Origin: a virus
Direction: 5' to 3' (one strand)
DNA length: 41,212 nucleotides
Virus record (IMG/VR): IMGVR_UViG_3300049217_000163
Location: 1 to 41,212 of that record
Position numbers and translations under genes: made by a program. This document shows positions 1 through 41,212 of the stretch, one piece after another. Below the pieces are notes generated by a model, which searched no databases, was not told the origin of the DNA, and saw only the letters and a program-made list of their open reading frames with translations. How positions within the stretch are numbered: the first letter of the stretch is position 1; every line of letters begins with the position of its first letter.

Positions 1-114
1 GCCGGGGCAAGGTATGCTCTCGATAAAGCTTTGGAGGTTTCGCAAGAAACCGTAAAGCAGTTGAAAAAGTTTGGGCTTTCGCCCCAAAACTGCCCTGGAC
101 GGGCAGTTAGTTAA
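1..114 (+). CDS. C-terminal end of an unidentified protein (partial)
   Basis: An open frame enters at base 1 and stops at TAA 112-114, giving 37 residues that end in NCPGRAVS. I do not recognise the family. The same bases form three consecutive hairpins, so this stretch may be a structured RNA overlapping the end of a gene, or non-coding. In IS200/IS605-type loci the guide RNA overlaps the 3' end of tnpB, which would fit, but the C-terminal residues carry no diagnostic motif. Low confidence as a protein. Confidence 0.35.
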   Translation, partial: AGARYALDKALEVSQETVKQLKKFGLSPQNCPGRAVS

Positions 115-117
115 CTT
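21..117 (+). ncRNA. Candidate structured RNA, three tandem hairpins
   Basis: Hairpin 1 has an outer stem 28-32/54-58 and an inner 6-bp stem 36-41/46-51 closed by a GCAA (GNRA) tetraloop. Hairpin 2 pairs 70-76 with 81-88 (one bulged C). Hairpin 3 pairs CTGCCC (90-95) with GGGCAG (101-106) around a TGGAC loop, and AGTTAACTT follows at 109-117. The same order of large hairpin, short hairpin with an NGGAC loop, then AGTTAACTT is seen at the right end of the window (41120-41199). The structure is read by eye. A guide (omega) RNA is an inference. Confidence 0.4.
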
Positions 118-151
118 GTACCGAATAGTCTATCCCAAGGAGATATAAAAT

Positions 152-445
152 ATGTTTGATACTTATAAGCCAACTGGCTATGACCTATATCAACCATTTG
201 ATAGCGTTGACCAGTGGGTAATTGACATCAATTGTTGTGAATCTTACCACGGTACTTTCAAACAGGTTGTTGAATTTATGATCAAAAAACTTGATTTTTA
301 TCTAACTGACATTGAGTCGGCCCTAGACCTATTTTTAGGCGATTCAGAACGGTTCACAGGCAGTAACTGCATACATTTCGGTATCAATAAAACAGCAATT
401 TTTATTTGTAACTATAAGGAATTTTATGGAAAACGAGCAAGTTGA
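152..445 (+). CDS. Hypothetical protein, 97 aa
   Basis: I do not recognise this protein. It starts at ATG 152 after a strong AAGGAG SD at 137-142 and is the first of four closely packed small plus-strand genes. The product is acidic and rich in aromatic residues and Asp. It contains a DxxESALDLFLGD stretch near residues 53-65 but no membrane segment or signal peptide. Its stop lies about 20 bases inside the next gene, so the two are probably translationally coupled. Small accessory phage protein is all that can be said. Confidence 0.7.
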   Translation: MFDTYKPTGYDLYQPFDSVDQWVIDINCCESYHGTFKQVVEFMIKKLDFYLTDIESALDLFLGDSERFTGSNCIHFGINKTAIFICNYKEFYGKRAS

Positions 446-728
446 TAACAAAGGTCTTTTATTCCAATTAGCTTCCGAGATCGAAGATCTTAAGGCTCAG
501 TTGAAATATAAACAATCTCAATTAGAAACCGTTCTTTTGGAGCTTGGTATTAACACATACCACCAAGATCCTATGACCGGTATTGTTTATAAGATCTATA
601 AACCAGATGGCACGTTTATTGCGTACAAATCTATAGATATTAAAAGAACCGCACTTCCGGGTGAAAAAGGTGGAACAGTTCTTGCGAAATCTGAAGCAGA
701 AGCTGCCGGTTTTGTTTTACGAAAATGA
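426..728 (+). CDS. Hypothetical protein with N-terminal coiled coil, 100 aa
   Basis: Unrecognised. Residues 9-40 form a heptad-rich helix (LLFQLASEIEDLKAQLKYKQ and on) that should make a coiled coil. The remainder is a compact Lys/Gly-rich domain with a DPMTG(I)VYKIYKPDG segment suggestive of beta strands. ATG 426 follows AAGGAATTTT inside the end of the upstream gene, and the stop TGA overlaps the next ATG (ATGA at 725-728). It is therefore part of a coupled operon of small proteins. No function is inferred. Confidence 0.7.
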   Translation: MENEQVDNKGLLFQLASEIEDLKAQLKYKQSQLETVLLELGINTYHQDPMTGIVYKIYKPDGTFIAYKSIDIKRTALPGEKGGTVLAKSEAEAAGFVLRK

Positions 729-904
729 CTCTTCAACTAATTAAAACTGATCGCCACACACCTTGCTTAAAATGTAAGGGTTCGAACTTTGTTAAAACTG
801 GGAAAAACTGGTTTTGTGAAAAGTGTTTTCTTCTCGTGTGGCCTGACCTGACTTGTGATATAAGTAAGAAAAGAGGCTCCTATGGTTCAAACGGTCCCAA
901 ATAA
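725..904 (+). CDS. Small zinc-ribbon protein, 59 aa
   Basis: This ORF starts in the ATGA overlap with the upstream gene and runs to TAA 902-904, overlapping the start of the gene at 882. It has two knuckles, CLKC near residues 14-17 and CEKC near residues 32-35, a CxxC-x14-CxxC spacing typical of small zinc ribbons. Basic residues surround the knuckles. Zinc ribbons of this size in phages often bind nucleic acid or host RNA polymerase, but nothing here identifies a partner. The SD is provided by GAAAA-rich sequence and coupling rather than a strong GGAGG. Confidence 0.65.
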   Translation: MTLQLIKTDRHTPCLKCKGSNFVKTGKNWFCEKCFLLVWPDLTCDISKKRGSYGSNGPK

Positions 905-1127
905 TATTTCAGTTAACAATCGTCAGTACATGACCCAAGACCAGTTCTGCTTTTGGTTGCAGGGTTTGTTTGAACTTTGTCCAGATCTGAAATGTTTGAC
1001 TGAAACTCAGGTGAAAATGATCAGAGATCATTTGAGCTACGTTTTTAATGGCAAAGACATTTCTACTACTTCTGTAGTTCCACCCACTACAACCGTTTGC
1101 AAGGAATTTTATGAACCCAAATGTTAA
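882..1127 (+). CDS. Conserved phage hypothetical protein, 81 aa
   Basis: The segment QFCFWLQGLFEL (residues 21-32) followed by LTETQVKMIRDHLSYVF matches, from memory, a small protein common in tailed phages with an 'FCxWLQGxFE' helix and a second 'I.xHL..VF' helix. Its function is unknown. The start is ATG 882, with AGAGG about 8 bases upstream, overlapping the end of the zinc-ribbon gene. The C-terminal 20 residues are Thr/Pro/Val-rich and probably disordered. The stop overlaps the following gene by 17 bases. Confidence 0.7.
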   Translation: MVQTVPNNISVNNRQYMTQDQFCFWLQGLFELCPDLKCLTETQVKMIRDHLSYVFNGKDISTTSVVPPTTTVCKEFYEPKC

Positions 1128-1368
1128 TCTGCGAGTTTTGACTGTTACGAATCTTGGTGAAACCGAAGCCCTGAATGCACGAATCACCTTAAGTGCGATG
1201 AGCATAAAGATGACGGCGGCTATGGACGGCGTTATACAGGACAGGCCAGTTAAGCTTACTACTATTTTGTTTTTGGATGATTCAGACCCTGTGAGCTTGG
1301 CTCTAAGCGAATTCGATCTTTTGCAAATCGAATCCGTAGTTGGAAGTTACGGGTTCTTTGAGGGATGA
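1111..1368 (+). CDS. Hypothetical protein, 85 aa
   Basis: Unrecognised. ATG 1111 follows the same AAGGAATTTT SD context used at 426, inside the end of the preceding gene. The sequence alternates hydrophobic and polar residues (VNLRVLTVTNL, TTILFLDD, DLLQIESVVGSYGFF), as expected of a small mostly-beta domain. There is no signal peptide, metal site or membrane segment. It is the last gene of the left plus-strand cluster, and its stop abuts the stop of the convergent minus-strand gene at 1369. Confidence 0.65.
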   Translation: MNPNVNLRVLTVTNLGETEALNARITLSAMSIKMTAAMDGVIQDRPVKLTTILFLDDSDPVSLALSEFDLLQIESVVGSYGFFEG

Positions 1369-1743
1369 TTAGTTCTTGTTTACTAAGGTTGTAAGTAGGG
1401 AAATCAGGTTTCCGTGTGCTTCTCTAATCTCAACCCGTAGGTCGTCGACTTTACTAGAAAGACTCTCAATTTTGTTCGTTTGAGATTCCTTAACGTGTTC
1501 CAGATCTTTTGCAATACTGTCCACCAGATTGTGGAGCTGAGTCTCTAGTAAGTCCACCCTTAACTCTAGCTTGTCCCTTATGAGCTTGTCATAAAGCTTG
1601 GCTTCTTCCAGAATCTCATCGGTTCTTGCTTTATGCGCCTTTTTGAGTTGCTTTTTGACTTCTAATATAGAATACCAGGCCGTGGCCACTCCACTTATAG
1701 CACCCAGGGATGTCAAAACAATGTTGTAAGCACTTAAGTCCAT
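1369..1743 (-). CDS. Membrane-anchored coiled-coil protein, 124 aa
   Basis: Residues 5-27 form a single hydrophobic segment (YNIVLTSLGAISGVATAWYS) followed by a basic KKQLKKAHKAR stretch and about 80 residues of heptad-rich helix. The arrangement is an inner-membrane anchor with a long coiled coil on the basic (cytoplasmic) side. It lies beside the holin-like cluster on the opposite strand, so a lysis or superinfection role is possible but not shown. Its leader holds the AATCTTTA motif and a strong GGAGAGG SD directly before ATG 1743. Confidence 0.65.
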   Translation of the reverse strand: MDLSAYNIVLTSLGAISGVATAWYSILEVKKQLKKAHKARTDEILEEAKLYDKLIRDKLELRVDLLETQLHNLVDSIAKDLEHVKESQTNKIESLSSKVDDLRVEIREAHGNLISLLTTLVNKN

Positions 1744-1772
1744 TGGAGAAACCTCTCCAATAAAGATTGGTT
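1738..1772 (-). promoter_or_regulatory. AATCTTTA motif with two small hairpins
   Basis: On the minus strand CCAATCTTTATTGG is itself a 5-bp stem (CCAAT/ATTGG). It is followed by TGGAGA-GGT-TTCTCCA, which sequesters the SD GGAGAGG next to the start codon. This is the most compact copy of the motif seen upstream of seven genes in the window. The likely role is promoter plus structured leader. Confidence 0.45.
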
Positions 1773-1806
1773 TTAGAGTTGTGATATAAGACGATCAGGA
1801 GCGTTT

Positions 1807-2079
1807 ATGGTTCAATATATAGTCGATTTTATTAACGTTTTTCAAGGCCTGCGCAAAACAGTTGTAATGCTTGCTGTTCTTATTGTTACCGCCGTATTCA
1901 GGGTTAAGGGATATCTCGGGCCGGATAACATGGAAGGGATCTTGAAGGCTACGGTAGTTTCATTTTTTGCGAGTAACAGTATTGAGCACTATACCGCTAT
2001 GGTTAAAGAGCGGCTTTTAGCCAACGGTAAAAAAGAAGAAGTGACCGAAATTGACTCCAAAACGATTGAGGAGGGTTAG
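1807..2079 (+). CDS. Small membrane protein, holin-like, 90 aa
   Basis: Two hydrophobic segments are visible, at about residues 17-31 (VVMLAVLIVTAVFRV) and 44-56 (GILKATVVSFFAS). They are followed by a charged C-terminal tail (VKERLLANGKKEEV and on). This size and topology resembles small phage holins and the 'SNSIEHYTAMVKE' type of phage membrane protein. SD AGGAGCG precedes ATG 1807. It heads a run of four small membrane proteins on the same strand, which supports a lysis cassette. Holin is an inference from topology and context only. Confidence 0.6.
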   Translation: MVQYIVDFINVFQGLRKTVVMLAVLIVTAVFRVKGYLGPDNMEGILKATVVSFFASNSIEHYTAMVKERLLANGKKEEVTEIDSKTIEEG

Positions 2080-2223
2080 ATGAAAAATAAATTCAATTTT
2101 CTCGTAATATTTCTGATGTTAGTGTGCTTTTTAGACGCCGGCTATAGAATTTACAGGACTTATCAAAGACTCCATGAAAAAGATTCTGAAATGAATAGAA
2201 AGACCAAGGTTTATGCTAAATAG
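2080..2223 (+). CDS. Single-pass membrane mini-protein, 47 aa
   Basis: The start codon directly abuts the upstream stop (TAGATG), with GAGG about 8 bases before it inside the holin-like gene. Residues 4-18 (KFNFLVIFLMLVCFL) form one membrane segment, followed by a basic, Tyr/Arg-rich tail. It overlaps the next gene by 11 bases. Position and size fit a small accessory lysis protein, but no family is recognised. Confidence 0.55.
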   Translation: MKNKFNFLVIFLMLVCFLDAGYRIYRTYQRLHEKDSEMNRKTKVYAK

Positions 2224-2503
2224 AATTAAATCCATTTTACTGGCTGTGTGGGCAGATGTCTGCGACACCTACGGTCGCATTAAAATTTATCTTTTAGCCT
2301 TGGGCGCTATTATTGCCATATTTGAATGGCGAAAGCTTAAGGCAGCTATTTTAGTAAAAATGGGACAGCAAGAACTGAACTCGGCTAATAAACAGGACAA
2401 GGTATTTGCAGCCAACGAACAATCAGATGAGGCTAAGGCCGATGCGTTGGTTAAAAAAGCTTCCGAAGAAACCGCGAAAGACGATTGGTATAAAAGTGAA
2501 TAA
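2213..2503 (+). CDS. Membrane protein with charged C-terminal domain, 96 aa
   Basis: One clear hydrophobic stretch (IKIYLLALGAIIAIFEW, about residues 23-39) is followed by a highly charged, Ala/Lys/Glu/Asp-rich helical tail. This topology suits an inner-membrane spanin-like component, but there is no diagnostic motif. The ATG at 2213 lies inside the preceding ORF with AAGG 5 bases upstream. Its end overlaps the GTG start of the next gene. Spanin-like is an inference from topology and neighbours. Confidence 0.55.
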   Translation: MLNRIKSILLAVWADVCDTYGRIKIYLLALGAIIAIFEWRKLKAAILVKMGQQELNSANKQDKVFAANEQSDEAKADALVKKASEETAKDDWYKSE

Positions 2504-2858
2504 ATTTATAGTTTTTATTTTATTGTTTGCTATGAATGCTCAGGCCGCTTGCGACTGGAGTAAAGGAATCACACCTGGCCCGAACAACACGTTTATTTAT
2601 ACACAGGAATGCCACGAAGCCGTGGGAGCCTTGGTACAGTCCAATAAAGATCTAACCGCTGCGATTGCCTTAAAAGATTTAGCCATACAAAATTCTGATG
2701 CTAGGGTAGCTTTGTGGGAACATACGGCCGATGATGAAATGGCTCGTATCCAAAAATTAGACAGCCAAACCAAACACGATGAATGGTTTTTCTTTGCCTT
2801 AGGGTCCCTGACTGTTATTGGCGCAGGCTTTATGGCCGCAAAACTTATTGGGCACTAA
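2496..2858 (+). CDS. Secreted/membrane protein with signal peptide and C-terminal membrane segment, 120 aa
   Basis: I chose GTG 2496, which overlaps the upstream stop (GTGAATAA). From there the protein begins with a textbook signal peptide (MNKFIVFILLFAMNAQA, cleavage after AQA). Earlier ATGs in the frame would bury it. The mature part has two Cys (ACDW and QECH), a helical middle (VQSNKDLTAAIALKDLAIQ) and a C-terminal membrane helix at about residues 97-115. It could be a periplasmic tether or an outer spanin-like partner of the upstream gene. It is not recognised by family. Confidence 0.6.
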   Translation: MNKFIVFILLFAMNAQAACDWSKGITPGPNNTFIYTQECHEAVGALVQSNKDLTAAIALKDLAIQNSDARVALWEHTADDEMARIQKLDSQTKHDEWFFFALGSLTVIGAGFMAAKLIGH

Positions 2859-3381
2859 CTAATTGGTAACCCTTGTTCTCTAAAAAACCACACAAATCTT
2901 TTGGCGAGCAAGTTGATGGATCGAGTGAATCACCTGCACACATAATCTCATTCAAAATAGTTTCCGTTAGCTGAGAGCAGAACCATGCCGAGTTTGTTGA
3001 AAACGGATTCTTCACTTTTTTTCCAAAAGCGTTCATTAACATAACCCATCCAAACCCAACAATCCCCATAACAGCATATGGTAATCCTAGATTATCAACA
3101 GCGAACTGTACGGTTTTTTGTTTGCCGATGGATGAGACCGGTACTATAAATTCTTTGTAAATAACTTCTTCTGAACTAAAGAGAAGCGATCCAATGAAGT
3201 TTACTTTTAAACCCGATGCTTGAAAAATTTCCCAGCGATCGGCGTAAGGGTTATAATATTTAATGTAGGCATGGGAAAATGGGCACCACTTAATAGGATT
3301 ACCTTCTATAATTCGAATCAACCACGAAAATGGTTCAAAAAAGGCTTTAGGCCTAGAAAATCCGATCACGATGTTATCCAT
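2845..3381 (-). CDS. Permuted papain-like (NlpC/P60-type) protease/amidase, 178 aa
   Basis: The protein has the layout of the permuted NlpC/P60 (YiiX/LRAT-like) papain fold. A conserved His lies in FSHAYIKY (about residue 37), and a Cys nucleophile in WFCSQLTE (about residue 135). Between them is the characteristic LGLPYAVMGIVGFG strand-helix. Such enzymes cut peptide or amide bonds, often in cell-wall peptides or lipids. There is no signal peptide. It sits at the 3' end of the fibre-gene run and converges with the membrane-protein cluster, so cell-wall processing or lysis is plausible. The catalytic pair is visible; the substrate is unknown. Confidence 0.6.
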   Translation of the reverse strand: MDNIVIGFSRPKAFFEPFSWLIRIIEGNPIKWCPFSHAYIKYYNPYADRWEIFQASGLKVNFIGSLLFSSEEVIYKEFIVPVSSIGKQKTVQFAVDNLGLPYAVMGIVGFGWVMLMNAFGKKVKNPFSTNSAWFCSQLTETILNEIMCAGDSLDPSTCSPKDLCGFLENKGYQLVSAQ

Positions 3382-3410
3382 ATGTTGCTTTACCTAGGTG
3401 AACTATTTTA

Positions 3411-3833
3411 TTAAAATAAAATCTTGTGCAATTTATAGTTTACGGCTATGAAAGGAGCGACTGATCCGGTAGAAGTATAAACAATTCTTAGTGTCATTGT
3501 GGCAAGGATTTTTGCTGGATAAGACATGTCAAACTGGAGATCTGCCGTAGGAGGAACATTCCAGTTTGAGGCAAATTGATTCAAAACCGTTCCAGGAGTA
3601 CCGCTAAACGCCCCAGTACTGTCCACTATCTGAAAGTTGGCGGTATCCCCATAATTTCCATTACTAATAATAAGTTCCATACCAGTTATCAAACAGTCAT
3701 CTGTTAACGTGTAGTCTAAATTAGATGCAGAATTGGCAGTAGCAGTAGTAGATACCCCTTGCGCGTCAAAACTTAGGGCGCTTTTAATAAAGGAATTTAT
3801 GTTTGGTGGATTGTATGTCGTATTTGATGGCAT
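3411..3833 (-). CDS. Putative fibre/virion accessory protein, 140 aa
   Basis: A Thr/Ser/Asn-rich beta protein without cysteines beyond one and no charged clusters, typical of phage surface structures. It follows the three repetitive fibre genes at short spacing in the same direction (start 3833, next upstream gene ends 3841). It probably belongs to the same adsorption apparatus. Segments such as GMELIISNGNYGDTANFQIV resemble a jelly-roll or receptor-binding tip, but I recognise no family. It may be a fibre tip or chaperone-like partner. Confidence 0.5.
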   Translation of the reverse strand: MPSNTTYNPPNINSFIKSALSFDAQGVSTTATANSASNLDYTLTDDCLITGMELIISNGNYGDTANFQIVDSTGAFSGTPGTVLNQFASNWNVPPTADLQFDMSYPAKILATMTLRIVYTSTGSVAPFIAVNYKLHKILF

Positions 3834-3840
3834 ATTTTAC

Positions 3841-4668
3841 CTATTGGTATAAAATTGTAATGTTGTTGCTTGTTGATCCAGCAGTTACTACGGTTAAGCC
3901 AGTAGAAAACTCTAAGCCCAGAGGTCCCATAAAAAGAGGCCCAGGACTTCCAGTCGTGCTTAGTAGTCCACCGCTAGGACTTCCCAAAGTAAGGACTGTT
4001 ATTACGGTACCAGAACCTGCGGTGTTATCATAAATAGTGACGGTTCCCCCAGTCCAGTTACTTCCTACTATAACTCCATGAAATCTACCGGAACCAGATT
4101 TAACCGTAGTTGTAGCATTTCCGGTTAAATTTTTATATTTATTTCTGTATTGGATACTTAATTCTCCAAACTGATTACTTTGAGAGTCTGCTCGTTGTCC
4201 AGAGGATAGGGCTGATAAAGAGGAGTTATAGACTGTACTTACTTTCACTCCATTGCCCGAATCAGCGGAGCCAGAAGCGACGTTGCCTACCACTTGAGCA
4301 TTAAGATTAGATGCTGTGGCTTGAGTTACAGTGTTCGTACCAGATGTAATAGTGATTGATCCCGTGATAGGAATGGCGGTTTGGTCAGACGCTATAGTAA
4401 CAGACGTACTGCTACCCATAGTCGACTGTCCTGTACTTGATACATTGTTTAGATATTCCTGGGCCTGCAATCCCTTAAAAACAGCCGACCCAGCCGTTAT
4501 GGACAGATTTCCATTCAATACGTTTACCAAGGTATTTGGGTCTAATTGAAAATCTGAAATTAAACTATTTGTTACTAAGTAAGTGCCCAGATTTGCGATA
4601 CTGGTTTGAGTGGACAATCCAAAAGGACCTAGGCTGCCTGAAGTAGTATTTGTTAATGTAAAAGCCAT
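3841..4668 (-). CDS. Repetitive tail-fibre-like protein, 275 aa
   Basis: The composition (Ser/Thr/Gly/Asn/Val, almost no Cys or aromatics in repeats) marks a phage fibre. Residues about 115-140 (SNLNAQVVGNVASGSADSG and on) are nearly identical to a stretch in the neighbouring 776-residue fibre. The DNA match covers about 60 bp (4241-4302 versus 5307-5370). The C-terminal third (GSGRFHGVIVGSNWTGGTV and on) looks like a separate globular beta tip. It ends 5 bases downstream of the larger fibre's stop, so the two are co-transcribed. Confidence 0.6.
   Translation of the reverse strand: MAFTLTNTTSGSLGPFGLSTQTSIANLGTYLVTNSLISDFQLDPNTLVNVLNGNLSITAGSAVFKGLQAQEYLNNVSSTGQSTMGSSTSVTIASDQTAIPITGSITITSGTNTVTQATASNLNAQVVGNVASGSADSGNGVKVSTVYNSSLSALSSGQRADSQSNQFGELSIQYRNKYKNLTGNATTTVKSGSGRFHGVIVGSNWTGGTVTIYDNTAGSGTVITVLTLGSPSGGLLSTTGSPGPLFMGPLGLEFSTGLTVVTAGSTSNNITILYQ
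4241..4302. repeat. Direct repeat copy 1 (fibre module)
   Basis: About 60 bp nearly identical to 5307-5370 in the adjacent fibre gene, with only a few mismatches. Both encode the NAQVVGNVASGSADSG module. It is a ready substrate for recombination between fibre genes. Confidence 0.8.
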
Positions 4669-4672
4669 AAAA

Positions 4673-7003
4673 TTACTCTTCGCTCCACTCTAGATGTATA
4701 TCAAAAGATCCTGTAGACCCTAAACTAACTGCATTTAGATTTATTGCCAATACCTGTGCAGTACCTCTTAACACGATAGCTTGAGATGGTCTATTCCCAA
4801 AATCCCATATGACAGGAAAACTCGCCACGGCGGCTTGTGCAGTACCAGGGCTTGCAACAGTAACAACCATTTTTGTAGAACGTATTGTACCTACCGCAGC
4901 ACCTAATGAGGTTGGGTTAGCTGTATAGGCCAGTACGGTAGCAGTTGCAGCAGCACTACTTGAATCATGGGACACAGCGGTAGCCGCCGTAGATGTTCCG
5001 CCTGAATTTGCAGCAGAACGTTTTACTAAAAGAATATCTATTATTGCCGCTACTGTCGCCTGTGTAGCTGTTATTTTTATATCCGTGACACGTATTGTCT
5101 TGGTTGACGAACCAGTAATAGTGAAGATGTCGGTCGGAGTACTGCCAGGAACCAAACCGGTAGCTGTGGCAGAATACGTAGTCTTTGCCCCATCCTGCGG
5201 AGCGTTAGTTACATAAAGTCTACCATTTAAATCGGCCTGATTGTCAACTCTATTCCCGGATGAAACAGATGGTAGTCCCGCTATATTAGTAACTGCTACC
5301 GCCGAAACTTTTACTCCATTGCCCGAATCAGCGGAACCAGAAGCGACGTTGCCCACCACTTGAGCATTTAAAGCTGAGGCGGTTGGGTTATAAACATTTA
5401 CGATGTTAGCACCAATACCTGCGTCGTACGCTATGCTGGCAGTTCCAGAAGTATAAGAGGTAGCTGTAAGCCTTATTTGGGAGTAACCGCCACAATTTAT
5501 CAATACCTGGTTATTAGATGTAAGGGTTGTAGTGTCTATTCCAGTGCTATTGATAAGCCCATCGACAGCAAACCAAGTGGTTCCATCCACGGTAGCTTGA
5601 ATAGTAAGGGTGGCAACCCAAGTGCCAGTTACGTTAACAGCGACATTAGAGCGACCCTGTGTGCTTAAAGCAACAGATCCGTTAAGTGCGGCAATTGTTC
5701 CGGTACCAGACAAATCCGGCACATCAACGTCTAAAAGCTGTTTCGTGTTCACCGTGGTGGATGTAATTGAATTTCCAGCACCATCGTTCAAATAGGCAGT
5801 CGCTTGCATATTCGTTGCGTTGGACGAATATATTGCTAGTACGTGCGATCCCGCAGTAGAGGCGAACGTTACGGTTGCTGTACCAGATGTCCATGCCGTT
5901 GCTACAATTCGGACTTGCGTCCAACCAGCAGCGTTCATTTCCATGACACCGTTTTGACTCGTTGTGTTTTGTAAGATACCGGTTTGGTTAGATAGAGAGG
6001 CGACATTCCACCACTGACCGTCACCATTTTGAGCTTGTGTGGTAAGGGTTCCCACCCAAGTTCCGGACATGCTCCAAGTAACTGCTCCCCCTGCAACTGT
6101 AGAAACGGCTCCGTTTAGTGCAGAAATAGTTCCGTTACCAGTAGTAGCGCCCAAAGAACTACTGTTAGGGCTTAGAGTAACTACTAGCGCGGGATCACTA
6201 GCAAGAGGCGCAGTGTTCGCGGGTTTGACAGCTACAGGACCATTAGTTCCATCTGTTAATTTCTCAGCCCAAGCGTTTACCAAAGTATTAGAAGTTCCTT
6301 GGTTTACGGAACCAATATTATTAGTACCACCAGGAAGAGAGGTATTTAAAACAAAAGACGAAGTAGTCCAAGAAGAAAACGCTGTAACCACTACGGTTCC
6401 AGAAGTATAAGCAGAAACTCTTGCTCTTACATAGCCAAAACTAGCAACGGTAACGCGATAAATGTCATTGTTTGTAGAATTTGTTATAGATGATGCAATT
6501 GTATTATCGCCAGCTCTATAAGAATAGATAGTCGTCCAATTTGCGTTATCATTAGAGGCTTCAAATGTTACGGTTGCGGTCCAGGTTCCAGCCAATTGAA
6601 AGGTTATGTTAGACTGACCAGCTAAAGTAAAGGTGACCGCTGCGTTTAGAACAGACAGAGACCCCGTTGCCGTCGTCTGAGGAAGAGTGACCGATCCAAT
6701 GTTATTGGTACCAGCAGGAAGGGCGTTAGCTATAGAGCTTACAAGCAATCGTCCATTAGAATCTACTTGAACGGCCGATTGCTGCGCCGTGGTTAGGGTT
6801 GGGAGAGTGGAGTTGTATTGGCCGCCAATAAGAATAGAGCTTCCGGCCGCTGTTCCAGGCGTTACAGGACCGTCAGCACCATCTGTTACCTTAAGCTGAC
6901 CAATTGAAGTAACGTCAGCAAAATAGTCCGGCAGACCACTGCTAGAACTAATTCCACCTACTCGTGTGGGAAGTGCTGAATTTACGCCTACCGCATCGGC
7001 CAT
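4673..7003 (-). CDS. Large repetitive tail-fibre/adhesin protein, 776 aa
   Basis: A long modular fibre. The N-terminal part carries the GGQYNSTLPTLTTAQQSAVQ / DSNGRLLV module shared with the 709-residue fibre at 8100. The middle holds three diverged copies of a beta-sandwich with W-T-A/G-T-L/V-T-x-A/Q signatures (TWTATVTFEASNDNANW, TWVGTLTTQAQNGDGQW, TWVATLTIQATVDGTTW), each preceded by a 'sLNaAv' strand. These resemble repeated carbohydrate-binding-like domains. The C-terminal 170 residues are unique and probably form the tip. The start is ATG 7003; its SD (GGGAG) lies in the last codons of the nuclease gene immediately upstream. Confidence 0.7.
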   Translation of the reverse strand: MADAVGVNSALPTRVGGISSSSGLPDYFADVTSIGQLKVTDGADGPVTPGTAAGSSILIGGQYNSTLPTLTTAQQSAVQVDSNGRLLVSSIANALPAGTNNIGSVTLPQTTATGSLSVLNAAVTFTLAGQSNITFQLAGTWTATVTFEASNDNANWTTIYSYRAGDNTIASSITNSTNNDIYRVTVASFGYVRARVSAYTSGTVVVTAFSSWTTSSFVLNTSLPGGTNNIGSVNQGTSNTLVNAWAEKLTDGTNGPVAVKPANTAPLASDPALVVTLSPNSSSLGATTGNGTISALNGAVSTVAGGAVTWSMSGTWVGTLTTQAQNGDGQWWNVASLSNQTGILQNTTSQNGVMEMNAAGWTQVRIVATAWTSGTATVTFASTAGSHVLAIYSSNATNMQATAYLNDGAGNSITSTTVNTKQLLDVDVPDLSGTGTIAALNGSVALSTQGRSNVAVNVTGTWVATLTIQATVDGTTWFAVDGLINSTGIDTTTLTSNNQVLINCGGYSQIRLTATSYTSGTASIAYDAGIGANIVNVYNPTASALNAQVVGNVASGSADSGNGVKVSAVAVTNIAGLPSVSSGNRVDNQADLNGRLYVTNAPQDGAKTTYSATATGLVPGSTPTDIFTITGSSTKTIRVTDIKITATQATVAAIIDILLVKRSAANSGGTSTAATAVSHDSSSAAATATVLAYTANPTSLGAAVGTIRSTKMVVTVASPGTAQAAVASFPVIWDFGNRPSQAIVLRGTAQVLAINLNAVSLGSTGSFDIHLEWSEE
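5307..5370. repeat. Direct repeat copy 2 (fibre module)
   Basis: Partner of 4241-4302, in the same orientation and inside the 776-residue fibre gene. It encodes the same Asn-Ala-Gln-Val-Val-Gly module. Confidence 0.8.
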
Positions 7004-8011
7004 TTAAAGCACTCCCATTTCTTTTAATTTTTTCTGATCCCAAAGCTCTGCGGTAGGATGTAGTGTTTTAAACCAGTCCCATTTCTCTTGAGCATCTTTC
7101 CTCATCCAACCCTTAATTTCTACCCAAACACCTTGTTCCACCAAGTAAAGATCGGGGCGATAAGTTTTACTATTAGGCATTTTAAATATTTTTGGTTGCC
7201 ACTTAAAATCAATCTTGTTGACATTAAGGTGATCTACGGTTTTTGCTTCATAAGATCCAACACAGACCAGTTCTTCGCCCGTCTTCCAGTGATTTTTAGT
7301 ACAGGAATTGTTAAGACTTTTAGACGCCTTTAAAGCAATTTCCAGGACCTGGGATATATACTCAACACCATATTTTTTTAGATTTGTTTTTTTAGTTCTA
7401 TCTGTTTTGCAAAAATTACACCAACGATTACTCTGTATTTCCTTAAAACTTATTTTAAATTGTTTTTTACATTCACACAAAATATCCAAATCAGTACTTC
7501 CATCCACATAATCTTCTTTTTTTGTCAAAATAGTGCAGTTTGGATGTAAAGCCATTATTTCTTCGCGGCGCTCCTCAAAGGGAACTGTTTTGCGTTTTTT
7601 AATATTAGCGTTTCTGCAATCCATACACCAAGTGCCTTTGCAGAATAAATCATTAGGAGTGATGTTAAAGAAGTGTCCATTTTCACATATTGCAGGAATT
7701 TTGGATGTAATACCTTTATAATAGTTTTCTGGGCCAAGAATTGTACAATTAGGGTGAAGCTTCAGGACTTTCGATTTTACGAAATCAAGGCTGTGTTTGT
7801 TTGCACTAATTTTTATTTTAATACTTGAACAAACACTACACCACTGGCCCATCGTTATATTATTGTATCGCTGCAAAAAAGAGTGTCCATTTTCACAAAT
7901 TATTACTAATTTATGCTTATTAGAAATATAATTAACACTAACCACCTTAGACCCAGGATGTCTTTGGGTGATATTGGTAGTTATTTGTAGTAGAGTATTT
8001 CTTTTACCCAT
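7004..8011 (-). CDS. Homing-type endonuclease: zinc-finger repeats plus PD-(D/E)XK nuclease, 335 aa
   Basis: The N-terminal two thirds hold repeated modules, each with a HPG/HPNC..L strand, a C-E-N/C-GH motif and a WCxxC knuckle (WCSVC, WCMDC, WCNFC). This is a serial treble-clef-type DNA-binding array. The C-terminal domain (about 225-335) shows PD-(D/E)XK residues: E in SYEAKTVDHLN, D in YRPDLYLVE and ExK in VWVEIKGW. A nearly identical C-terminal domain is in the gene at 20862 with a different N-terminus. It is inserted between two fibre genes: its stop abuts the next start, and its last codons (EMGVL) contain that gene's SD. It is freestanding, since no intron is needed to explain its neighbours. 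Confidence 0.7.
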   Translation of the reverse strand: MGKRNTLLQITTNITQRHPGSKVVSVNYISNKHKLVIICENGHSFLQRYNNITMGQWCSVCSSIKIKISANKHSLDFVKSKVLKLHPNCTILGPENYYKGITSKIPAICENGHFFNITPNDLFCKGTWCMDCRNANIKKRKTVPFEERREEIMALHPNCTILTKKEDYVDGSTDLDILCECKKQFKISFKEIQSNRWCNFCKTDRTKKTNLKKYGVEYISQVLEIALKASKSLNNSCTKNHWKTGEELVCVGSYEAKTVDHLNVNKIDFKWQPKIFKMPNSKTYRPDLYLVEQGVWVEIKGWMRKDAQEKWDWFKTLHPTAELWDQKKLKEMGVL

Positions 8012-8034
8012 ATTTATACTATATCATATAAGCA

Positions 8035-8069
8035 AAACCCACCTAGTTTTAAGCGCTAGGTGGGTTTTT
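8035..8069 (-). terminator. Bidirectional rho-independent terminator
   Basis: A perfect 12-bp stem (AAACCCACCTAG/CTAGGTGGGTTT) with a 9-base loop and T-runs on both strands. It follows the 709-residue fibre gene on the minus strand and precedes the nuclease gene. It would isolate the inserted nuclease and the downstream fibres from the upstream transcript unless read through. Confidence 0.8.
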
Positions 8070-8099
8070 AGTTTAACAAAATCAACTAGTTATTGACTA

Positions 8100-10229
8100 T
8101 TAGTTCTGATTTCCCTCAAGGGTCGCGTATACGTCGCTGGCTACAAGGTCAATATTTGTAATTGTTACCGTGGCGGTTGCCGCTGCAGCAATAAGTGGTG
8201 GTGCAGTGATCGTAATATCTACGTTTGGATTTGCAGAACTGTTGAATCCAACAAAAATAGTACTACCATTGTTTTGTACTACCACCTTAATTCTAACAGA
8301 GGAACTAGCCCAAACCCTTTCAAAGTTAAAGGTATGGCTCGCTGCCACAGTGTACGTAAATGTAACAGACGCACCTGCTGCCAGAGCCACCGAGGTGTGG
8401 TAATCCTGCACAGCAGTTCCCGGAGTGGTGGAAACGATAGAGACCGGAACTGGATTCGTGCTAGAAACAGGGGAGCTTCCCAAATCCAGATTGACGGCGC
8501 CGATCAGATTTGTGCCGGCTGGGATTGGTGTTTTTAGATCTACATCTAAATATCCATTTACATCCAATTGTAAGGATGATTGCTGGCCAGTAGTTAGTGT
8601 TAATGGAGTGGAGTTATAAACGCCCCCAGCAAGAGATGAAAACGTACCGGCGGTTCCACCATTGACAGAACCATCCGACAAGTCCTTTACGATCCAAGGG
8701 CTAGTTCCTTGATTTACCGTTGGAATATTAGTTATGTAAGCGTTAACGCCCATAACTTCAGTACCGGTTGGGGCGGTACCGTAAGCAGAAATAGCAGCGG
8801 TAATTACGTTGGTTCCATCAGAAATAGTGGTTGCTATTGGATTTGTAGTACTAACCGCAGCGCCTTTATAGTATTGAAGGTCAACATTGGTATTACCGGC
8901 TAAATCTGTAACTAATAGAACTTGATCACCACTTGTGTAGCGTGAAGCACTCAGAGTTCCTTCAGCTAAAGCAACTAGGGCGCCGATATTATTCGCCGCA
9001 GGAGCCGCGTTATTATTGGTGAGATTTCCAGTGAATGACCAAGGAGCTGAGCCTTGTTGAACAGTCCAGGTTCCGCTTTGAGTCGCACTAACGTTGAGTG
9101 CTCCACCCGTAGAGCTAATTGCATTACCAGAGCCGTCATATAGATTGGATGCTACTCGTAGCGTTTGAGCATCGGTCGCGCCAGCACCAAAGTCAGCGGC
9201 ACCAGTTGCGTTACCGATTTGGGAAGCGGTTCTGAGGGTTTGTGCTCCAACAGTACCGTAGTTGAAATTGGCTGCACCAGTTGCGTTACCTATTTGGCAA
9301 GCGACTCTTAGTGTGGTTGCACCAACAGTTCCATAGTTTTCGTCGTACGGAAATACGACATTGGCGTCTACTAGTAATCTGCCAGCAGAATCTACTTGCA
9401 ATGCCGCTTGTTGCCCAGTAGTCAAAGTAGGAGGCGTAGAATTGTATTGACCGCCCGCTAGTTGAGAAAAGCTTGCAACCGTACCAGGAGTTACTGGTCC
9501 GTCAGACTGATCTTTTGTAATCCAAGGGCTAGTTCCTTGATTGATAGAACCAAGAAGGTTTGTTCCAGCCGGAAGAGGGGAATTAGGAGAAAGTGCTACC
9601 ACCAGCGCAGGATTAGCAGCAACTGCAGCGGTTGAGGCCGGAGTAACAAAAGCAGTACTTGTTCCATTGGTGACTTCAATTGGCCATGCGTTCGCAACGG
9701 TATTGGCAGCCCCTTGATTTGCTACAACCCTAAGAGTTTGAGCATCGGTTGCGCCAGCACCAAAGTCAGCGGCACCAGTTGCGTTACCGATTTGGGAAGC
9801 GGTTCTCAGAGTGGACGAACCAACCGTTCCATAGTTAGTATCGTAACCAAGGCTTGTGGAAGCTAAGGCAACTAGCAGGTAACCACTTGAATTTAACTGA
9901 AGGGCCGACTGCTGACCGTTTGTGAGAGTTTCTTCACCTGAATTATAAATACCACCTGCGAGTAATGAATAAGAGGAAGCGGTTCCGGGCGCAGCAGGAC
10001 CCTGACTTGGCATCACGACTTGCAGCCAATAACTAGCTGAAATTAATTGATCTCCGATTGCGTTGCCGGAAATGTCGCGAAGTACGTTTTGTTGGCTACC
10101 GTGAGTATCCACCGTCGCCATTTGCGTAGTGGGATTAGTAGCGTCTCCGAGTTTTACAATTACATCGTTGTAATTTACCTGACTCGGTAACTGGGACCTA
10201 ATTGGTAATGCTGAGTCAAAATCTGCCAT
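8100..10229 (-). CDS. Large repetitive tail-fibre protein, 709 aa
   Basis: A modular fibre with three kinds of internal repeat. The first is the LAGG.YNS.P.TLTTGQQ..LQ / D..G.L.V module, seen four times. The second is the YGTVG..TLR.A.QIGNATGAA module, seen four times, with two copies almost identical in DNA (9164-9233 and 9736-9807). The third is PALVVALSPNSPLPAGTN / GSINQGTSPW, shared with the 776-residue fibre. The C-terminal 110 residues (VALAAGASVTFTYTV and on) resemble the C-terminal domain of the 326-residue protein at 10481, so those two proteins may share an attachment or tip fold. ATG 10229 follows a GGAATT-type SD (AAGGAATTAC). Confidence 0.7.
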   Translation of the reverse strand: MADFDSALPIRSQLPSQVNYNDVIVKLGDATNPTTQMATVDTHGSQQNVLRDISGNAIGDQLISASYWLQVVMPSQGPAAPGTASSYSLLAGGIYNSGEETLTNGQQSALQLNSSGYLLVALASTSLGYDTNYGTVGSSTLRTASQIGNATGAADFGAGATDAQTLRVVANQGAANTVANAWPIEVTNGTSTAFVTPASTAAVAANPALVVALSPNSPLPAGTNLLGSINQGTSPWITKDQSDGPVTPGTVASFSQLAGGQYNSTPPTLTTGQQAALQVDSAGRLLVDANVVFPYDENYGTVGATTLRVACQIGNATGAANFNYGTVGAQTLRTASQIGNATGAADFGAGATDAQTLRVASNLYDGSGNAISSTGGALNVSATQSGTWTVQQGSAPWSFTGNLTNNNAAPAANNIGALVALAEGTLSASRYTSGDQVLLVTDLAGNTNVDLQYYKGAAVSTTNPIATTISDGTNVITAAISAYGTAPTGTEVMGVNAYITNIPTVNQGTSPWIVKDLSDGSVNGGTAGTFSSLAGGVYNSTPLTLTTGQQSSLQLDVNGYLDVDLKTPIPAGTNLIGAVNLDLGSSPVSSTNPVPVSIVSTTPGTAVQDYHTSVALAAGASVTFTYTVAASHTFNFERVWASSSVRIKVVVQNNGSTIFVGFNSSANPNVDITITAPPLIAAAATATVTITNIDLVASDVYATLEGNQN
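9164..9233. repeat. Direct repeat copy 1 within fibre gene
   Basis: About 70 bp almost identical to 9736-9807, encoding the IGNATGAADFGAG / ATDAQTLRV segment. A shorter, more diverged third copy lies near 9250-9305. Confidence 0.8.
9736..9807. repeat. Direct repeat copy 2 within fibre gene
   Basis: Partner of 9164-9233, in direct orientation. Unequal recombination between the copies would delete or add one in-frame fibre module of about 190 residues. Confidence 0.8.
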
Positions 10230-10253
10230 TGTAATTCCTTAGATATCTATAAT

Positions 10254-10442
10254 TTAAGCGATATCTTGTTCCGCATTCAATTTTGCAGTGAGTTCTTGTT
10301 CTTTTAGAATAGAAATATCTATACTTTTTTGGACTCTATCAATTTGCTCTTGAAGTTCTAAAACCCTAAGTTCCTGCTCTTCTCTAGCAGCGTTAACTCT
10401 TTTGTATTCTACTTGTAGTTTTTTAAGTTCATATGGTGTCAT
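10254..10442 (-). CDS. Small coiled-coil protein, 62 aa
   Basis: Almost the whole protein is one heptad-patterned, Glu/Lys/Gln-rich helix (ELKKLQVEYKRVNAAREEQE and on), so it should form a coiled coil. The start is ATG 10442 with AAAGAGA upstream. It sits between two fibre-apparatus genes in the same operon, so it may be a trimerisation or assembly-chaperone peptide for the fibres. No family is recognised. Confidence 0.6.
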   Translation of the reverse strand: MTPYELKKLQVEYKRVNAAREEQELRVLELQEQIDRVQKSIDISILKEQELTAKLNAEQDIA

Positions 10443-10480
10443 AAAGGTCTCTTTTCCTAAAGATTAGGTTTGTTTACGGT

Positions 10481-11461
10481 TTATGCTGGTATTTCAAGTA
10501 CTTGTATCCTAGCCTCGAAGTCAGCGGACGTTGGCCTAACATTATAAACTTGAACACTTATGGTGTCTCCTGAAGCCAAAACTAGCCCAGAATCATTACC
10601 GGTCTCGAAGTTAAACTCGCCCGTTAAATCACCACCGAAGTTGGTTCTGGCGGTATCCTGGGTAACCCCGTTGATTATCAAATCGTATCTAGCGATGTTC
10701 TCTCCGGAAAAACTAGCCCTCTGAAAAACAGACTCTTTTCCCATTGGAACAGTATATGTCACAATTAAAATGGTTGCGCCTGCAGCTAATGACACAACCT
10801 CATTATAGGTGTTCACAACGGTTGTATTGGCGCTAGGGGCGTTTTCTACAACTACATTGATTGAGCCATCGGCATTGACCGTTAATGGGTAATTGGTTGG
10901 TCCTGGGCCTATTACCTCTACTGAACCGATCTGAACCGTTCCAGGCTCTAATGTGACGTTTATGGAGCCATTGTCATTGACGGTAACGGTATTACCACCC
11001 TCTACAATGCTTACGTCACCTATGGTTATGGTGCCGTCTATGGCGACTGGAAGAGGGTTAGCACTATCGTAAAAGTTACCGTGGCAGTCTACCGGGATAA
11101 TTCTGTCGGCAGACAGGGGTGCCGGTTCATATACGTCAAGATAATGGTCTTTCTCTGGGATCGGGCTTTTGCCTTGTTCAGGCGCCCAAATGGATGCTCC
11201 GTCGGCCACCAGAAAAGCAGATATATCGGAGTAATTTGGAACAGAATTTATTTTATTATTGCTGGGTCCGACTACGAGCTGGGTATCGCTCAGGATGTTT
11301 TTGATCTGAAAGCCAAGTTCTCCTTGGCTGCTTGATTGTAGGACGACGGCCTGTTTTATGTAGAAACCGCAAGTGCTTGCGATGGTAACTACGCCCAAGG
11401 ACGTGCCATTAGCGGTAAAAGCTTGCGGAGGAACCGCTGCTAGGTTTCTTTCAAATGCCAT
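10481..11461 (-). CDS. Virion/tail protein with repeated beta modules, 326 aa
   Basis: Residues 135-215 contain Gly/Val/Asn-rich short beta repeats (GTITIGDVSIVEGGNTVTV, GSINVTLEPGTVQIGSVEV) like those of baseplate or fibre spikes. The C-terminal 110 residues (VVSLAAGATILIVTYTVPMG and on) parallel the C-terminus of the 709-residue fibre. It is the first gene of its transcription unit, and its leader carries the AATCTTTACCTT motif and three hairpins. It is a likely fibre attachment or baseplate-peripheral protein. The exact role is not determined. Confidence 0.6.
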   Translation of the reverse strand: MAFERNLAAVPPQAFTANGTSLGVVTIASTCGFYIKQAVVLQSSSQGELGFQIKNILSDTQLVVGPSNNKINSVPNYSDISAFLVADGASIWAPEQGKSPIPEKDHYLDVYEPAPLSADRIIPVDCHGNFYDSANPLPVAIDGTITIGDVSIVEGGNTVTVNDNGSINVTLEPGTVQIGSVEVIGPGPTNYPLTVNADGSINVVVENAPSANTTVVNTYNEVVSLAAGATILIVTYTVPMGKESVFQRASFSGENIARYDLIINGVTQDTARTNFGGDLTGEFNFETGNDSGLVLASGDTISVQVYNVRPTSADFEARIQVLEIPA

Positions 11462-11487
11462 TATCCAATCCTTACCGGAGGTTAGGA

Positions 11488-11548
11488 GCTATCGCCACCG
11501 ATAGCGGTACTTTTAGGCCACCCTAAAAGCGTTCCTAGGTTTAGGAAC
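11488..11548 (-). promoter_or_regulatory. Triple-hairpin 5' leader
   Basis: Between the AATCTTTACCTT motif and the start codon at 11461 lie three perfect hairpins in a row. In mRNA order these are 11548-11531 (7 bp, loop AACC), 11529-11510 (8 bp, loop GTGG) and 11505-11488 (7 bp, loop GTGG). They occupy nearly the whole leader. mRNA protection or translational control is likely. Confidence 0.65.
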
Positions 11549-11552
11549 TATT

Positions 11553-11566
11553 AAGGTAAAGATTGG
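11553..11566 (-). promoter_or_regulatory. CCAATCTTTACCTT motif (putative phage promoter)
   Basis: A full copy of the motif in sense orientation upstream of the gene starting at 11461. No consensus -35 box is spaced upstream. It lies just after the stop of the nuclease gene at 11576, marking the restart of structural-gene transcription. Confidence 0.5.
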
Positions 11567-11575
11567 TTTGGATAA

Positions 11576-12631
11576 TTATAAGAATATTTCCCAGCGCTTT
11601 TTGCCACAATCCCAAATGCGGTATAAGCCTAGAGAAAGAGCCATTTCGTTCTCGGTATTTCCAACGGCACCCTTTTTTAAGAGGTTCTTTTTTTGACAGG
11701 ATTGTTTGGAAATCCTTTTTTCTCTTAAAACATAAGAGTAATCAGGTGGAAGAGTTTCTGTTAATTCAAATCCAGTTTTTTCATAAACATTACCTTCAGA
11801 CCAACGATTGTCGGACCAAGAGATTAGCCTGGAGTAACCCTTTTCTTTAGCATACCCAAGAAGTGCTTTAAGAAGTTTGGAAGATCCTCCAGAAACGGAT
11901 ATATTGGATTTGAAGGCCAATCTATTAAGGACAAAGAGACTTCCGTGTCCCTGACGATGATGTTTATTGCCGGTCGTAATACCAACCAGTTCATTGTTGT
12001 GGTACAGACCAAAAGCTACCTCAAAGAGGGGAGATCCCTGAATGTGGGTGTCATCTAAAAAAGCCACTGCCTCTGGTTTAGGGACAACTCTAACTTCAGT
12101 TTTTCTTCCCATTACTTTTAATTCATTTTTATTAATAGCGGACAAAAGGAAATTCTTAACTTGATCTTGCCTTTCGAGCCATTCATCTTCGAATATAGTT
12201 ATGAGACGGATACCTTTTTCATTACAGAGCCTCATTTTTTTTAAATGATAATTTTTCTCCCTATATTCTTCCGAATGCCAATAAAGACCACAGTACTCTA
12301 TAGCAAGATTTAAAGAGGGGATAAATATGTCTAATTCGTAAGGTTCAATGATTTCGTGAGAATTACCTACGGCATCTGAGTAAAAAGATTTTACAAAATC
12401 AAAAATCTCCTTTTCTGCTCTGGAAGTACCACTATTAGTGCATTTTGGACATCGATGGCCTTTTCTGTTATTATACCCCTTAAATGATTGGTAACTCATA
12501 TTAAGAATGTGTTTGTTAGGACAAATAAGGTGCATTTTTGTTTTGTTATTAACATAGGTATCTGTAATTAGTGCATACCCTAAGCTTTCTACTTTTAACC
12601 TTATATTTTTTATGTCTACTCTTCTACTCAT
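11576..12631 (-). CDS. Homing-type endonuclease: Vsr-like nuclease fused to GNAT/Mom-like domain, 351 aa
   Basis: Residues 1-70 form a recognition module with CPNKH and CPKC Cys pairs. A Vsr/PD-(D/E)XK-like nuclease core follows (YELDIFIPSLNLAIEYCGLY, then WHSEEY; IRLITIFEDEW). The second half (about 190-300: FGLYHNNELVG, VLNRLAFK, SGGSSKLLKALLGYAKEKGY, SWSDNRW) has the pattern of a GNAT-like fold. A paralogue on the opposite strand is at 35654. It is freestanding between a terminator and the next unit's promoter motif. It has its own TTGACT-N17-TAAAAT promoter whose -10 lies 10 bases from the ATG. Confidence 0.7.
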   Translation of the reverse strand: MSRRVDIKNIRLKVESLGYALITDTYVNNKTKMHLICPNKHILNMSYQSFKGYNNRKGHRCPKCTNSGTSRAEKEIFDFVKSFYSDAVGNSHEIIEPYELDIFIPSLNLAIEYCGLYWHSEEYREKNYHLKKMRLCNEKGIRLITIFEDEWLERQDQVKNFLLSAINKNELKVMGRKTEVRVVPKPEAVAFLDDTHIQGSPLFEVAFGLYHNNELVGITTGNKHHRQGHGSLFVLNRLAFKSNISVSGGSSKLLKALLGYAKEKGYSRLISWSDNRWSEGNVYEKTGFELTETLPPDYSYVLREKRISKQSCQKKNLLKKGAVGNTENEMALSLGLYRIWDCGKKRWEIFL

Positions 12632-12641
12632 ACTATTTAAT

Positions 12642-12670
12642 ATTTTATGTCATTTGTTTTTAAAAGTCAA
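12642..12670 (-). promoter_or_regulatory. Sigma70-like promoter of nuclease gene
   Basis: On the minus strand there is TTGACT (12670-12665), a 17-base spacer and TAAAAT (12647-12642). Only 10 bases separate the -10 from ATG 12631, so the transcript would have a leader of about 3-4 bases. Confidence 0.7.
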
Positions 12671-12674
12671 GCAC

Positions 12675-12709
12675 AAAACAAAAAGGGCACCTGGTCTCCC
12701 AGATGCCCT
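12675..12709 (-). terminator. Rho-independent terminator after tail tube gene
   Basis: The stem AGGGCA-C-CTGG / CCAG-A-TGCCCT has one mismatch and a TCTC loop. It is followed on the minus strand by a T-rich run (TTTTTGTTTT). It ends the sheath/tube transcription unit. Confidence 0.8.
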
Positions 12710-12739
12710 CAAATAATTTAATAATATTGATTACTTAGA

Positions 12740-13222
12740 TCAAGGCCAAGAACCGACGCCTTCACCATCAGTTGGATTGCCAGATGGATCGGTTTCATTC
12801 TCAGAGAATGCTGCAATTCCGACATAACTTATGGAAATCTTTGAGGTTGCTTTAACATTATGGTTTTCAGTATTAGCGTTAGGAACGCAACCTGTTACTA
12901 CCATTATGGTCTTTCCGCTTTGTCGGTCAACCACCTTCAAAGTGACGCTACCAAAATTCAGTAAGTCAGCAAGCGTTGGGAAATTTCCAACCATAGTGAC
13001 ACCATGATCAAGAACCCTGAAACCACTACAATTCAAAGAAACCAGCTCATAGCTTGTGATAGGTATCTCACGGGCTTCGTACTGACCTAGAGTCCACACA
13101 CCTTCGGTTCCAAGAGAAACGTTCTTTGAAACGTTTTCATAGATCCCGGCCAAGATAAGTGTTCCCACATTGTTTGGAACATAGAGGTTTACTCTTGCTC
13201 CGGTTAATGTTTGTGTTGCCAT
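12740..13222 (-). CDS. Tail tube protein, 160 aa
   Basis: Directly downstream of the sheath gene and of the right size for a myovirus tube. The sequence fits the tube beta-barrel family: an N-terminal GARVNLYVPNNVGTLILAG strand, a central GVWTLGQYEAREIPITSYE and a long beta region ending in KISISYVGIAAFSEN. The C-terminal DPSGNPTDGEG tail is probably exposed. ATG 13222 is preceded by a strong AAGGAGAG SD, as expected for a high-copy protein, and a terminator follows the gene. Multiple hexamers stack to form the inner tube. Confidence 0.8.
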   Translation of the reverse strand: MATQTLTGARVNLYVPNNVGTLILAGIYENVSKNVSLGTEGVWTLGQYEAREIPITSYELVSLNCSGFRVLDHGVTMVGNFPTLADLLNFGSVTLKVVDRQSGKTIMVVTGCVPNANTENHNVKATSKISISYVGIAAFSENETDPSGNPTDGEGVGSWP

Positions 13223-13245
13223 TATTCTCTCTCCTTAACTAAAAA

Positions 13246-15402
13246 TTATGCTGACTGTTGCACATTACTTATTGAAAATGTAATAGGAATGAAATATAGA
13301 GCCGTCGACAAATATATATTACATGAGATGGTCATAGTAGGTGCCGCAATCATTACTTTGGCGTTATTAAAGCCTAATGGAACTCCATTGCTTGGCGCAA
13401 TAAGTTTCAATTGCATATAACTAGCCATTTTTTGCGTTAAAAACGCTGCAGCAGAGGCTGCGGACACATCTGCTAGGGATTGACCAACAAATGCGTTTGT
13501 AAAACTCGATTTCAAATCGATGGTAATGATATCAGCATCATACACCGCTTGAATAGAATTGAACACGAAGTTTGTATCAACAGAATAGGTTGTTTGGTCT
13601 GAGACCCACTTCGGTCCACCAACATCTGTCCACAACGGTAACAACCCGGCGTCCAACGCTTCCGAAGTATCCCCTGGGTCACCAGAGTTATATCCTGTAG
13701 GATCGATCACGCTAATAATATTTGCGTATTTATTACAAATACTCTTATAGAAACCGCCCAATTGCATCCCAGCAGCGATAACAGCAGCGTACCAAGGCTG
13801 GAACTGAGTCACAACACCTAACGAATTAACCTGAGTCACATTTTGGAACGTCAAAGAACAACGGTAGCTACCAAGTCCTTGAGCAACTGCTTGTGATTGA
13901 GCGAATGTTCCATTGTTTGATAAGATACAAACGCGGTTTTTGTCCAGGCTCGGATCGCTATACTCAAGACAATGGCTCTTCATTAAAGCGTCAATTGCTG
14001 CGATGGTATAGGTAGACGAAGGATCGGTCAAGCCAGCCAAAATATCTGCGCTAGCATTTTGTGAAAACAAAGGAACGATGATGTTGCAGGTAATAGCACC
14101 CAAATCGCCAACAGCATTTACGATATCTGCTGCTAACGTTCCGCCTCTGGTTCCACCAGCCAAATAGGCTGGAGCTGCCATTGGAGCAGGAAGCCCCGCC
14201 ACTGCGGTTGGACTAAAAGAAAGAAGTCTGCTGGTAGCCATTTCTTGAATGAAATTGTACAAACTAGCCTTGATTCTTCCTGGCTCATCACTCGCTGCGG
14301 TCGAACAAATTCCCACTGCCGTGACAGAGTCAAGTGCCGAACATGGTAATTGATTTGCGGAAGGAACTACAGTACAAGAATACCCAACATGAGAAGCGAT
14401 AAACCCAGCAAGCAGTCCGATAGTGGAATACTGGCTCATGTTGATGCTCAGGTTAGATCCGCTTCCACCAGTAACAGTGGTGGTAAGCATACTAGTACTT
14501 TGATTGATGGTAATACTAGCGCTAGTTCCCTGATATCCGATCATCAAAGCGATAGATGCTTCCATTGACAGGGTTTCAGAAATACCACGCTGAATATTAG
14601 AATCTAAGACTTCGATGGAAGGCTCTTGAGACGAAAAATTCAGTCCAGCGGCCAATCCCAAAGCGGCCAAATCGCCCATGGTGGAATCGATAAGTTCAAA
14701 AGACTTACCCCATCCGTTATTCCAGGCATTGGCGTCTGCGTTAATGGTCAAAGCAATCGAATTCATTGCCGAACCAGCGGAAGCAGTAATTCCAGAAGGG
14801 AGGAGGAGATTGAGTTCAATAACCAATGCCGCAACGTTCGCAGGACTTCCAGTGATTGGACCTACAAGGGTGGACGCTCCGCCATTGATACGGATGTTAA
14901 ATTGAATCCCGTTAAGAGCAGAACCGAATGATGGAATGGTCAGGCCTTGAAGTGACGGAGCAACTTCTGCATCAACAGAGAGTACTTGGTACTGATCTTG
15001 GTTACCGAGAACCCCGTAATTAAGGTCCGAAAACGTTCCGTAAGTTGCTGGGGTTGAATTTAAAACCACAGCGGAAGCGATGGTTCCAGAATTCGTTTTC
15101 CAGACATAAATTTGATTGGCCGTTCCAGTAATGTTTGGGTCATTGGACGGAACCGTCATTGCGGTAAATGCGTCTACGAGCTGACCACTGATAAAAATCT
15201 GAGTAACCTTATCAAGTTGGTCTGGAGTATACAAACTTTTTTGTATAGTCGTTTGTTCATAGCTTGGGCCGCCATCTGCTTCGCCCATAAGAACTGCAAT
15301 ACCAGAGGAAGAAACACCGGTAGGTTGCGTAAGAACTTGGTAATTAACGTAAGTTCCTGGGATGTTTGTTGAAACGTAAGGGGTTTGTAATCTTTGAGAC
15401 AT
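13246..15402 (-). CDS. Contractile tail sheath protein, 718 aa
   Basis: Hallmarks of a myovirus sheath are present. The N-terminal IPGTYVNYQVLTQPTGVSSS linker strand is the arm that interlocks subunits. It is followed by GIAVLMGEADGGP and a large insertion domain in the middle. The conserved C-terminal sheath core reads DTNFVFNSIQAVYDADIITI, then FVGQSLADVSAASAAAFLTQ, ending in a beta-strand tail. The gene precedes the tube gene in the canonical order. SD GGGAG precedes ATG 15402. The middle third (about 200-440) is longer than in compact sheaths such as P2 and may decorate the tail surface. Confidence 0.88.
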   Translation of the reverse strand: MSQRLQTPYVSTNIPGTYVNYQVLTQPTGVSSSGIAVLMGEADGGPSYEQTTIQKSLYTPDQLDKVTQIFISGQLVDAFTAMTVPSNDPNITGTANQIYVWKTNSGTIASAVVLNSTPATYGTFSDLNYGVLGNQDQYQVLSVDAEVAPSLQGLTIPSFGSALNGIQFNIRINGGASTLVGPITGSPANVAALVIELNLLLPSGITASAGSAMNSIALTINADANAWNNGWGKSFELIDSTMGDLAALGLAAGLNFSSQEPSIEVLDSNIQRGISETLSMEASIALMIGYQGTSASITINQSTSMLTTTVTGGSGSNLSINMSQYSTIGLLAGFIASHVGYSCTVVPSANQLPCSALDSVTAVGICSTAASDEPGRIKASLYNFIQEMATSRLLSFSPTAVAGLPAPMAAPAYLAGGTRGGTLAADIVNAVGDLGAITCNIIVPLFSQNASADILAGLTDPSSTYTIAAIDALMKSHCLEYSDPSLDKNRVCILSNNGTFAQSQAVAQGLGSYRCSLTFQNVTQVNSLGVVTQFQPWYAAVIAAGMQLGGFYKSICNKYANIISVIDPTGYNSGDPGDTSEALDAGLLPLWTDVGGPKWVSDQTTYSVDTNFVFNSIQAVYDADIITIDLKSSFTNAFVGQSLADVSAASAAAFLTQKMASYMQLKLIAPSNGVPLGFNNAKVMIAAPTMTISCNIYLSTALYFIPITFSISNVQQSA

Positions 15403-15417
15403 TTTGTTTTCTCCCTA

Positions 15418-15696
15418 TTAAACTTTCTTGATACCGAAATTTTTAAGTCCGTCTTCAAATGATTCAGGACTGTCGTTGTTGGTGCTGACCAAGTGCAACC
15501 AAAGAACTTGCTCTAATTTATTGGTCATTCCATATTTCTTTTTATTTTGTGTCCAATAAACCTTAAAAGCATCTCTTTTTTGCTTTTGCGACAATGGTTT
15601 CGCAGAAGCAGGTTTGGCCAAAGAAGCGCGATAAGCCTTGGCTTCTTCCAAGGTCATCTCAGGGCTTTGTTGGGGATCTAACTGCTTCTTAGCCAT
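15418..15696 (-). CDS. Hypothetical protein before sheath, 92 aa
   Basis: Unrecognised. The N-terminal half is Ala/Lys/Pro/Gln-rich (EEAKAYRASLAKPASAKPL). The C-terminal half is a helical domain with YWTQNKKKYGMTNKLEQVLW and SPESFEDGLKNFGI. It overlaps the upstream gene in a TAATG arrangement and lies 15 bases before the sheath start. It is tightly co-expressed with tail genes and could be a tail assembly factor, although location is the only evidence. Confidence 0.6.
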   Translation of the reverse strand: MAKKQLDPQQSPEMTLEEAKAYRASLAKPASAKPLSQKQKRDAFKVYWTQNKKKYGMTNKLEQVLWLHLVSTNNDSPESFEDGLKNFGIKKV

Positions 15697-16619
15697 TACT
15701 TTTTACCCATCTTTTTGCCAGCGGCAGCGGCGTGTTGAAACGCTTCTTTGCCGTACTTCTCGCGTCCTGCAGCAGCAGCTACGGCGCCAGGATCTCTAGC
15801 ACCACTTTTAGCGGCAGAAGCTTCCACAGCTTTAAAACCTTCATACTTCTTATTCATCTTATTTTTCATGCTACCTTCGCCGTTATCGTCGTCACCCCTA
15901 GTAGGTTGAGTTTTAGGGCGAGACGGGTCTGCTTGACCGGCCTGAGTAGATCCTTGTTGAGGAGCGTCAGAAGCCTGATTGCCCACGGCTTCAGGGCTCT
16001 GGGCTTGAGCGTTTTTACGCTTAGAGTGTTTATGCTCCATGAATTTGCTTAATTTAGCAGAACCGATGCACATAGGGATAGAAGCGCGCTCTGTTTGGCC
16101 TTCCATCTTTTCGCCAGGTTTTTTCATAATTTCATGCCCTTCTTCTCTTTCGGCATCCGCGTTGTCTTTCATGTGTTCTTCGACATCGTTCTCGACTTTT
16201 TCGCCGAGTTGGGCGTCTTGTTCTTTGTCCGGGTTTTCGCCCTTAACCATGTGAGAAGCCTTTTCTTTGGCCAACTCTTTAGCTACTTTACTTTTGAATT
16301 CGTACTCAGGTTCCATGCCGCCTGGCTTGTTATTGCCCTCAGCTTCTTCTTTTGGGTTCTGAGAGGGGGAAATCTGTCTTTCTAGACGTTTGCCCGAAGA
16401 ATCCTTGAAATTACCCGATTTTACTTCATATTCTGGATAATCGCGCTCATCTGCTTTTTGAGCGGTTTCGATCTTTCCGTACTTAACACCCGCCTTAGGG
16501 TTGTTCTCGGTCTTATACTCAGCCTTCATTAAAGTAGACTCTTTAAGAATATCTTGAGTCTTTTTGAGGACGGCAAGAGCTGCTTCACGTGCTGAGAATA
16601 ATTTTTTGGAATCGGACAT
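15696..16619 (-). CDS. Hydrophilic, low-complexity virion-operon protein, 307 aa
   Basis: The start is placed at ATG 16619 (MSDSKKLFSAREAALAVLKK), where an AGAGGATTTTCT SD fits. An in-frame ATG 33 bases earlier lacks one. The first 40 residues are a helix. Most of the rest is charged and disordered (Glu/Lys/Gly/Asn/Gln), with a short folded island around IPMCIGSAKLSKFMEHKHSK and an Ala-rich C-terminus containing AAAAGREKYGKEAFQHAAAA. Disordered, charged proteins in tail operons may be scaffolds or tape-related, but I recognise no family. Confidence 0.6.
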   Translation of the reverse strand: MSDSKKLFSAREAALAVLKKTQDILKESTLMKAEYKTENNPKAGVKYGKIETAQKADERDYPEYEVKSGNFKDSSGKRLERQISPSQNPKEEAEGNNKPGGMEPEYEFKSKVAKELAKEKASHMVKGENPDKEQDAQLGEKVENDVEEHMKDNADAEREEGHEIMKKPGEKMEGQTERASIPMCIGSAKLSKFMEHKHSKRKNAQAQSPEAVGNQASDAPQQGSTQAGQADPSRPKTQPTRGDDDNGEGSMKNKMNKKYEGFKAVEASAAKSGARDPGAVAAAAGREKYGKEAFQHAAAAGKKMGKK

Positions 16620-16654
16620 AGAAAATCCTCTATAAACTAAAGATTCGTTCAATA

Positions 16655-16909
16655 TTACTTAGACTTGTGTCTTTTATTAATAAAATCCCTTAAATTACGC
16701 AAACTTGGATGCTTAGGTTCATTTTTTTCAGATTTAAAGAAGGTTGATGGTGGTGCGAAAGCGTTTGGAGCTGATTTAGGCTTAGGCATCTTGGCCGCTA
16801 CGCCCTGCTTTCCTACCTTGCTTATGTCCTTCGGTTGCCCAGTTGACGGACTTCCTAGGGTTGATCCCAGAGAAGATCCTAAAGCAGGTGGTTTAATAGG
16901 GTTGGGCAT
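16655..16909 (-). CDS. Small Pro/Ser/Lys-rich protein, 84 aa
   Basis: Low-complexity N-terminus (PPALGSSLGSTLGSPSTGQP), then a basic tail ending in LRNLRDFINKRHKSK. The ATG at 16909 has no Shine-Dalgarno sequence. It sits directly after the AATCTTTATCTTAT motif, so if that motif is a promoter the message would be leaderless. An internal Met (AAKMPKPKS) is an alternative start. The C-terminal basic helix suggests nucleic-acid or partner binding. No family is recognised. Confidence 0.5.
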   Translation of the reverse strand: MPNPIKPPALGSSLGSTLGSPSTGQPKDISKVGKQGVAAKMPKPKSAPNAFAPPSTFFKSEKNEPKHPSLRNLRDFINKRHKSK

Positions 16910-16911
16910 AT

Positions 16912-16925
16912 AAGATAAAGATTGG
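16912..16925 (-). promoter_or_regulatory. CCAATCTTTATCTT motif (putative phage promoter)
   Basis: A copy of the recurring motif, here ending only 2 bases from the start codon at 16909, unlike the other copies, which have leaders of about 11 to 90 bases. Confidence 0.45.
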
Positions 16926-16956
16926 TGCGGATTTTAGCTAGATAGAAGTAGAGATA

Positions 16957-17991
16957 CTATTCCATGTCCTCTTCAGTGTCTGCTTCCGCTTCTTGTTCCG
17001 AAATGGTGTACCAAGTGGTGTCGTTTTGATGGGCCAAAGGAGTTTCCAAATTTGAGACTATACGAATTCCGCCCACAAAACCCTTCGGGTTAGATACCGT
17101 CTCTGCGGCCGAATTTTTACTACGTATAAGTGTCGACTCAATTTTCCTATGCAGATCTCTAGGCCAGCTTTGTTGAACTTTACTCGTTACGGTAACCTGT
17201 CTACAATAAATTTCTTCTCCGCCTGGATTTGAAAAATCGGCATTGAAAATATCGGTGCTACTTAAGTTAGTGATTTCTAATATACCGTTGTGTTCCATAA
17301 ACTCACGGTATCTAAGTAGGCCGAATATAACAATGGAGTGTAACCAGAGTAGAGTTTGAACGTCATTGGTGGCGCAGGTCAAGTTCCAGGTCTCTTGAAA
17401 GAAGCTTCTTCCTAAACGAGTTTGGAAATACCTATATTGAGGCACTACAGCCAGTTCACTAGCGTCCAATTCTAAATTTGGCTGGACAATAATATTTTGA
17501 CCGTCAATACTTAGCACTGGAGTACCAACCCCAGTTAGAGGGTTTAGCAATACCATACCGGCAGATACAGGCACGATATCTATGCCTTCAGGAACCTCTA
17601 CCGTACCAGTAGAAGGCTCAAAACCCACAGGGATAAACGGAGGAACAACGTAAGGAATTATTTTCTTAACTTCGGTAGGAGCTAGCCCGATAGTCTCGGT
17701 ATCAATGTCTCCAAGGGTTCTCAGTTCTTGTGCTTCCGTACTAGACCCCAGGGTGATAGCTATTGCTGGAAATTTTAATTTATCCTTAATAAACTGATGA
17801 AATACGTTGATATTATTAGTTTCAAACCATTCTATAGCCGCACGAACTTGTTTTTCTCCGTACCTGGTCTTGAGAAATGGATTGTGTGTAAAATCCCATA
17901 GAATATGTTGTAGTAACCAGGGATTTTCCTTAATATCCTGGATAGATTCTTCAAGTAAAACACGTAGATATACGTCTGTTTGAAATATCAT
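16957..17991 (-). CDS. Putative neck/tail-terminator region protein, 344 aa
   Basis: The protein begins with helical sequence (VYLRVLLEESIQDIKENPWL) and has a central AIAITLGSS strand. It then continues with VPQYRYFQTRLGRSFFQETW and NLTCATNDVQTLLWLHSIVI, a pattern like tail-terminator or tail-completion proteins that contain a 'W.l.I...s.v...W' helix. The C-terminus is acidic. It overlaps the gp10-like neck gene by 4 bases and precedes the sheath/tube genes, which is the usual place for a tail terminator. Assignment is from position and weak pattern. Confidence 0.45.
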   Translation of the reverse strand: MIFQTDVYLRVLLEESIQDIKENPWLLQHILWDFTHNPFLKTRYGEKQVRAAIEWFETNNINVFHQFIKDKLKFPAIAITLGSSTEAQELRTLGDIDTETIGLAPTEVKKIIPYVVPPFIPVGFEPSTGTVEVPEGIDIVPVSAGMVLLNPLTGVGTPVLSIDGQNIIVQPNLELDASELAVVPQYRYFQTRLGRSFFQETWNLTCATNDVQTLLWLHSIVIFGLLRYREFMEHNGILEITNLSSTDIFNADFSNPGGEEIYCRQVTVTSKVQQSWPRDLHRKIESTLIRSKNSAAETVSNPKGFVGGIRIVSNLETPLAHQNDTTWYTISEQEAEADTEEDME

Positions 17992-18866
17992 AATTTATCT
18001 CCCCATTTGGCAAAAATACCGGGAAGAATTTTATTATAAAACTCTTGTTCGGCCCATTCGGCGGATTTGTCCATAAACTTCTTTGCAGTAAATCCGGGAT
18101 GAATAAATTTTTCTTTAGGAGATACGCCCGTTTCTGGATTGGGCTTGGGATTCTCGGAAGCGGTTCTGAAAGTCATCCAAGAACGGCTAACTTTTGCTTT
18201 ACCGCCTTTAGTAAGTTTTGCATTACCTTGAGCGTCTTTTTCTACCGCTTGATAGACCCTTAATTTATCTAAGGGATTGTGTGACCAACTAGACTTAGCT
18301 TTAGATCCTGTGAAATTGAATTCATGAAGTAAACCTTCTTTAGGTTTTCCATGCTTATCCGTTTCAATTCCTGCCCAAGGAATGGTGGGTAGTCCATTAC
18401 TCTTCCTGATCTTATTCTGCGCCTTCAGTTCAAACTTTATACGATCTGTTAGATTTTTCTCATAACCGGTTTGAGTAGATGGCGCCTTTGAGTGCTCAAA
18501 AGGAACAACTAAATAACGATATCCATCTTTAGAAGTTTTGGTGGATTTTGATTTAAAAAGCCACTTATCTGTTTTTTGATCTGTTCCAGGCTCAATTCCT
18601 TCTTCAATCCAATAAGCAGATCCAGAAAGAGTTATTACATGCACGTTGGAGGATATAGTGTCCAACCTAATATTGTGCTCATTCTCTTTTCCTCTAAAAA
18701 TCTGTTTTAAACTAGGGCTAAGTTCTGCGTCCGCCAGTTCCAGAATGTGTTTTTGTGTAGCAATAGCAAGGTCTCCCACGGACTTCGAAAGTTGCTTTTT
18801 AGCATCTTCGACAGAGTCTTTGCAGGCGTCCAGGATATCTTTTGTGTTAATATTGATTTTGAGCAT
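17988..18866 (-). CDS. HK97 gp10-like neck/tail completion protein, 292 aa
   Basis: The N-terminal half has the KSVGDLAIATQKHILELADA helix and a beta region with SGSAYWIEEGIEPG. The C-terminus ends with FIHPGFTAKKFMDKSAEWAE, then helix. The 'HPGF...F' strand followed by a long amphipathic helix is the signature I associate with HK97-gp10/neck-type proteins. These join head to tail in siphoviruses and myoviruses. It is longer than typical gp10 (about 120-180 aa) because of a central insertion. It precedes the tail operon, consistent with a neck role. Confidence 0.6.
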   Translation of the reverse strand: MLKININTKDILDACKDSVEDAKKQLSKSVGDLAIATQKHILELADAELSPSLKQIFRGKENEHNIRLDTISSNVHVITLSGSAYWIEEGIEPGTDQKTDKWLFKSKSTKTSKDGYRYLVVPFEHSKAPSTQTGYEKNLTDRIKFELKAQNKIRKSNGLPTIPWAGIETDKHGKPKEGLLHEFNFTGSKAKSSWSHNPLDKLRVYQAVEKDAQGNAKLTKGGKAKVSRSWMTFRTASENPKPNPETGVSPKEKFIHPGFTAKKFMDKSAEWAEQEFYNKILPGIFAKWGDKL

Positions 18867-18875
18867 ATTAGCCCT

Positions 18876-19098
18876 TTACTGGGACTCCCCTGGGCCTTTA
18901 ACACGTCCAACTTTCATATCGATAAAACGAATTTTTCCCTGCAAATCCGAGACCTTGCGTTGACCCTTTTCATTGGTAGCGCCCACAGGAAGTGGATCTT
19001 TCGCTAAATGCGGTGTAGGATGCTTGCTCGAAAGTTTTTTGGCTGATCCTATGGCGCCCCCAGGTTGAGCCGGAGGCTTACTGCTGTGGGGCTTTTTG
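18876..19098 (-). CDS. Out-of-frame 73-residue extension, candidate +1 frameshift product
   Basis: A frame in +1 register to the end of the 595-residue gene stays open from the overlap to TAA 18876-18878. It ends 9 bases before the next start, normal operon spacing. The product reads KPHSSKPPAQPGGAIGSAKK, with later VSDLQGKIRFIDMKVGRVKG, and looks like genuine basic protein. It has no plausible ATG, GTG or TTG near a Shine-Dalgarno. Instead an internal AGGAGGGG (19109-19102) lies just before CAAAAAG (19098-19092), where the 595-residue frame could slip +1 from AAA to AAG. A sequence error is the alternative. Confidence 0.5.
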
Positions 19099-20865
19099 CG
19101 ACCCCTCCTGAGGAGCCGCAGGCTTTGCTTTATCGTATCCGCAGTTAGGACAAGATTCCATATCAGATTCGTCAGAACCGCCTTCGGAAGGCATTTCTTG
19201 CGAATTTGGAGCCTCTTCCGGGCTTTCTCCTTGGCCTTCGATTTCGTTAACTTCTTGTTCTGGTTGTGATTGATCAATACCTGCCAAACTACAAAGCTCA
19301 ATCATGCTTCTGAGCAACATAATGCAAGCGTCATGCAATTCTGGTGCCTGTGCCTTAGCCTTATCCAAAATTTGTTTCTGGCCCTTGAACGCGTCCAGCG
19401 CTTGCCCAACCATGTCAATAACTTTTTCTCTTTGGATACTATCTGCGTGTGAATCTAATCCATCCCTTAAAACTTCGTCCAGGTTTGGATTTCCTTCATC
19501 CTCTTCTTGATCGTCCTCATACAAGCCCATATCACCTTGCTTTTGGTTATAATCTTCGGGCCGGCTAATGCCATTTGGGTCCATTCCTTCGGGATCTACA
19601 TCTCCAGATTCCATATCCGCTGCGTTATCTAAATGTTGATCTAGAATGTCTTCGATGCTTTGGCCTTCATCAGCACTTCCTTGGTTGCCGCCGTCGCCGC
19701 CTTCACCAATAGTATTTGTGTAGTCCGAAGCATTTTCAATATGTTGGTCTAAAACGTCTTCCATGGGCTGATCTTGAGAATGTTCGTCACAGCGACACCC
19801 AGGACAGTGGTCCGATTCTTGCTCGATAGGAGTTTCCTGCTCAGTTCCTTCTGTTTCCATGTCTTGGGCCATAGCATTTTCGGCTTCATCTGTAGTAGAA
19901 TCTTCTTGCACCATATCCGCTTGCGGCTCTTCTTTTCCGTGATGCATATATTTTAAATCGCCGGGTCTATTGTCACTTGTTGCTTGAGCCATACTTTCAG
20001 GTGCTCCGTCTTCAGGCTGAGCATATTCTGCTTGGCCGTGGTAATATTTAGAAACAGGTTTTTTGTCTTCTGGCTCTTGCTCGCCTGGGTTGGAAGGTAC
20101 ATTGTTCATTGCCCGGTTACTTTCCGGCACATCTCCGGACGTAGCCTCAGAAACAGGAGGCTTCGGAGTTAGATTTGGCTTAGCAATAACAGGAGGGGTT
20201 AGATCCTCTTCACGATAGCTTTCGCCACGAACTTCTTTATCGCTATTTTTATAACCAGAGTCATATTGGTGATTATTGTCGTAAACAGGAGGATCATCTC
20301 TATCGATACCATCGCTAGCGACTTCGTTAGCGTACCCACCTTGAGATTCTTGATGTGGATTACCTTCTCTGTTACCGTCTTCGCCAGATTGCAAACCAAC
20401 ATTACTTTGTTTTAAACCTACTTCACCGACTTCTGATTCGGATTCTTCTTGATTTCTAGCTTCTTGAACATTTTGCGAATGTTGTTCTGAAGATTCGCTA
20501 TATTTAACAATTTTATTTTTACCAGTCTCTTTTGCTTCCAACAAAGCCTTGGCAGCTTCGCTTGGCTTAGAGCCATATCCAATAGAGAGCGTAGCGCCTA
20601 CCATGTACTCATAGTCTTTTCTAAGTTGTTCTAGAAGCTCTACAAATTCAGAGGGGGCTTCGAATAAACCTTCATCTCCACCAAAACTAACTACTTTGCC
20701 ACCGTTAGATTCCACAAAGTCTCTAATCATTTCATTGGCGTGGGTAATAGATCCAGAAACTTCACTTATACTATCTACATTATCAGATAAAAGAGCTTGA
20801 GCATGGCGCCGACCTACATTGTCTCCGTCCGTAGCAAAATACATGAGATTTTTAGTGTTTATCAT
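19078..20865 (-). CDS. mCpol/GGDEF-type (CRISPR-polymerase-like) domain fused to acidic disordered tail, 595 aa
   Basis: Residues 6-122 have the motifs of the small polymerase/cyclase palm fold. These are MYFATDGDNVGRRH (metal-binding Asp13/Asp15), a helix with SGSITHANEMI, VVSFGGDEGLF (GGDE at 62-65), and GATLSIGYGSKPSEAAKALL then AKETGKNKIV. The latter is the classic 'SIGIG...EA..AL..AK..GKN' end of mCpol and GGDEF domains. Members make cyclic or linear oligonucleotide signals; activity here is untested. The remaining 470 residues are acidic and disordered. They include CPGCRC and CPNCGYDK clusters and three LDQH/LDSH helices (about 365-490). The gene sits in the virion operon after a nuclease whose last codons supply its SD. 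Confidence 0.65.
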   Translation of the reverse strand: MINTKNLMYFATDGDNVGRRHAQALLSDNVDSISEVSGSITHANEMIRDFVESNGGKVVSFGGDEGLFEAPSEFVELLEQLRKDYEYMVGATLSIGYGSKPSEAAKALLEAKETGKNKIVKYSESSEQHSQNVQEARNQEESESEVGEVGLKQSNVGLQSGEDGNREGNPHQESQGGYANEVASDGIDRDDPPVYDNNHQYDSGYKNSDKEVRGESYREEDLTPPVIAKPNLTPKPPVSEATSGDVPESNRAMNNVPSNPGEQEPEDKKPVSKYYHGQAEYAQPEDGAPESMAQATSDNRPGDLKYMHHGKEEPQADMVQEDSTTDEAENAMAQDMETEGTEQETPIEQESDHCPGCRCDEHSQDQPMEDVLDQHIENASDYTNTIGEGGDGGNQGSADEGQSIEDILDQHLDNAADMESGDVDPEGMDPNGISRPEDYNQKQGDMGLYEDDQEEDEGNPNLDEVLRDGLDSHADSIQREKVIDMVGQALDAFKGQKQILDKAKAQAPELHDACIMLLRSMIELCSLAGIDQSQPEQEVNEIEGQGESPEEAPNSQEMPSEGGSDESDMESCPNCGYDKAKPAAPQEGSQKAPQQ

Positions 20866-21947
20866 AAAATTCCCATTTCTTTCAATTTCTTCTTATCCCA
20901 AAGTTCTGCTGTGGGATATTCCGTTTTAAACCAATCCCACTTAATTTTAGCTTCTGGTCTCATCCAACCCTTGATTTCAACCCAAACATCTTGTTCGACC
21001 AAATAGAGGTCCGGACGATAAGTTTTACCAGTAGGCATTTTAAAAGTTTTGGGTTGCCAATCAAAACTGATTTGTTTAGCGTTAAGATAGTCTACAACTT
21101 TAGCTTCCCAACTAGCTTGACATACAAGCTCTTCGTTAGTTTTCCAATGATATTTAACATGTTTATTGTTTGATTTTTTGGCGGCTTTTAAAGCAATTCC
21201 GGCATTTTGCGTTGCATGTCTAACGCCATACCTAATTTCGTTAGTATTAAGAGCCTTTTCTAATATTTCTTTATTTTTAAGAGGAGAATCTACGCCGTAT
21301 CTATCTAATAAGGTTTTCTTTTGTTTTTCTCTCCATTTATCGGGATGTCCTGTATGTTGCTGTATAACGGCCCTAGGAGTGGCAGGAAATTCGCCTAAAT
21401 CTTTATCTATAAAAATACATCTAGTTTTGAAGTCTATATAAGTTGATTCAAGTAATTCTACTTCGTCGCCGTGAACTTCTTTAAGTCTTAGTAAAACTTC
21501 TTGAATAGATAACCTTCTACTATCTATACTTTTTTGTTTTCCTCTATCAGGATGCCCATGCTCATGACATAATACATTAGCGGGCTTAGTCCACCATTCA
21601 CCAAAATCTTTGTCGATAAATTTAGCGTCTTCGTATAACCCACCATAAGTGGATTCGTCTAAAATGACCAAATCATTGTGAATTTTTAATATTCTTTCTT
21701 TAATTTCTGGCATAGAAAATTTTATTTTATTTCTAACTTTTTGTATACCACGAAGTTTATGTCCATGTCCTTTAGTGACTGACGCAACAATCGCCCACCA
21801 TTCACCAAAATCTTTGTCAATAAAACGAGCTTCAGAATTGGTTCCCTTGTATGTAGCTTTATCCATTCTTACTACATCGCCATGAACTTTTTCAATTCTA
21901 AACTCTATTGCTTCTACAGAAAGCTTGTTGTGGGCTATTCTAGGCAT
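20862..21947 (-). CDS. Homing-type endonuclease: repeat recognition domain plus PD-(D/E)XK nuclease, 361 aa
   Basis: The N-terminal 190 residues contain three repeats of about 60 aa (pattern: I..R..KVHGD.V.LDESTY....A.FIDKDFGEWW....V...GHP.R), a different recognition array from the zinc-finger one at 7004. A LLDRYGVDSPLKNKEILEKA linker follows. The nuclease domain is nearly the same as the one at 7004: E in SWEAKVVDYLN, D in YRPDLYLVE, VWVEIKG, ending EMGIL. It starts inside the end of the 309-residue gene and ends overlapping the mCpol-like gene, whose SD (GGGA) lies in its final codons. No separate promoter is visible. Confidence 0.7.
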   Translation of the reverse strand: MPRIAHNKLSVEAIEFRIEKVHGDVVRMDKATYKGTNSEARFIDKDFGEWWAIVASVTKGHGHKLRGIQKVRNKIKFSMPEIKERILKIHNDLVILDESTYGGLYEDAKFIDKDFGEWWTKPANVLCHEHGHPDRGKQKSIDSRRLSIQEVLLRLKEVHGDEVELLESTYIDFKTRCIFIDKDLGEFPATPRAVIQQHTGHPDKWREKQKKTLLDRYGVDSPLKNKEILEKALNTNEIRYGVRHATQNAGIALKAAKKSNNKHVKYHWKTNEELVCQASWEAKVVDYLNAKQISFDWQPKTFKMPTGKTYRPDLYLVEQDVWVEIKGWMRPEAKIKWDWFKTEYPTAELWDKKKLKEMGIL

Positions 21948-22869
21948 TCTTTCTCCTCAATACTTCCAGCAACATTTCCAGGTTTTCCGCGTCCCATCCA
22001 CGCCCAGCTCTAACCTTAATTCCACCCTCAGATTTTTTAATATAAAGTTTTTTATCATCCGAACCAAAACAAATGCAACCAGAATAAGCGCCCGCAGAAA
22101 AAATGACATTTCCGCAATCTGGGCACGATATTTGTTCCGATTTTTGCATTTGAATAAAATGCTCTTTTTTGCCAAGTTTCTTTTTGCGACTCTCGACGAA
22201 ATCAGAAAGAGGAAGCTTCTTTTTTGGGATAAGTTTTATTACTTTAGGTTCATCTATAAATTCGGGTTCTTTTTTATCAGCAATTTGAACATTCTTTTTC
22301 TTTTCTTTGGCGAATTCTTCGGTAAGTCTAGCCATAAGAAGTTGTTGAATAGCATCTTTTTGTTGCATCTTGCCGTCAACAACTTTGTTAACCAAAGAAT
22401 GTAAGTTAAGGCGCTCGTCTATGATACGGTTAATTTCAGCGTGTTTGTCTGGAGAAATTGTCTTTTCTTGTTCCAGATCTTCAAAATTATATAATTCCAA
22501 AACGGTCATCAAGACGAGACCAATTCCAGGAAGCGAACGATGAAGAAAATCGTTTATTTTTACATTTTTCTGAAATACTTGACCGCTGTAAGAATCTCTT
22601 TCTAGTTTGGACACCCTAATAAAAGTATCTTCTTGTCCAGGAATATAGATTTCTTTGATATCGTCAATTTGCATTGTTGATAGTTCACGGACCAAAAGAT
22701 TTAGTAATGTTCTAGGAACGATTTGAAGGCCCTGAAACAAGTCGTTTGTATCAGTGATAGTTCGAGTGCCTTGTTTATAAACTTCTGATTTTTTTAAAGA
22801 ATTACCTAGCGACTCTAAAAAGTCACTGCCCAATGTTTTATTTAAAAAGGACTCAGCATTCTTTTTCAT
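21940..22869 (-). CDS. Virion-operon protein with C-terminal zinc ribbon, 309 aa
   Basis: A helical N-terminus (ESFLNKTLGSDFLESLGNSL) is followed by a region rich in hydrophobic helices (TLLNLLVRELSTMQIDDIKE, LPGIGLVLMTVLELYNFEDL). A Lys/Glu-rich linker then leads to a zinc ribbon (CPDCGNVIFSAG, then GCICFG near 265-285). The family is not recognised. The position between small virion genes and the mCpol-like protein suggests a head or neck assembly factor. The Cys knuckles are C-x2-C and C-x1-C, so zinc binding is likely though slightly non-canonical. Confidence 0.55.
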   Translation of the reverse strand: MKKNAESFLNKTLGSDFLESLGNSLKKSEVYKQGTRTITDTNDLFQGLQIVPRTLLNLLVRELSTMQIDDIKEIYIPGQEDTFIRVSKLERDSYSGQVFQKNVKINDFLHRSLPGIGLVLMTVLELYNFEDLEQEKTISPDKHAEINRIIDERLNLHSLVNKVVDGKMQQKDAIQQLLMARLTEEFAKEKKKNVQIADKKEPEFIDEPKVIKLIPKKKLPLSDFVESRKKKLGKKEHFIQMQKSEQISCPDCGNVIFSAGAYSGCICFGSDDKKLYIKKSEGGIKVRAGRGWDAENLEMLLEVLRRKNA

Positions 22870-22877
22870 GGTTTATG

Positions 22878-23366
22878 TTATTGCTGAGTTCCAGGAATAC
22901 CGATATTAGGTAGAATGGTAGGGGCTACGGCTTGAATGCTTGACTCATCATTTACCAAGAAAACCAAAAGAGTGGAAGCACTCGAAATTATCCAGTTCGC
23001 GTACCCTGCGGCAAAAGTGGTCCACGCATTTGGGGGACAAGGGAGACCCACATTTCCGCTTACATCGGTAGCGCCAGCGGACAATGATACGATAGTACTT
23101 GCGGTACCAAGAACAATCGCGCCCATAGAACCGCTACTATTGTACACAGCCACACTTTTTCCAGCAGACGGCAGAGCATAAGCGGCAGTAGAAACATTAG
23201 TTGTGTATCCGTTCCCAACACCGGGGGTAGGAAGCGGGAGTAAATGCTGGCCCATTGGAACTGACTTTCGCGCTCCAGACGGATTGTTGTATTGAAGCAC
23301 TGCTATAGCGCCTGGGTCTTGCACCGTATTTCCAGGTACGTTCCTTTTCATAATATTGCTGGCCAT
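22878..23366 (-). CDS. Putative virion decoration-like protein, 162 aa
   Basis: Gly/Ala/Ser/Pro-rich beta protein with few charges (APTILPNIGIPGTQQ at the C-terminus; AVYNSSGSMGAIVLGTASTI in the middle), the composition of capsid or tail surface proteins. It is the first gene of its transcription unit. The AATCTTTA motif is at 23411-23424, and a good AAGGAGATAG SD precedes ATG 23366. The strong SD suggests abundant expression. No family is recognised. Confidence 0.55.
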   Translation of the reverse strand: MASNIMKRNVPGNTVQDPGAIAVLQYNNPSGARKSVPMGQHLLPLPTPGVGNGYTTNVSTAAYALPSAGKSVAVYNSSGSMGAIVLGTASTIVSLSAGATDVSGNVGLPCPPNAWTTFAAGYANWIISSASTLLVFLVNDESSIQAVAPTILPNIGIPGTQQ

Positions 23367-23410
23367 GTCTATCTCCTTAAGTTACCCGAAAAGTCAAGTA
23401 AAAACAATCT

Positions 23411-23424
23411 CTTATAAAGATTAG
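23411..23424 (-). promoter_or_regulatory. CTAATCTTTATAAG motif (putative phage promoter)
   Basis: A variant copy of the motif, in sense with the gene starting at 23366. It can fold with AGATT just downstream (AATCT/AGATT). The intergenic gap 23367-23478 holds this motif, the SD and nothing else recognisable. Confidence 0.45.
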
Positions 23425-23478
23425 TCTTATTATTTTTGGGTCTCTATACTACTGTTTTCCTTATGTTTTATTTAAATC

Positions 23479-24438
23479 TCACGTGTCATCACAAAAATCT
23501 GTGGTCTCGACCTTTACCATACCATCTGGAACGTTAATCGTATCCAATGGAGCCTGAATCTGTCTATTTTGAACCACAGGATTCTGAGGTTTATTAAACT
23601 GATTTGAATTATTGATATTGTGGTACACGTATTCTCTAGTTACCTGGATAAAATATGGCATTCTTTCAGGTTTTCTAGAGAAACCCTCGGTAACATTGGT
23701 TATCCTAACTTCTCTAAGGATGCTAGTTATGTAGTAAAAAGCCCGGTAGAGGTACCTAACCGAATACGTGCGCCCCTCACCCGTTTCTGGGTCTATCCCT
23801 GGATTGGAGCCGCTTTCGTTCCATACTATATTCCCAAGATTACTTATCGTGAAATCTATGTTTTCTTGATACCTTACTCCTCTAGAGTCAACAATAGGGG
23901 CATCCATAACCCTAATAGGGAACATGGGGACGCCAGGACTGTCATAAGAGAACTGGAGCATTTCCTTGTTAACAACCAGATCATTGGCCTCAGGGTCGCA
24001 GTATAGCCTATCTCCCACAGCTAAATATATTCTTTTGCCTTCAGGCGTCTCAACACAGCTACAATCTCCAATTGCAGGAGATTTATAGGGATCGTAAAAT
24101 CTAGGCATCACCAAATTACCTTGAGATGCGTCAATAACTGCGCCTTCAGACGGCCTACGTTGATCTTTTTGATTGCCAGTTAGAACGGCGGTAAATTTAC
24201 CGGCCAAATTATATATATAGCCGTTACTGGTCATTACATCTGTTTCTTGTCTTCTGTAGTCGCCCTTATCATTTAGCCCTATAGGAGAAATTGTGGATTT
24301 CCAATGATAGAAAGTTGTGCCAAGCCCTTGGGTAAAGGCATCTGCCCGATTTAAATCAAAAGATTGTTCAATATAGGGAGCACCAAACGGTATGGTCTCG
24401 ACTTGCTCGCCTACTGGACTTTTATTCGAATTTTCCAT
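23479..24438 (-). CDS. Putative virion structural protein, 319 aa
   Basis: A mixed alpha/beta protein with RYQENIDFTISNLGNIVWNE and YSVRYLYRAFYYITSILREV in its second half. The latter resembles baseplate/neck proteins that contain a 'vsv.Y.y...Y.V...LRE.R' strand pair. I cannot name the family. The C-terminus (VKVETTDFCDDT) is acidic. It overlaps the upstream 116-residue gene by 17 bases, and the gene at 22878 follows 112 bases later behind its own promoter motif. Confidence 0.55.
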   Translation of the reverse strand: MENSNKSPVGEQVETIPFGAPYIEQSFDLNRADAFTQGLGTTFYHWKSTISPIGLNDKGDYRRQETDVMTSNGYIYNLAGKFTAVLTGNQKDQRRPSEGAVIDASQGNLVMPRFYDPYKSPAIGDCSCVETPEGKRIYLAVGDRLYCDPEANDLVVNKEMLQFSYDSPGVPMFPIRVMDAPIVDSRGVRYQENIDFTISNLGNIVWNESGSNPGIDPETGEGRTYSVRYLYRAFYYITSILREVRITNVTEGFSRKPERMPYFIQVTREYVYHNINNSNQFNKPQNPVVQNRQIQAPLDTINVPDGMVKVETTDFCDDT

Positions 24439-24772
24439 TTAAGCACATCTCGGATATCTCTTGTAACTTGGTATCCATATTTTTATGTAGTAGCACCAAC
24501 TTACCTACTATATCATTGAATAGAAGTTCTTTGTTCAACTTCTTGATTTTACTGAATAATTTTATATTAGTGTTGTCGGCCAAACGAATGGTTATGGGTA
24601 GAGATTGTCCGTTTTTACAAATTTTTACAATTTCATCCAAGAATTTGGCAACCTTAGGACAGCTAGGTTCGCAATCTATCAGGACTTCTTTAGAGCCCCT
24701 CACCTGATCCTCAAAAGGAAGTTCAGGTTTATAGGACTGCTTTTCTTCGGATTTCAATATCTCTACGCACAT
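24422..24772 (-). CDS. Hypothetical protein, 116 aa
   Basis: Unrecognised helical protein with four Cys (MCVEIL, CEPSCPK, ICKNG, EMCLNG) without a clear metal-site spacing. The C-terminal half (LLFNDIVGKLVLLHKNMDTK and on) is an amphipathic helix pair. It lies 4 bases downstream of the 160-residue gene and overlaps the 319-residue virion gene, so it is a coupled member of the same operon. Position suggests an assembly chaperone or small head protein. Confidence 0.55.
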   Translation of the reverse strand: MCVEILKSEEKQSYKPELPFEDQVRGSKEVLIDCEPSCPKVAKFLDEIVKICKNGQSLPITIRLADNTNIKLFSKIKKLNKELLFNDIVGKLVLLHKNMDTKLQEISEMCLNGKFE

Positions 24773-24776
24773 AGGT

Positions 24777-25259
24777 TTATTTGACCTTTATCTTCTTCAT
24801 TTTACAATCCAAAGCCTTTTCAGTCGTAGCCCCAGCCATGGCTTTAGCAAACTCCTTAGGAAATTTGAGTTCGTCGATTAACAAAGAGTCATCCTGAATT
24901 GAACTAGAAACAGATGCGACACTCATGTTGTTTTTGGTGATTTGGAATTCAATGCTATTTCCGGTTTGGATACTATAAATATCATGCCCGGATTTACGAA
25001 GATCGTTGGATAGAAAATGGGAATGCTGATCCACAACAGCGTCCTCAAACCCTTCGGATTTACACATTACTGGTTGAAAGTTAGAATGCGTTTTGGAGAC
25101 CGAATGGCGCACAATAGCAGGATGTGATCCGCCTGCGATAACTTTTCCTTTGTGAACGGCCATATAGAAGCCGCCTTTTGTGCGGATCATCTTAACTGGT
25201 TGTCCATCAAGAACTCCCGCGTCATCTACTTGGTCAATATCTGAAGCTTGTAGATTCAT
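24777..25259 (-). CDS. Hypothetical virion-operon protein, 160 aa
   Basis: The N-terminal half (VKMIRTKGGFYMAVHKGKVI, then AGGSHPAIVRHSVSK) is a beta-rich, KOW-like or SH3-like stretch. The C-terminal half (IEFQITKNNMSVASVSSSIQ, ELKFPKEFAKAMAGATTEKA) is beta then helix. No known family. It starts 2 bases after the stop of the 2H/lytic protein and precedes the 116-residue gene, so all three are probably translated together. Confidence 0.5.
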   Translation of the reverse strand: MNLQASDIDQVDDAGVLDGQPVKMIRTKGGFYMAVHKGKVIAGGSHPAIVRHSVSKTHSNFQPVMCKSEGFEDAVVDQHSHFLSNDLRKSGHDIYSIQTGNSIEFQITKNNMSVASVSSSIQDDSLLIDELKFPKEFAKAMAGATTEKALDCKMKKIKVK

Positions 25260-25261
25260 AA

Positions 25262-26530
25262 TTATTTCTCGCTTTCATAATAGTGCTTAAACTTTTGCAC
25301 GTAAGGGTGTGAACTAATGTCATGTTTTTGTTTTAACGCGCGATTTGTGCCAGAAATTCCTTGATTCCACGCGAAACTAATAGCCTCTGGATTATTTCCG
25401 AAATGATGTTCTAAGCGGCTTAAATGCTTATCAGCAATTAACTGCTCAAGTTTCGGGTTGTCTTGCATGTATCTGTGTAAGTTATCGCCCTGAAGTCTCA
25501 GGGCTTTCCCGTGCTGTCGTTTTAGGTCCGGGTTTAGACGAATAGTATCATGAATTACATCAGGCATTTCGGCAAATTTGCCCCATGCAGTACCTTGTGT
25601 CTTAGTTGGTTTATGATTCATGTTTTTGCCGCCACTACTCTCGACTTGGGATATAGCGTTTAGTAATTTTTCTCTAGAATAGCCGGGATGTTGAGCGGAG
25701 GAAACGTTAGGATGTAATGGTTGATGGCCTGGATTTTTTGCTTCGGTTGGCGTAGCAGAAGCAAGCGCTCCAGCCATAGCTCCAGCGGTAAGCATATTTT
25801 TAAGAGCACCTTTTTCTAATTCTTCTGATTTAGCCACATGTTTTGGTAAATGCTTACCCTTCGTAGCCGAATCCCATTCTTTAACAGCTTTTTCACCGCC
25901 CAAAGCTTCCTTACCTTCTGGAGAATGGCCCCATGCAGCTTGAGCTTGCGAAGACCACGGTTTAAGAAGTGGCTCGGTTTTTTCTACTTTAGGATTATAA
26001 GTTTGAAGTGTCTTGGGACCACGACGAAGTTCAGCCGACCCGAATTCAATTCCGGCATCGTGCGCAGTTTTATGACCTTTTGATTTTATTTCATCGTGGG
26101 TTTCTTTTGATACAGAAATGTGGGGATGAAATTCATAGTTTTCTTTGTGGCCCATGTGAGAAAACTTGTCGTGATGTTCTTTTAGTTTCTCCGCATGAGG
26201 TCCGTGAAGCTTTAGAACGTAAATATCGTCGCCTTCACGACTTTTAATTTTCGTAGGCTCTATTCCAACTTTTTTAGGATCGATATGCTGATGGTCCAGT
26301 TTAGAAGCAGCTTCGTGAGCATGTTCAGGCTTGTCCAATTCTTTATTGAAAAATTTAATAGAAGTATGATAAGGAATGTTATTATCAGAGCGTTTTTCAT
26401 GGCCCTTGATTTTAACGGGATGACCAAGGAGCAAGCCTGTTTCGGCTAAACGTGCATATTCTTGAGGATTTTCAGATTTTAAAATAGATTGTTCTATAAT
26501 TGTCTTTCTTAAATTTTTAAGGAAGCCCAT
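25262..26530 (-). CDS. Fusion protein: 2H-phosphoesterase-like domain plus lytic transglycosylase-like domain, 422 aa
   Basis: The N-terminal domain (about 30-175) has the two HxS/T motifs of the 2H phosphoesterase superfamily, H55-T-S-I in YHTSIKFF and H137-I-S-V in FHPHISV, with a basic, His-rich middle. Family members cut 2',5' or cyclic phosphodiesters; some phage anti-CBASS enzymes belong here. A hinge with an Ala-rich helix (NMLTAGAMAGALASA, about 245-260) leads to a lysozyme/SLT-like domain: ISQVESSGG with candidate Glu297, then GTAWGKFAEMP and FAWNQGISGT. This suggests a virion protein that digests peptidoglycan on entry. Its SD lies inside the upstream GIY-YIG gene. Confidence 0.6.
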   Translation of the reverse strand: MGFLKNLRKTIIEQSILKSENPQEYARLAETGLLLGHPVKIKGHEKRSDNNIPYHTSIKFFNKELDKPEHAHEAASKLDHQHIDPKKVGIEPTKIKSREGDDIYVLKLHGPHAEKLKEHHDKFSHMGHKENYEFHPHISVSKETHDEIKSKGHKTAHDAGIEFGSAELRRGPKTLQTYNPKVEKTEPLLKPWSSQAQAAWGHSPEGKEALGGEKAVKEWDSATKGKHLPKHVAKSEELEKGALKNMLTAGAMAGALASATPTEAKNPGHQPLHPNVSSAQHPGYSREKLLNAISQVESSGGKNMNHKPTKTQGTAWGKFAEMPDVIHDTIRLNPDLKRQHGKALRLQGDNLHRYMQDNPKLEQLIADKHLSRLEHHFGNNPEAISFAWNQGISGTNRALKQKHDISSHPYVQKFKHYYESEK

Positions 26531-27311
26531 CGGACACCTTCTTAAAAGTAAATCCCTTTACTGATTTTTGTTTGTTACTAAAAAAAAGAGAAATGCTCGA
26601 TATAGATACAGAGAGAATATTTGATGCTTCGGTATATGAACTAAAAATTTGTCCAGTTTCATTACATACTATTTTTATTTTATTATCCGGAATAACCAAA
26701 TTGGACCTATGTTTTGGTGAAAGTTTTCGTCCCTTTAACTTTTTGCTTATTTTGAGTCCTGATTCCTCAGTATGTTTTTTACCGAAAAAACCATTTTTTT
26801 CACCTTTTTGAGCCAAAGAAATTTTTTTCTTTGTTTCTTCTGAAAGCTTGATCCCTTTGTTTCTACCTTTTTGAGCCAATGACATCTTAATTTTTGTTTT
26901 TTGAGAGGTTACCTTACCCTTATGGGCTTTAGATACAGCCAATCTTTGGCTTTCTGTTACAATTCTGCCTTTTTTTGCTTTAGACATTTTCTGTTTAGAT
27001 ATTTCAGAGTGTTTGCCAAAGGAACCGCCGGAGAGCAAGTTATAACCATTGGGAGTCAACGTGTTGAATAGTTTAATATAATAGGTTTCTCTATGGTCTA
27101 ATTCGTTTTGATTGTTGGCGTAAGCGACAGGCTTAATTTTAAAATTTTCCAAGCCGTATTTTCTCATAGCACTATAGATAGCTGAACCATCTTGTTTCAT
27201 AAATGCGTTATATTTGTGCTCTTCCCATCGTTTATCAAGCATGCGCGTGGTTTGACCCACATACTTCTTTCCACTGATAGCACAGATAATGAGATAGACA
27301 ATCCCGTACAT
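26517..27311 (-). CDS. GIY-YIG homing endonuclease with NUMOD motifs, 264 aa
   Basis: The N-terminal GIY-YIG domain starts YGIVYLIICAISGKKYVGQT, with catalytic Tyr pair, Arg (DKRWEEH) and Glu (DHRETYYIKLFN). It is followed by repeated NUMOD3-type modules (SE..K.KMS.A.KGR; about 110-205) and a C-terminal NUMOD1-like helix-turn-helix (SSYTEASNILSVSISSISLF). I start at ATG 27311 with GGCGAG upstream; an in-frame TTG at 27326 is the alternative. It is inserted between two virion genes without intron features, and its 3' end contains the AAGGTG SD of the next gene. Confidence 0.85.
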   Translation of the reverse strand: MYGIVYLIICAISGKKYVGQTTRMLDKRWEEHKYNAFMKQDGSAIYSAMRKYGLENFKIKPVAYANNQNELDHRETYYIKLFNTLTPNGYNLLSGGSFGKHSEISKQKMSKAKKGRIVTESQRLAVSKAHKGKVTSQKTKIKMSLAQKGRNKGIKLSEETKKKISLAQKGEKNGFFGKKHTEESGLKISKKLKGRKLSPKHRSNLVIPDNKIKIVCNETGQIFSSYTEASNILSVSISSISLFFSNKQKSVKGFTFKKVSDGLP

Positions 27312-27312
27312 A

Positions 27313-28176
27313 TTAATACTCGCCAATTACGTATTTCTTAGCGAAAATATTTTTTATTTTACTAATCAGCTCATCACGATTCTTCGTAAGTTCTTCAATA
27401 CGAAGAGCAAATATGCGAGGTCCTAGAGTAGAACTTCCTTGACTAATTCCATCTTGGGATTGTGTTTGAGAAGTTGTGAAAAAAAACATCGCCAGTTGGC
27501 TAAGAATATTAATCGCGGCATTTGTTCCAATAAGTTGATTTACTATTACGGGAACTTGTCCTTCACGATTCGATAGACCGGACGAATAGGTCAGCTGCCA
27601 ATATCCAGGCACGTGTTGATTACCACCAGCGGCTCCCCAGATAGCGAGAAACGCGATTCCGGCCCCTTGATTGGTTACAGAAATAGGAGAACCTGTGGTA
27701 GAAGTGGCTCCAAAAGCCGCTAGAAGCGGTACTACATTAATAAAACCCATAGATGCTGAAGACATTTCTATCCACACACTTGGAACCTGAAAAATCACTT
27801 CATCATTAGAGGCGACAATAGCTAAAGATTCAATACTCATTATAGGAGAATGCCGAGGCTTCAAATGTATGAAACTTTTGTAAAGCGACCAGTCGAAGGC
27901 CATTTTGTCAACAAATTCTTCTCTTGTGATAGTTGTTCCAATTTGAACTTCAGTTTCATTCATCGCCATCATGATGCGATCTTTTAAATTTTCTGGCTTT
28001 AAAAGTTCTAGCGCCGACGGACCGAATAAATAAAAAGGAAGCCCCAACAAATACCTTACACGGAATAATTCTGGTGTGAGAAATGGTTCTGTACGGCGTA
28101 GAATTCCTGAAGATTCTATACAGTGAACCGGATACTGAGCGGTTTTGAAAGTTCTGCTCTGTGTAAAATCAGCCAT
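27313..28176 (-). CDS. Putative head-tail adaptor-type virion protein, 287 aa
   Basis: The N-terminal third has helices with FLTPELFRVRYLLGLPF and then IGTTITREEFVDKMAFDW, followed by SIESLAIVASNDEVIFQVPS. This layout of helices, then a beta 'wedge', is like head-tail connector/adaptor proteins. The middle is Gly/Ala/Ser-rich beta, and the C-terminus is a basic helix (ELTKNRDELISKIKNIFAKK). The start overlaps the upstream nuclease gene, which supplies AGGGG as SD. The connector role is a guess from pattern and operon. Confidence 0.4.
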   Translation of the reverse strand: MADFTQSRTFKTAQYPVHCIESSGILRRTEPFLTPELFRVRYLLGLPFYLFGPSALELLKPENLKDRIMMAMNETEVQIGTTITREEFVDKMAFDWSLYKSFIHLKPRHSPIMSIESLAIVASNDEVIFQVPSVWIEMSSASMGFINVVPLLAAFGATSTTGSPISVTNQGAGIAFLAIWGAAGGNQHVPGYWQLTYSSGLSNREGQVPVIVNQLIGTNAAINILSQLAMFFFTTSQTQSQDGISQGSSTLGPRIFALRIEELTKNRDELISKIKNIFAKKYVIGEY

Positions 28177-29188
28177 TTTTAACCCCTAAAAATTCTAGAC
28201 ATTTGTTAATACACATATTCTTGTCTTTTTTCCAATCCGCCTCGTTTATGTGTAAAACTTGTATACCTTTTTCACTAAAATACCCATCCTTCAAAACATG
28301 GTAGTTTTTAATGTCTTCGTCTGGCCACCAAGGACGTGCTCTTTTTAGGCCTCCAAAGGAATGGTGATACGTTCCGTCAAACTCTATAGCTTTTCTAAGT
28401 TCGGGAACAAAAATATCCAGGTCTAGGCCCTTTATATGTGGTTTGTTTTCTATTTTCACCCTAGTATCCCTGAGTTTTTGAGTTTTAGGAAAGATAGATT
28501 TTATTAGATTAAACAGTTCTTGCTCAGGTTCCGAAGTCCCGCAAGAACGCTTCATGTGCTGACAGATCTCTTCTAGCCATTTTCTTTTTCCTGCAGTACA
28601 ATAAGCGCTTTGATTCGCTTTTCGAAATTCGGCTCTAGTTTTATATTTTAAGGCTTCTTGTTGCAATTCTTTTAATGTCCAATCTTTTCTTATAGCCCTG
28701 GTCATATGAGAGCAAACTTGATCCAGTAATCCTCTAGCGGACGCTGTAAAATAAGCACTTCTTGATTCCCTAACAAATTCACCAACACTGCTGTATTTCA
28801 GGGCTTCTTCTTTTAATTTTTTATCAGACCACTTAAAAATGGGATTATTTTTCCCAGCCATCGAAACATGCTTAGGCATATGGGAGCAAACTTGATCTAA
28901 AATTTTTCTAGAGTGAGCAGCCCTATAGTGACCTAGACTTCTTTTTTGAAATTCCCATCTACTTTTATATTTTAACGCCTCTGTTTGTATGCTTTCGAGA
29001 GAGTATTTTCTAGGTTCACTAAGTCTAATATTTGAGTCTGACATATGAGACACTATTGATGTTAAAAGCCCTCTTTCAGATGCCGCTTCGTAAAACTCAG
29101 GTGATTTTTTTTTAAATTCTATCCTACTCCCATATTTCAGGGCTTCTTTTTGCAATTTTTCAAGCGACCATTTAACTTTTTGTTTCAT
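28169..29188 (-). CDS. Homing-type endonuclease with four EALKY repeats and Vsr-like nuclease, 339 aa
   Basis: Residues 8-210 contain four modules of about 50 aa (pattern: L..EALKY.SR.EF.K.S...Y.AA..RG.LD..CSHM), probably helix-turn-helix-like DNA readers. The C-terminal domain has LDLDIFVPELRKAIEFDGTY (D and E of a Vsr/PD-(D/E)XK core), HHS, and EKGIQVLHINEADW. A shorter paralogue with three modules is at 31600. It carries its own TTGACT-N17-TATTAT promoter 9 bases from ATG 29188, and its last codons hold the SD of the next virion gene. Confidence 0.7.
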   Translation of the reverse strand: MKQKVKWSLEKLQKEALKYGSRIEFKKKSPEFYEAASERGLLTSIVSHMSDSNIRLSEPRKYSLESIQTEALKYKSRWEFQKRSLGHYRAAHSRKILDQVCSHMPKHVSMAGKNNPIFKWSDKKLKEEALKYSSVGEFVRESRSAYFTASARGLLDQVCSHMTRAIRKDWTLKELQQEALKYKTRAEFRKANQSAYCTAGKRKWLEEICQHMKRSCGTSEPEQELFNLIKSIFPKTQKLRDTRVKIENKPHIKGLDLDIFVPELRKAIEFDGTYHHSFGGLKRARPWWPDEDIKNYHVLKDGYFSEKGIQVLHINEADWKKDKNMCINKCLEFLGVKNG

Positions 29189-29197
29189 ACTATCTCT

Positions 29198-29226
29198 ATA
29201 ATATAACAGCCTTTTCTAAAAGTCAA
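29198..29226 (-). promoter_or_regulatory. Sigma70-like promoter of nuclease gene
   Basis: On the minus strand TTGACT (29226-29221), a 17-base spacer and TATTAT (29203-29198). Transcription would start about 3 bases before ATG 29188, giving a nearly leaderless message. Confidence 0.7.
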
Positions 29227-29231
29227 TCAAA

Positions 29232-29675
29232 TTAAAAGAAAAATGTGTTATCGGGCAGATTGCCGTCCGAACCATCATTATTAGGGTATTCCACATTGAT
29301 CATCTGTAACACACTAAAACTAGCAACGTTATTACCTTGATACACAACAAATTGAACATTTCCTGTAGCAGGAGTACTCGTGTACGGCACAACCACACTA
29401 AAAACTGACCCGTCGTTTGGGTCCTGCATGGCAATCAATGTAAACGCACTACTACAATCAATTGAAGGAAATGTCACCCTGACTTGAACTGGCTGGTTAT
29501 TTGCTCCTATGCCTAGGATGTACCGTAAAGGGCACTCAGAAGGACAACTATCTAAGTTGACTATCTGGAAATAAAGGGTTGTTTGGTCTCCGGCACGAAC
29601 GATCCATTGACTTGCGTAGTCGAAGCTATTGATGTTTTGAAAATTTGTTATTGGCTTGGCTGAAAGACGGGCCAT
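29232..29675 (-). CDS. Virion structural protein, 147 aa
   Basis: A beta-rich protein beginning MARLSAKPITNFQNINSFDY, with YASQWIVRAGDQTTLYFQIV and two Cys in LDSCPSECPLRY. This 'sqwivr.GD..tLyfqiv' pattern fits a beta-sandwich virion protein, and it is the first gene of its transcription unit. AAGGGGATAACC gives its SD, and AATCTTTACCTT followed by a stem-loop lies upstream. Its fold could suit a head decoration or tail tip protein. No family name can be given. Confidence 0.55.
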   Translation of the reverse strand: MARLSAKPITNFQNINSFDYASQWIVRAGDQTTLYFQIVNLDSCPSECPLRYILGIGANNQPVQVRVTFPSIDCSSAFTLIAMQDPNDGSVFSVVVPYTSTPATGNVQFVVYQGNNVASFSVLQMINVEYPNNDGSDGNLPDNTFFF

Positions 29676-29705
29676 GGTTGGTTATCCCCTTAATTTACCT
29701 TGACA

Positions 29706-29744
29706 AAGCCCATATTTAATAGTAGGCTTTAAGGTAAAGATTGG
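29706..29744 (-). promoter_or_regulatory. CCAATCTTTACCTT motif followed by hairpin
   Basis: The motif occupies 29744-29731 on the minus strand. It is followed at once by AAAGCC...GGCTTT (29732-29706), a 6-bp stem with a long AT loop, in the leader of the gene at 29675. Confidence 0.5.
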
Positions 29745-29784
29745 TCTTAAAACTGCCTAAAAGGGCAAAAATGAGGATAAGAGC

Positions 29785-30234
29785 ATGAAATCTAAAAAGA
29801 AAACGAAGCCAGTAGTTAAAAAATCGACAACTAAAAAGAAAACTAGGACTACGCAGGATAAAATAACAAAAGAACACAAGGCTTTGATAAATACATTGCG
29901 AAAAGCCTATAAATATACTAAAACACCTGTCCCCGAGGACAAACCCGCCTCAAAAGAGGTCACGGTGCTTCAAATCGGGTCGTTCACATCAGATAAAAGT
30001 GAGCGTGTACCAGAAAATGGCTGTCTAGATGATACCGGACTTGAGTTTAAGTATCACATGGTTCACGACGGAACCCATGACGCGCCCATCATTTTTTTTC
30101 ATCATCAGGATGAGAGGCATGTAAAACTCAAGGAGATTCAAGATATTATAGAAAACTTTAAAGGTGAGCCACACAAAAGTTTTTTCAATCTTATTGTGAC
30201 CTCATTCAAGGGCTTTTTCAGATTTTCAAAATAA
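29785..30234 (+). CDS. Hypothetical plus-strand protein, 149 aa
   Basis: Unrecognised. Residues 1-28 are extremely Lys/Thr-rich (KKKTKPVVKKSTTKKKTRTT), like a nucleic-acid-binding tail. The folded part (LQIGSFTSDKSERV, then MVHDGTHDAPIIFFHHQDER) ends with an aromatic/basic helix. SD GAGGATAAG precedes ATG 29785. It is the only plus-strand gene between 2860 and 32600, lying between two minus-strand virion units. It may be a separately expressed accessory (moron-like) gene. No promoter of the TTGACT type is obvious. Confidence 0.6.
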   Translation: MKSKKKTKPVVKKSTTKKKTRTTQDKITKEHKALINTLRKAYKYTKTPVPEDKPASKEVTVLQIGSFTSDKSERVPENGCLDDTGLEFKYHMVHDGTHDAPIIFFHHQDERHVKLKEIQDIIENFKGEPHKSFFNLIVTSFKGFFRFSK

Positions 30235-30235
30235 A

Positions 30236-30270
30236 AAAGGCTCCCAGGTTTTAATCTGGAAGCCTCTCAA
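30236..30270 (-). terminator. Rho-independent terminator
   Basis: The stem AGGCT-C-CCAG / CTGG-A-AGCCT (30238-30265) has an 8-base loop. On the minus strand it is followed by TTTTTTATTTT. It ends the single-gene unit at 30292 and lies just after the stop of the convergent plus-strand gene. Confidence 0.75.
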
Positions 30271-30291
30271 AACTAGAGTTTTTAGTTCTAA

Positions 30292-30765
30292 TTATAGACG
30301 ATTAGCGGTAGGAAGCAACGAAACTGCTACTCTGGCGCCGATAACGTATCCTGCTGAGGTTACGGACGACACAGGAGATCCACTTCCATAAGCTACGATT
30401 TGAACCGTAACGTACCACTGATTGAGCGTATTGTCGTAGTTGTATCCACAAACCAAACAATCAAGGGTTTCTACACCGCTTGGCGAACGAGGGGTAAAGC
30501 CTTTTACATCAATCCAGTTAATGGCTTGGATTTGCGAATTGACGTTAGGGAACGTAATTCTATACGTACATGGAGCGCCACCGGAATCCAATGCTACTGA
30601 AATATCTCCAGTAGAATAAGCTACCGTGTCAGCGCTTGCATTGATTCTAGCGCCACCCATAAGCCCGAGAGAGCCAATGATTTCGTTACCGTTTTTAACA
30701 TCAGTAACAGATTCTACGATTCTGTTTTTAGTATTTTGTGAAAGTGAAGGCGTTTGTTGTGCCAT
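30292..30765 (-). CDS. Virion protein, 157 aa
   Basis: Beta-rich protein with Ser/Gly/Val composition (GSLGLMGGARINASADTVAY, YRITFPNVNSQIQAINWIDV, two Cys in LDCLVCGYNY). It forms its own transcription unit: AATCTTTACCTTG motif at 30832-30820, hairpin leader, AAAGGAG SD and a terminator after it. This isolated, strongly equipped gene suggests high expression, as for a head decoration or major tail component. No family is recognised. Confidence 0.55.
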   Translation of the reverse strand: MAQQTPSLSQNTKNRIVESVTDVKNGNEIIGSLGLMGGARINASADTVAYSTGDISVALDSGGAPCTYRITFPNVNSQIQAINWIDVKGFTPRSPSGVETLDCLVCGYNYDNTLNQWYVTVQIVAYGSGSPVSSVTSAGYVIGARVAVSLLPTANRL

Positions 30766-30789
30766 TTGAGAAATCTCCTTTAAAATTTA

Positions 30790-30832
30790 AATCCCGTTAA
30801 TTAAACGGGGAACATGTTCAAGGTAAAGATTG
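30790..30832 (-). promoter_or_regulatory. CAATCTTTACCTTG motif with palindrome and hairpin leader
   Basis: On the minus strand the motif (30832-30820) is followed by the palindrome GAACATGTTC and a CCCGTT/AACGGG stem-loop, then the SD of the gene starting at 30765. Confidence 0.5.
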
Positions 30833-30838
30833 TTACAA

Positions 30839-31070
30839 TTATAGTTCAATCGTAATGGGAACGTTAATTGGCCTGTATTGTTCAGTACTTGTAGAGGCGT
30901 TTACGTAAGTAAGGTCGCCAATTTTAAGTTGTCCGTAACCTGAATGGATGTGACCAAATACATGCAACTTCAATTGTTTTAGTTGCTGTATTCGATTATA
31001 TAGGTCTTGACATCCAACATGTTCGATTTCGTAGTCTGCAATGGGTGTCTGAAAGAAGTACTAATTTCAT
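30839..31070 (-). pseudogene. Calcineurin-like metallophosphoesterase remnant (internal deletion)
   Basis: From ATG 31070 one frame reads MKLVLLSDTHC, the DxH motif that begins metallophosphoesterases, but it stops after about 18 residues. A second frame, open from about 31052, reads HVGCQDLYNRIQQLKQLKLH, then VFGHIHSGYG and VNASTSTEQYRP..VPITIEL. That is the GHxH C-terminal end of the same family. The two ends meet at 31040-31060, so the central part (the GDh and GNHD motifs) is deleted and the frame is broken. The start codon overlaps the HNH gene stop (ATGA). Confidence 0.8.
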
Positions 31071-31603
31071 ATGTGTGACCTATTTCCTTTTTTGATATTC
31101 AAGCTTTTAGGTAGTATTTGTAAATTCCACGGTACATGTAGGCCAGAAACGTTCTCTCCCTGTAACGGAATAATATGATCTACTTCCAGAGGTTCTTCGC
31201 TAAGCCATTGAAGCTCTTTGGCCAGAGCATAAAACTCTAGAATTTGTTCGTGCTGTTCCTTGGTTAACCAAGATGGAGTAGCCTTAAATTTATTTGCTTG
31301 TCTCCTCATCTGTTTGGCTGCTCTTTTAGCTGGATTATTTTTCCTCCATTTAGCGTCTTTTGCCCTTACTTTATCGGGATTATCTTTATTCCACTGCTTT
31401 TCATAAGCAGATCTCCAGCCAGGATGGCTCTTATCCCACTCTTTGTTATAGGCGTCTCTTTTTTCTTTATTTTCTTTTCTGTATACACTGTCACACGCTC
31501 TACATTGCCATCTCAACCCGTCTTTAGTTGCCCTATTTTTAGAAAAGGATTCTGGGGGTTGTGGGTTTAATTCGTTACATTTTGGATTATTACAAGATTT
31601 CAT
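31067..31603 (-). CDS. HNH homing endonuclease, 178 aa
   Basis: The N-terminus has Cys pairs (CNNPKC, then WQCRACDSVYRKENKEKRDA) of a recognition zinc finger. The middle is a basic helical region with repeated 'W...NP.K' units (KQWNKDNPDKVRAKDAKW). The C-terminus is an HNH core: VDHIIPLQGENVSGLHVPWN, LQILPKSLNIKKGN, with catalytic His pair and Asn. I start at ATG 31603, which overlaps the upstream nuclease's stop (ATGA), rather than at an upstream in-frame codon. It is co-expressed with the EALKY-type nuclease and lies immediately before the broken metallophosphoesterase. Confidence 0.85.
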   Translation of the reverse strand: MKSCNNPKCNELNPQPPESFSKNRATKDGLRWQCRACDSVYRKENKEKRDAYNKEWDKSHPGWRSAYEKQWNKDNPDKVRAKDAKWRKNNPAKRAAKQMRRQANKFKATPSWLTKEQHEQILEFYALAKELQWLSEEPLEVDHIIPLQGENVSGLHVPWNLQILPKSLNIKKGNRSHI

Positions 31604-32460
31604 ACTTTTCCATTCAAAAACTCTAAGCATTTATTAAGACAGGCCTGTTTATTGGACTTCCAGTCCTCTCCATCTATATGGAGTATTTCTATACCATGTT
31701 TTTGTATAAAATAATCACTTTTTATTTGATTATAATTAATTAGGTCTTCTGTTGGCCAGCTATCCCTACTTCTTTTTAATCCCTCTAATGAATGCCAATA
31801 TTTTCCATTATGTTCTATGCCCTTACGCAATTCTGGGACATAAATATCTATATCAAAACCCTGGATATGAGGCTTGTTTTCTATAAATATTTTCCCTCTT
31901 TTAGCTCTAACTCTCAGAGTTTGGGCCTTAGGGTAGATAGATTTTATGGCATCAAAAAGAGATCTTTCCGGGATAGATGGTCCTCCAGCCCCCTTCATAT
32001 GAGAACAGATTTGATCTAAAATACCTCTTCTTATAGAAGCTTTATACGCGCCGAGACTATTTTTGAAAAATTCGTTCCTAGTCTCATATAGCAGGGCTTC
32101 TACTAGAAGCTCTTCATTCGTCCATGGTGAAGTTGCTGACTCAGACATATGAGAACAAATTGAATCCAAAACCTTTCTTTTAAAGGCAGCTTGATAAGCG
32201 TTATCGCTATTTTTCTGAAACTCCATTCTACTCCCGTACTTTAATGCTTCTTGATGTAATTTTTCAAGAGGCCATTTAAAATTAGGATGCTCTTCTCCGC
32301 TGCGATCAGCGTCTTTGGGCATATGAGAACAGATCAAGTCCATAACTTTTAATTTATATGCCGCGTTGGTAGCACTTTTACTGCATCTTTGAAATTCAGT
32401 TTTGGTTTTATATTTCAAAGCCTCTTCCTGTAATTTTTCTAATGTCCACTTAAAACCCAT
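31600..32460 (-). CDS. Homing-type endonuclease with three EALKY repeats and Vsr-like nuclease, 286 aa
   Basis: A paralogue of the gene at 28169, with three recognition modules (L.EEALKYKT.TEF...S..A..AA.K...MD.ICSHM) instead of four. The nuclease domain has FDIDIYVPELRKGIEHNGKY, then WHSLEGLKRSRDSWPTEDL and KHGIEILHIDGEDW. Its ATG at 32460 lies 5 bases from the -10 of a TTGACT-N17-ATAAAT promoter. It is coupled to the HNH gene by an ATGA overlap. It diverges from the plus-strand capsid genes. Confidence 0.7.
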   Translation of the reverse strand: MGFKWTLEKLQEEALKYKTKTEFQRCSKSATNAAYKLKVMDLICSHMPKDADRSGEEHPNFKWPLEKLHQEALKYGSRMEFQKNSDNAYQAAFKRKVLDSICSHMSESATSPWTNEELLVEALLYETRNEFFKNSLGAYKASIRRGILDQICSHMKGAGGPSIPERSLFDAIKSIYPKAQTLRVRAKRGKIFIENKPHIQGFDIDIYVPELRKGIEHNGKYWHSLEGLKRSRDSWPTEDLINYNQIKSDYFIQKHGIEILHIDGEDWKSNKQACLNKCLEFLNGKV

Positions 32461-32465
32461 ATCAT

Positions 32466-32494
32466 ATTTATATCATATATATTTTAAAAGTCAA
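32466..32494 (-). promoter_or_regulatory. Sigma70-like promoter, leaderless nuclease gene
   Basis: TTGACT (32494-32489), a 17-base spacer and ATAAAT (32471-32466) on the minus strand. The start codon at 32460 coincides with the expected transcription start. Confidence 0.65.
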
Positions 32495-32520
32495 GTCTTT
32501 TTCTTCTTCATAACTGCTTG

Positions 32521-32553
32521 ATATTGTTCACTTCTACCGTAGGAGAACAATAT
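32521..32553 (+). promoter_or_regulatory. Hairpin in the leader of the capsid operon
   Basis: A perfect 9-bp stem (ATATTGTTC/GAACAATAT) with a 15-base loop, 60 bases before ATG 32614. There is no T-run, so this is a leader or protective stem rather than a terminator. No AATCTTTA motif was found upstream of it. Confidence 0.5.
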
Positions 32554-32613
32554 TTAATAATAGATACGAGTATTTACGTCCAAATGGACAAACTCTTAAT
32601 AAAGGAGCTTTCA

Positions 32614-33096
32614 ATGATCATTTCAAATCAAAAAATTCAAGCTGTTGCCCGCGACCTTGGTAACCGTCTTGCAATTCGTTTTGCTAACAACGCTGAAGCC
32701 GGCGGGGTTAACTCTGTAAGTTACGCACAAGATGCTAACGGCGGACAACTCATTTCTTTGTACAACAGTGCAAGTGGACTTGGAGAGTCTTTCCCGGTCA
32801 TTCTTGTTTACCTTCAACAAATTCCTATGGTTAGTAACGACATTTTCGGAAATCCGGAATTTGCTTATTGCCCATCCACCTCTTCAATCTCTTACGAATT
32901 GAACGGCGCTGGAGCACCGATTCCTACCCAATCCGACCTTGATCAGGTTAAATGGGAACTTTTCCCATTCGGAATCGCCTATAAATTGGCTCCGATTGCT
33001 AACGGAACCGCAGTTACTCAGGCTTCTGCAGCAGCTTCGTTGCTTGCTCCGGTTCTCAGTATTGACCAATTGTATTGGCCGACTAAGGGCGTTTAA
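32614..33096 (+). CDS. Capsid-operon protein, possible head accessory, 160 aa
   Basis: The start is ATG 32614 with an AAAGGAG SD at 32601-32607; in-frame codons from 32518 lack an SD. The product (MIISNQKIQAVARDLGNRLA and on) is a compact alpha/beta protein with Gly/Ser/Pro-rich loops and no cysteine motif. It is the first gene of the operon that continues with the scaffold-like and major capsid proteins. It is likely a head decoration, completion or connector protein. No family is recognised. Confidence 0.55.
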   Translation: MIISNQKIQAVARDLGNRLAIRFANNAEAGGVNSVSYAQDANGGQLISLYNSASGLGESFPVILVYLQQIPMVSNDIFGNPEFAYCPSTSSISYELNGAGAPIPTQSDLDQVKWELFPFGIAYKLAPIANGTAVTQASAAASLLAPVLSIDQLYWPTKGV

Positions 33097-33125
33097 TAAC
33101 GATAGATTGGGTAGAGGAGTAAATT

Positions 33126-34100
33126 ATGCAATATACCGAAAAAGATGTAGCAAATCTCATCGCTCAGGTAGAAGAAGCATTTACCTCTCAGTTAGCTAAA
33201 GCCGAAACCTCTCTTGCTAAATCTGAAGACGGCGAAATGCCGCACAAGGAAGAGCACGAAGAGAAACCAGAACACGAAGAAAAGCCTGAACATGAAGCTA
33301 AGGAACATGGTTCCGAAGAGCATGAAGGCAAAGAACATCACGAAGAGCATGGCCAAGAAGAACACGAAGGCCACGATTACGACCAAGAAGATATGGAGTA
33401 CATGGAAAAAATGTACCGCTCTATGTCCAAAGGCGAATTATCTCTTCATCATGGTTGCATTCAAAAGTGTATGGGCGGTATGGGCGCTGGGATGTCTAAA
33501 GCTGAGATCTCTAGTTGTGAACCTAAAAACACGCCAGGCGCTAAGTCTCCTGCTAGTAAAGCAGAAGGCCAGCAAATGAACAAGGCTGATGGATGCGGTG
33601 GAGAAATGTCCGCTAGTAATCCAAAAGATACCCCTGGTGCTAAATCGCCTGCTAGTAAAGAACAAGACAACGTCTCTAAGGAGATGGCTAAGACTGAAAC
33701 GGGTAAAATCGAATCATCTGAACCTAAAAATACTCCTGGAGCAAAGTCTCCTGCCAGCAAAGCAGAGGGAATGCAAATGGAAAAATCTGAAAACGTAGAA
33801 GTCGAACTTCTTAAATCTGAATTGGCGGCTGAAAAAGCTGGAAAAGCAGCAATTAAAGAATTTCTGACCGCTCTTGCTAAGAAAACCGCTCCACAAGGAA
33901 AGGCTATCACTTCTTTGGATGTTATTGCTAAATCGCAAGCGTCTTCTGAAGAAAAGTCTCTCACTAAGAGCGAAATCCATGAAGTTCTTAAGGCCAAAAC
34001 TGCAGAAGCTAGCCTTAAAAAATCTGATAGAGATGCAATTAACGCATTTTATCTGACTGGTCAGGTCAATGTTAACAGTATTAGTCACCTGCTTAAATAA
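33126..34100 (+). CDS. Putative capsid scaffold, acidic His-rich with repeats, 324 aa
   Basis: Immediately upstream of the major capsid gene, where scaffolds usually lie. Residues 40-90 are a His/Glu tract (EEHEGKEHHEEHGQEEHEGH). Three near-identical segments (EPKNTPGAKSPASKAEG, NPKDTPGAKSPASKEQD, EPKNTPGAKSPASKAEG) occupy about 133-215. The C-terminal 100 residues are helical with a conserved-looking ending (TGQVNVNSISHLL), suggesting capsid binding. High charge and low complexity fit scaffolds. SD GAGGAG precedes ATG 33126. A protease function was considered, but no catalytic motif is visible. Confidence 0.6.
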   Translation: MQYTEKDVANLIAQVEEAFTSQLAKAETSLAKSEDGEMPHKEEHEEKPEHEEKPEHEAKEHGSEEHEGKEHHEEHGQEEHEGHDYDQEDMEYMEKMYRSMSKGELSLHHGCIQKCMGGMGAGMSKAEISSCEPKNTPGAKSPASKAEGQQMNKADGCGGEMSASNPKDTPGAKSPASKEQDNVSKEMAKTETGKIESSEPKNTPGAKSPASKAEGMQMEKSENVEVELLKSELAAEKAGKAAIKEFLTALAKKTAPQGKAITSLDVIAKSQASSEEKSLTKSEIHEVLKAKTAEASLKKSDRDAINAFYLTGQVNVNSISHLLK

Positions 34101-34129
34101 GGTGTCTTTTTTAATAAAGGAGAAAGAAA

Positions 34130-35518
34130 ATGATTGAACAACTTCAGTCACTGATGAAAGCCCTTGAAGCAGGCAGTTATATGGCCTCTCCGGGTAATTT
34201 GGAACAGGGCGCTGCCCTCATGGTCGAAGATCTATCGCCCGTGATGCAGAACGTCACTTTTGATGATAGTCATATTAAGTTGCAGAAGATCCTTCCTTCT
34301 AAGGAAGTTAAATCGCAACTCCATCAATTCAACCGCCAGCTAGATTATGGTATCTTCGGTGGTTCCGCTCAATTCGAAGGCGGAGTTGGTGAAGAGGACG
34401 TGTCGAACTTCATTCGTGCGGTTGTGCCTATGGCATATTACAGCACGATTCGTCGTGTGACCGTTGCTGCTAACATGATCGGCGCTTTTGACGGCGTTAA
34501 AGCTGAAGATCGTTCTTCGGCAGACGCTGCTATGAAGCTTTGCGGCGATATCGAGTTTGACCTTTTCCGTGGTCAATCGGATTTCTCGAACGCTGGGGTT
34601 TTCGATGGAAATCCTACCGTTGTGGCTCAGCTTCCTAACATGATTGGTGTTGACCAACAAGTTCGCCAATCTGATGGACAAGCAAATACTCAAGATTTGA
34701 TGTTTGCTGAATTCGGTTCTAATCAAACCGTAGTTCTTTCTGCCGGTGGAACCCTTACTCAGTCGATTATCGAAGATTCTTCGGTTCGTTCGGCTATGAA
34801 CATGGGCGCTGCTGATAGATTGATCCTTGATCCGATCAGCTTGTCTGCTTATAACAAAATTGCTCATGCTAAAGAGCGCATCATGCTCGCAGGTTCTGCT
34901 CAAGAAGCTACCGGCGCTCATCTTCGTACTCAATGGACTTCAAGCACTGTAGTTTCCTTGGAAGCTTCACGTTTCTTGTCTGGCAAGACCCAACCAGCAC
35001 GTAGCCGTGTTGGGACGCCTGCTTCCCCAGCCATTGCTGTGGCTGATGCTGGCGCTGCTGGATCGCTGTTGATGGCTGGTACCTATGTGTACTACGCTAC
35101 CGCAGTATCCATCCTAGGTGAATCACTTCCTGGCCTTCCGATGACCGCTACCGTGGCTGCTGCTGGTGACAAAGTCACTGTCACTATCACGGCTGTATCG
35201 GGCGCTGCTTACTACAACGTTTATCGTTCGAACGTTGGTAATCCAGTTTCTGATGCTAAGTTCATTGGTAAGATCAAGCAAGGTAGCGGAAACCCAGTCT
35301 TCACGGATTTGGGCAATCGCCAACCAGGTTCTGTAACGGGTTTCCTTATCCAAGGAAGTACGCTCGGAATTGCTCAGCTTGCTCCTTATAGCAAGCTTAA
35401 GCTCGCCGTCTCCGATTTATCACTCCCGGAAGCCCATTTTCGCTTCCTTTCACTTGCTGCTTACCAGCCTCGTAAGAACGTTCTTATCGATAATATCACT
35501 GGACAGCTTAGCCTATAA
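34130..35518 (+). CDS. Major capsid protein, HK97 fold with inserted Ig/FN3-like domain, 462 aa
   Basis: The N-terminal arm, the E-loop region (LQKILPSKEVKSQLHQFNRQ) and the P/A-domain stretch (DLMFAEFGSNQTVVLSAGGT, LILDPISLSAYNKI) have the character of the HK97-type capsids found in myoviruses. Residues about 290-385 form a separate module (AGTYVYYATAVSILGESLPG, then AAYYNVYRSNVG), an Ig/FN3-like surface domain. The chain returns to the capsid fold after it and ends RKNVLIDNITGQLSL. The gene has a strong AAAGGAGAAAG SD and codon-optimal usage, with a terminator right after it. Confidence 0.8.
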   Translation: MIEQLQSLMKALEAGSYMASPGNLEQGAALMVEDLSPVMQNVTFDDSHIKLQKILPSKEVKSQLHQFNRQLDYGIFGGSAQFEGGVGEEDVSNFIRAVVPMAYYSTIRRVTVAANMIGAFDGVKAEDRSSADAAMKLCGDIEFDLFRGQSDFSNAGVFDGNPTVVAQLPNMIGVDQQVRQSDGQANTQDLMFAEFGSNQTVVLSAGGTLTQSIIEDSSVRSAMNMGAADRLILDPISLSAYNKIAHAKERIMLAGSAQEATGAHLRTQWTSSTVVSLEASRFLSGKTQPARSRVGTPASPAIAVADAGAAGSLLMAGTYVYYATAVSILGESLPGLPMTATVAAAGDKVTVTITAVSGAAYYNVYRSNVGNPVSDAKFIGKIKQGSGNPVFTDLGNRQPGSVTGFLIQGSTLGIAQLAPYSKLKLAVSDLSLPEAHFRFLSLAAYQPRKNVLIDNITGQLSL

Positions 35519-35552
35519 TCTGAATAAAATCAGATAGTTAGTAAAATAATAG

Positions 35553-35588
35553 AACCCGATCTAGGTTTTCCTAGGTCGGGTTTTTTAT
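35553..35588 (+). terminator. Rho-independent terminator after major capsid gene
   Basis: The stem AACCCGA-T-CTAG / CTAG-G-TCGGGTT has a GTTTTC loop and is followed by TTTTTTA. It ends the capsid transcript before the inserted nuclease gene. Confidence 0.85.
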
Positions 35589-35604
35589 TATCTCTTTTTA
35601 TTAC

Positions 35605-35640
35605 TTGACTATTCTAGTTGAACATAGTAATCTTTACCTT
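35605..35640 (+). promoter_or_regulatory. Overlapping sigma70-like promoter and AATCTTTACCTT motif
   Basis: TTGACT (35605-35610), a 17-base spacer and TAATCT (35628-35633). The -10 merges with AATCTTTACCTTG (35629-35641), so the nuclease-type promoter and the structural-unit motif occupy the same place here. It lies 14 bases before ATG 35654. Confidence 0.6.
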
Positions 35641-35653
35641 GAGGTTACCTGAT

Positions 35654-37192
35654 ATGCCAAATAACAAGAAAATAGTTGGTGAAATAGAAGTACAAGTAAG
35701 AGAGTTGATTTTAGCTGGGCATAATGCCTATTCTATAGGTAAAAAATTTAATTTATCTAAAGAAACCGTTCTTTTGTGGGCTAACAATAATGAACTACAA
35801 ATTACAAAAAGAACTAATCCAGAATTAGAAGCAAAATACAAAAGATTTCCAGAACTAATTAGAGCTGGCAAAACCTTAACAGAAGCAAGAAAAGAGCTGG
35901 GTATTCACCCAGAAGTGGCACAAAGATTAGTTAAAAAATATAAACTTGAATCTTGTATTAGAACTCGTGCAGAGGCTGCTTTAGACAAAATTCTATCTTT
36001 AGAAGAGGCCACTAACAGACTACCTATTGGGTCTGGTACTGTAACTGCATATGACCAAACTAAAGGTAAATACTTTGTTATCGCTCCAGATGGATTTATT
36101 TATCACAAAACATCAGCTAAACTCTATCAAGGGGATCCTAGAGGAAAAGGTGGAGTAAAACTAACAGAAGATTTTATTATTCATAAATTAGCTTCTATCG
36201 GATATGAATTTATTATTGGTAGTTTTACTATCAAAAGAAAACCCCTAAAAGCAAAACATTTAAAATGTGGCAACATTAGAGAAGCTAGATTAGGCAACTT
36301 TGAGAGTCAGGATTGTGCTACTTGTGCCAATACTGGTGTGTCTAAGGAAGAAACAGAATTAAACGATTTTGTTAAATCATTGGGACTTGAAACAATTAAA
36401 TACAAGTTTAAAGAACGAATTACTCGTCCTCAAGAGATTGATGTATATTCCAAAGAAACTGGTATTGGAATCGAATATTGCGGCCTATACCATCATGGAG
36501 AAAGAGCTGGAAAAGATAGGAATTATCATAAAAATAAACTTGATATGGCTATTAAAGAAAATGTCCAATTATTGACCGTATTTAGCAACGAATGGCTTGA
36601 CAGAAAAGATCAAGTAAAAGGTTTTATTAGGTCTAAACTTGGAAAGAACGAAACCACCGTATTTGCTAGAAAAACAGAATTAAAACAATTGGGTTTTGAA
36701 ACTGCACGAAATTTCTTGGATTCCTACCATATTCAGGGTAGTACAAGAATTCAAGCATGTTTTGGGCTTTTCTTTAATGGAGAACTTGTAGCGGTAGTTT
36801 CTGGGGCAGAACACCACAGAGTAAACGGTCAGTTTACTCTCAATAGGCTTTGTTTTAAACATAACGTAAGTGTTGTAGGTGGTGCTAGTAGATTGAATAA
36901 AGCCCTATGTTCTTGGGCAAAAAATAAAGGTTATCGTAAGATCGTAACCTGGTCTGACAATCGCTGGAGTCTTGGTACTGTTTATTCAGCAATGGGATAC
37001 ACCAAAGAAGAAGAGTTGGGACCAGATTACTTCTATAATAGTGGTGGAGTGGTAAAATCTAAACAATCCTGTCAAAAGAAGCATCTTATTGAAAGAGGAG
37101 CCATTGGAAATACTGAAAAAGAGATGGCATTGTCTTTAGGATACGATCGAGTTTGGGATTGTGGTAAGATCAGATGGATTATGGACTTATGA
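35654..37192 (+). CDS. Homing-type endonuclease: HTH repeats, Vsr-like nuclease and GNAT-like domain, 512 aa
   Basis: A larger paralogue of the gene at 11576. It starts at ATG 35654 (GAGGTTACC upstream) rather than at a TTG overlapping the promoter. Residues 5-110 carry two helix-turn-helix-like units (LAGHNAYSIGKKFNLSKETV; RAGKTLTEARKELGIHPEV), then a module with DGFIYHKTSAKL. The nuclease has RPQEIDVYSKETGIGIEYCG and QLLTVFSNEWLDRKDQ. The C-terminal half has FGLFFNGELVAVVSG, GGASRLNKALCSWAKNKGYR and SDNRWSLGTVYSAMGY. It sits between the capsid terminator and the terminase gene. Confidence 0.7.
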   Translation: MPNNKKIVGEIEVQVRELILAGHNAYSIGKKFNLSKETVLLWANNNELQITKRTNPELEAKYKRFPELIRAGKTLTEARKELGIHPEVAQRLVKKYKLESCIRTRAEAALDKILSLEEATNRLPIGSGTVTAYDQTKGKYFVIAPDGFIYHKTSAKLYQGDPRGKGGVKLTEDFIIHKLASIGYEFIIGSFTIKRKPLKAKHLKCGNIREARLGNFESQDCATCANTGVSKEETELNDFVKSLGLETIKYKFKERITRPQEIDVYSKETGIGIEYCGLYHHGERAGKDRNYHKNKLDMAIKENVQLLTVFSNEWLDRKDQVKGFIRSKLGKNETTVFARKTELKQLGFETARNFLDSYHIQGSTRIQACFGLFFNGELVAVVSGAEHHRVNGQFTLNRLCFKHNVSVVGGASRLNKALCSWAKNKGYRKIVTWSDNRWSLGTVYSAMGYTKEEELGPDYFYNSGGVVKSKQSCQKKHLIERGAIGNTEKEMALSLGYDRVWDCGKIRWIMDL

Positions 37193-37203
37193 TATAACCA
37201 TTC

Positions 37204-39060
37204 ATGGACTTCGCCTTACTTCCAGATAACAAAAAGGCTGAATTAGCCAAACTAATGCTTCAGCCCCTTAATTCCGCCCTAGAAATCAAGGACTGGGCTA
37301 AGGCATTCTTAGATCTAGAAATCCCCACAGAAAACACGGACCCTGATTCCACCTCTAATCCATTGGATTCTGCGTGGTACATTTACGAAACCTTCAAATA
37401 TAATATGGGCAACGTTAGGCCCGGCGCCATCATGATCTCGGCCCGTGAGTGCATGAAGACCATTATGGTCACCATCCTAGAGCTACTTCTTCTTATTCAC
37501 TTTCAACTAGAGATAGGGCACGCAGCGGCAATTGAATCCCAATCCTCTATCGCCCTCGGTTATATCGAAGGCTTCCTATTTAAAATAGGTCCCTTGTTAG
37601 AAGCTGCTGGCTGGGTTCCTCATTCAACTAATAAACGTGTTATTAAATTTAAGACCCCGCAAGGGAAAACACCCTTCATAAAAGTGGTTATTTGCAGTAG
37701 CAAGGGCATGAACGGGCTACATGTTTCCGCCCTTTTTCTTGACGAGTTGGATCTGGCAGATAAGGCGGCCCTTAAGGAGGGTCGTAATATTGTAGGATTT
37801 TCTAGAGGTATTTATGGGATGCAGGTTTATGTATCTTCCTATAAGTATTCGTTTGGTAATGTTGCAGAAGCCTTAGAAAAGGCAGACGATATGCATTATA
37901 AGGTTTTAAAATGGAACCTTATGGACTTAGCCGAACGATGTCCGTCAGAACGCCACAAACCCGATGGCCCCAAGCAAGACATGTACGTCACAAAGGTTCT
38001 GCCGTTAAAGAATTTAACTGCTACGGAGTATCTAGGTCTACCAGAAATTGAGCGGCCTAAATATGACCTAATCGAGCAGGCTTATGAGGGTTGTGTAAAA
38101 TGTCCCTTACTGCCGCTATGTAAAAAGAAACTTGCTGTAAAAGATGTTTCTGCTACTGGTGGATTTTACAAACCTATCTCATCAGTAATACAAAAATTTA
38201 GAGAGAATGATCCAGACATAGCCGAATCTCAGTTATTATGCCGTAGACCCGGCAGTGAAGGATTGGTTTACCCCAGATTCAGTAAAACCGGTAATGTTAT
38301 TACGATCAAAGAAGCCTACGAAACCTTAATGGGGGCTACCAAATTTCAAAATATTAGTGAAGCTACTTTATTATATGAGATGCAAAAGTTGGGGATCGAG
38401 TTTTATGCTGGCGTTGACTGGGGATTCACTCATGATTTCGTAATAGAAATTGTAGCTAAAATTCCTAACGGCGAGTGGTGGCTTATGGAAACCTACGCAT
38501 GTCCTGGATTAGAGTTCGACGACATGCTACAAACGGCAAAGAATTTTAGAGATAAATACAATCCCATGAAATGGTACTGTGATACCGCAATGCCTGCCTA
38601 CATCAAGTCCTTTAATAAAAACGGCATGAGATGTCAAGATTTTAAGAAGGATGTTTTGGGTGGTATAGCTGCTGTAAGATCTAAGATAGTCAATTCTAGT
38701 GGAAAAAGATCTCTTAAAATTATCGATAATGACAGTAATAAAAGAGCCGTCAACGCTATATCGAAGCACCGCTTTCAACTAGATAACCTTGGAAATGTGA
38801 CTCCGCAGCCAGCGGATGAAATGGGTGTGGCCGATATTGCAGACGCACTTCGTTACTTGGGCCAGAATTTGTGGCACGTTAAGGGAACCTATAAACCTTC
38901 TGTAGAATATACCGATGATCCTGGGAAAGTGGGGATGCCTAAAAATGCAACTCATGATGTGAATGAACAAATGAAAAATGAAATCGCTAAGCGTTTAGCC
39001 GGTTCTTCAGTTTATATCGGGACAAGTAAGAAGAAAGGAGGCTTTCATTTTGGAATGTAA
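37204..39060 (+). CDS. terL: Terminase large subunit, 618 aa
   Basis: Packaging ATPase/nuclease. The Walker A region is ISARECMKT (residues 78-86), where the second conserved Gly is Met. Walker B is ALFLDELD (about 176-183), and a coupling motif follows (YVSSYKY). A Cys cluster (CVKCPLLPLC, about 297-306) lies at the linker. The RuvC/RNase H-like nuclease has VDWGFTHDF (Asp405), CDTAMP and a final ADIADALRYL. Length and domain order are normal for TerL. ATG 37204 lies 12 bases after the inserted nuclease's stop, and the SD is weak (no GGAGG in range). No small subunit gene is adjacent. Confidence 0.88.
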   Translation: MDFALLPDNKKAELAKLMLQPLNSALEIKDWAKAFLDLEIPTENTDPDSTSNPLDSAWYIYETFKYNMGNVRPGAIMISARECMKTIMVTILELLLLIHFQLEIGHAAAIESQSSIALGYIEGFLFKIGPLLEAAGWVPHSTNKRVIKFKTPQGKTPFIKVVICSSKGMNGLHVSALFLDELDLADKAALKEGRNIVGFSRGIYGMQVYVSSYKYSFGNVAEALEKADDMHYKVLKWNLMDLAERCPSERHKPDGPKQDMYVTKVLPLKNLTATEYLGLPEIERPKYDLIEQAYEGCVKCPLLPLCKKKLAVKDVSATGGFYKPISSVIQKFRENDPDIAESQLLCRRPGSEGLVYPRFSKTGNVITIKEAYETLMGATKFQNISEATLLYEMQKLGIEFYAGVDWGFTHDFVIEIVAKIPNGEWWLMETYACPGLEFDDMLQTAKNFRDKYNPMKWYCDTAMPAYIKSFNKNGMRCQDFKKDVLGGIAAVRSKIVNSSGKRSLKIIDNDSNKRAVNAISKHRFQLDNLGNVTPQPADEMGVADIADALRYLGQNLWHVKGTYKPSVEYTDDPGKVGMPKNATHDVNEQMKNEIAKRLAGSSVYIGTSKKKGGFHFGM

Positions 39061-39090
39061 CTAGTTGATATTATTAGATTTTTATTTTTC

Positions 39091-39119
39091 TTGACTTTCT
39101 AAATGACCCTTGATAATAT
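39091..39119 (+). promoter_or_regulatory. Sigma70-like promoter
   Basis: TTGACT (39091-39096), a 17-base spacer and TAATAT (39114-39119), driving the gene at 39147. The same promoter sequence with the same spacing recurs at 39454-39482. Confidence 0.7.
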
Positions 39120-39146
39120 GGTTTATAGGACTTGGAGGAATGAAAA

Positions 39147-39392
39147 ATGACTAAGAAATTGACTAAAGAAAATAAAAATTCAGTGGTTGAACTCAATTTA
39201 ATTGAACAGAAATTGTATGTGTATGGTCCATATCTAAAACCAGAATCCTCTGTAATTTTCACAGGTGATGAATTAAATGATATAATTAACGAAATTATAA
39301 CAATTTTTCCGTTTAAAAATAAAAATGACAATCCAGACATGTTAAGAAAAATCAATTCTATTGTATACAAACTAGCCAACCCCCGTAAATAA
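39147..39392 (+). CDS. Hypothetical protein, 81 aa
   Basis: Unrecognised small protein: a strand-rich N-terminus (VVELNLIEQKLYVYGPYL), then a helical C-terminus (GDELNDIINEIITIFPF and on, ending LRKINSIVYKLANPRK). GGAGG lies 7-11 bases before ATG 39147. An earlier ATG at 39140 opens only a 4-residue frame. Its promoter and leader are almost the same as those of the TnpB-like gene downstream (TAGGACTTGGAG, then ATGAAAAATGA), so the two may have been duplicated or moved together. Confidence 0.6.
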   Translation: MTKKLTKENKNSVVELNLIEQKLYVYGPYLKPESSVIFTGDELNDIINEIITIFPFKNKNDNPDMLRKINSIVYKLANPRK

Positions 39393-39440
39393 CCCCTAGT
39401 GTCACCTACTACGTGGTGAGTCTGACCCGGCTTGGGGTCT
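39392..39440 (+). other. Imperfect long hairpin between genes
   Basis: ACCCC (39392-39396 region) pairs with GGGGT (39434-39438 region), and inside it TCACC pairs with GGTGA. No T-run follows directly, so terminator activity is uncertain. It separates the 81-residue gene from the second TTGACT promoter. Confidence 0.4.
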
Positions 39441-39453
39441 ATTAAAATAAAGC

Positions 39454-39482
39454 TTGACTTATGATATGATTTATTGTAATAT
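39454..39482 (+). promoter_or_regulatory. Sigma70-like promoter of TnpB-like gene
   Basis: TTGACT (39454-39459), a 17-base spacer and TAATAT (39477-39482). A leader with TAGGACTTGGAGAAATG follows, a near copy of the one at 39128-39142. Confidence 0.7.
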
Positions 39483-39509
39483 CTTATATAGGACTTGGAG
39501 AAATGAAAA

Positions 39510-40157
39510 ATGAAGAAAATTAAAAAAGAAGGCATACTGATCAAGGCCTATAAATACCCTTTACTTTTGTCGAAAACTCAAAAAGCTATGGTTGAGCGGT
39601 GGATGGAACAAGAGAAGTGGATATATAATTCTCTCATTCAAAAAAGACAATATTTAGAAAGCCTTAAAAAGTTTGATTCCAAAAAATATGAAAAAGAATA
39701 TAGAAAAGGATTTCCTAAAACATCTAAGGGAAAGGACCAGTTTTCTTGGGGCTCTTACTGGAGCTGTATATATAAAGAAATTAAAGCACTTCATCCAGAT
39801 CTATCAGAACTGCCGTCTACTTGTGTAGAGGCCACCAATACTGGTACTATTGCCAACGTATTTAAGGCCTATGACAGACTTCGTAAATCAGCGACCGAAA
39901 AAAAGAAGGGCGGAAGAAAAAGAAAGAAGCGGTCCTGGCACCCGGAAGAGAAAAAGTATAGGGACGAAACTTCTCTCGCTGTATCCGTTGGACAAAGCGC
40001 TACCGAACTAGCAAAAGGTGTTAAACCGCAGTTCTCTATCTTAATGTCTGGAGGTTCATCTGCCAGAATTACGGGATTCGATAAAATAGCCAAATCCGGT
40101 AAAAGTCTGAAAATTCATTACCCTAAAAACACCATATACCTATTAATTCTAGGGTGA
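39510..40157 (+). CDS. TnpB/Cas12-like nuclease, N-terminal part (split ORF), 215 aa
   Basis: N-terminal (WED/REC-like) part of a TnpB/Cas12-type nuclease. It opens with an IKAYKYPLLLSKTQKAMVER strand-helix, typical of TnpB ('yr.Y.l.pt..Q...l'). It continues with WIYNSLIQKRQYLESLKKFD, ATNTGTIANVFKAYDRLRKS and a Lys/Arg-rich loop (KKKGGRKRKKRSW) that suggests RNA contact. The frame stops just where the WED beta-barrel should continue into RuvC. The stop TGA (40155-40157) overlaps the GTG start of the C-terminal half (GTGA). ATG 39510 has GGAG about 9 bases upstream. Confidence 0.7.
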   Translation: MKKIKKEGILIKAYKYPLLLSKTQKAMVERWMEQEKWIYNSLIQKRQYLESLKKFDSKKYEKEYRKGFPKTSKGKDQFSWGSYWSCIYKEIKALHPDLSELPSTCVEATNTGTIANVFKAYDRLRKSATEKKKGGRKRKKRSWHPEEKKYRDETSLAVSVGQSATELAKGVKPQFSILMSGGSSARITGFDKIAKSGKSLKIHYPKNTIYLLILG

Positions 40158-40948
40158 CCCAACTTAGAATCCTTAAAGATGCCGAAAAGTTTTATCTGTA
40201 TATTACCTTTGAGTATAATAATCAAAATCTAATTGACACAGGAGACACTAGGCCCGTAGTCGGAATTGACCTAGGAACGGACAATAAAAGATCTAAAAAC
40301 TTTATTGCTGTATCCGATGGGGGCTTTAACAGTTATAGATACTACGAGTCCTGCAGGCTTATGGATAAACTGACTAAGAAAAAGAAAAAACTTCAAAAAT
40401 CTCTTAGGAACAAAAAGGGTGGCGACAAAAACAAGAGAGAAAAACAATCTAACAATTTCAAAAAGGCTTACGCCAAAATTGCACGCATTGACGCCAAAAT
40501 TGCAAGTACTAGAAAATACCACTCTAAAATGATGGCCCATGGGTTAGCCAAAAACTACTCCGTAATTGTTATGGAAAATCTGGCGATTGGGAATATGACT
40601 AAATCGTCCAAAGGCACCATGGAAGCCCCAGGTAGTAGGGTCAAACAAAAATCCGGGCTAAACCGGGCTATCTTAAACGTTGCACCGTACGCTTTTAAGC
40701 AAAACGTAATCAATAAAGCAGCTGAATTTGGAACTAAGGTTATAGAGGTAAATCCAAGCTTCACATCCCAAAGATGCTATAAATGCTCCCGCATAGATCA
40801 AAATAACAGGAGCGGAACCAAGTTCAAGTGTACGAACCCTTCTTGTGGATATGAAACGCATGCCGACACCAATGCCGCTCAAAATATCAGGTTATTGGGA
40901 GAAAGTGGAAAAGAAAGCGTTAAGGATTTGCAACCTAAAAGGGCGTAG
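40154..40948 (+). CDS. TnpB/Cas12-like nuclease, C-terminal RuvC part (split ORF), 264 aa
   Basis: All catalytic motifs are present: RuvC-I VVGIDLG (Asp39 of this part), RuvC-II VIVMENLAIG (Glu141), a zinc finger CYKC...C-x4-C (Cys208, 211, 226, 231) and RuvC-III HADTNAAQNI (Asp238). It is in -1 frame relative to the N-terminal half and begins GTG at the GTGA overlap, with no clear SD. It is therefore translated by coupling or frameshift, or the gene has suffered a 1-base indel. Together the halves make about 479 aa, slightly longer than usual TnpB and in the range of small Cas12f-type proteins. Confidence 0.75.
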   Translation: MTQLRILKDAEKFYLYITFEYNNQNLIDTGDTRPVVGIDLGTDNKRSKNFIAVSDGGFNSYRYYESCRLMDKLTKKKKKLQKSLRNKKGGDKNKREKQSNNFKKAYAKIARIDAKIASTRKYHSKMMAHGLAKNYSVIVMENLAIGNMTKSSKGTMEAPGSRVKQKSGLNRAILNVAPYAFKQNVINKAAEFGTKVIEVNPSFTSQRCYKCSRIDQNNRSGTKFKCTNPSCGYETHADTNAAQNIRLLGESGKESVKDLQPKRA

Positions 40949-40951
40949 AAT

Positions 40952-41095
40952 ATGAAAATGCCATTCGACACCCTAATAACAGATAGACAACCGTTCTTCT
41001 TTATAGAAAGAGCTTCTTTATCGGTGAGTGGTAAGTGTGTTGTTGCAAATCGCAAGGACGGTAGCGTAAATATACCGATCTCCTCAGTCCTTTGA
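40952..41095 (+). CDS. 47-residue ORF resembling a Cas1 N-terminal strand region (uncertain)
   Basis: It begins ATG 40952, 3 bases after the nuclease stop, and ends TGA 41093-41095. The pattern PFFFIERASLSV, then VVANRKDG, then NIPISSVL resembles the first beta strands of Cas1 (aromatic-aromatic-I-E...LSV...V....DG...IP...V). It stops where Cas1 would continue with its GxGTS segment. No later frame restores a Cas1. It may be a truncated remnant, an unrelated small protein, or part of an RNA region. I am not sure it is translated, since the SD is weak. Confidence 0.35.
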   Translation: MKMPFDTLITDRQPFFFIERASLSVSGKCVVANRKDGSVNIPISSVL

Positions 41096-41200
41096 GGCTT
41101 GTATAATGGCTACAGGTAAGCCCCACCACAGCTTTCCGGATGCGTAAGCAGAGGAAAGCGTGTTGGGGCGCACAGGACGTGCGCCCGGAAAGTTAACTTT
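41017..41200 (+). ncRNA. Candidate structured RNA downstream of TnpB-like nuclease
   Basis: This region is far more GC-rich than its surroundings. It contains the stems ATCGGT/ACCGAT (about 41020 with 41074), CCTCA/TGAGG (41082-41097) and a long stem from GCCCCA to GCTTTCC (41120-41137) with GGAAAGC to TGGGGC (41153-41169), 17 pairs with one mismatch and one bulge. A perfect 8-bp hairpin with an AGGAC loop (41166-41186) competes with that stem, and a 12-base palindrome AAAGTTAACTTT (41189-41200) follows. TnpB enzymes use a structured omega RNA encoded at the 3' side of the gene, so that role is inferred here. Confidence 0.5.
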
Positions 41201-41212
41201 TTACGATTTTAC

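Follow-up and report, generated by a model that had tools for sequence, protein, structure and literature searches.

An OptS-like mCpol domain with a conserved active site in the late operon of phages related to Myxococcus phage Mx1

The known ways in which phages counter cyclic-nucleotide immunity are to degrade the signal molecules or to sequester them, and in 2025 the Panoptes system was reportedly shown to punish phages for doing so. The Panoptes synthase, OptS, makes 2',3'-c-di-AMP without a trigger; its product keeps OptE/2TM-beta inactive, and both the sponge Acb2 and the degrading protein Acb1 release OptE/2TM-beta (PMC12657218, PMC12657230). In KpOptS, D6 and D57 bind metals and are required for activity (PMC12657218, PMC12657230), and Ser30 sets the preference for ATP (PMC12657230, PMC12657218). 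No report of a phage minimal CRISPR polymerase (mCpol) was found in the literature searched, and among 50,697 annotated phage records the only match was Myxococcus phage Mx1, in which the copy is dead.

The window analysed here is a 41-kb IMG/VR virus record (IMGVR_UViG_3300049217_000163, 41,212 nt). The first-pass annotation had assigned an mCpol domain to the ORF 19078-20865, placed the gene in a virion operon and described a fusion to a long acidic tail. All three points, a combination not expected in a phage, were borne out: the ORF is real, encodes 595 aa on the minus strand and matches PF18182 over its full length; a tail sheath and an SP10-type terminator are encoded nearby; and residues 131-595 consist of Asp and Glu to 24%, with a net charge of -81 (Table 1). 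The acidic linker of the window protein contains CPGC and CPNC only, and 4-7 CPYC-type (zinc-knuckle-like) repeats are seen in the linkers of three relatives (L037:7713-9281, L038:8454-10451 and L039:8915-10783). An AF2 model of the two C-terminal domains, TAIL and EXT, from one relative shows helices in TAIL, and with a mean pLDDT of only 63 it was too uncertain for a structure search.

Table 1. Positions of the mCpol gene, its parts and its neighbours in the window
Feature	Position	Strand	Basis or remark
Main-frame protein, 595 aa: mCpol domain, acidic linker and helical domain	19078..20865	-	ATG start
mCpol domain, residues 9-122	20500..20841	-	Pfam PF18182, AF2, Foldseek
Asp13, counterpart of KpOptS Asp6 and first of the two Asp that bind metal	20827..20829	-	49/50 phage relatives
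Ser37, aligned with KpOptS Ser30 (adenine selectivity)	20755..20757	-	Ser in 48/50 phage relatives
Asp64 in GGDE, counterpart of KpOptS Asp57 and second of the two Asp that bind metal	20674..20676	-	50/50
K112-x-x-G115-K116-N117 motif	20515..20532	-	Lys112, Gly115 and Lys116 invariant, 50/50; also in OptS
Acidic low-complexity linker with CxxC motifs, residues 131-459	19489..20475	-	sequence
TAIL, conserved helical domain, residues 460-541	19243..19488	-	HMM E=1e-44
AGGAGG, Shine-Dalgarno-like, upstream of the putative frameshift site	19104..19109	-	read directly
Putative frameshift motif GCC CCA CAG, just 5' of the TAA stop 19078-19080	19084..19092	-	8/8 same-offset relatives
EXT, conserved C-terminal extension domain, other frame	18876..19055	-	HMM E=1e-27
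Upstream virion-operon gene	21940..22869	-	stop overlaps mCpol start codon in 53 loci
Homing-endonuclease-type gene, inserted between 21940-22869 and the mCpol gene	20862..21947	-	PHROG endonuclease matches
Downstream virion-operon gene, phrog_16819	17988..18866	-	next gene in nearly all relatives
Tail terminator, SP10_terminator family	16957..17991	-	Pfam PF23932 E=3e-8
Tail sheath protein	13246..15402	-	phrog_279 E=6e-32
Large terminase, farther from the mCpol gene	37204..39060		
Homing-endonuclease-like genes	7004-8011, 11576-12631, 20862-21947, 26517-27326, 28169-29188, 31600-32460, 35618-37192		

The Pfam model PF18182 matches residues 9-122 from end to end (model positions 1-114 of 114, E=1.1e-19, 71.3 bits with a cut-off of 26.4). 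The Cas10-Cmr2 palm2 model gives a weak match of 23.1 bits, against a cut-off of 27, and the Pfam GGDEF model is absent among the matches of the 595-aa protein up to E=10. The motifs DGDNVGRRH, GGDE and SIGYG are present as originally quoted, together with KETGKNKIV. A sequence search of the PDB returned OptS entries as the only significant matches (E~2e-9 and 5e-9). The model that AlphaFold built for residues 1-136 from 23 phage sequences reached a mean pLDDT of 93.5, and its best structural matches fall within the palm-polymerase fold: the six best in a Foldseek search of the PDB are OptS/mCpol chains (TMt 0.83-0.86, rmsd 1.7-2.3, approx. 30% identity), with ATP analogues bound in two of the entries, and structures of GGDEF and Cas10 proteins rank after OptS with E-values of 1e-5 or weaker. 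In a tree of the domain, which is short and with its few columns and long branches serves only as support for the HMM and structural results, a branch of 96/95 separates the phage domains and OptS from Cas10 and GGDEF. In every feature that could be tested, the domain belongs to the mCpol family PF18182. A misannotation, with the match due to chance or to a remnant of a GGDEF or Cas10 protein, could draw on the weak Cas10 palm2 match and on the GGDE tetrapeptide, which is common to GGDEF enzymes; it is refuted by the full-length mCpol match, by the motifs kept in 50 non-redundant phage homologues and by OptS being the nearest structure, the position in the tree also speaks against it, and its probability is negligible.

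With the OptS/mCpol proteins of Panoptes (PF18182; PDB 9mnr, 9pd0 and 9nwn) the phage version shares the domain, the fold, the metal-binding Asp pair, the ATP-selecting Ser and the Lys/Gly positions, and like OptS it is predicted to be a constitutive cyclase. It differs in being encoded by a phage within a virion operon, in its fusion to approx. 470 acidic residues and a putatively frameshifted extension, in having GGD[EQN] around the second Asp where OptS has AADG, and in the lack of a 2TM-beta partner. The Cas10 palm of type III CRISPR systems has a similar fold, D...GGD[DE] chemistry and the weak HMM match mentioned above, but the latter remains below the Pfam cut-off, the two stand apart in the tree, and the phage mCpol is without HD, Csm4 and crRNA context; no Csm/Cmr neighbours were found near the mCpol gene of the window. 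GGDEF diguanylate cyclases, phage-encoded ones included, resemble the domain in the palm fold, the GGDE motif and a structural match at E~1e-5, but they differ in that their Pfam model does not match the phage protein, which has an adenine-type Ser, and in their separate position in the tree. In BFVD, phage GGDEF proteins are weaker structural matches to the phage mCpol. The entry A0A6J5L1I5 in the same database, an uncharacterised protein of 365 aa from an uncultured Caudovirales phage, has nearly the same predicted domain (TMq 0.87, E=1e-10), but only 22% identity to that of the window.

The 92 loci with an mCpol match were reduced to 51 domains at <90% identity, Mx1 included; the counts given here exclude Mx1 (n=50). 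The metal-binding Asp residues are not lost in the homologues, as they are kept in 49/50 and 50/50 of the non-redundant phage relatives, respectively. Neither of the results named in the first-pass annotation as refuting its assignment, a best match outside the palm fold or a loss of these Asp residues, was thus obtained. Invariant in all 50 domains are D15, G18, I40, D64, G96, K112, G115 and K116, and all of these columns but I40 are common to KpOptS too, as is D13. The second selectivity residue of KpOptS, Asn34, corresponds to Thr41 in the window protein and is variable among the phages. Values of dN/dS for mCpol were 0.07-0.15 in the diverged pairs with usable dS, which was saturated in many pairs. 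By analogy with other palm-fold proteins, K112, G115 and K116 may take part in NTP binding. The conservation and dN/dS patterns are those of an enzyme and not of a spacer. Judged from the residues that are kept, catalysis by the phage mCpol is well supported; the domain is very probably an active nucleotide cyclase, and with moderate confidence its product may be taken to be an adenine nucleotide.

Forty-six of the 50 domains occur in phages related to Mx1, which has a genome of 169.6 kb and a contractile tail (PMC10720576). Among annotated phages, Mx1 alone gives a full-length match to the window terminase and alone matches the sheath (38% identical to that of the window), and the likely major capsid protein of the window has 53% identity to the annotated one of Mx1. 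Relatives in IMG/VR, several of them of 140-177 kb, were located via the terminase, the mCpol domain and the terminator protein, the route being terminase first and then alignment; scans of viral contigs with single proteins or strict DNA patterns found no relatives. In nearly all of the relatives the gene order corresponds to 23479, 22878 and 21940 of the window, followed by the mCpol protein, EXT, 17988, 16957 and, further on, the sheath and the tube; two distant kin (L066 and L075) have partial synteny. The stop of the upstream gene overlaps the start codon of the mCpol gene by 4-14 nt in 53 loci, and co-translation of the mCpol gene with the late genes is therefore expected. Going by these sequences, phages have harboured this mCpol family for a long time, in a late operon and with an intact active site. 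The deep conservation within a phage family goes beyond the first-pass annotation, as do the putatively frameshifted extension, the loss from a single clade and the decayed copy in Mx1 described below. In the window, a homing-endonuclease-type gene parts the mCpol gene from 21940-22869; it is missing at the same place in most relatives.

Several further observations concern the window itself. Homing-endonuclease-like genes are unusually many among its structural genes. A TnpB-like protein at 39510-40948, recognised from its sequence, is encoded by two overlapping ORFs of 215 and 264 aa, the second with zinc-ribbon CxxC motifs. A transglycosylase-like protein (25262-26530) has a weak similarity (28%, E=1e-5) to a 1479-aa 'NUDIX hydrolase' of Mx1 (L034:5086-9525; positions 24404-28843 of the Mx1 record).

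The mCpol domain is gone from three relatives, L041 (= G013), L113 and L124, which retain TAIL and EXT, as relatives do throughout. These three form one clade on the tree of the terminator protein (SH-aLRT 99), so that a single loss explains the absence of the domain, and a clade that lives without it indicates that the mCpol module is not required to build the particle. The Mx1 protein WNM70340, annotated as a hypothetical protein of 468 aa, occupies the same syntenic place between the homologues of 21940-22869 and 17988-18866 and has an mCpol-like domain (HMM, E=2e-15), TAIL and EXT; it differs in the loss of catalytic residues (D13S, G18E, D64A, K112Q and K116G) and in an EXT that is in frame. 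Taken together, the loss from one clade and the decay in Mx1 make mCpol accessory.

Two functions proposed in the first-pass annotation lose ground with these results. Control of head assembly is disfavoured by the clade that manages with no mCpol domain. The second proposal, a non-enzymatic scaffold that binds nucleotides, would mean that the domain dimerises and binds ATP as part of a structural or assembly protein, such as a scaffold or a neck chaperone. The fusion to a conserved TAIL/EXT protein within the virion operon agrees with such a module, and the domain of Mx1 is still recognisable after the loss of its catalytic residues, so that a non-enzymatic use is possible there. However, drift would be expected in an inert module at the metal-binding Asp, at the Lys/Gly positions and at the adenine-selecting Ser, whereas the catalytic and NTP-binding positions are exactly the invariant ones, and the whole domain is missing from one clade; for these reasons a scaffold is improbable. 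The domain has the appearance of an adenylate cyclase that is active, though accessory, and not that of a core scaffold.

EXT, of approx. 55-60 aa, is encoded in a different frame, past the main ORF's stop codon, in 38 distinct relatives, the window among them, and is fused in frame in 15; its frame state switches repeatedly on the tree of the terminator protein. The comparison took in positions 18876-19092 of the window, where EXT and the putative frameshift motif lie, and the relatives L035-L040, L042-L071 and L101-L163. Where the offset is -1, each of the 30 relatives carries a classical slippery heptamer (C CCA AAR or A AAA AAN) in register and at <=42 nt from the stop, against a background of 2.2% in the same ORFs, 0/8 with the other offset and 0/15 of those in frame; the 30 rows share descent and are not 30 independent events. 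A start codon in the EXT frame is absent from most of the -1 cases. In this group, the sequence pattern strongly indicates a programmed frameshift. The window and seven relatives have an offset of +1 (or -2) and no X XXY YYZ slippery heptamer (0/8); the motif [GTC]CC CCA CA(G/A) is found shortly 5' of the stop in all eight, and CAG/AAG GAG is retained in most of them. A frameshift (+1 or -2) is likely in the window gene as well, and the protein probably continues into the other frame at 18876-19055. In some of the eight, the EXT frame holds candidate start codons, from which EXT might be initiated independently. The dN/dS of EXT is low in several close pairs (0.03-0.11) and is 0.37 between the window and L042. 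An association of in-frame EXT with a dead or missing mCpol was considered and dropped, as more genomes show in-frame EXT together with an intact mCpol.

The arrangement resembles the programmed frameshifts of phage tail-assembly chaperones (lambda gpG/gpGT, Mu) in that the 3' end of a late structural gene would be read in a second frame to add a C-terminal domain, and in the classical -1 heptamers of 30 relatives of the mCpol gene. It is unlike them in affecting another gene, which lies upstream of the terminator, sheath and tube genes and carries an enzyme domain, and in the different motif of the shift (+1 or -2) in the window. If the frameshift is real, its conservation in a gene of the neck region would count as a further finding.

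A search for Cap15_CD_rec/2TM-beta or SAVED (PF18153, PF18145) gave no match in 12 phage records, and the same search found both Cap15 and SAVED in the positive control, a Crocinitomix genome with a Panoptes operon (G016). Bacterial matches of the genome scan were mostly GGDEF and phylum-wide Pfam matches mostly Cas10, the only real chromosomal Panoptes operon being that of this Crocinitomix MAG (L080:6655-7641), where a 123-aa mCpol is followed by a 202-aa Cap15-type gene and the genome also holds a SAVED protein. In the 12 phage records, a paired effector gene of the 2TM-beta/Cap15-like (or CARF/SAVED-2TM) type is absent, the neighbours of mCpol are virion genes, and in place of a stand-alone synthase of approx. 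120 aa there is a 595-aa fusion. With no recognisable Cap15/2TM-beta or SAVED receptor, the phage locus is therefore not a Panoptes system. A phage-borne defence of the Panoptes type against rival phages, in favour of which one may cite that mCpol is the Panoptes synthase (PMC12657218), is largely refuted by the missing effector gene and is very unlikely. Searches for Tad2 and AcrIII-1 (cyclic-nucleotide sponge and ring nuclease families) found none in these phages, and Pfam scans of part of the genome of one relative (G003; L194-L201 of a 162-kb record) named no anti-CBASS gene. The same relative encodes an inorganic pyrophosphatase, a YspA-type SLOG protein, a chaperonin and calcineurin-like phosphoesterases.

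Our leading reading, which we hold tentatively and at not quite even odds, is that the neck/tail-operon protein is a di-adenylate cyclase of the OptS kind with an inhibitory signal directed at the host. Residues 1-122 would form a catalytically competent, constitutive mCpol di-adenylate cyclase. The gene would be translated late, together with the structural genes, the main product stopping at 19078, and a fraction of the ribosomes would shift frame and so probably add EXT, which may be a docking piece. The enzyme would act in the infected cell, perhaps carried there in the virion, a location that we infer, and would convert ATP to cyclic di-adenylate. The signal supplied by the phage would keep the membrane-breaking OptE/2TM-beta guards off during the shut-down of host expression. 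As no recognisable receptor for such a signal is found in the 12 phage records, its target is most likely the host. By analogy with Panoptes, a counter-defence role is plausible, though we would put it somewhat below an even chance. Several points weigh against the leading reading: the constant Asp and Lys residues would also suit a protein that binds ATP but does not cyclise it, the counterpart of the second selectivity residue Asn34 varies, without Tad2 or AcrIII-1 there is no sign that the phages deplete such signals themselves, and late expression would follow most immune triggers unless the protein were injected. A fuller scenario, in which an ancient phage family took mCpol and fused it to a neck-region protein, so that a soluble form in the cell and an EXT form, docked in the particle and delivered with the genome, would supply the inhibitory cyclic di-adenylate that silences Panoptes-type guards, is speculative and as a whole unlikely. 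If the leading reading is true, a phage that makes the signal would be the mirror image of the counters that destroy or sponge it.

An active cyclase might also signal for the phage's own programme, e.g. lysis timing, packaging control, superinfection exclusion or host physiology via c-di-AMP. The same conservation of the active site would be expected in that case, and the permanent linkage to neck and tail genes across great divergence would be unusual for anti-defence genes, which change fast and tend to move about. However, the domain-less clade and Mx1 with its dead copy manage without mCpol, and the 12 records contain no phage-encoded Cap15- or SAVED-type receptor, though one of an unfamiliar type may exist; we give this explanation a minor, though appreciable, share of the probability. 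The decoy signal proposed in the first-pass annotation stands in part: a signal that is made fits best, but 'decoy' is too specific. A competing nucleotide that fills the activating receptors of CBASS or type III CRISPR without switching them on is hard to reconcile with the adenine-selecting Ser in 48/50 domains, which argues for one fixed product, and to our knowledge 2',3'-c-di-AMP is not an antagonist of CBASS or type III receptors. On its side is the possible variation of mCpol products, VnOptS and KpOptS being different in base use (PMC12657218), and we regard such a decoy as quite unlikely. For testing the cyclase and its host-directed signal, the phage family offers natural active, decayed and domain-less versions of mCpol.

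The mCpol domain was also found in unrelated viral contigs (L072, L073/L074/L079, L077 and L078), so that its location beside virion genes has originated or persisted in at least two phage groups. The gene at L074:9932-10948 encodes 338 aa (461 aa in L072) and is situated three open frames upstream of a portal gene, the product of which has Hint and LAGLIDADG matches. In L077 (7691-13669), with a sheath-like gene nearby, a single ORF of 1992 aa has matches to mCpol, GGDEF, ATP-dependent DNA ligase, LigD primase-polymerase and LigD 3'-phosphoesterase, as well as a weak sigma-70-like match; two cyclase-type palms and an NHEJ-like set are thus present in one protein.
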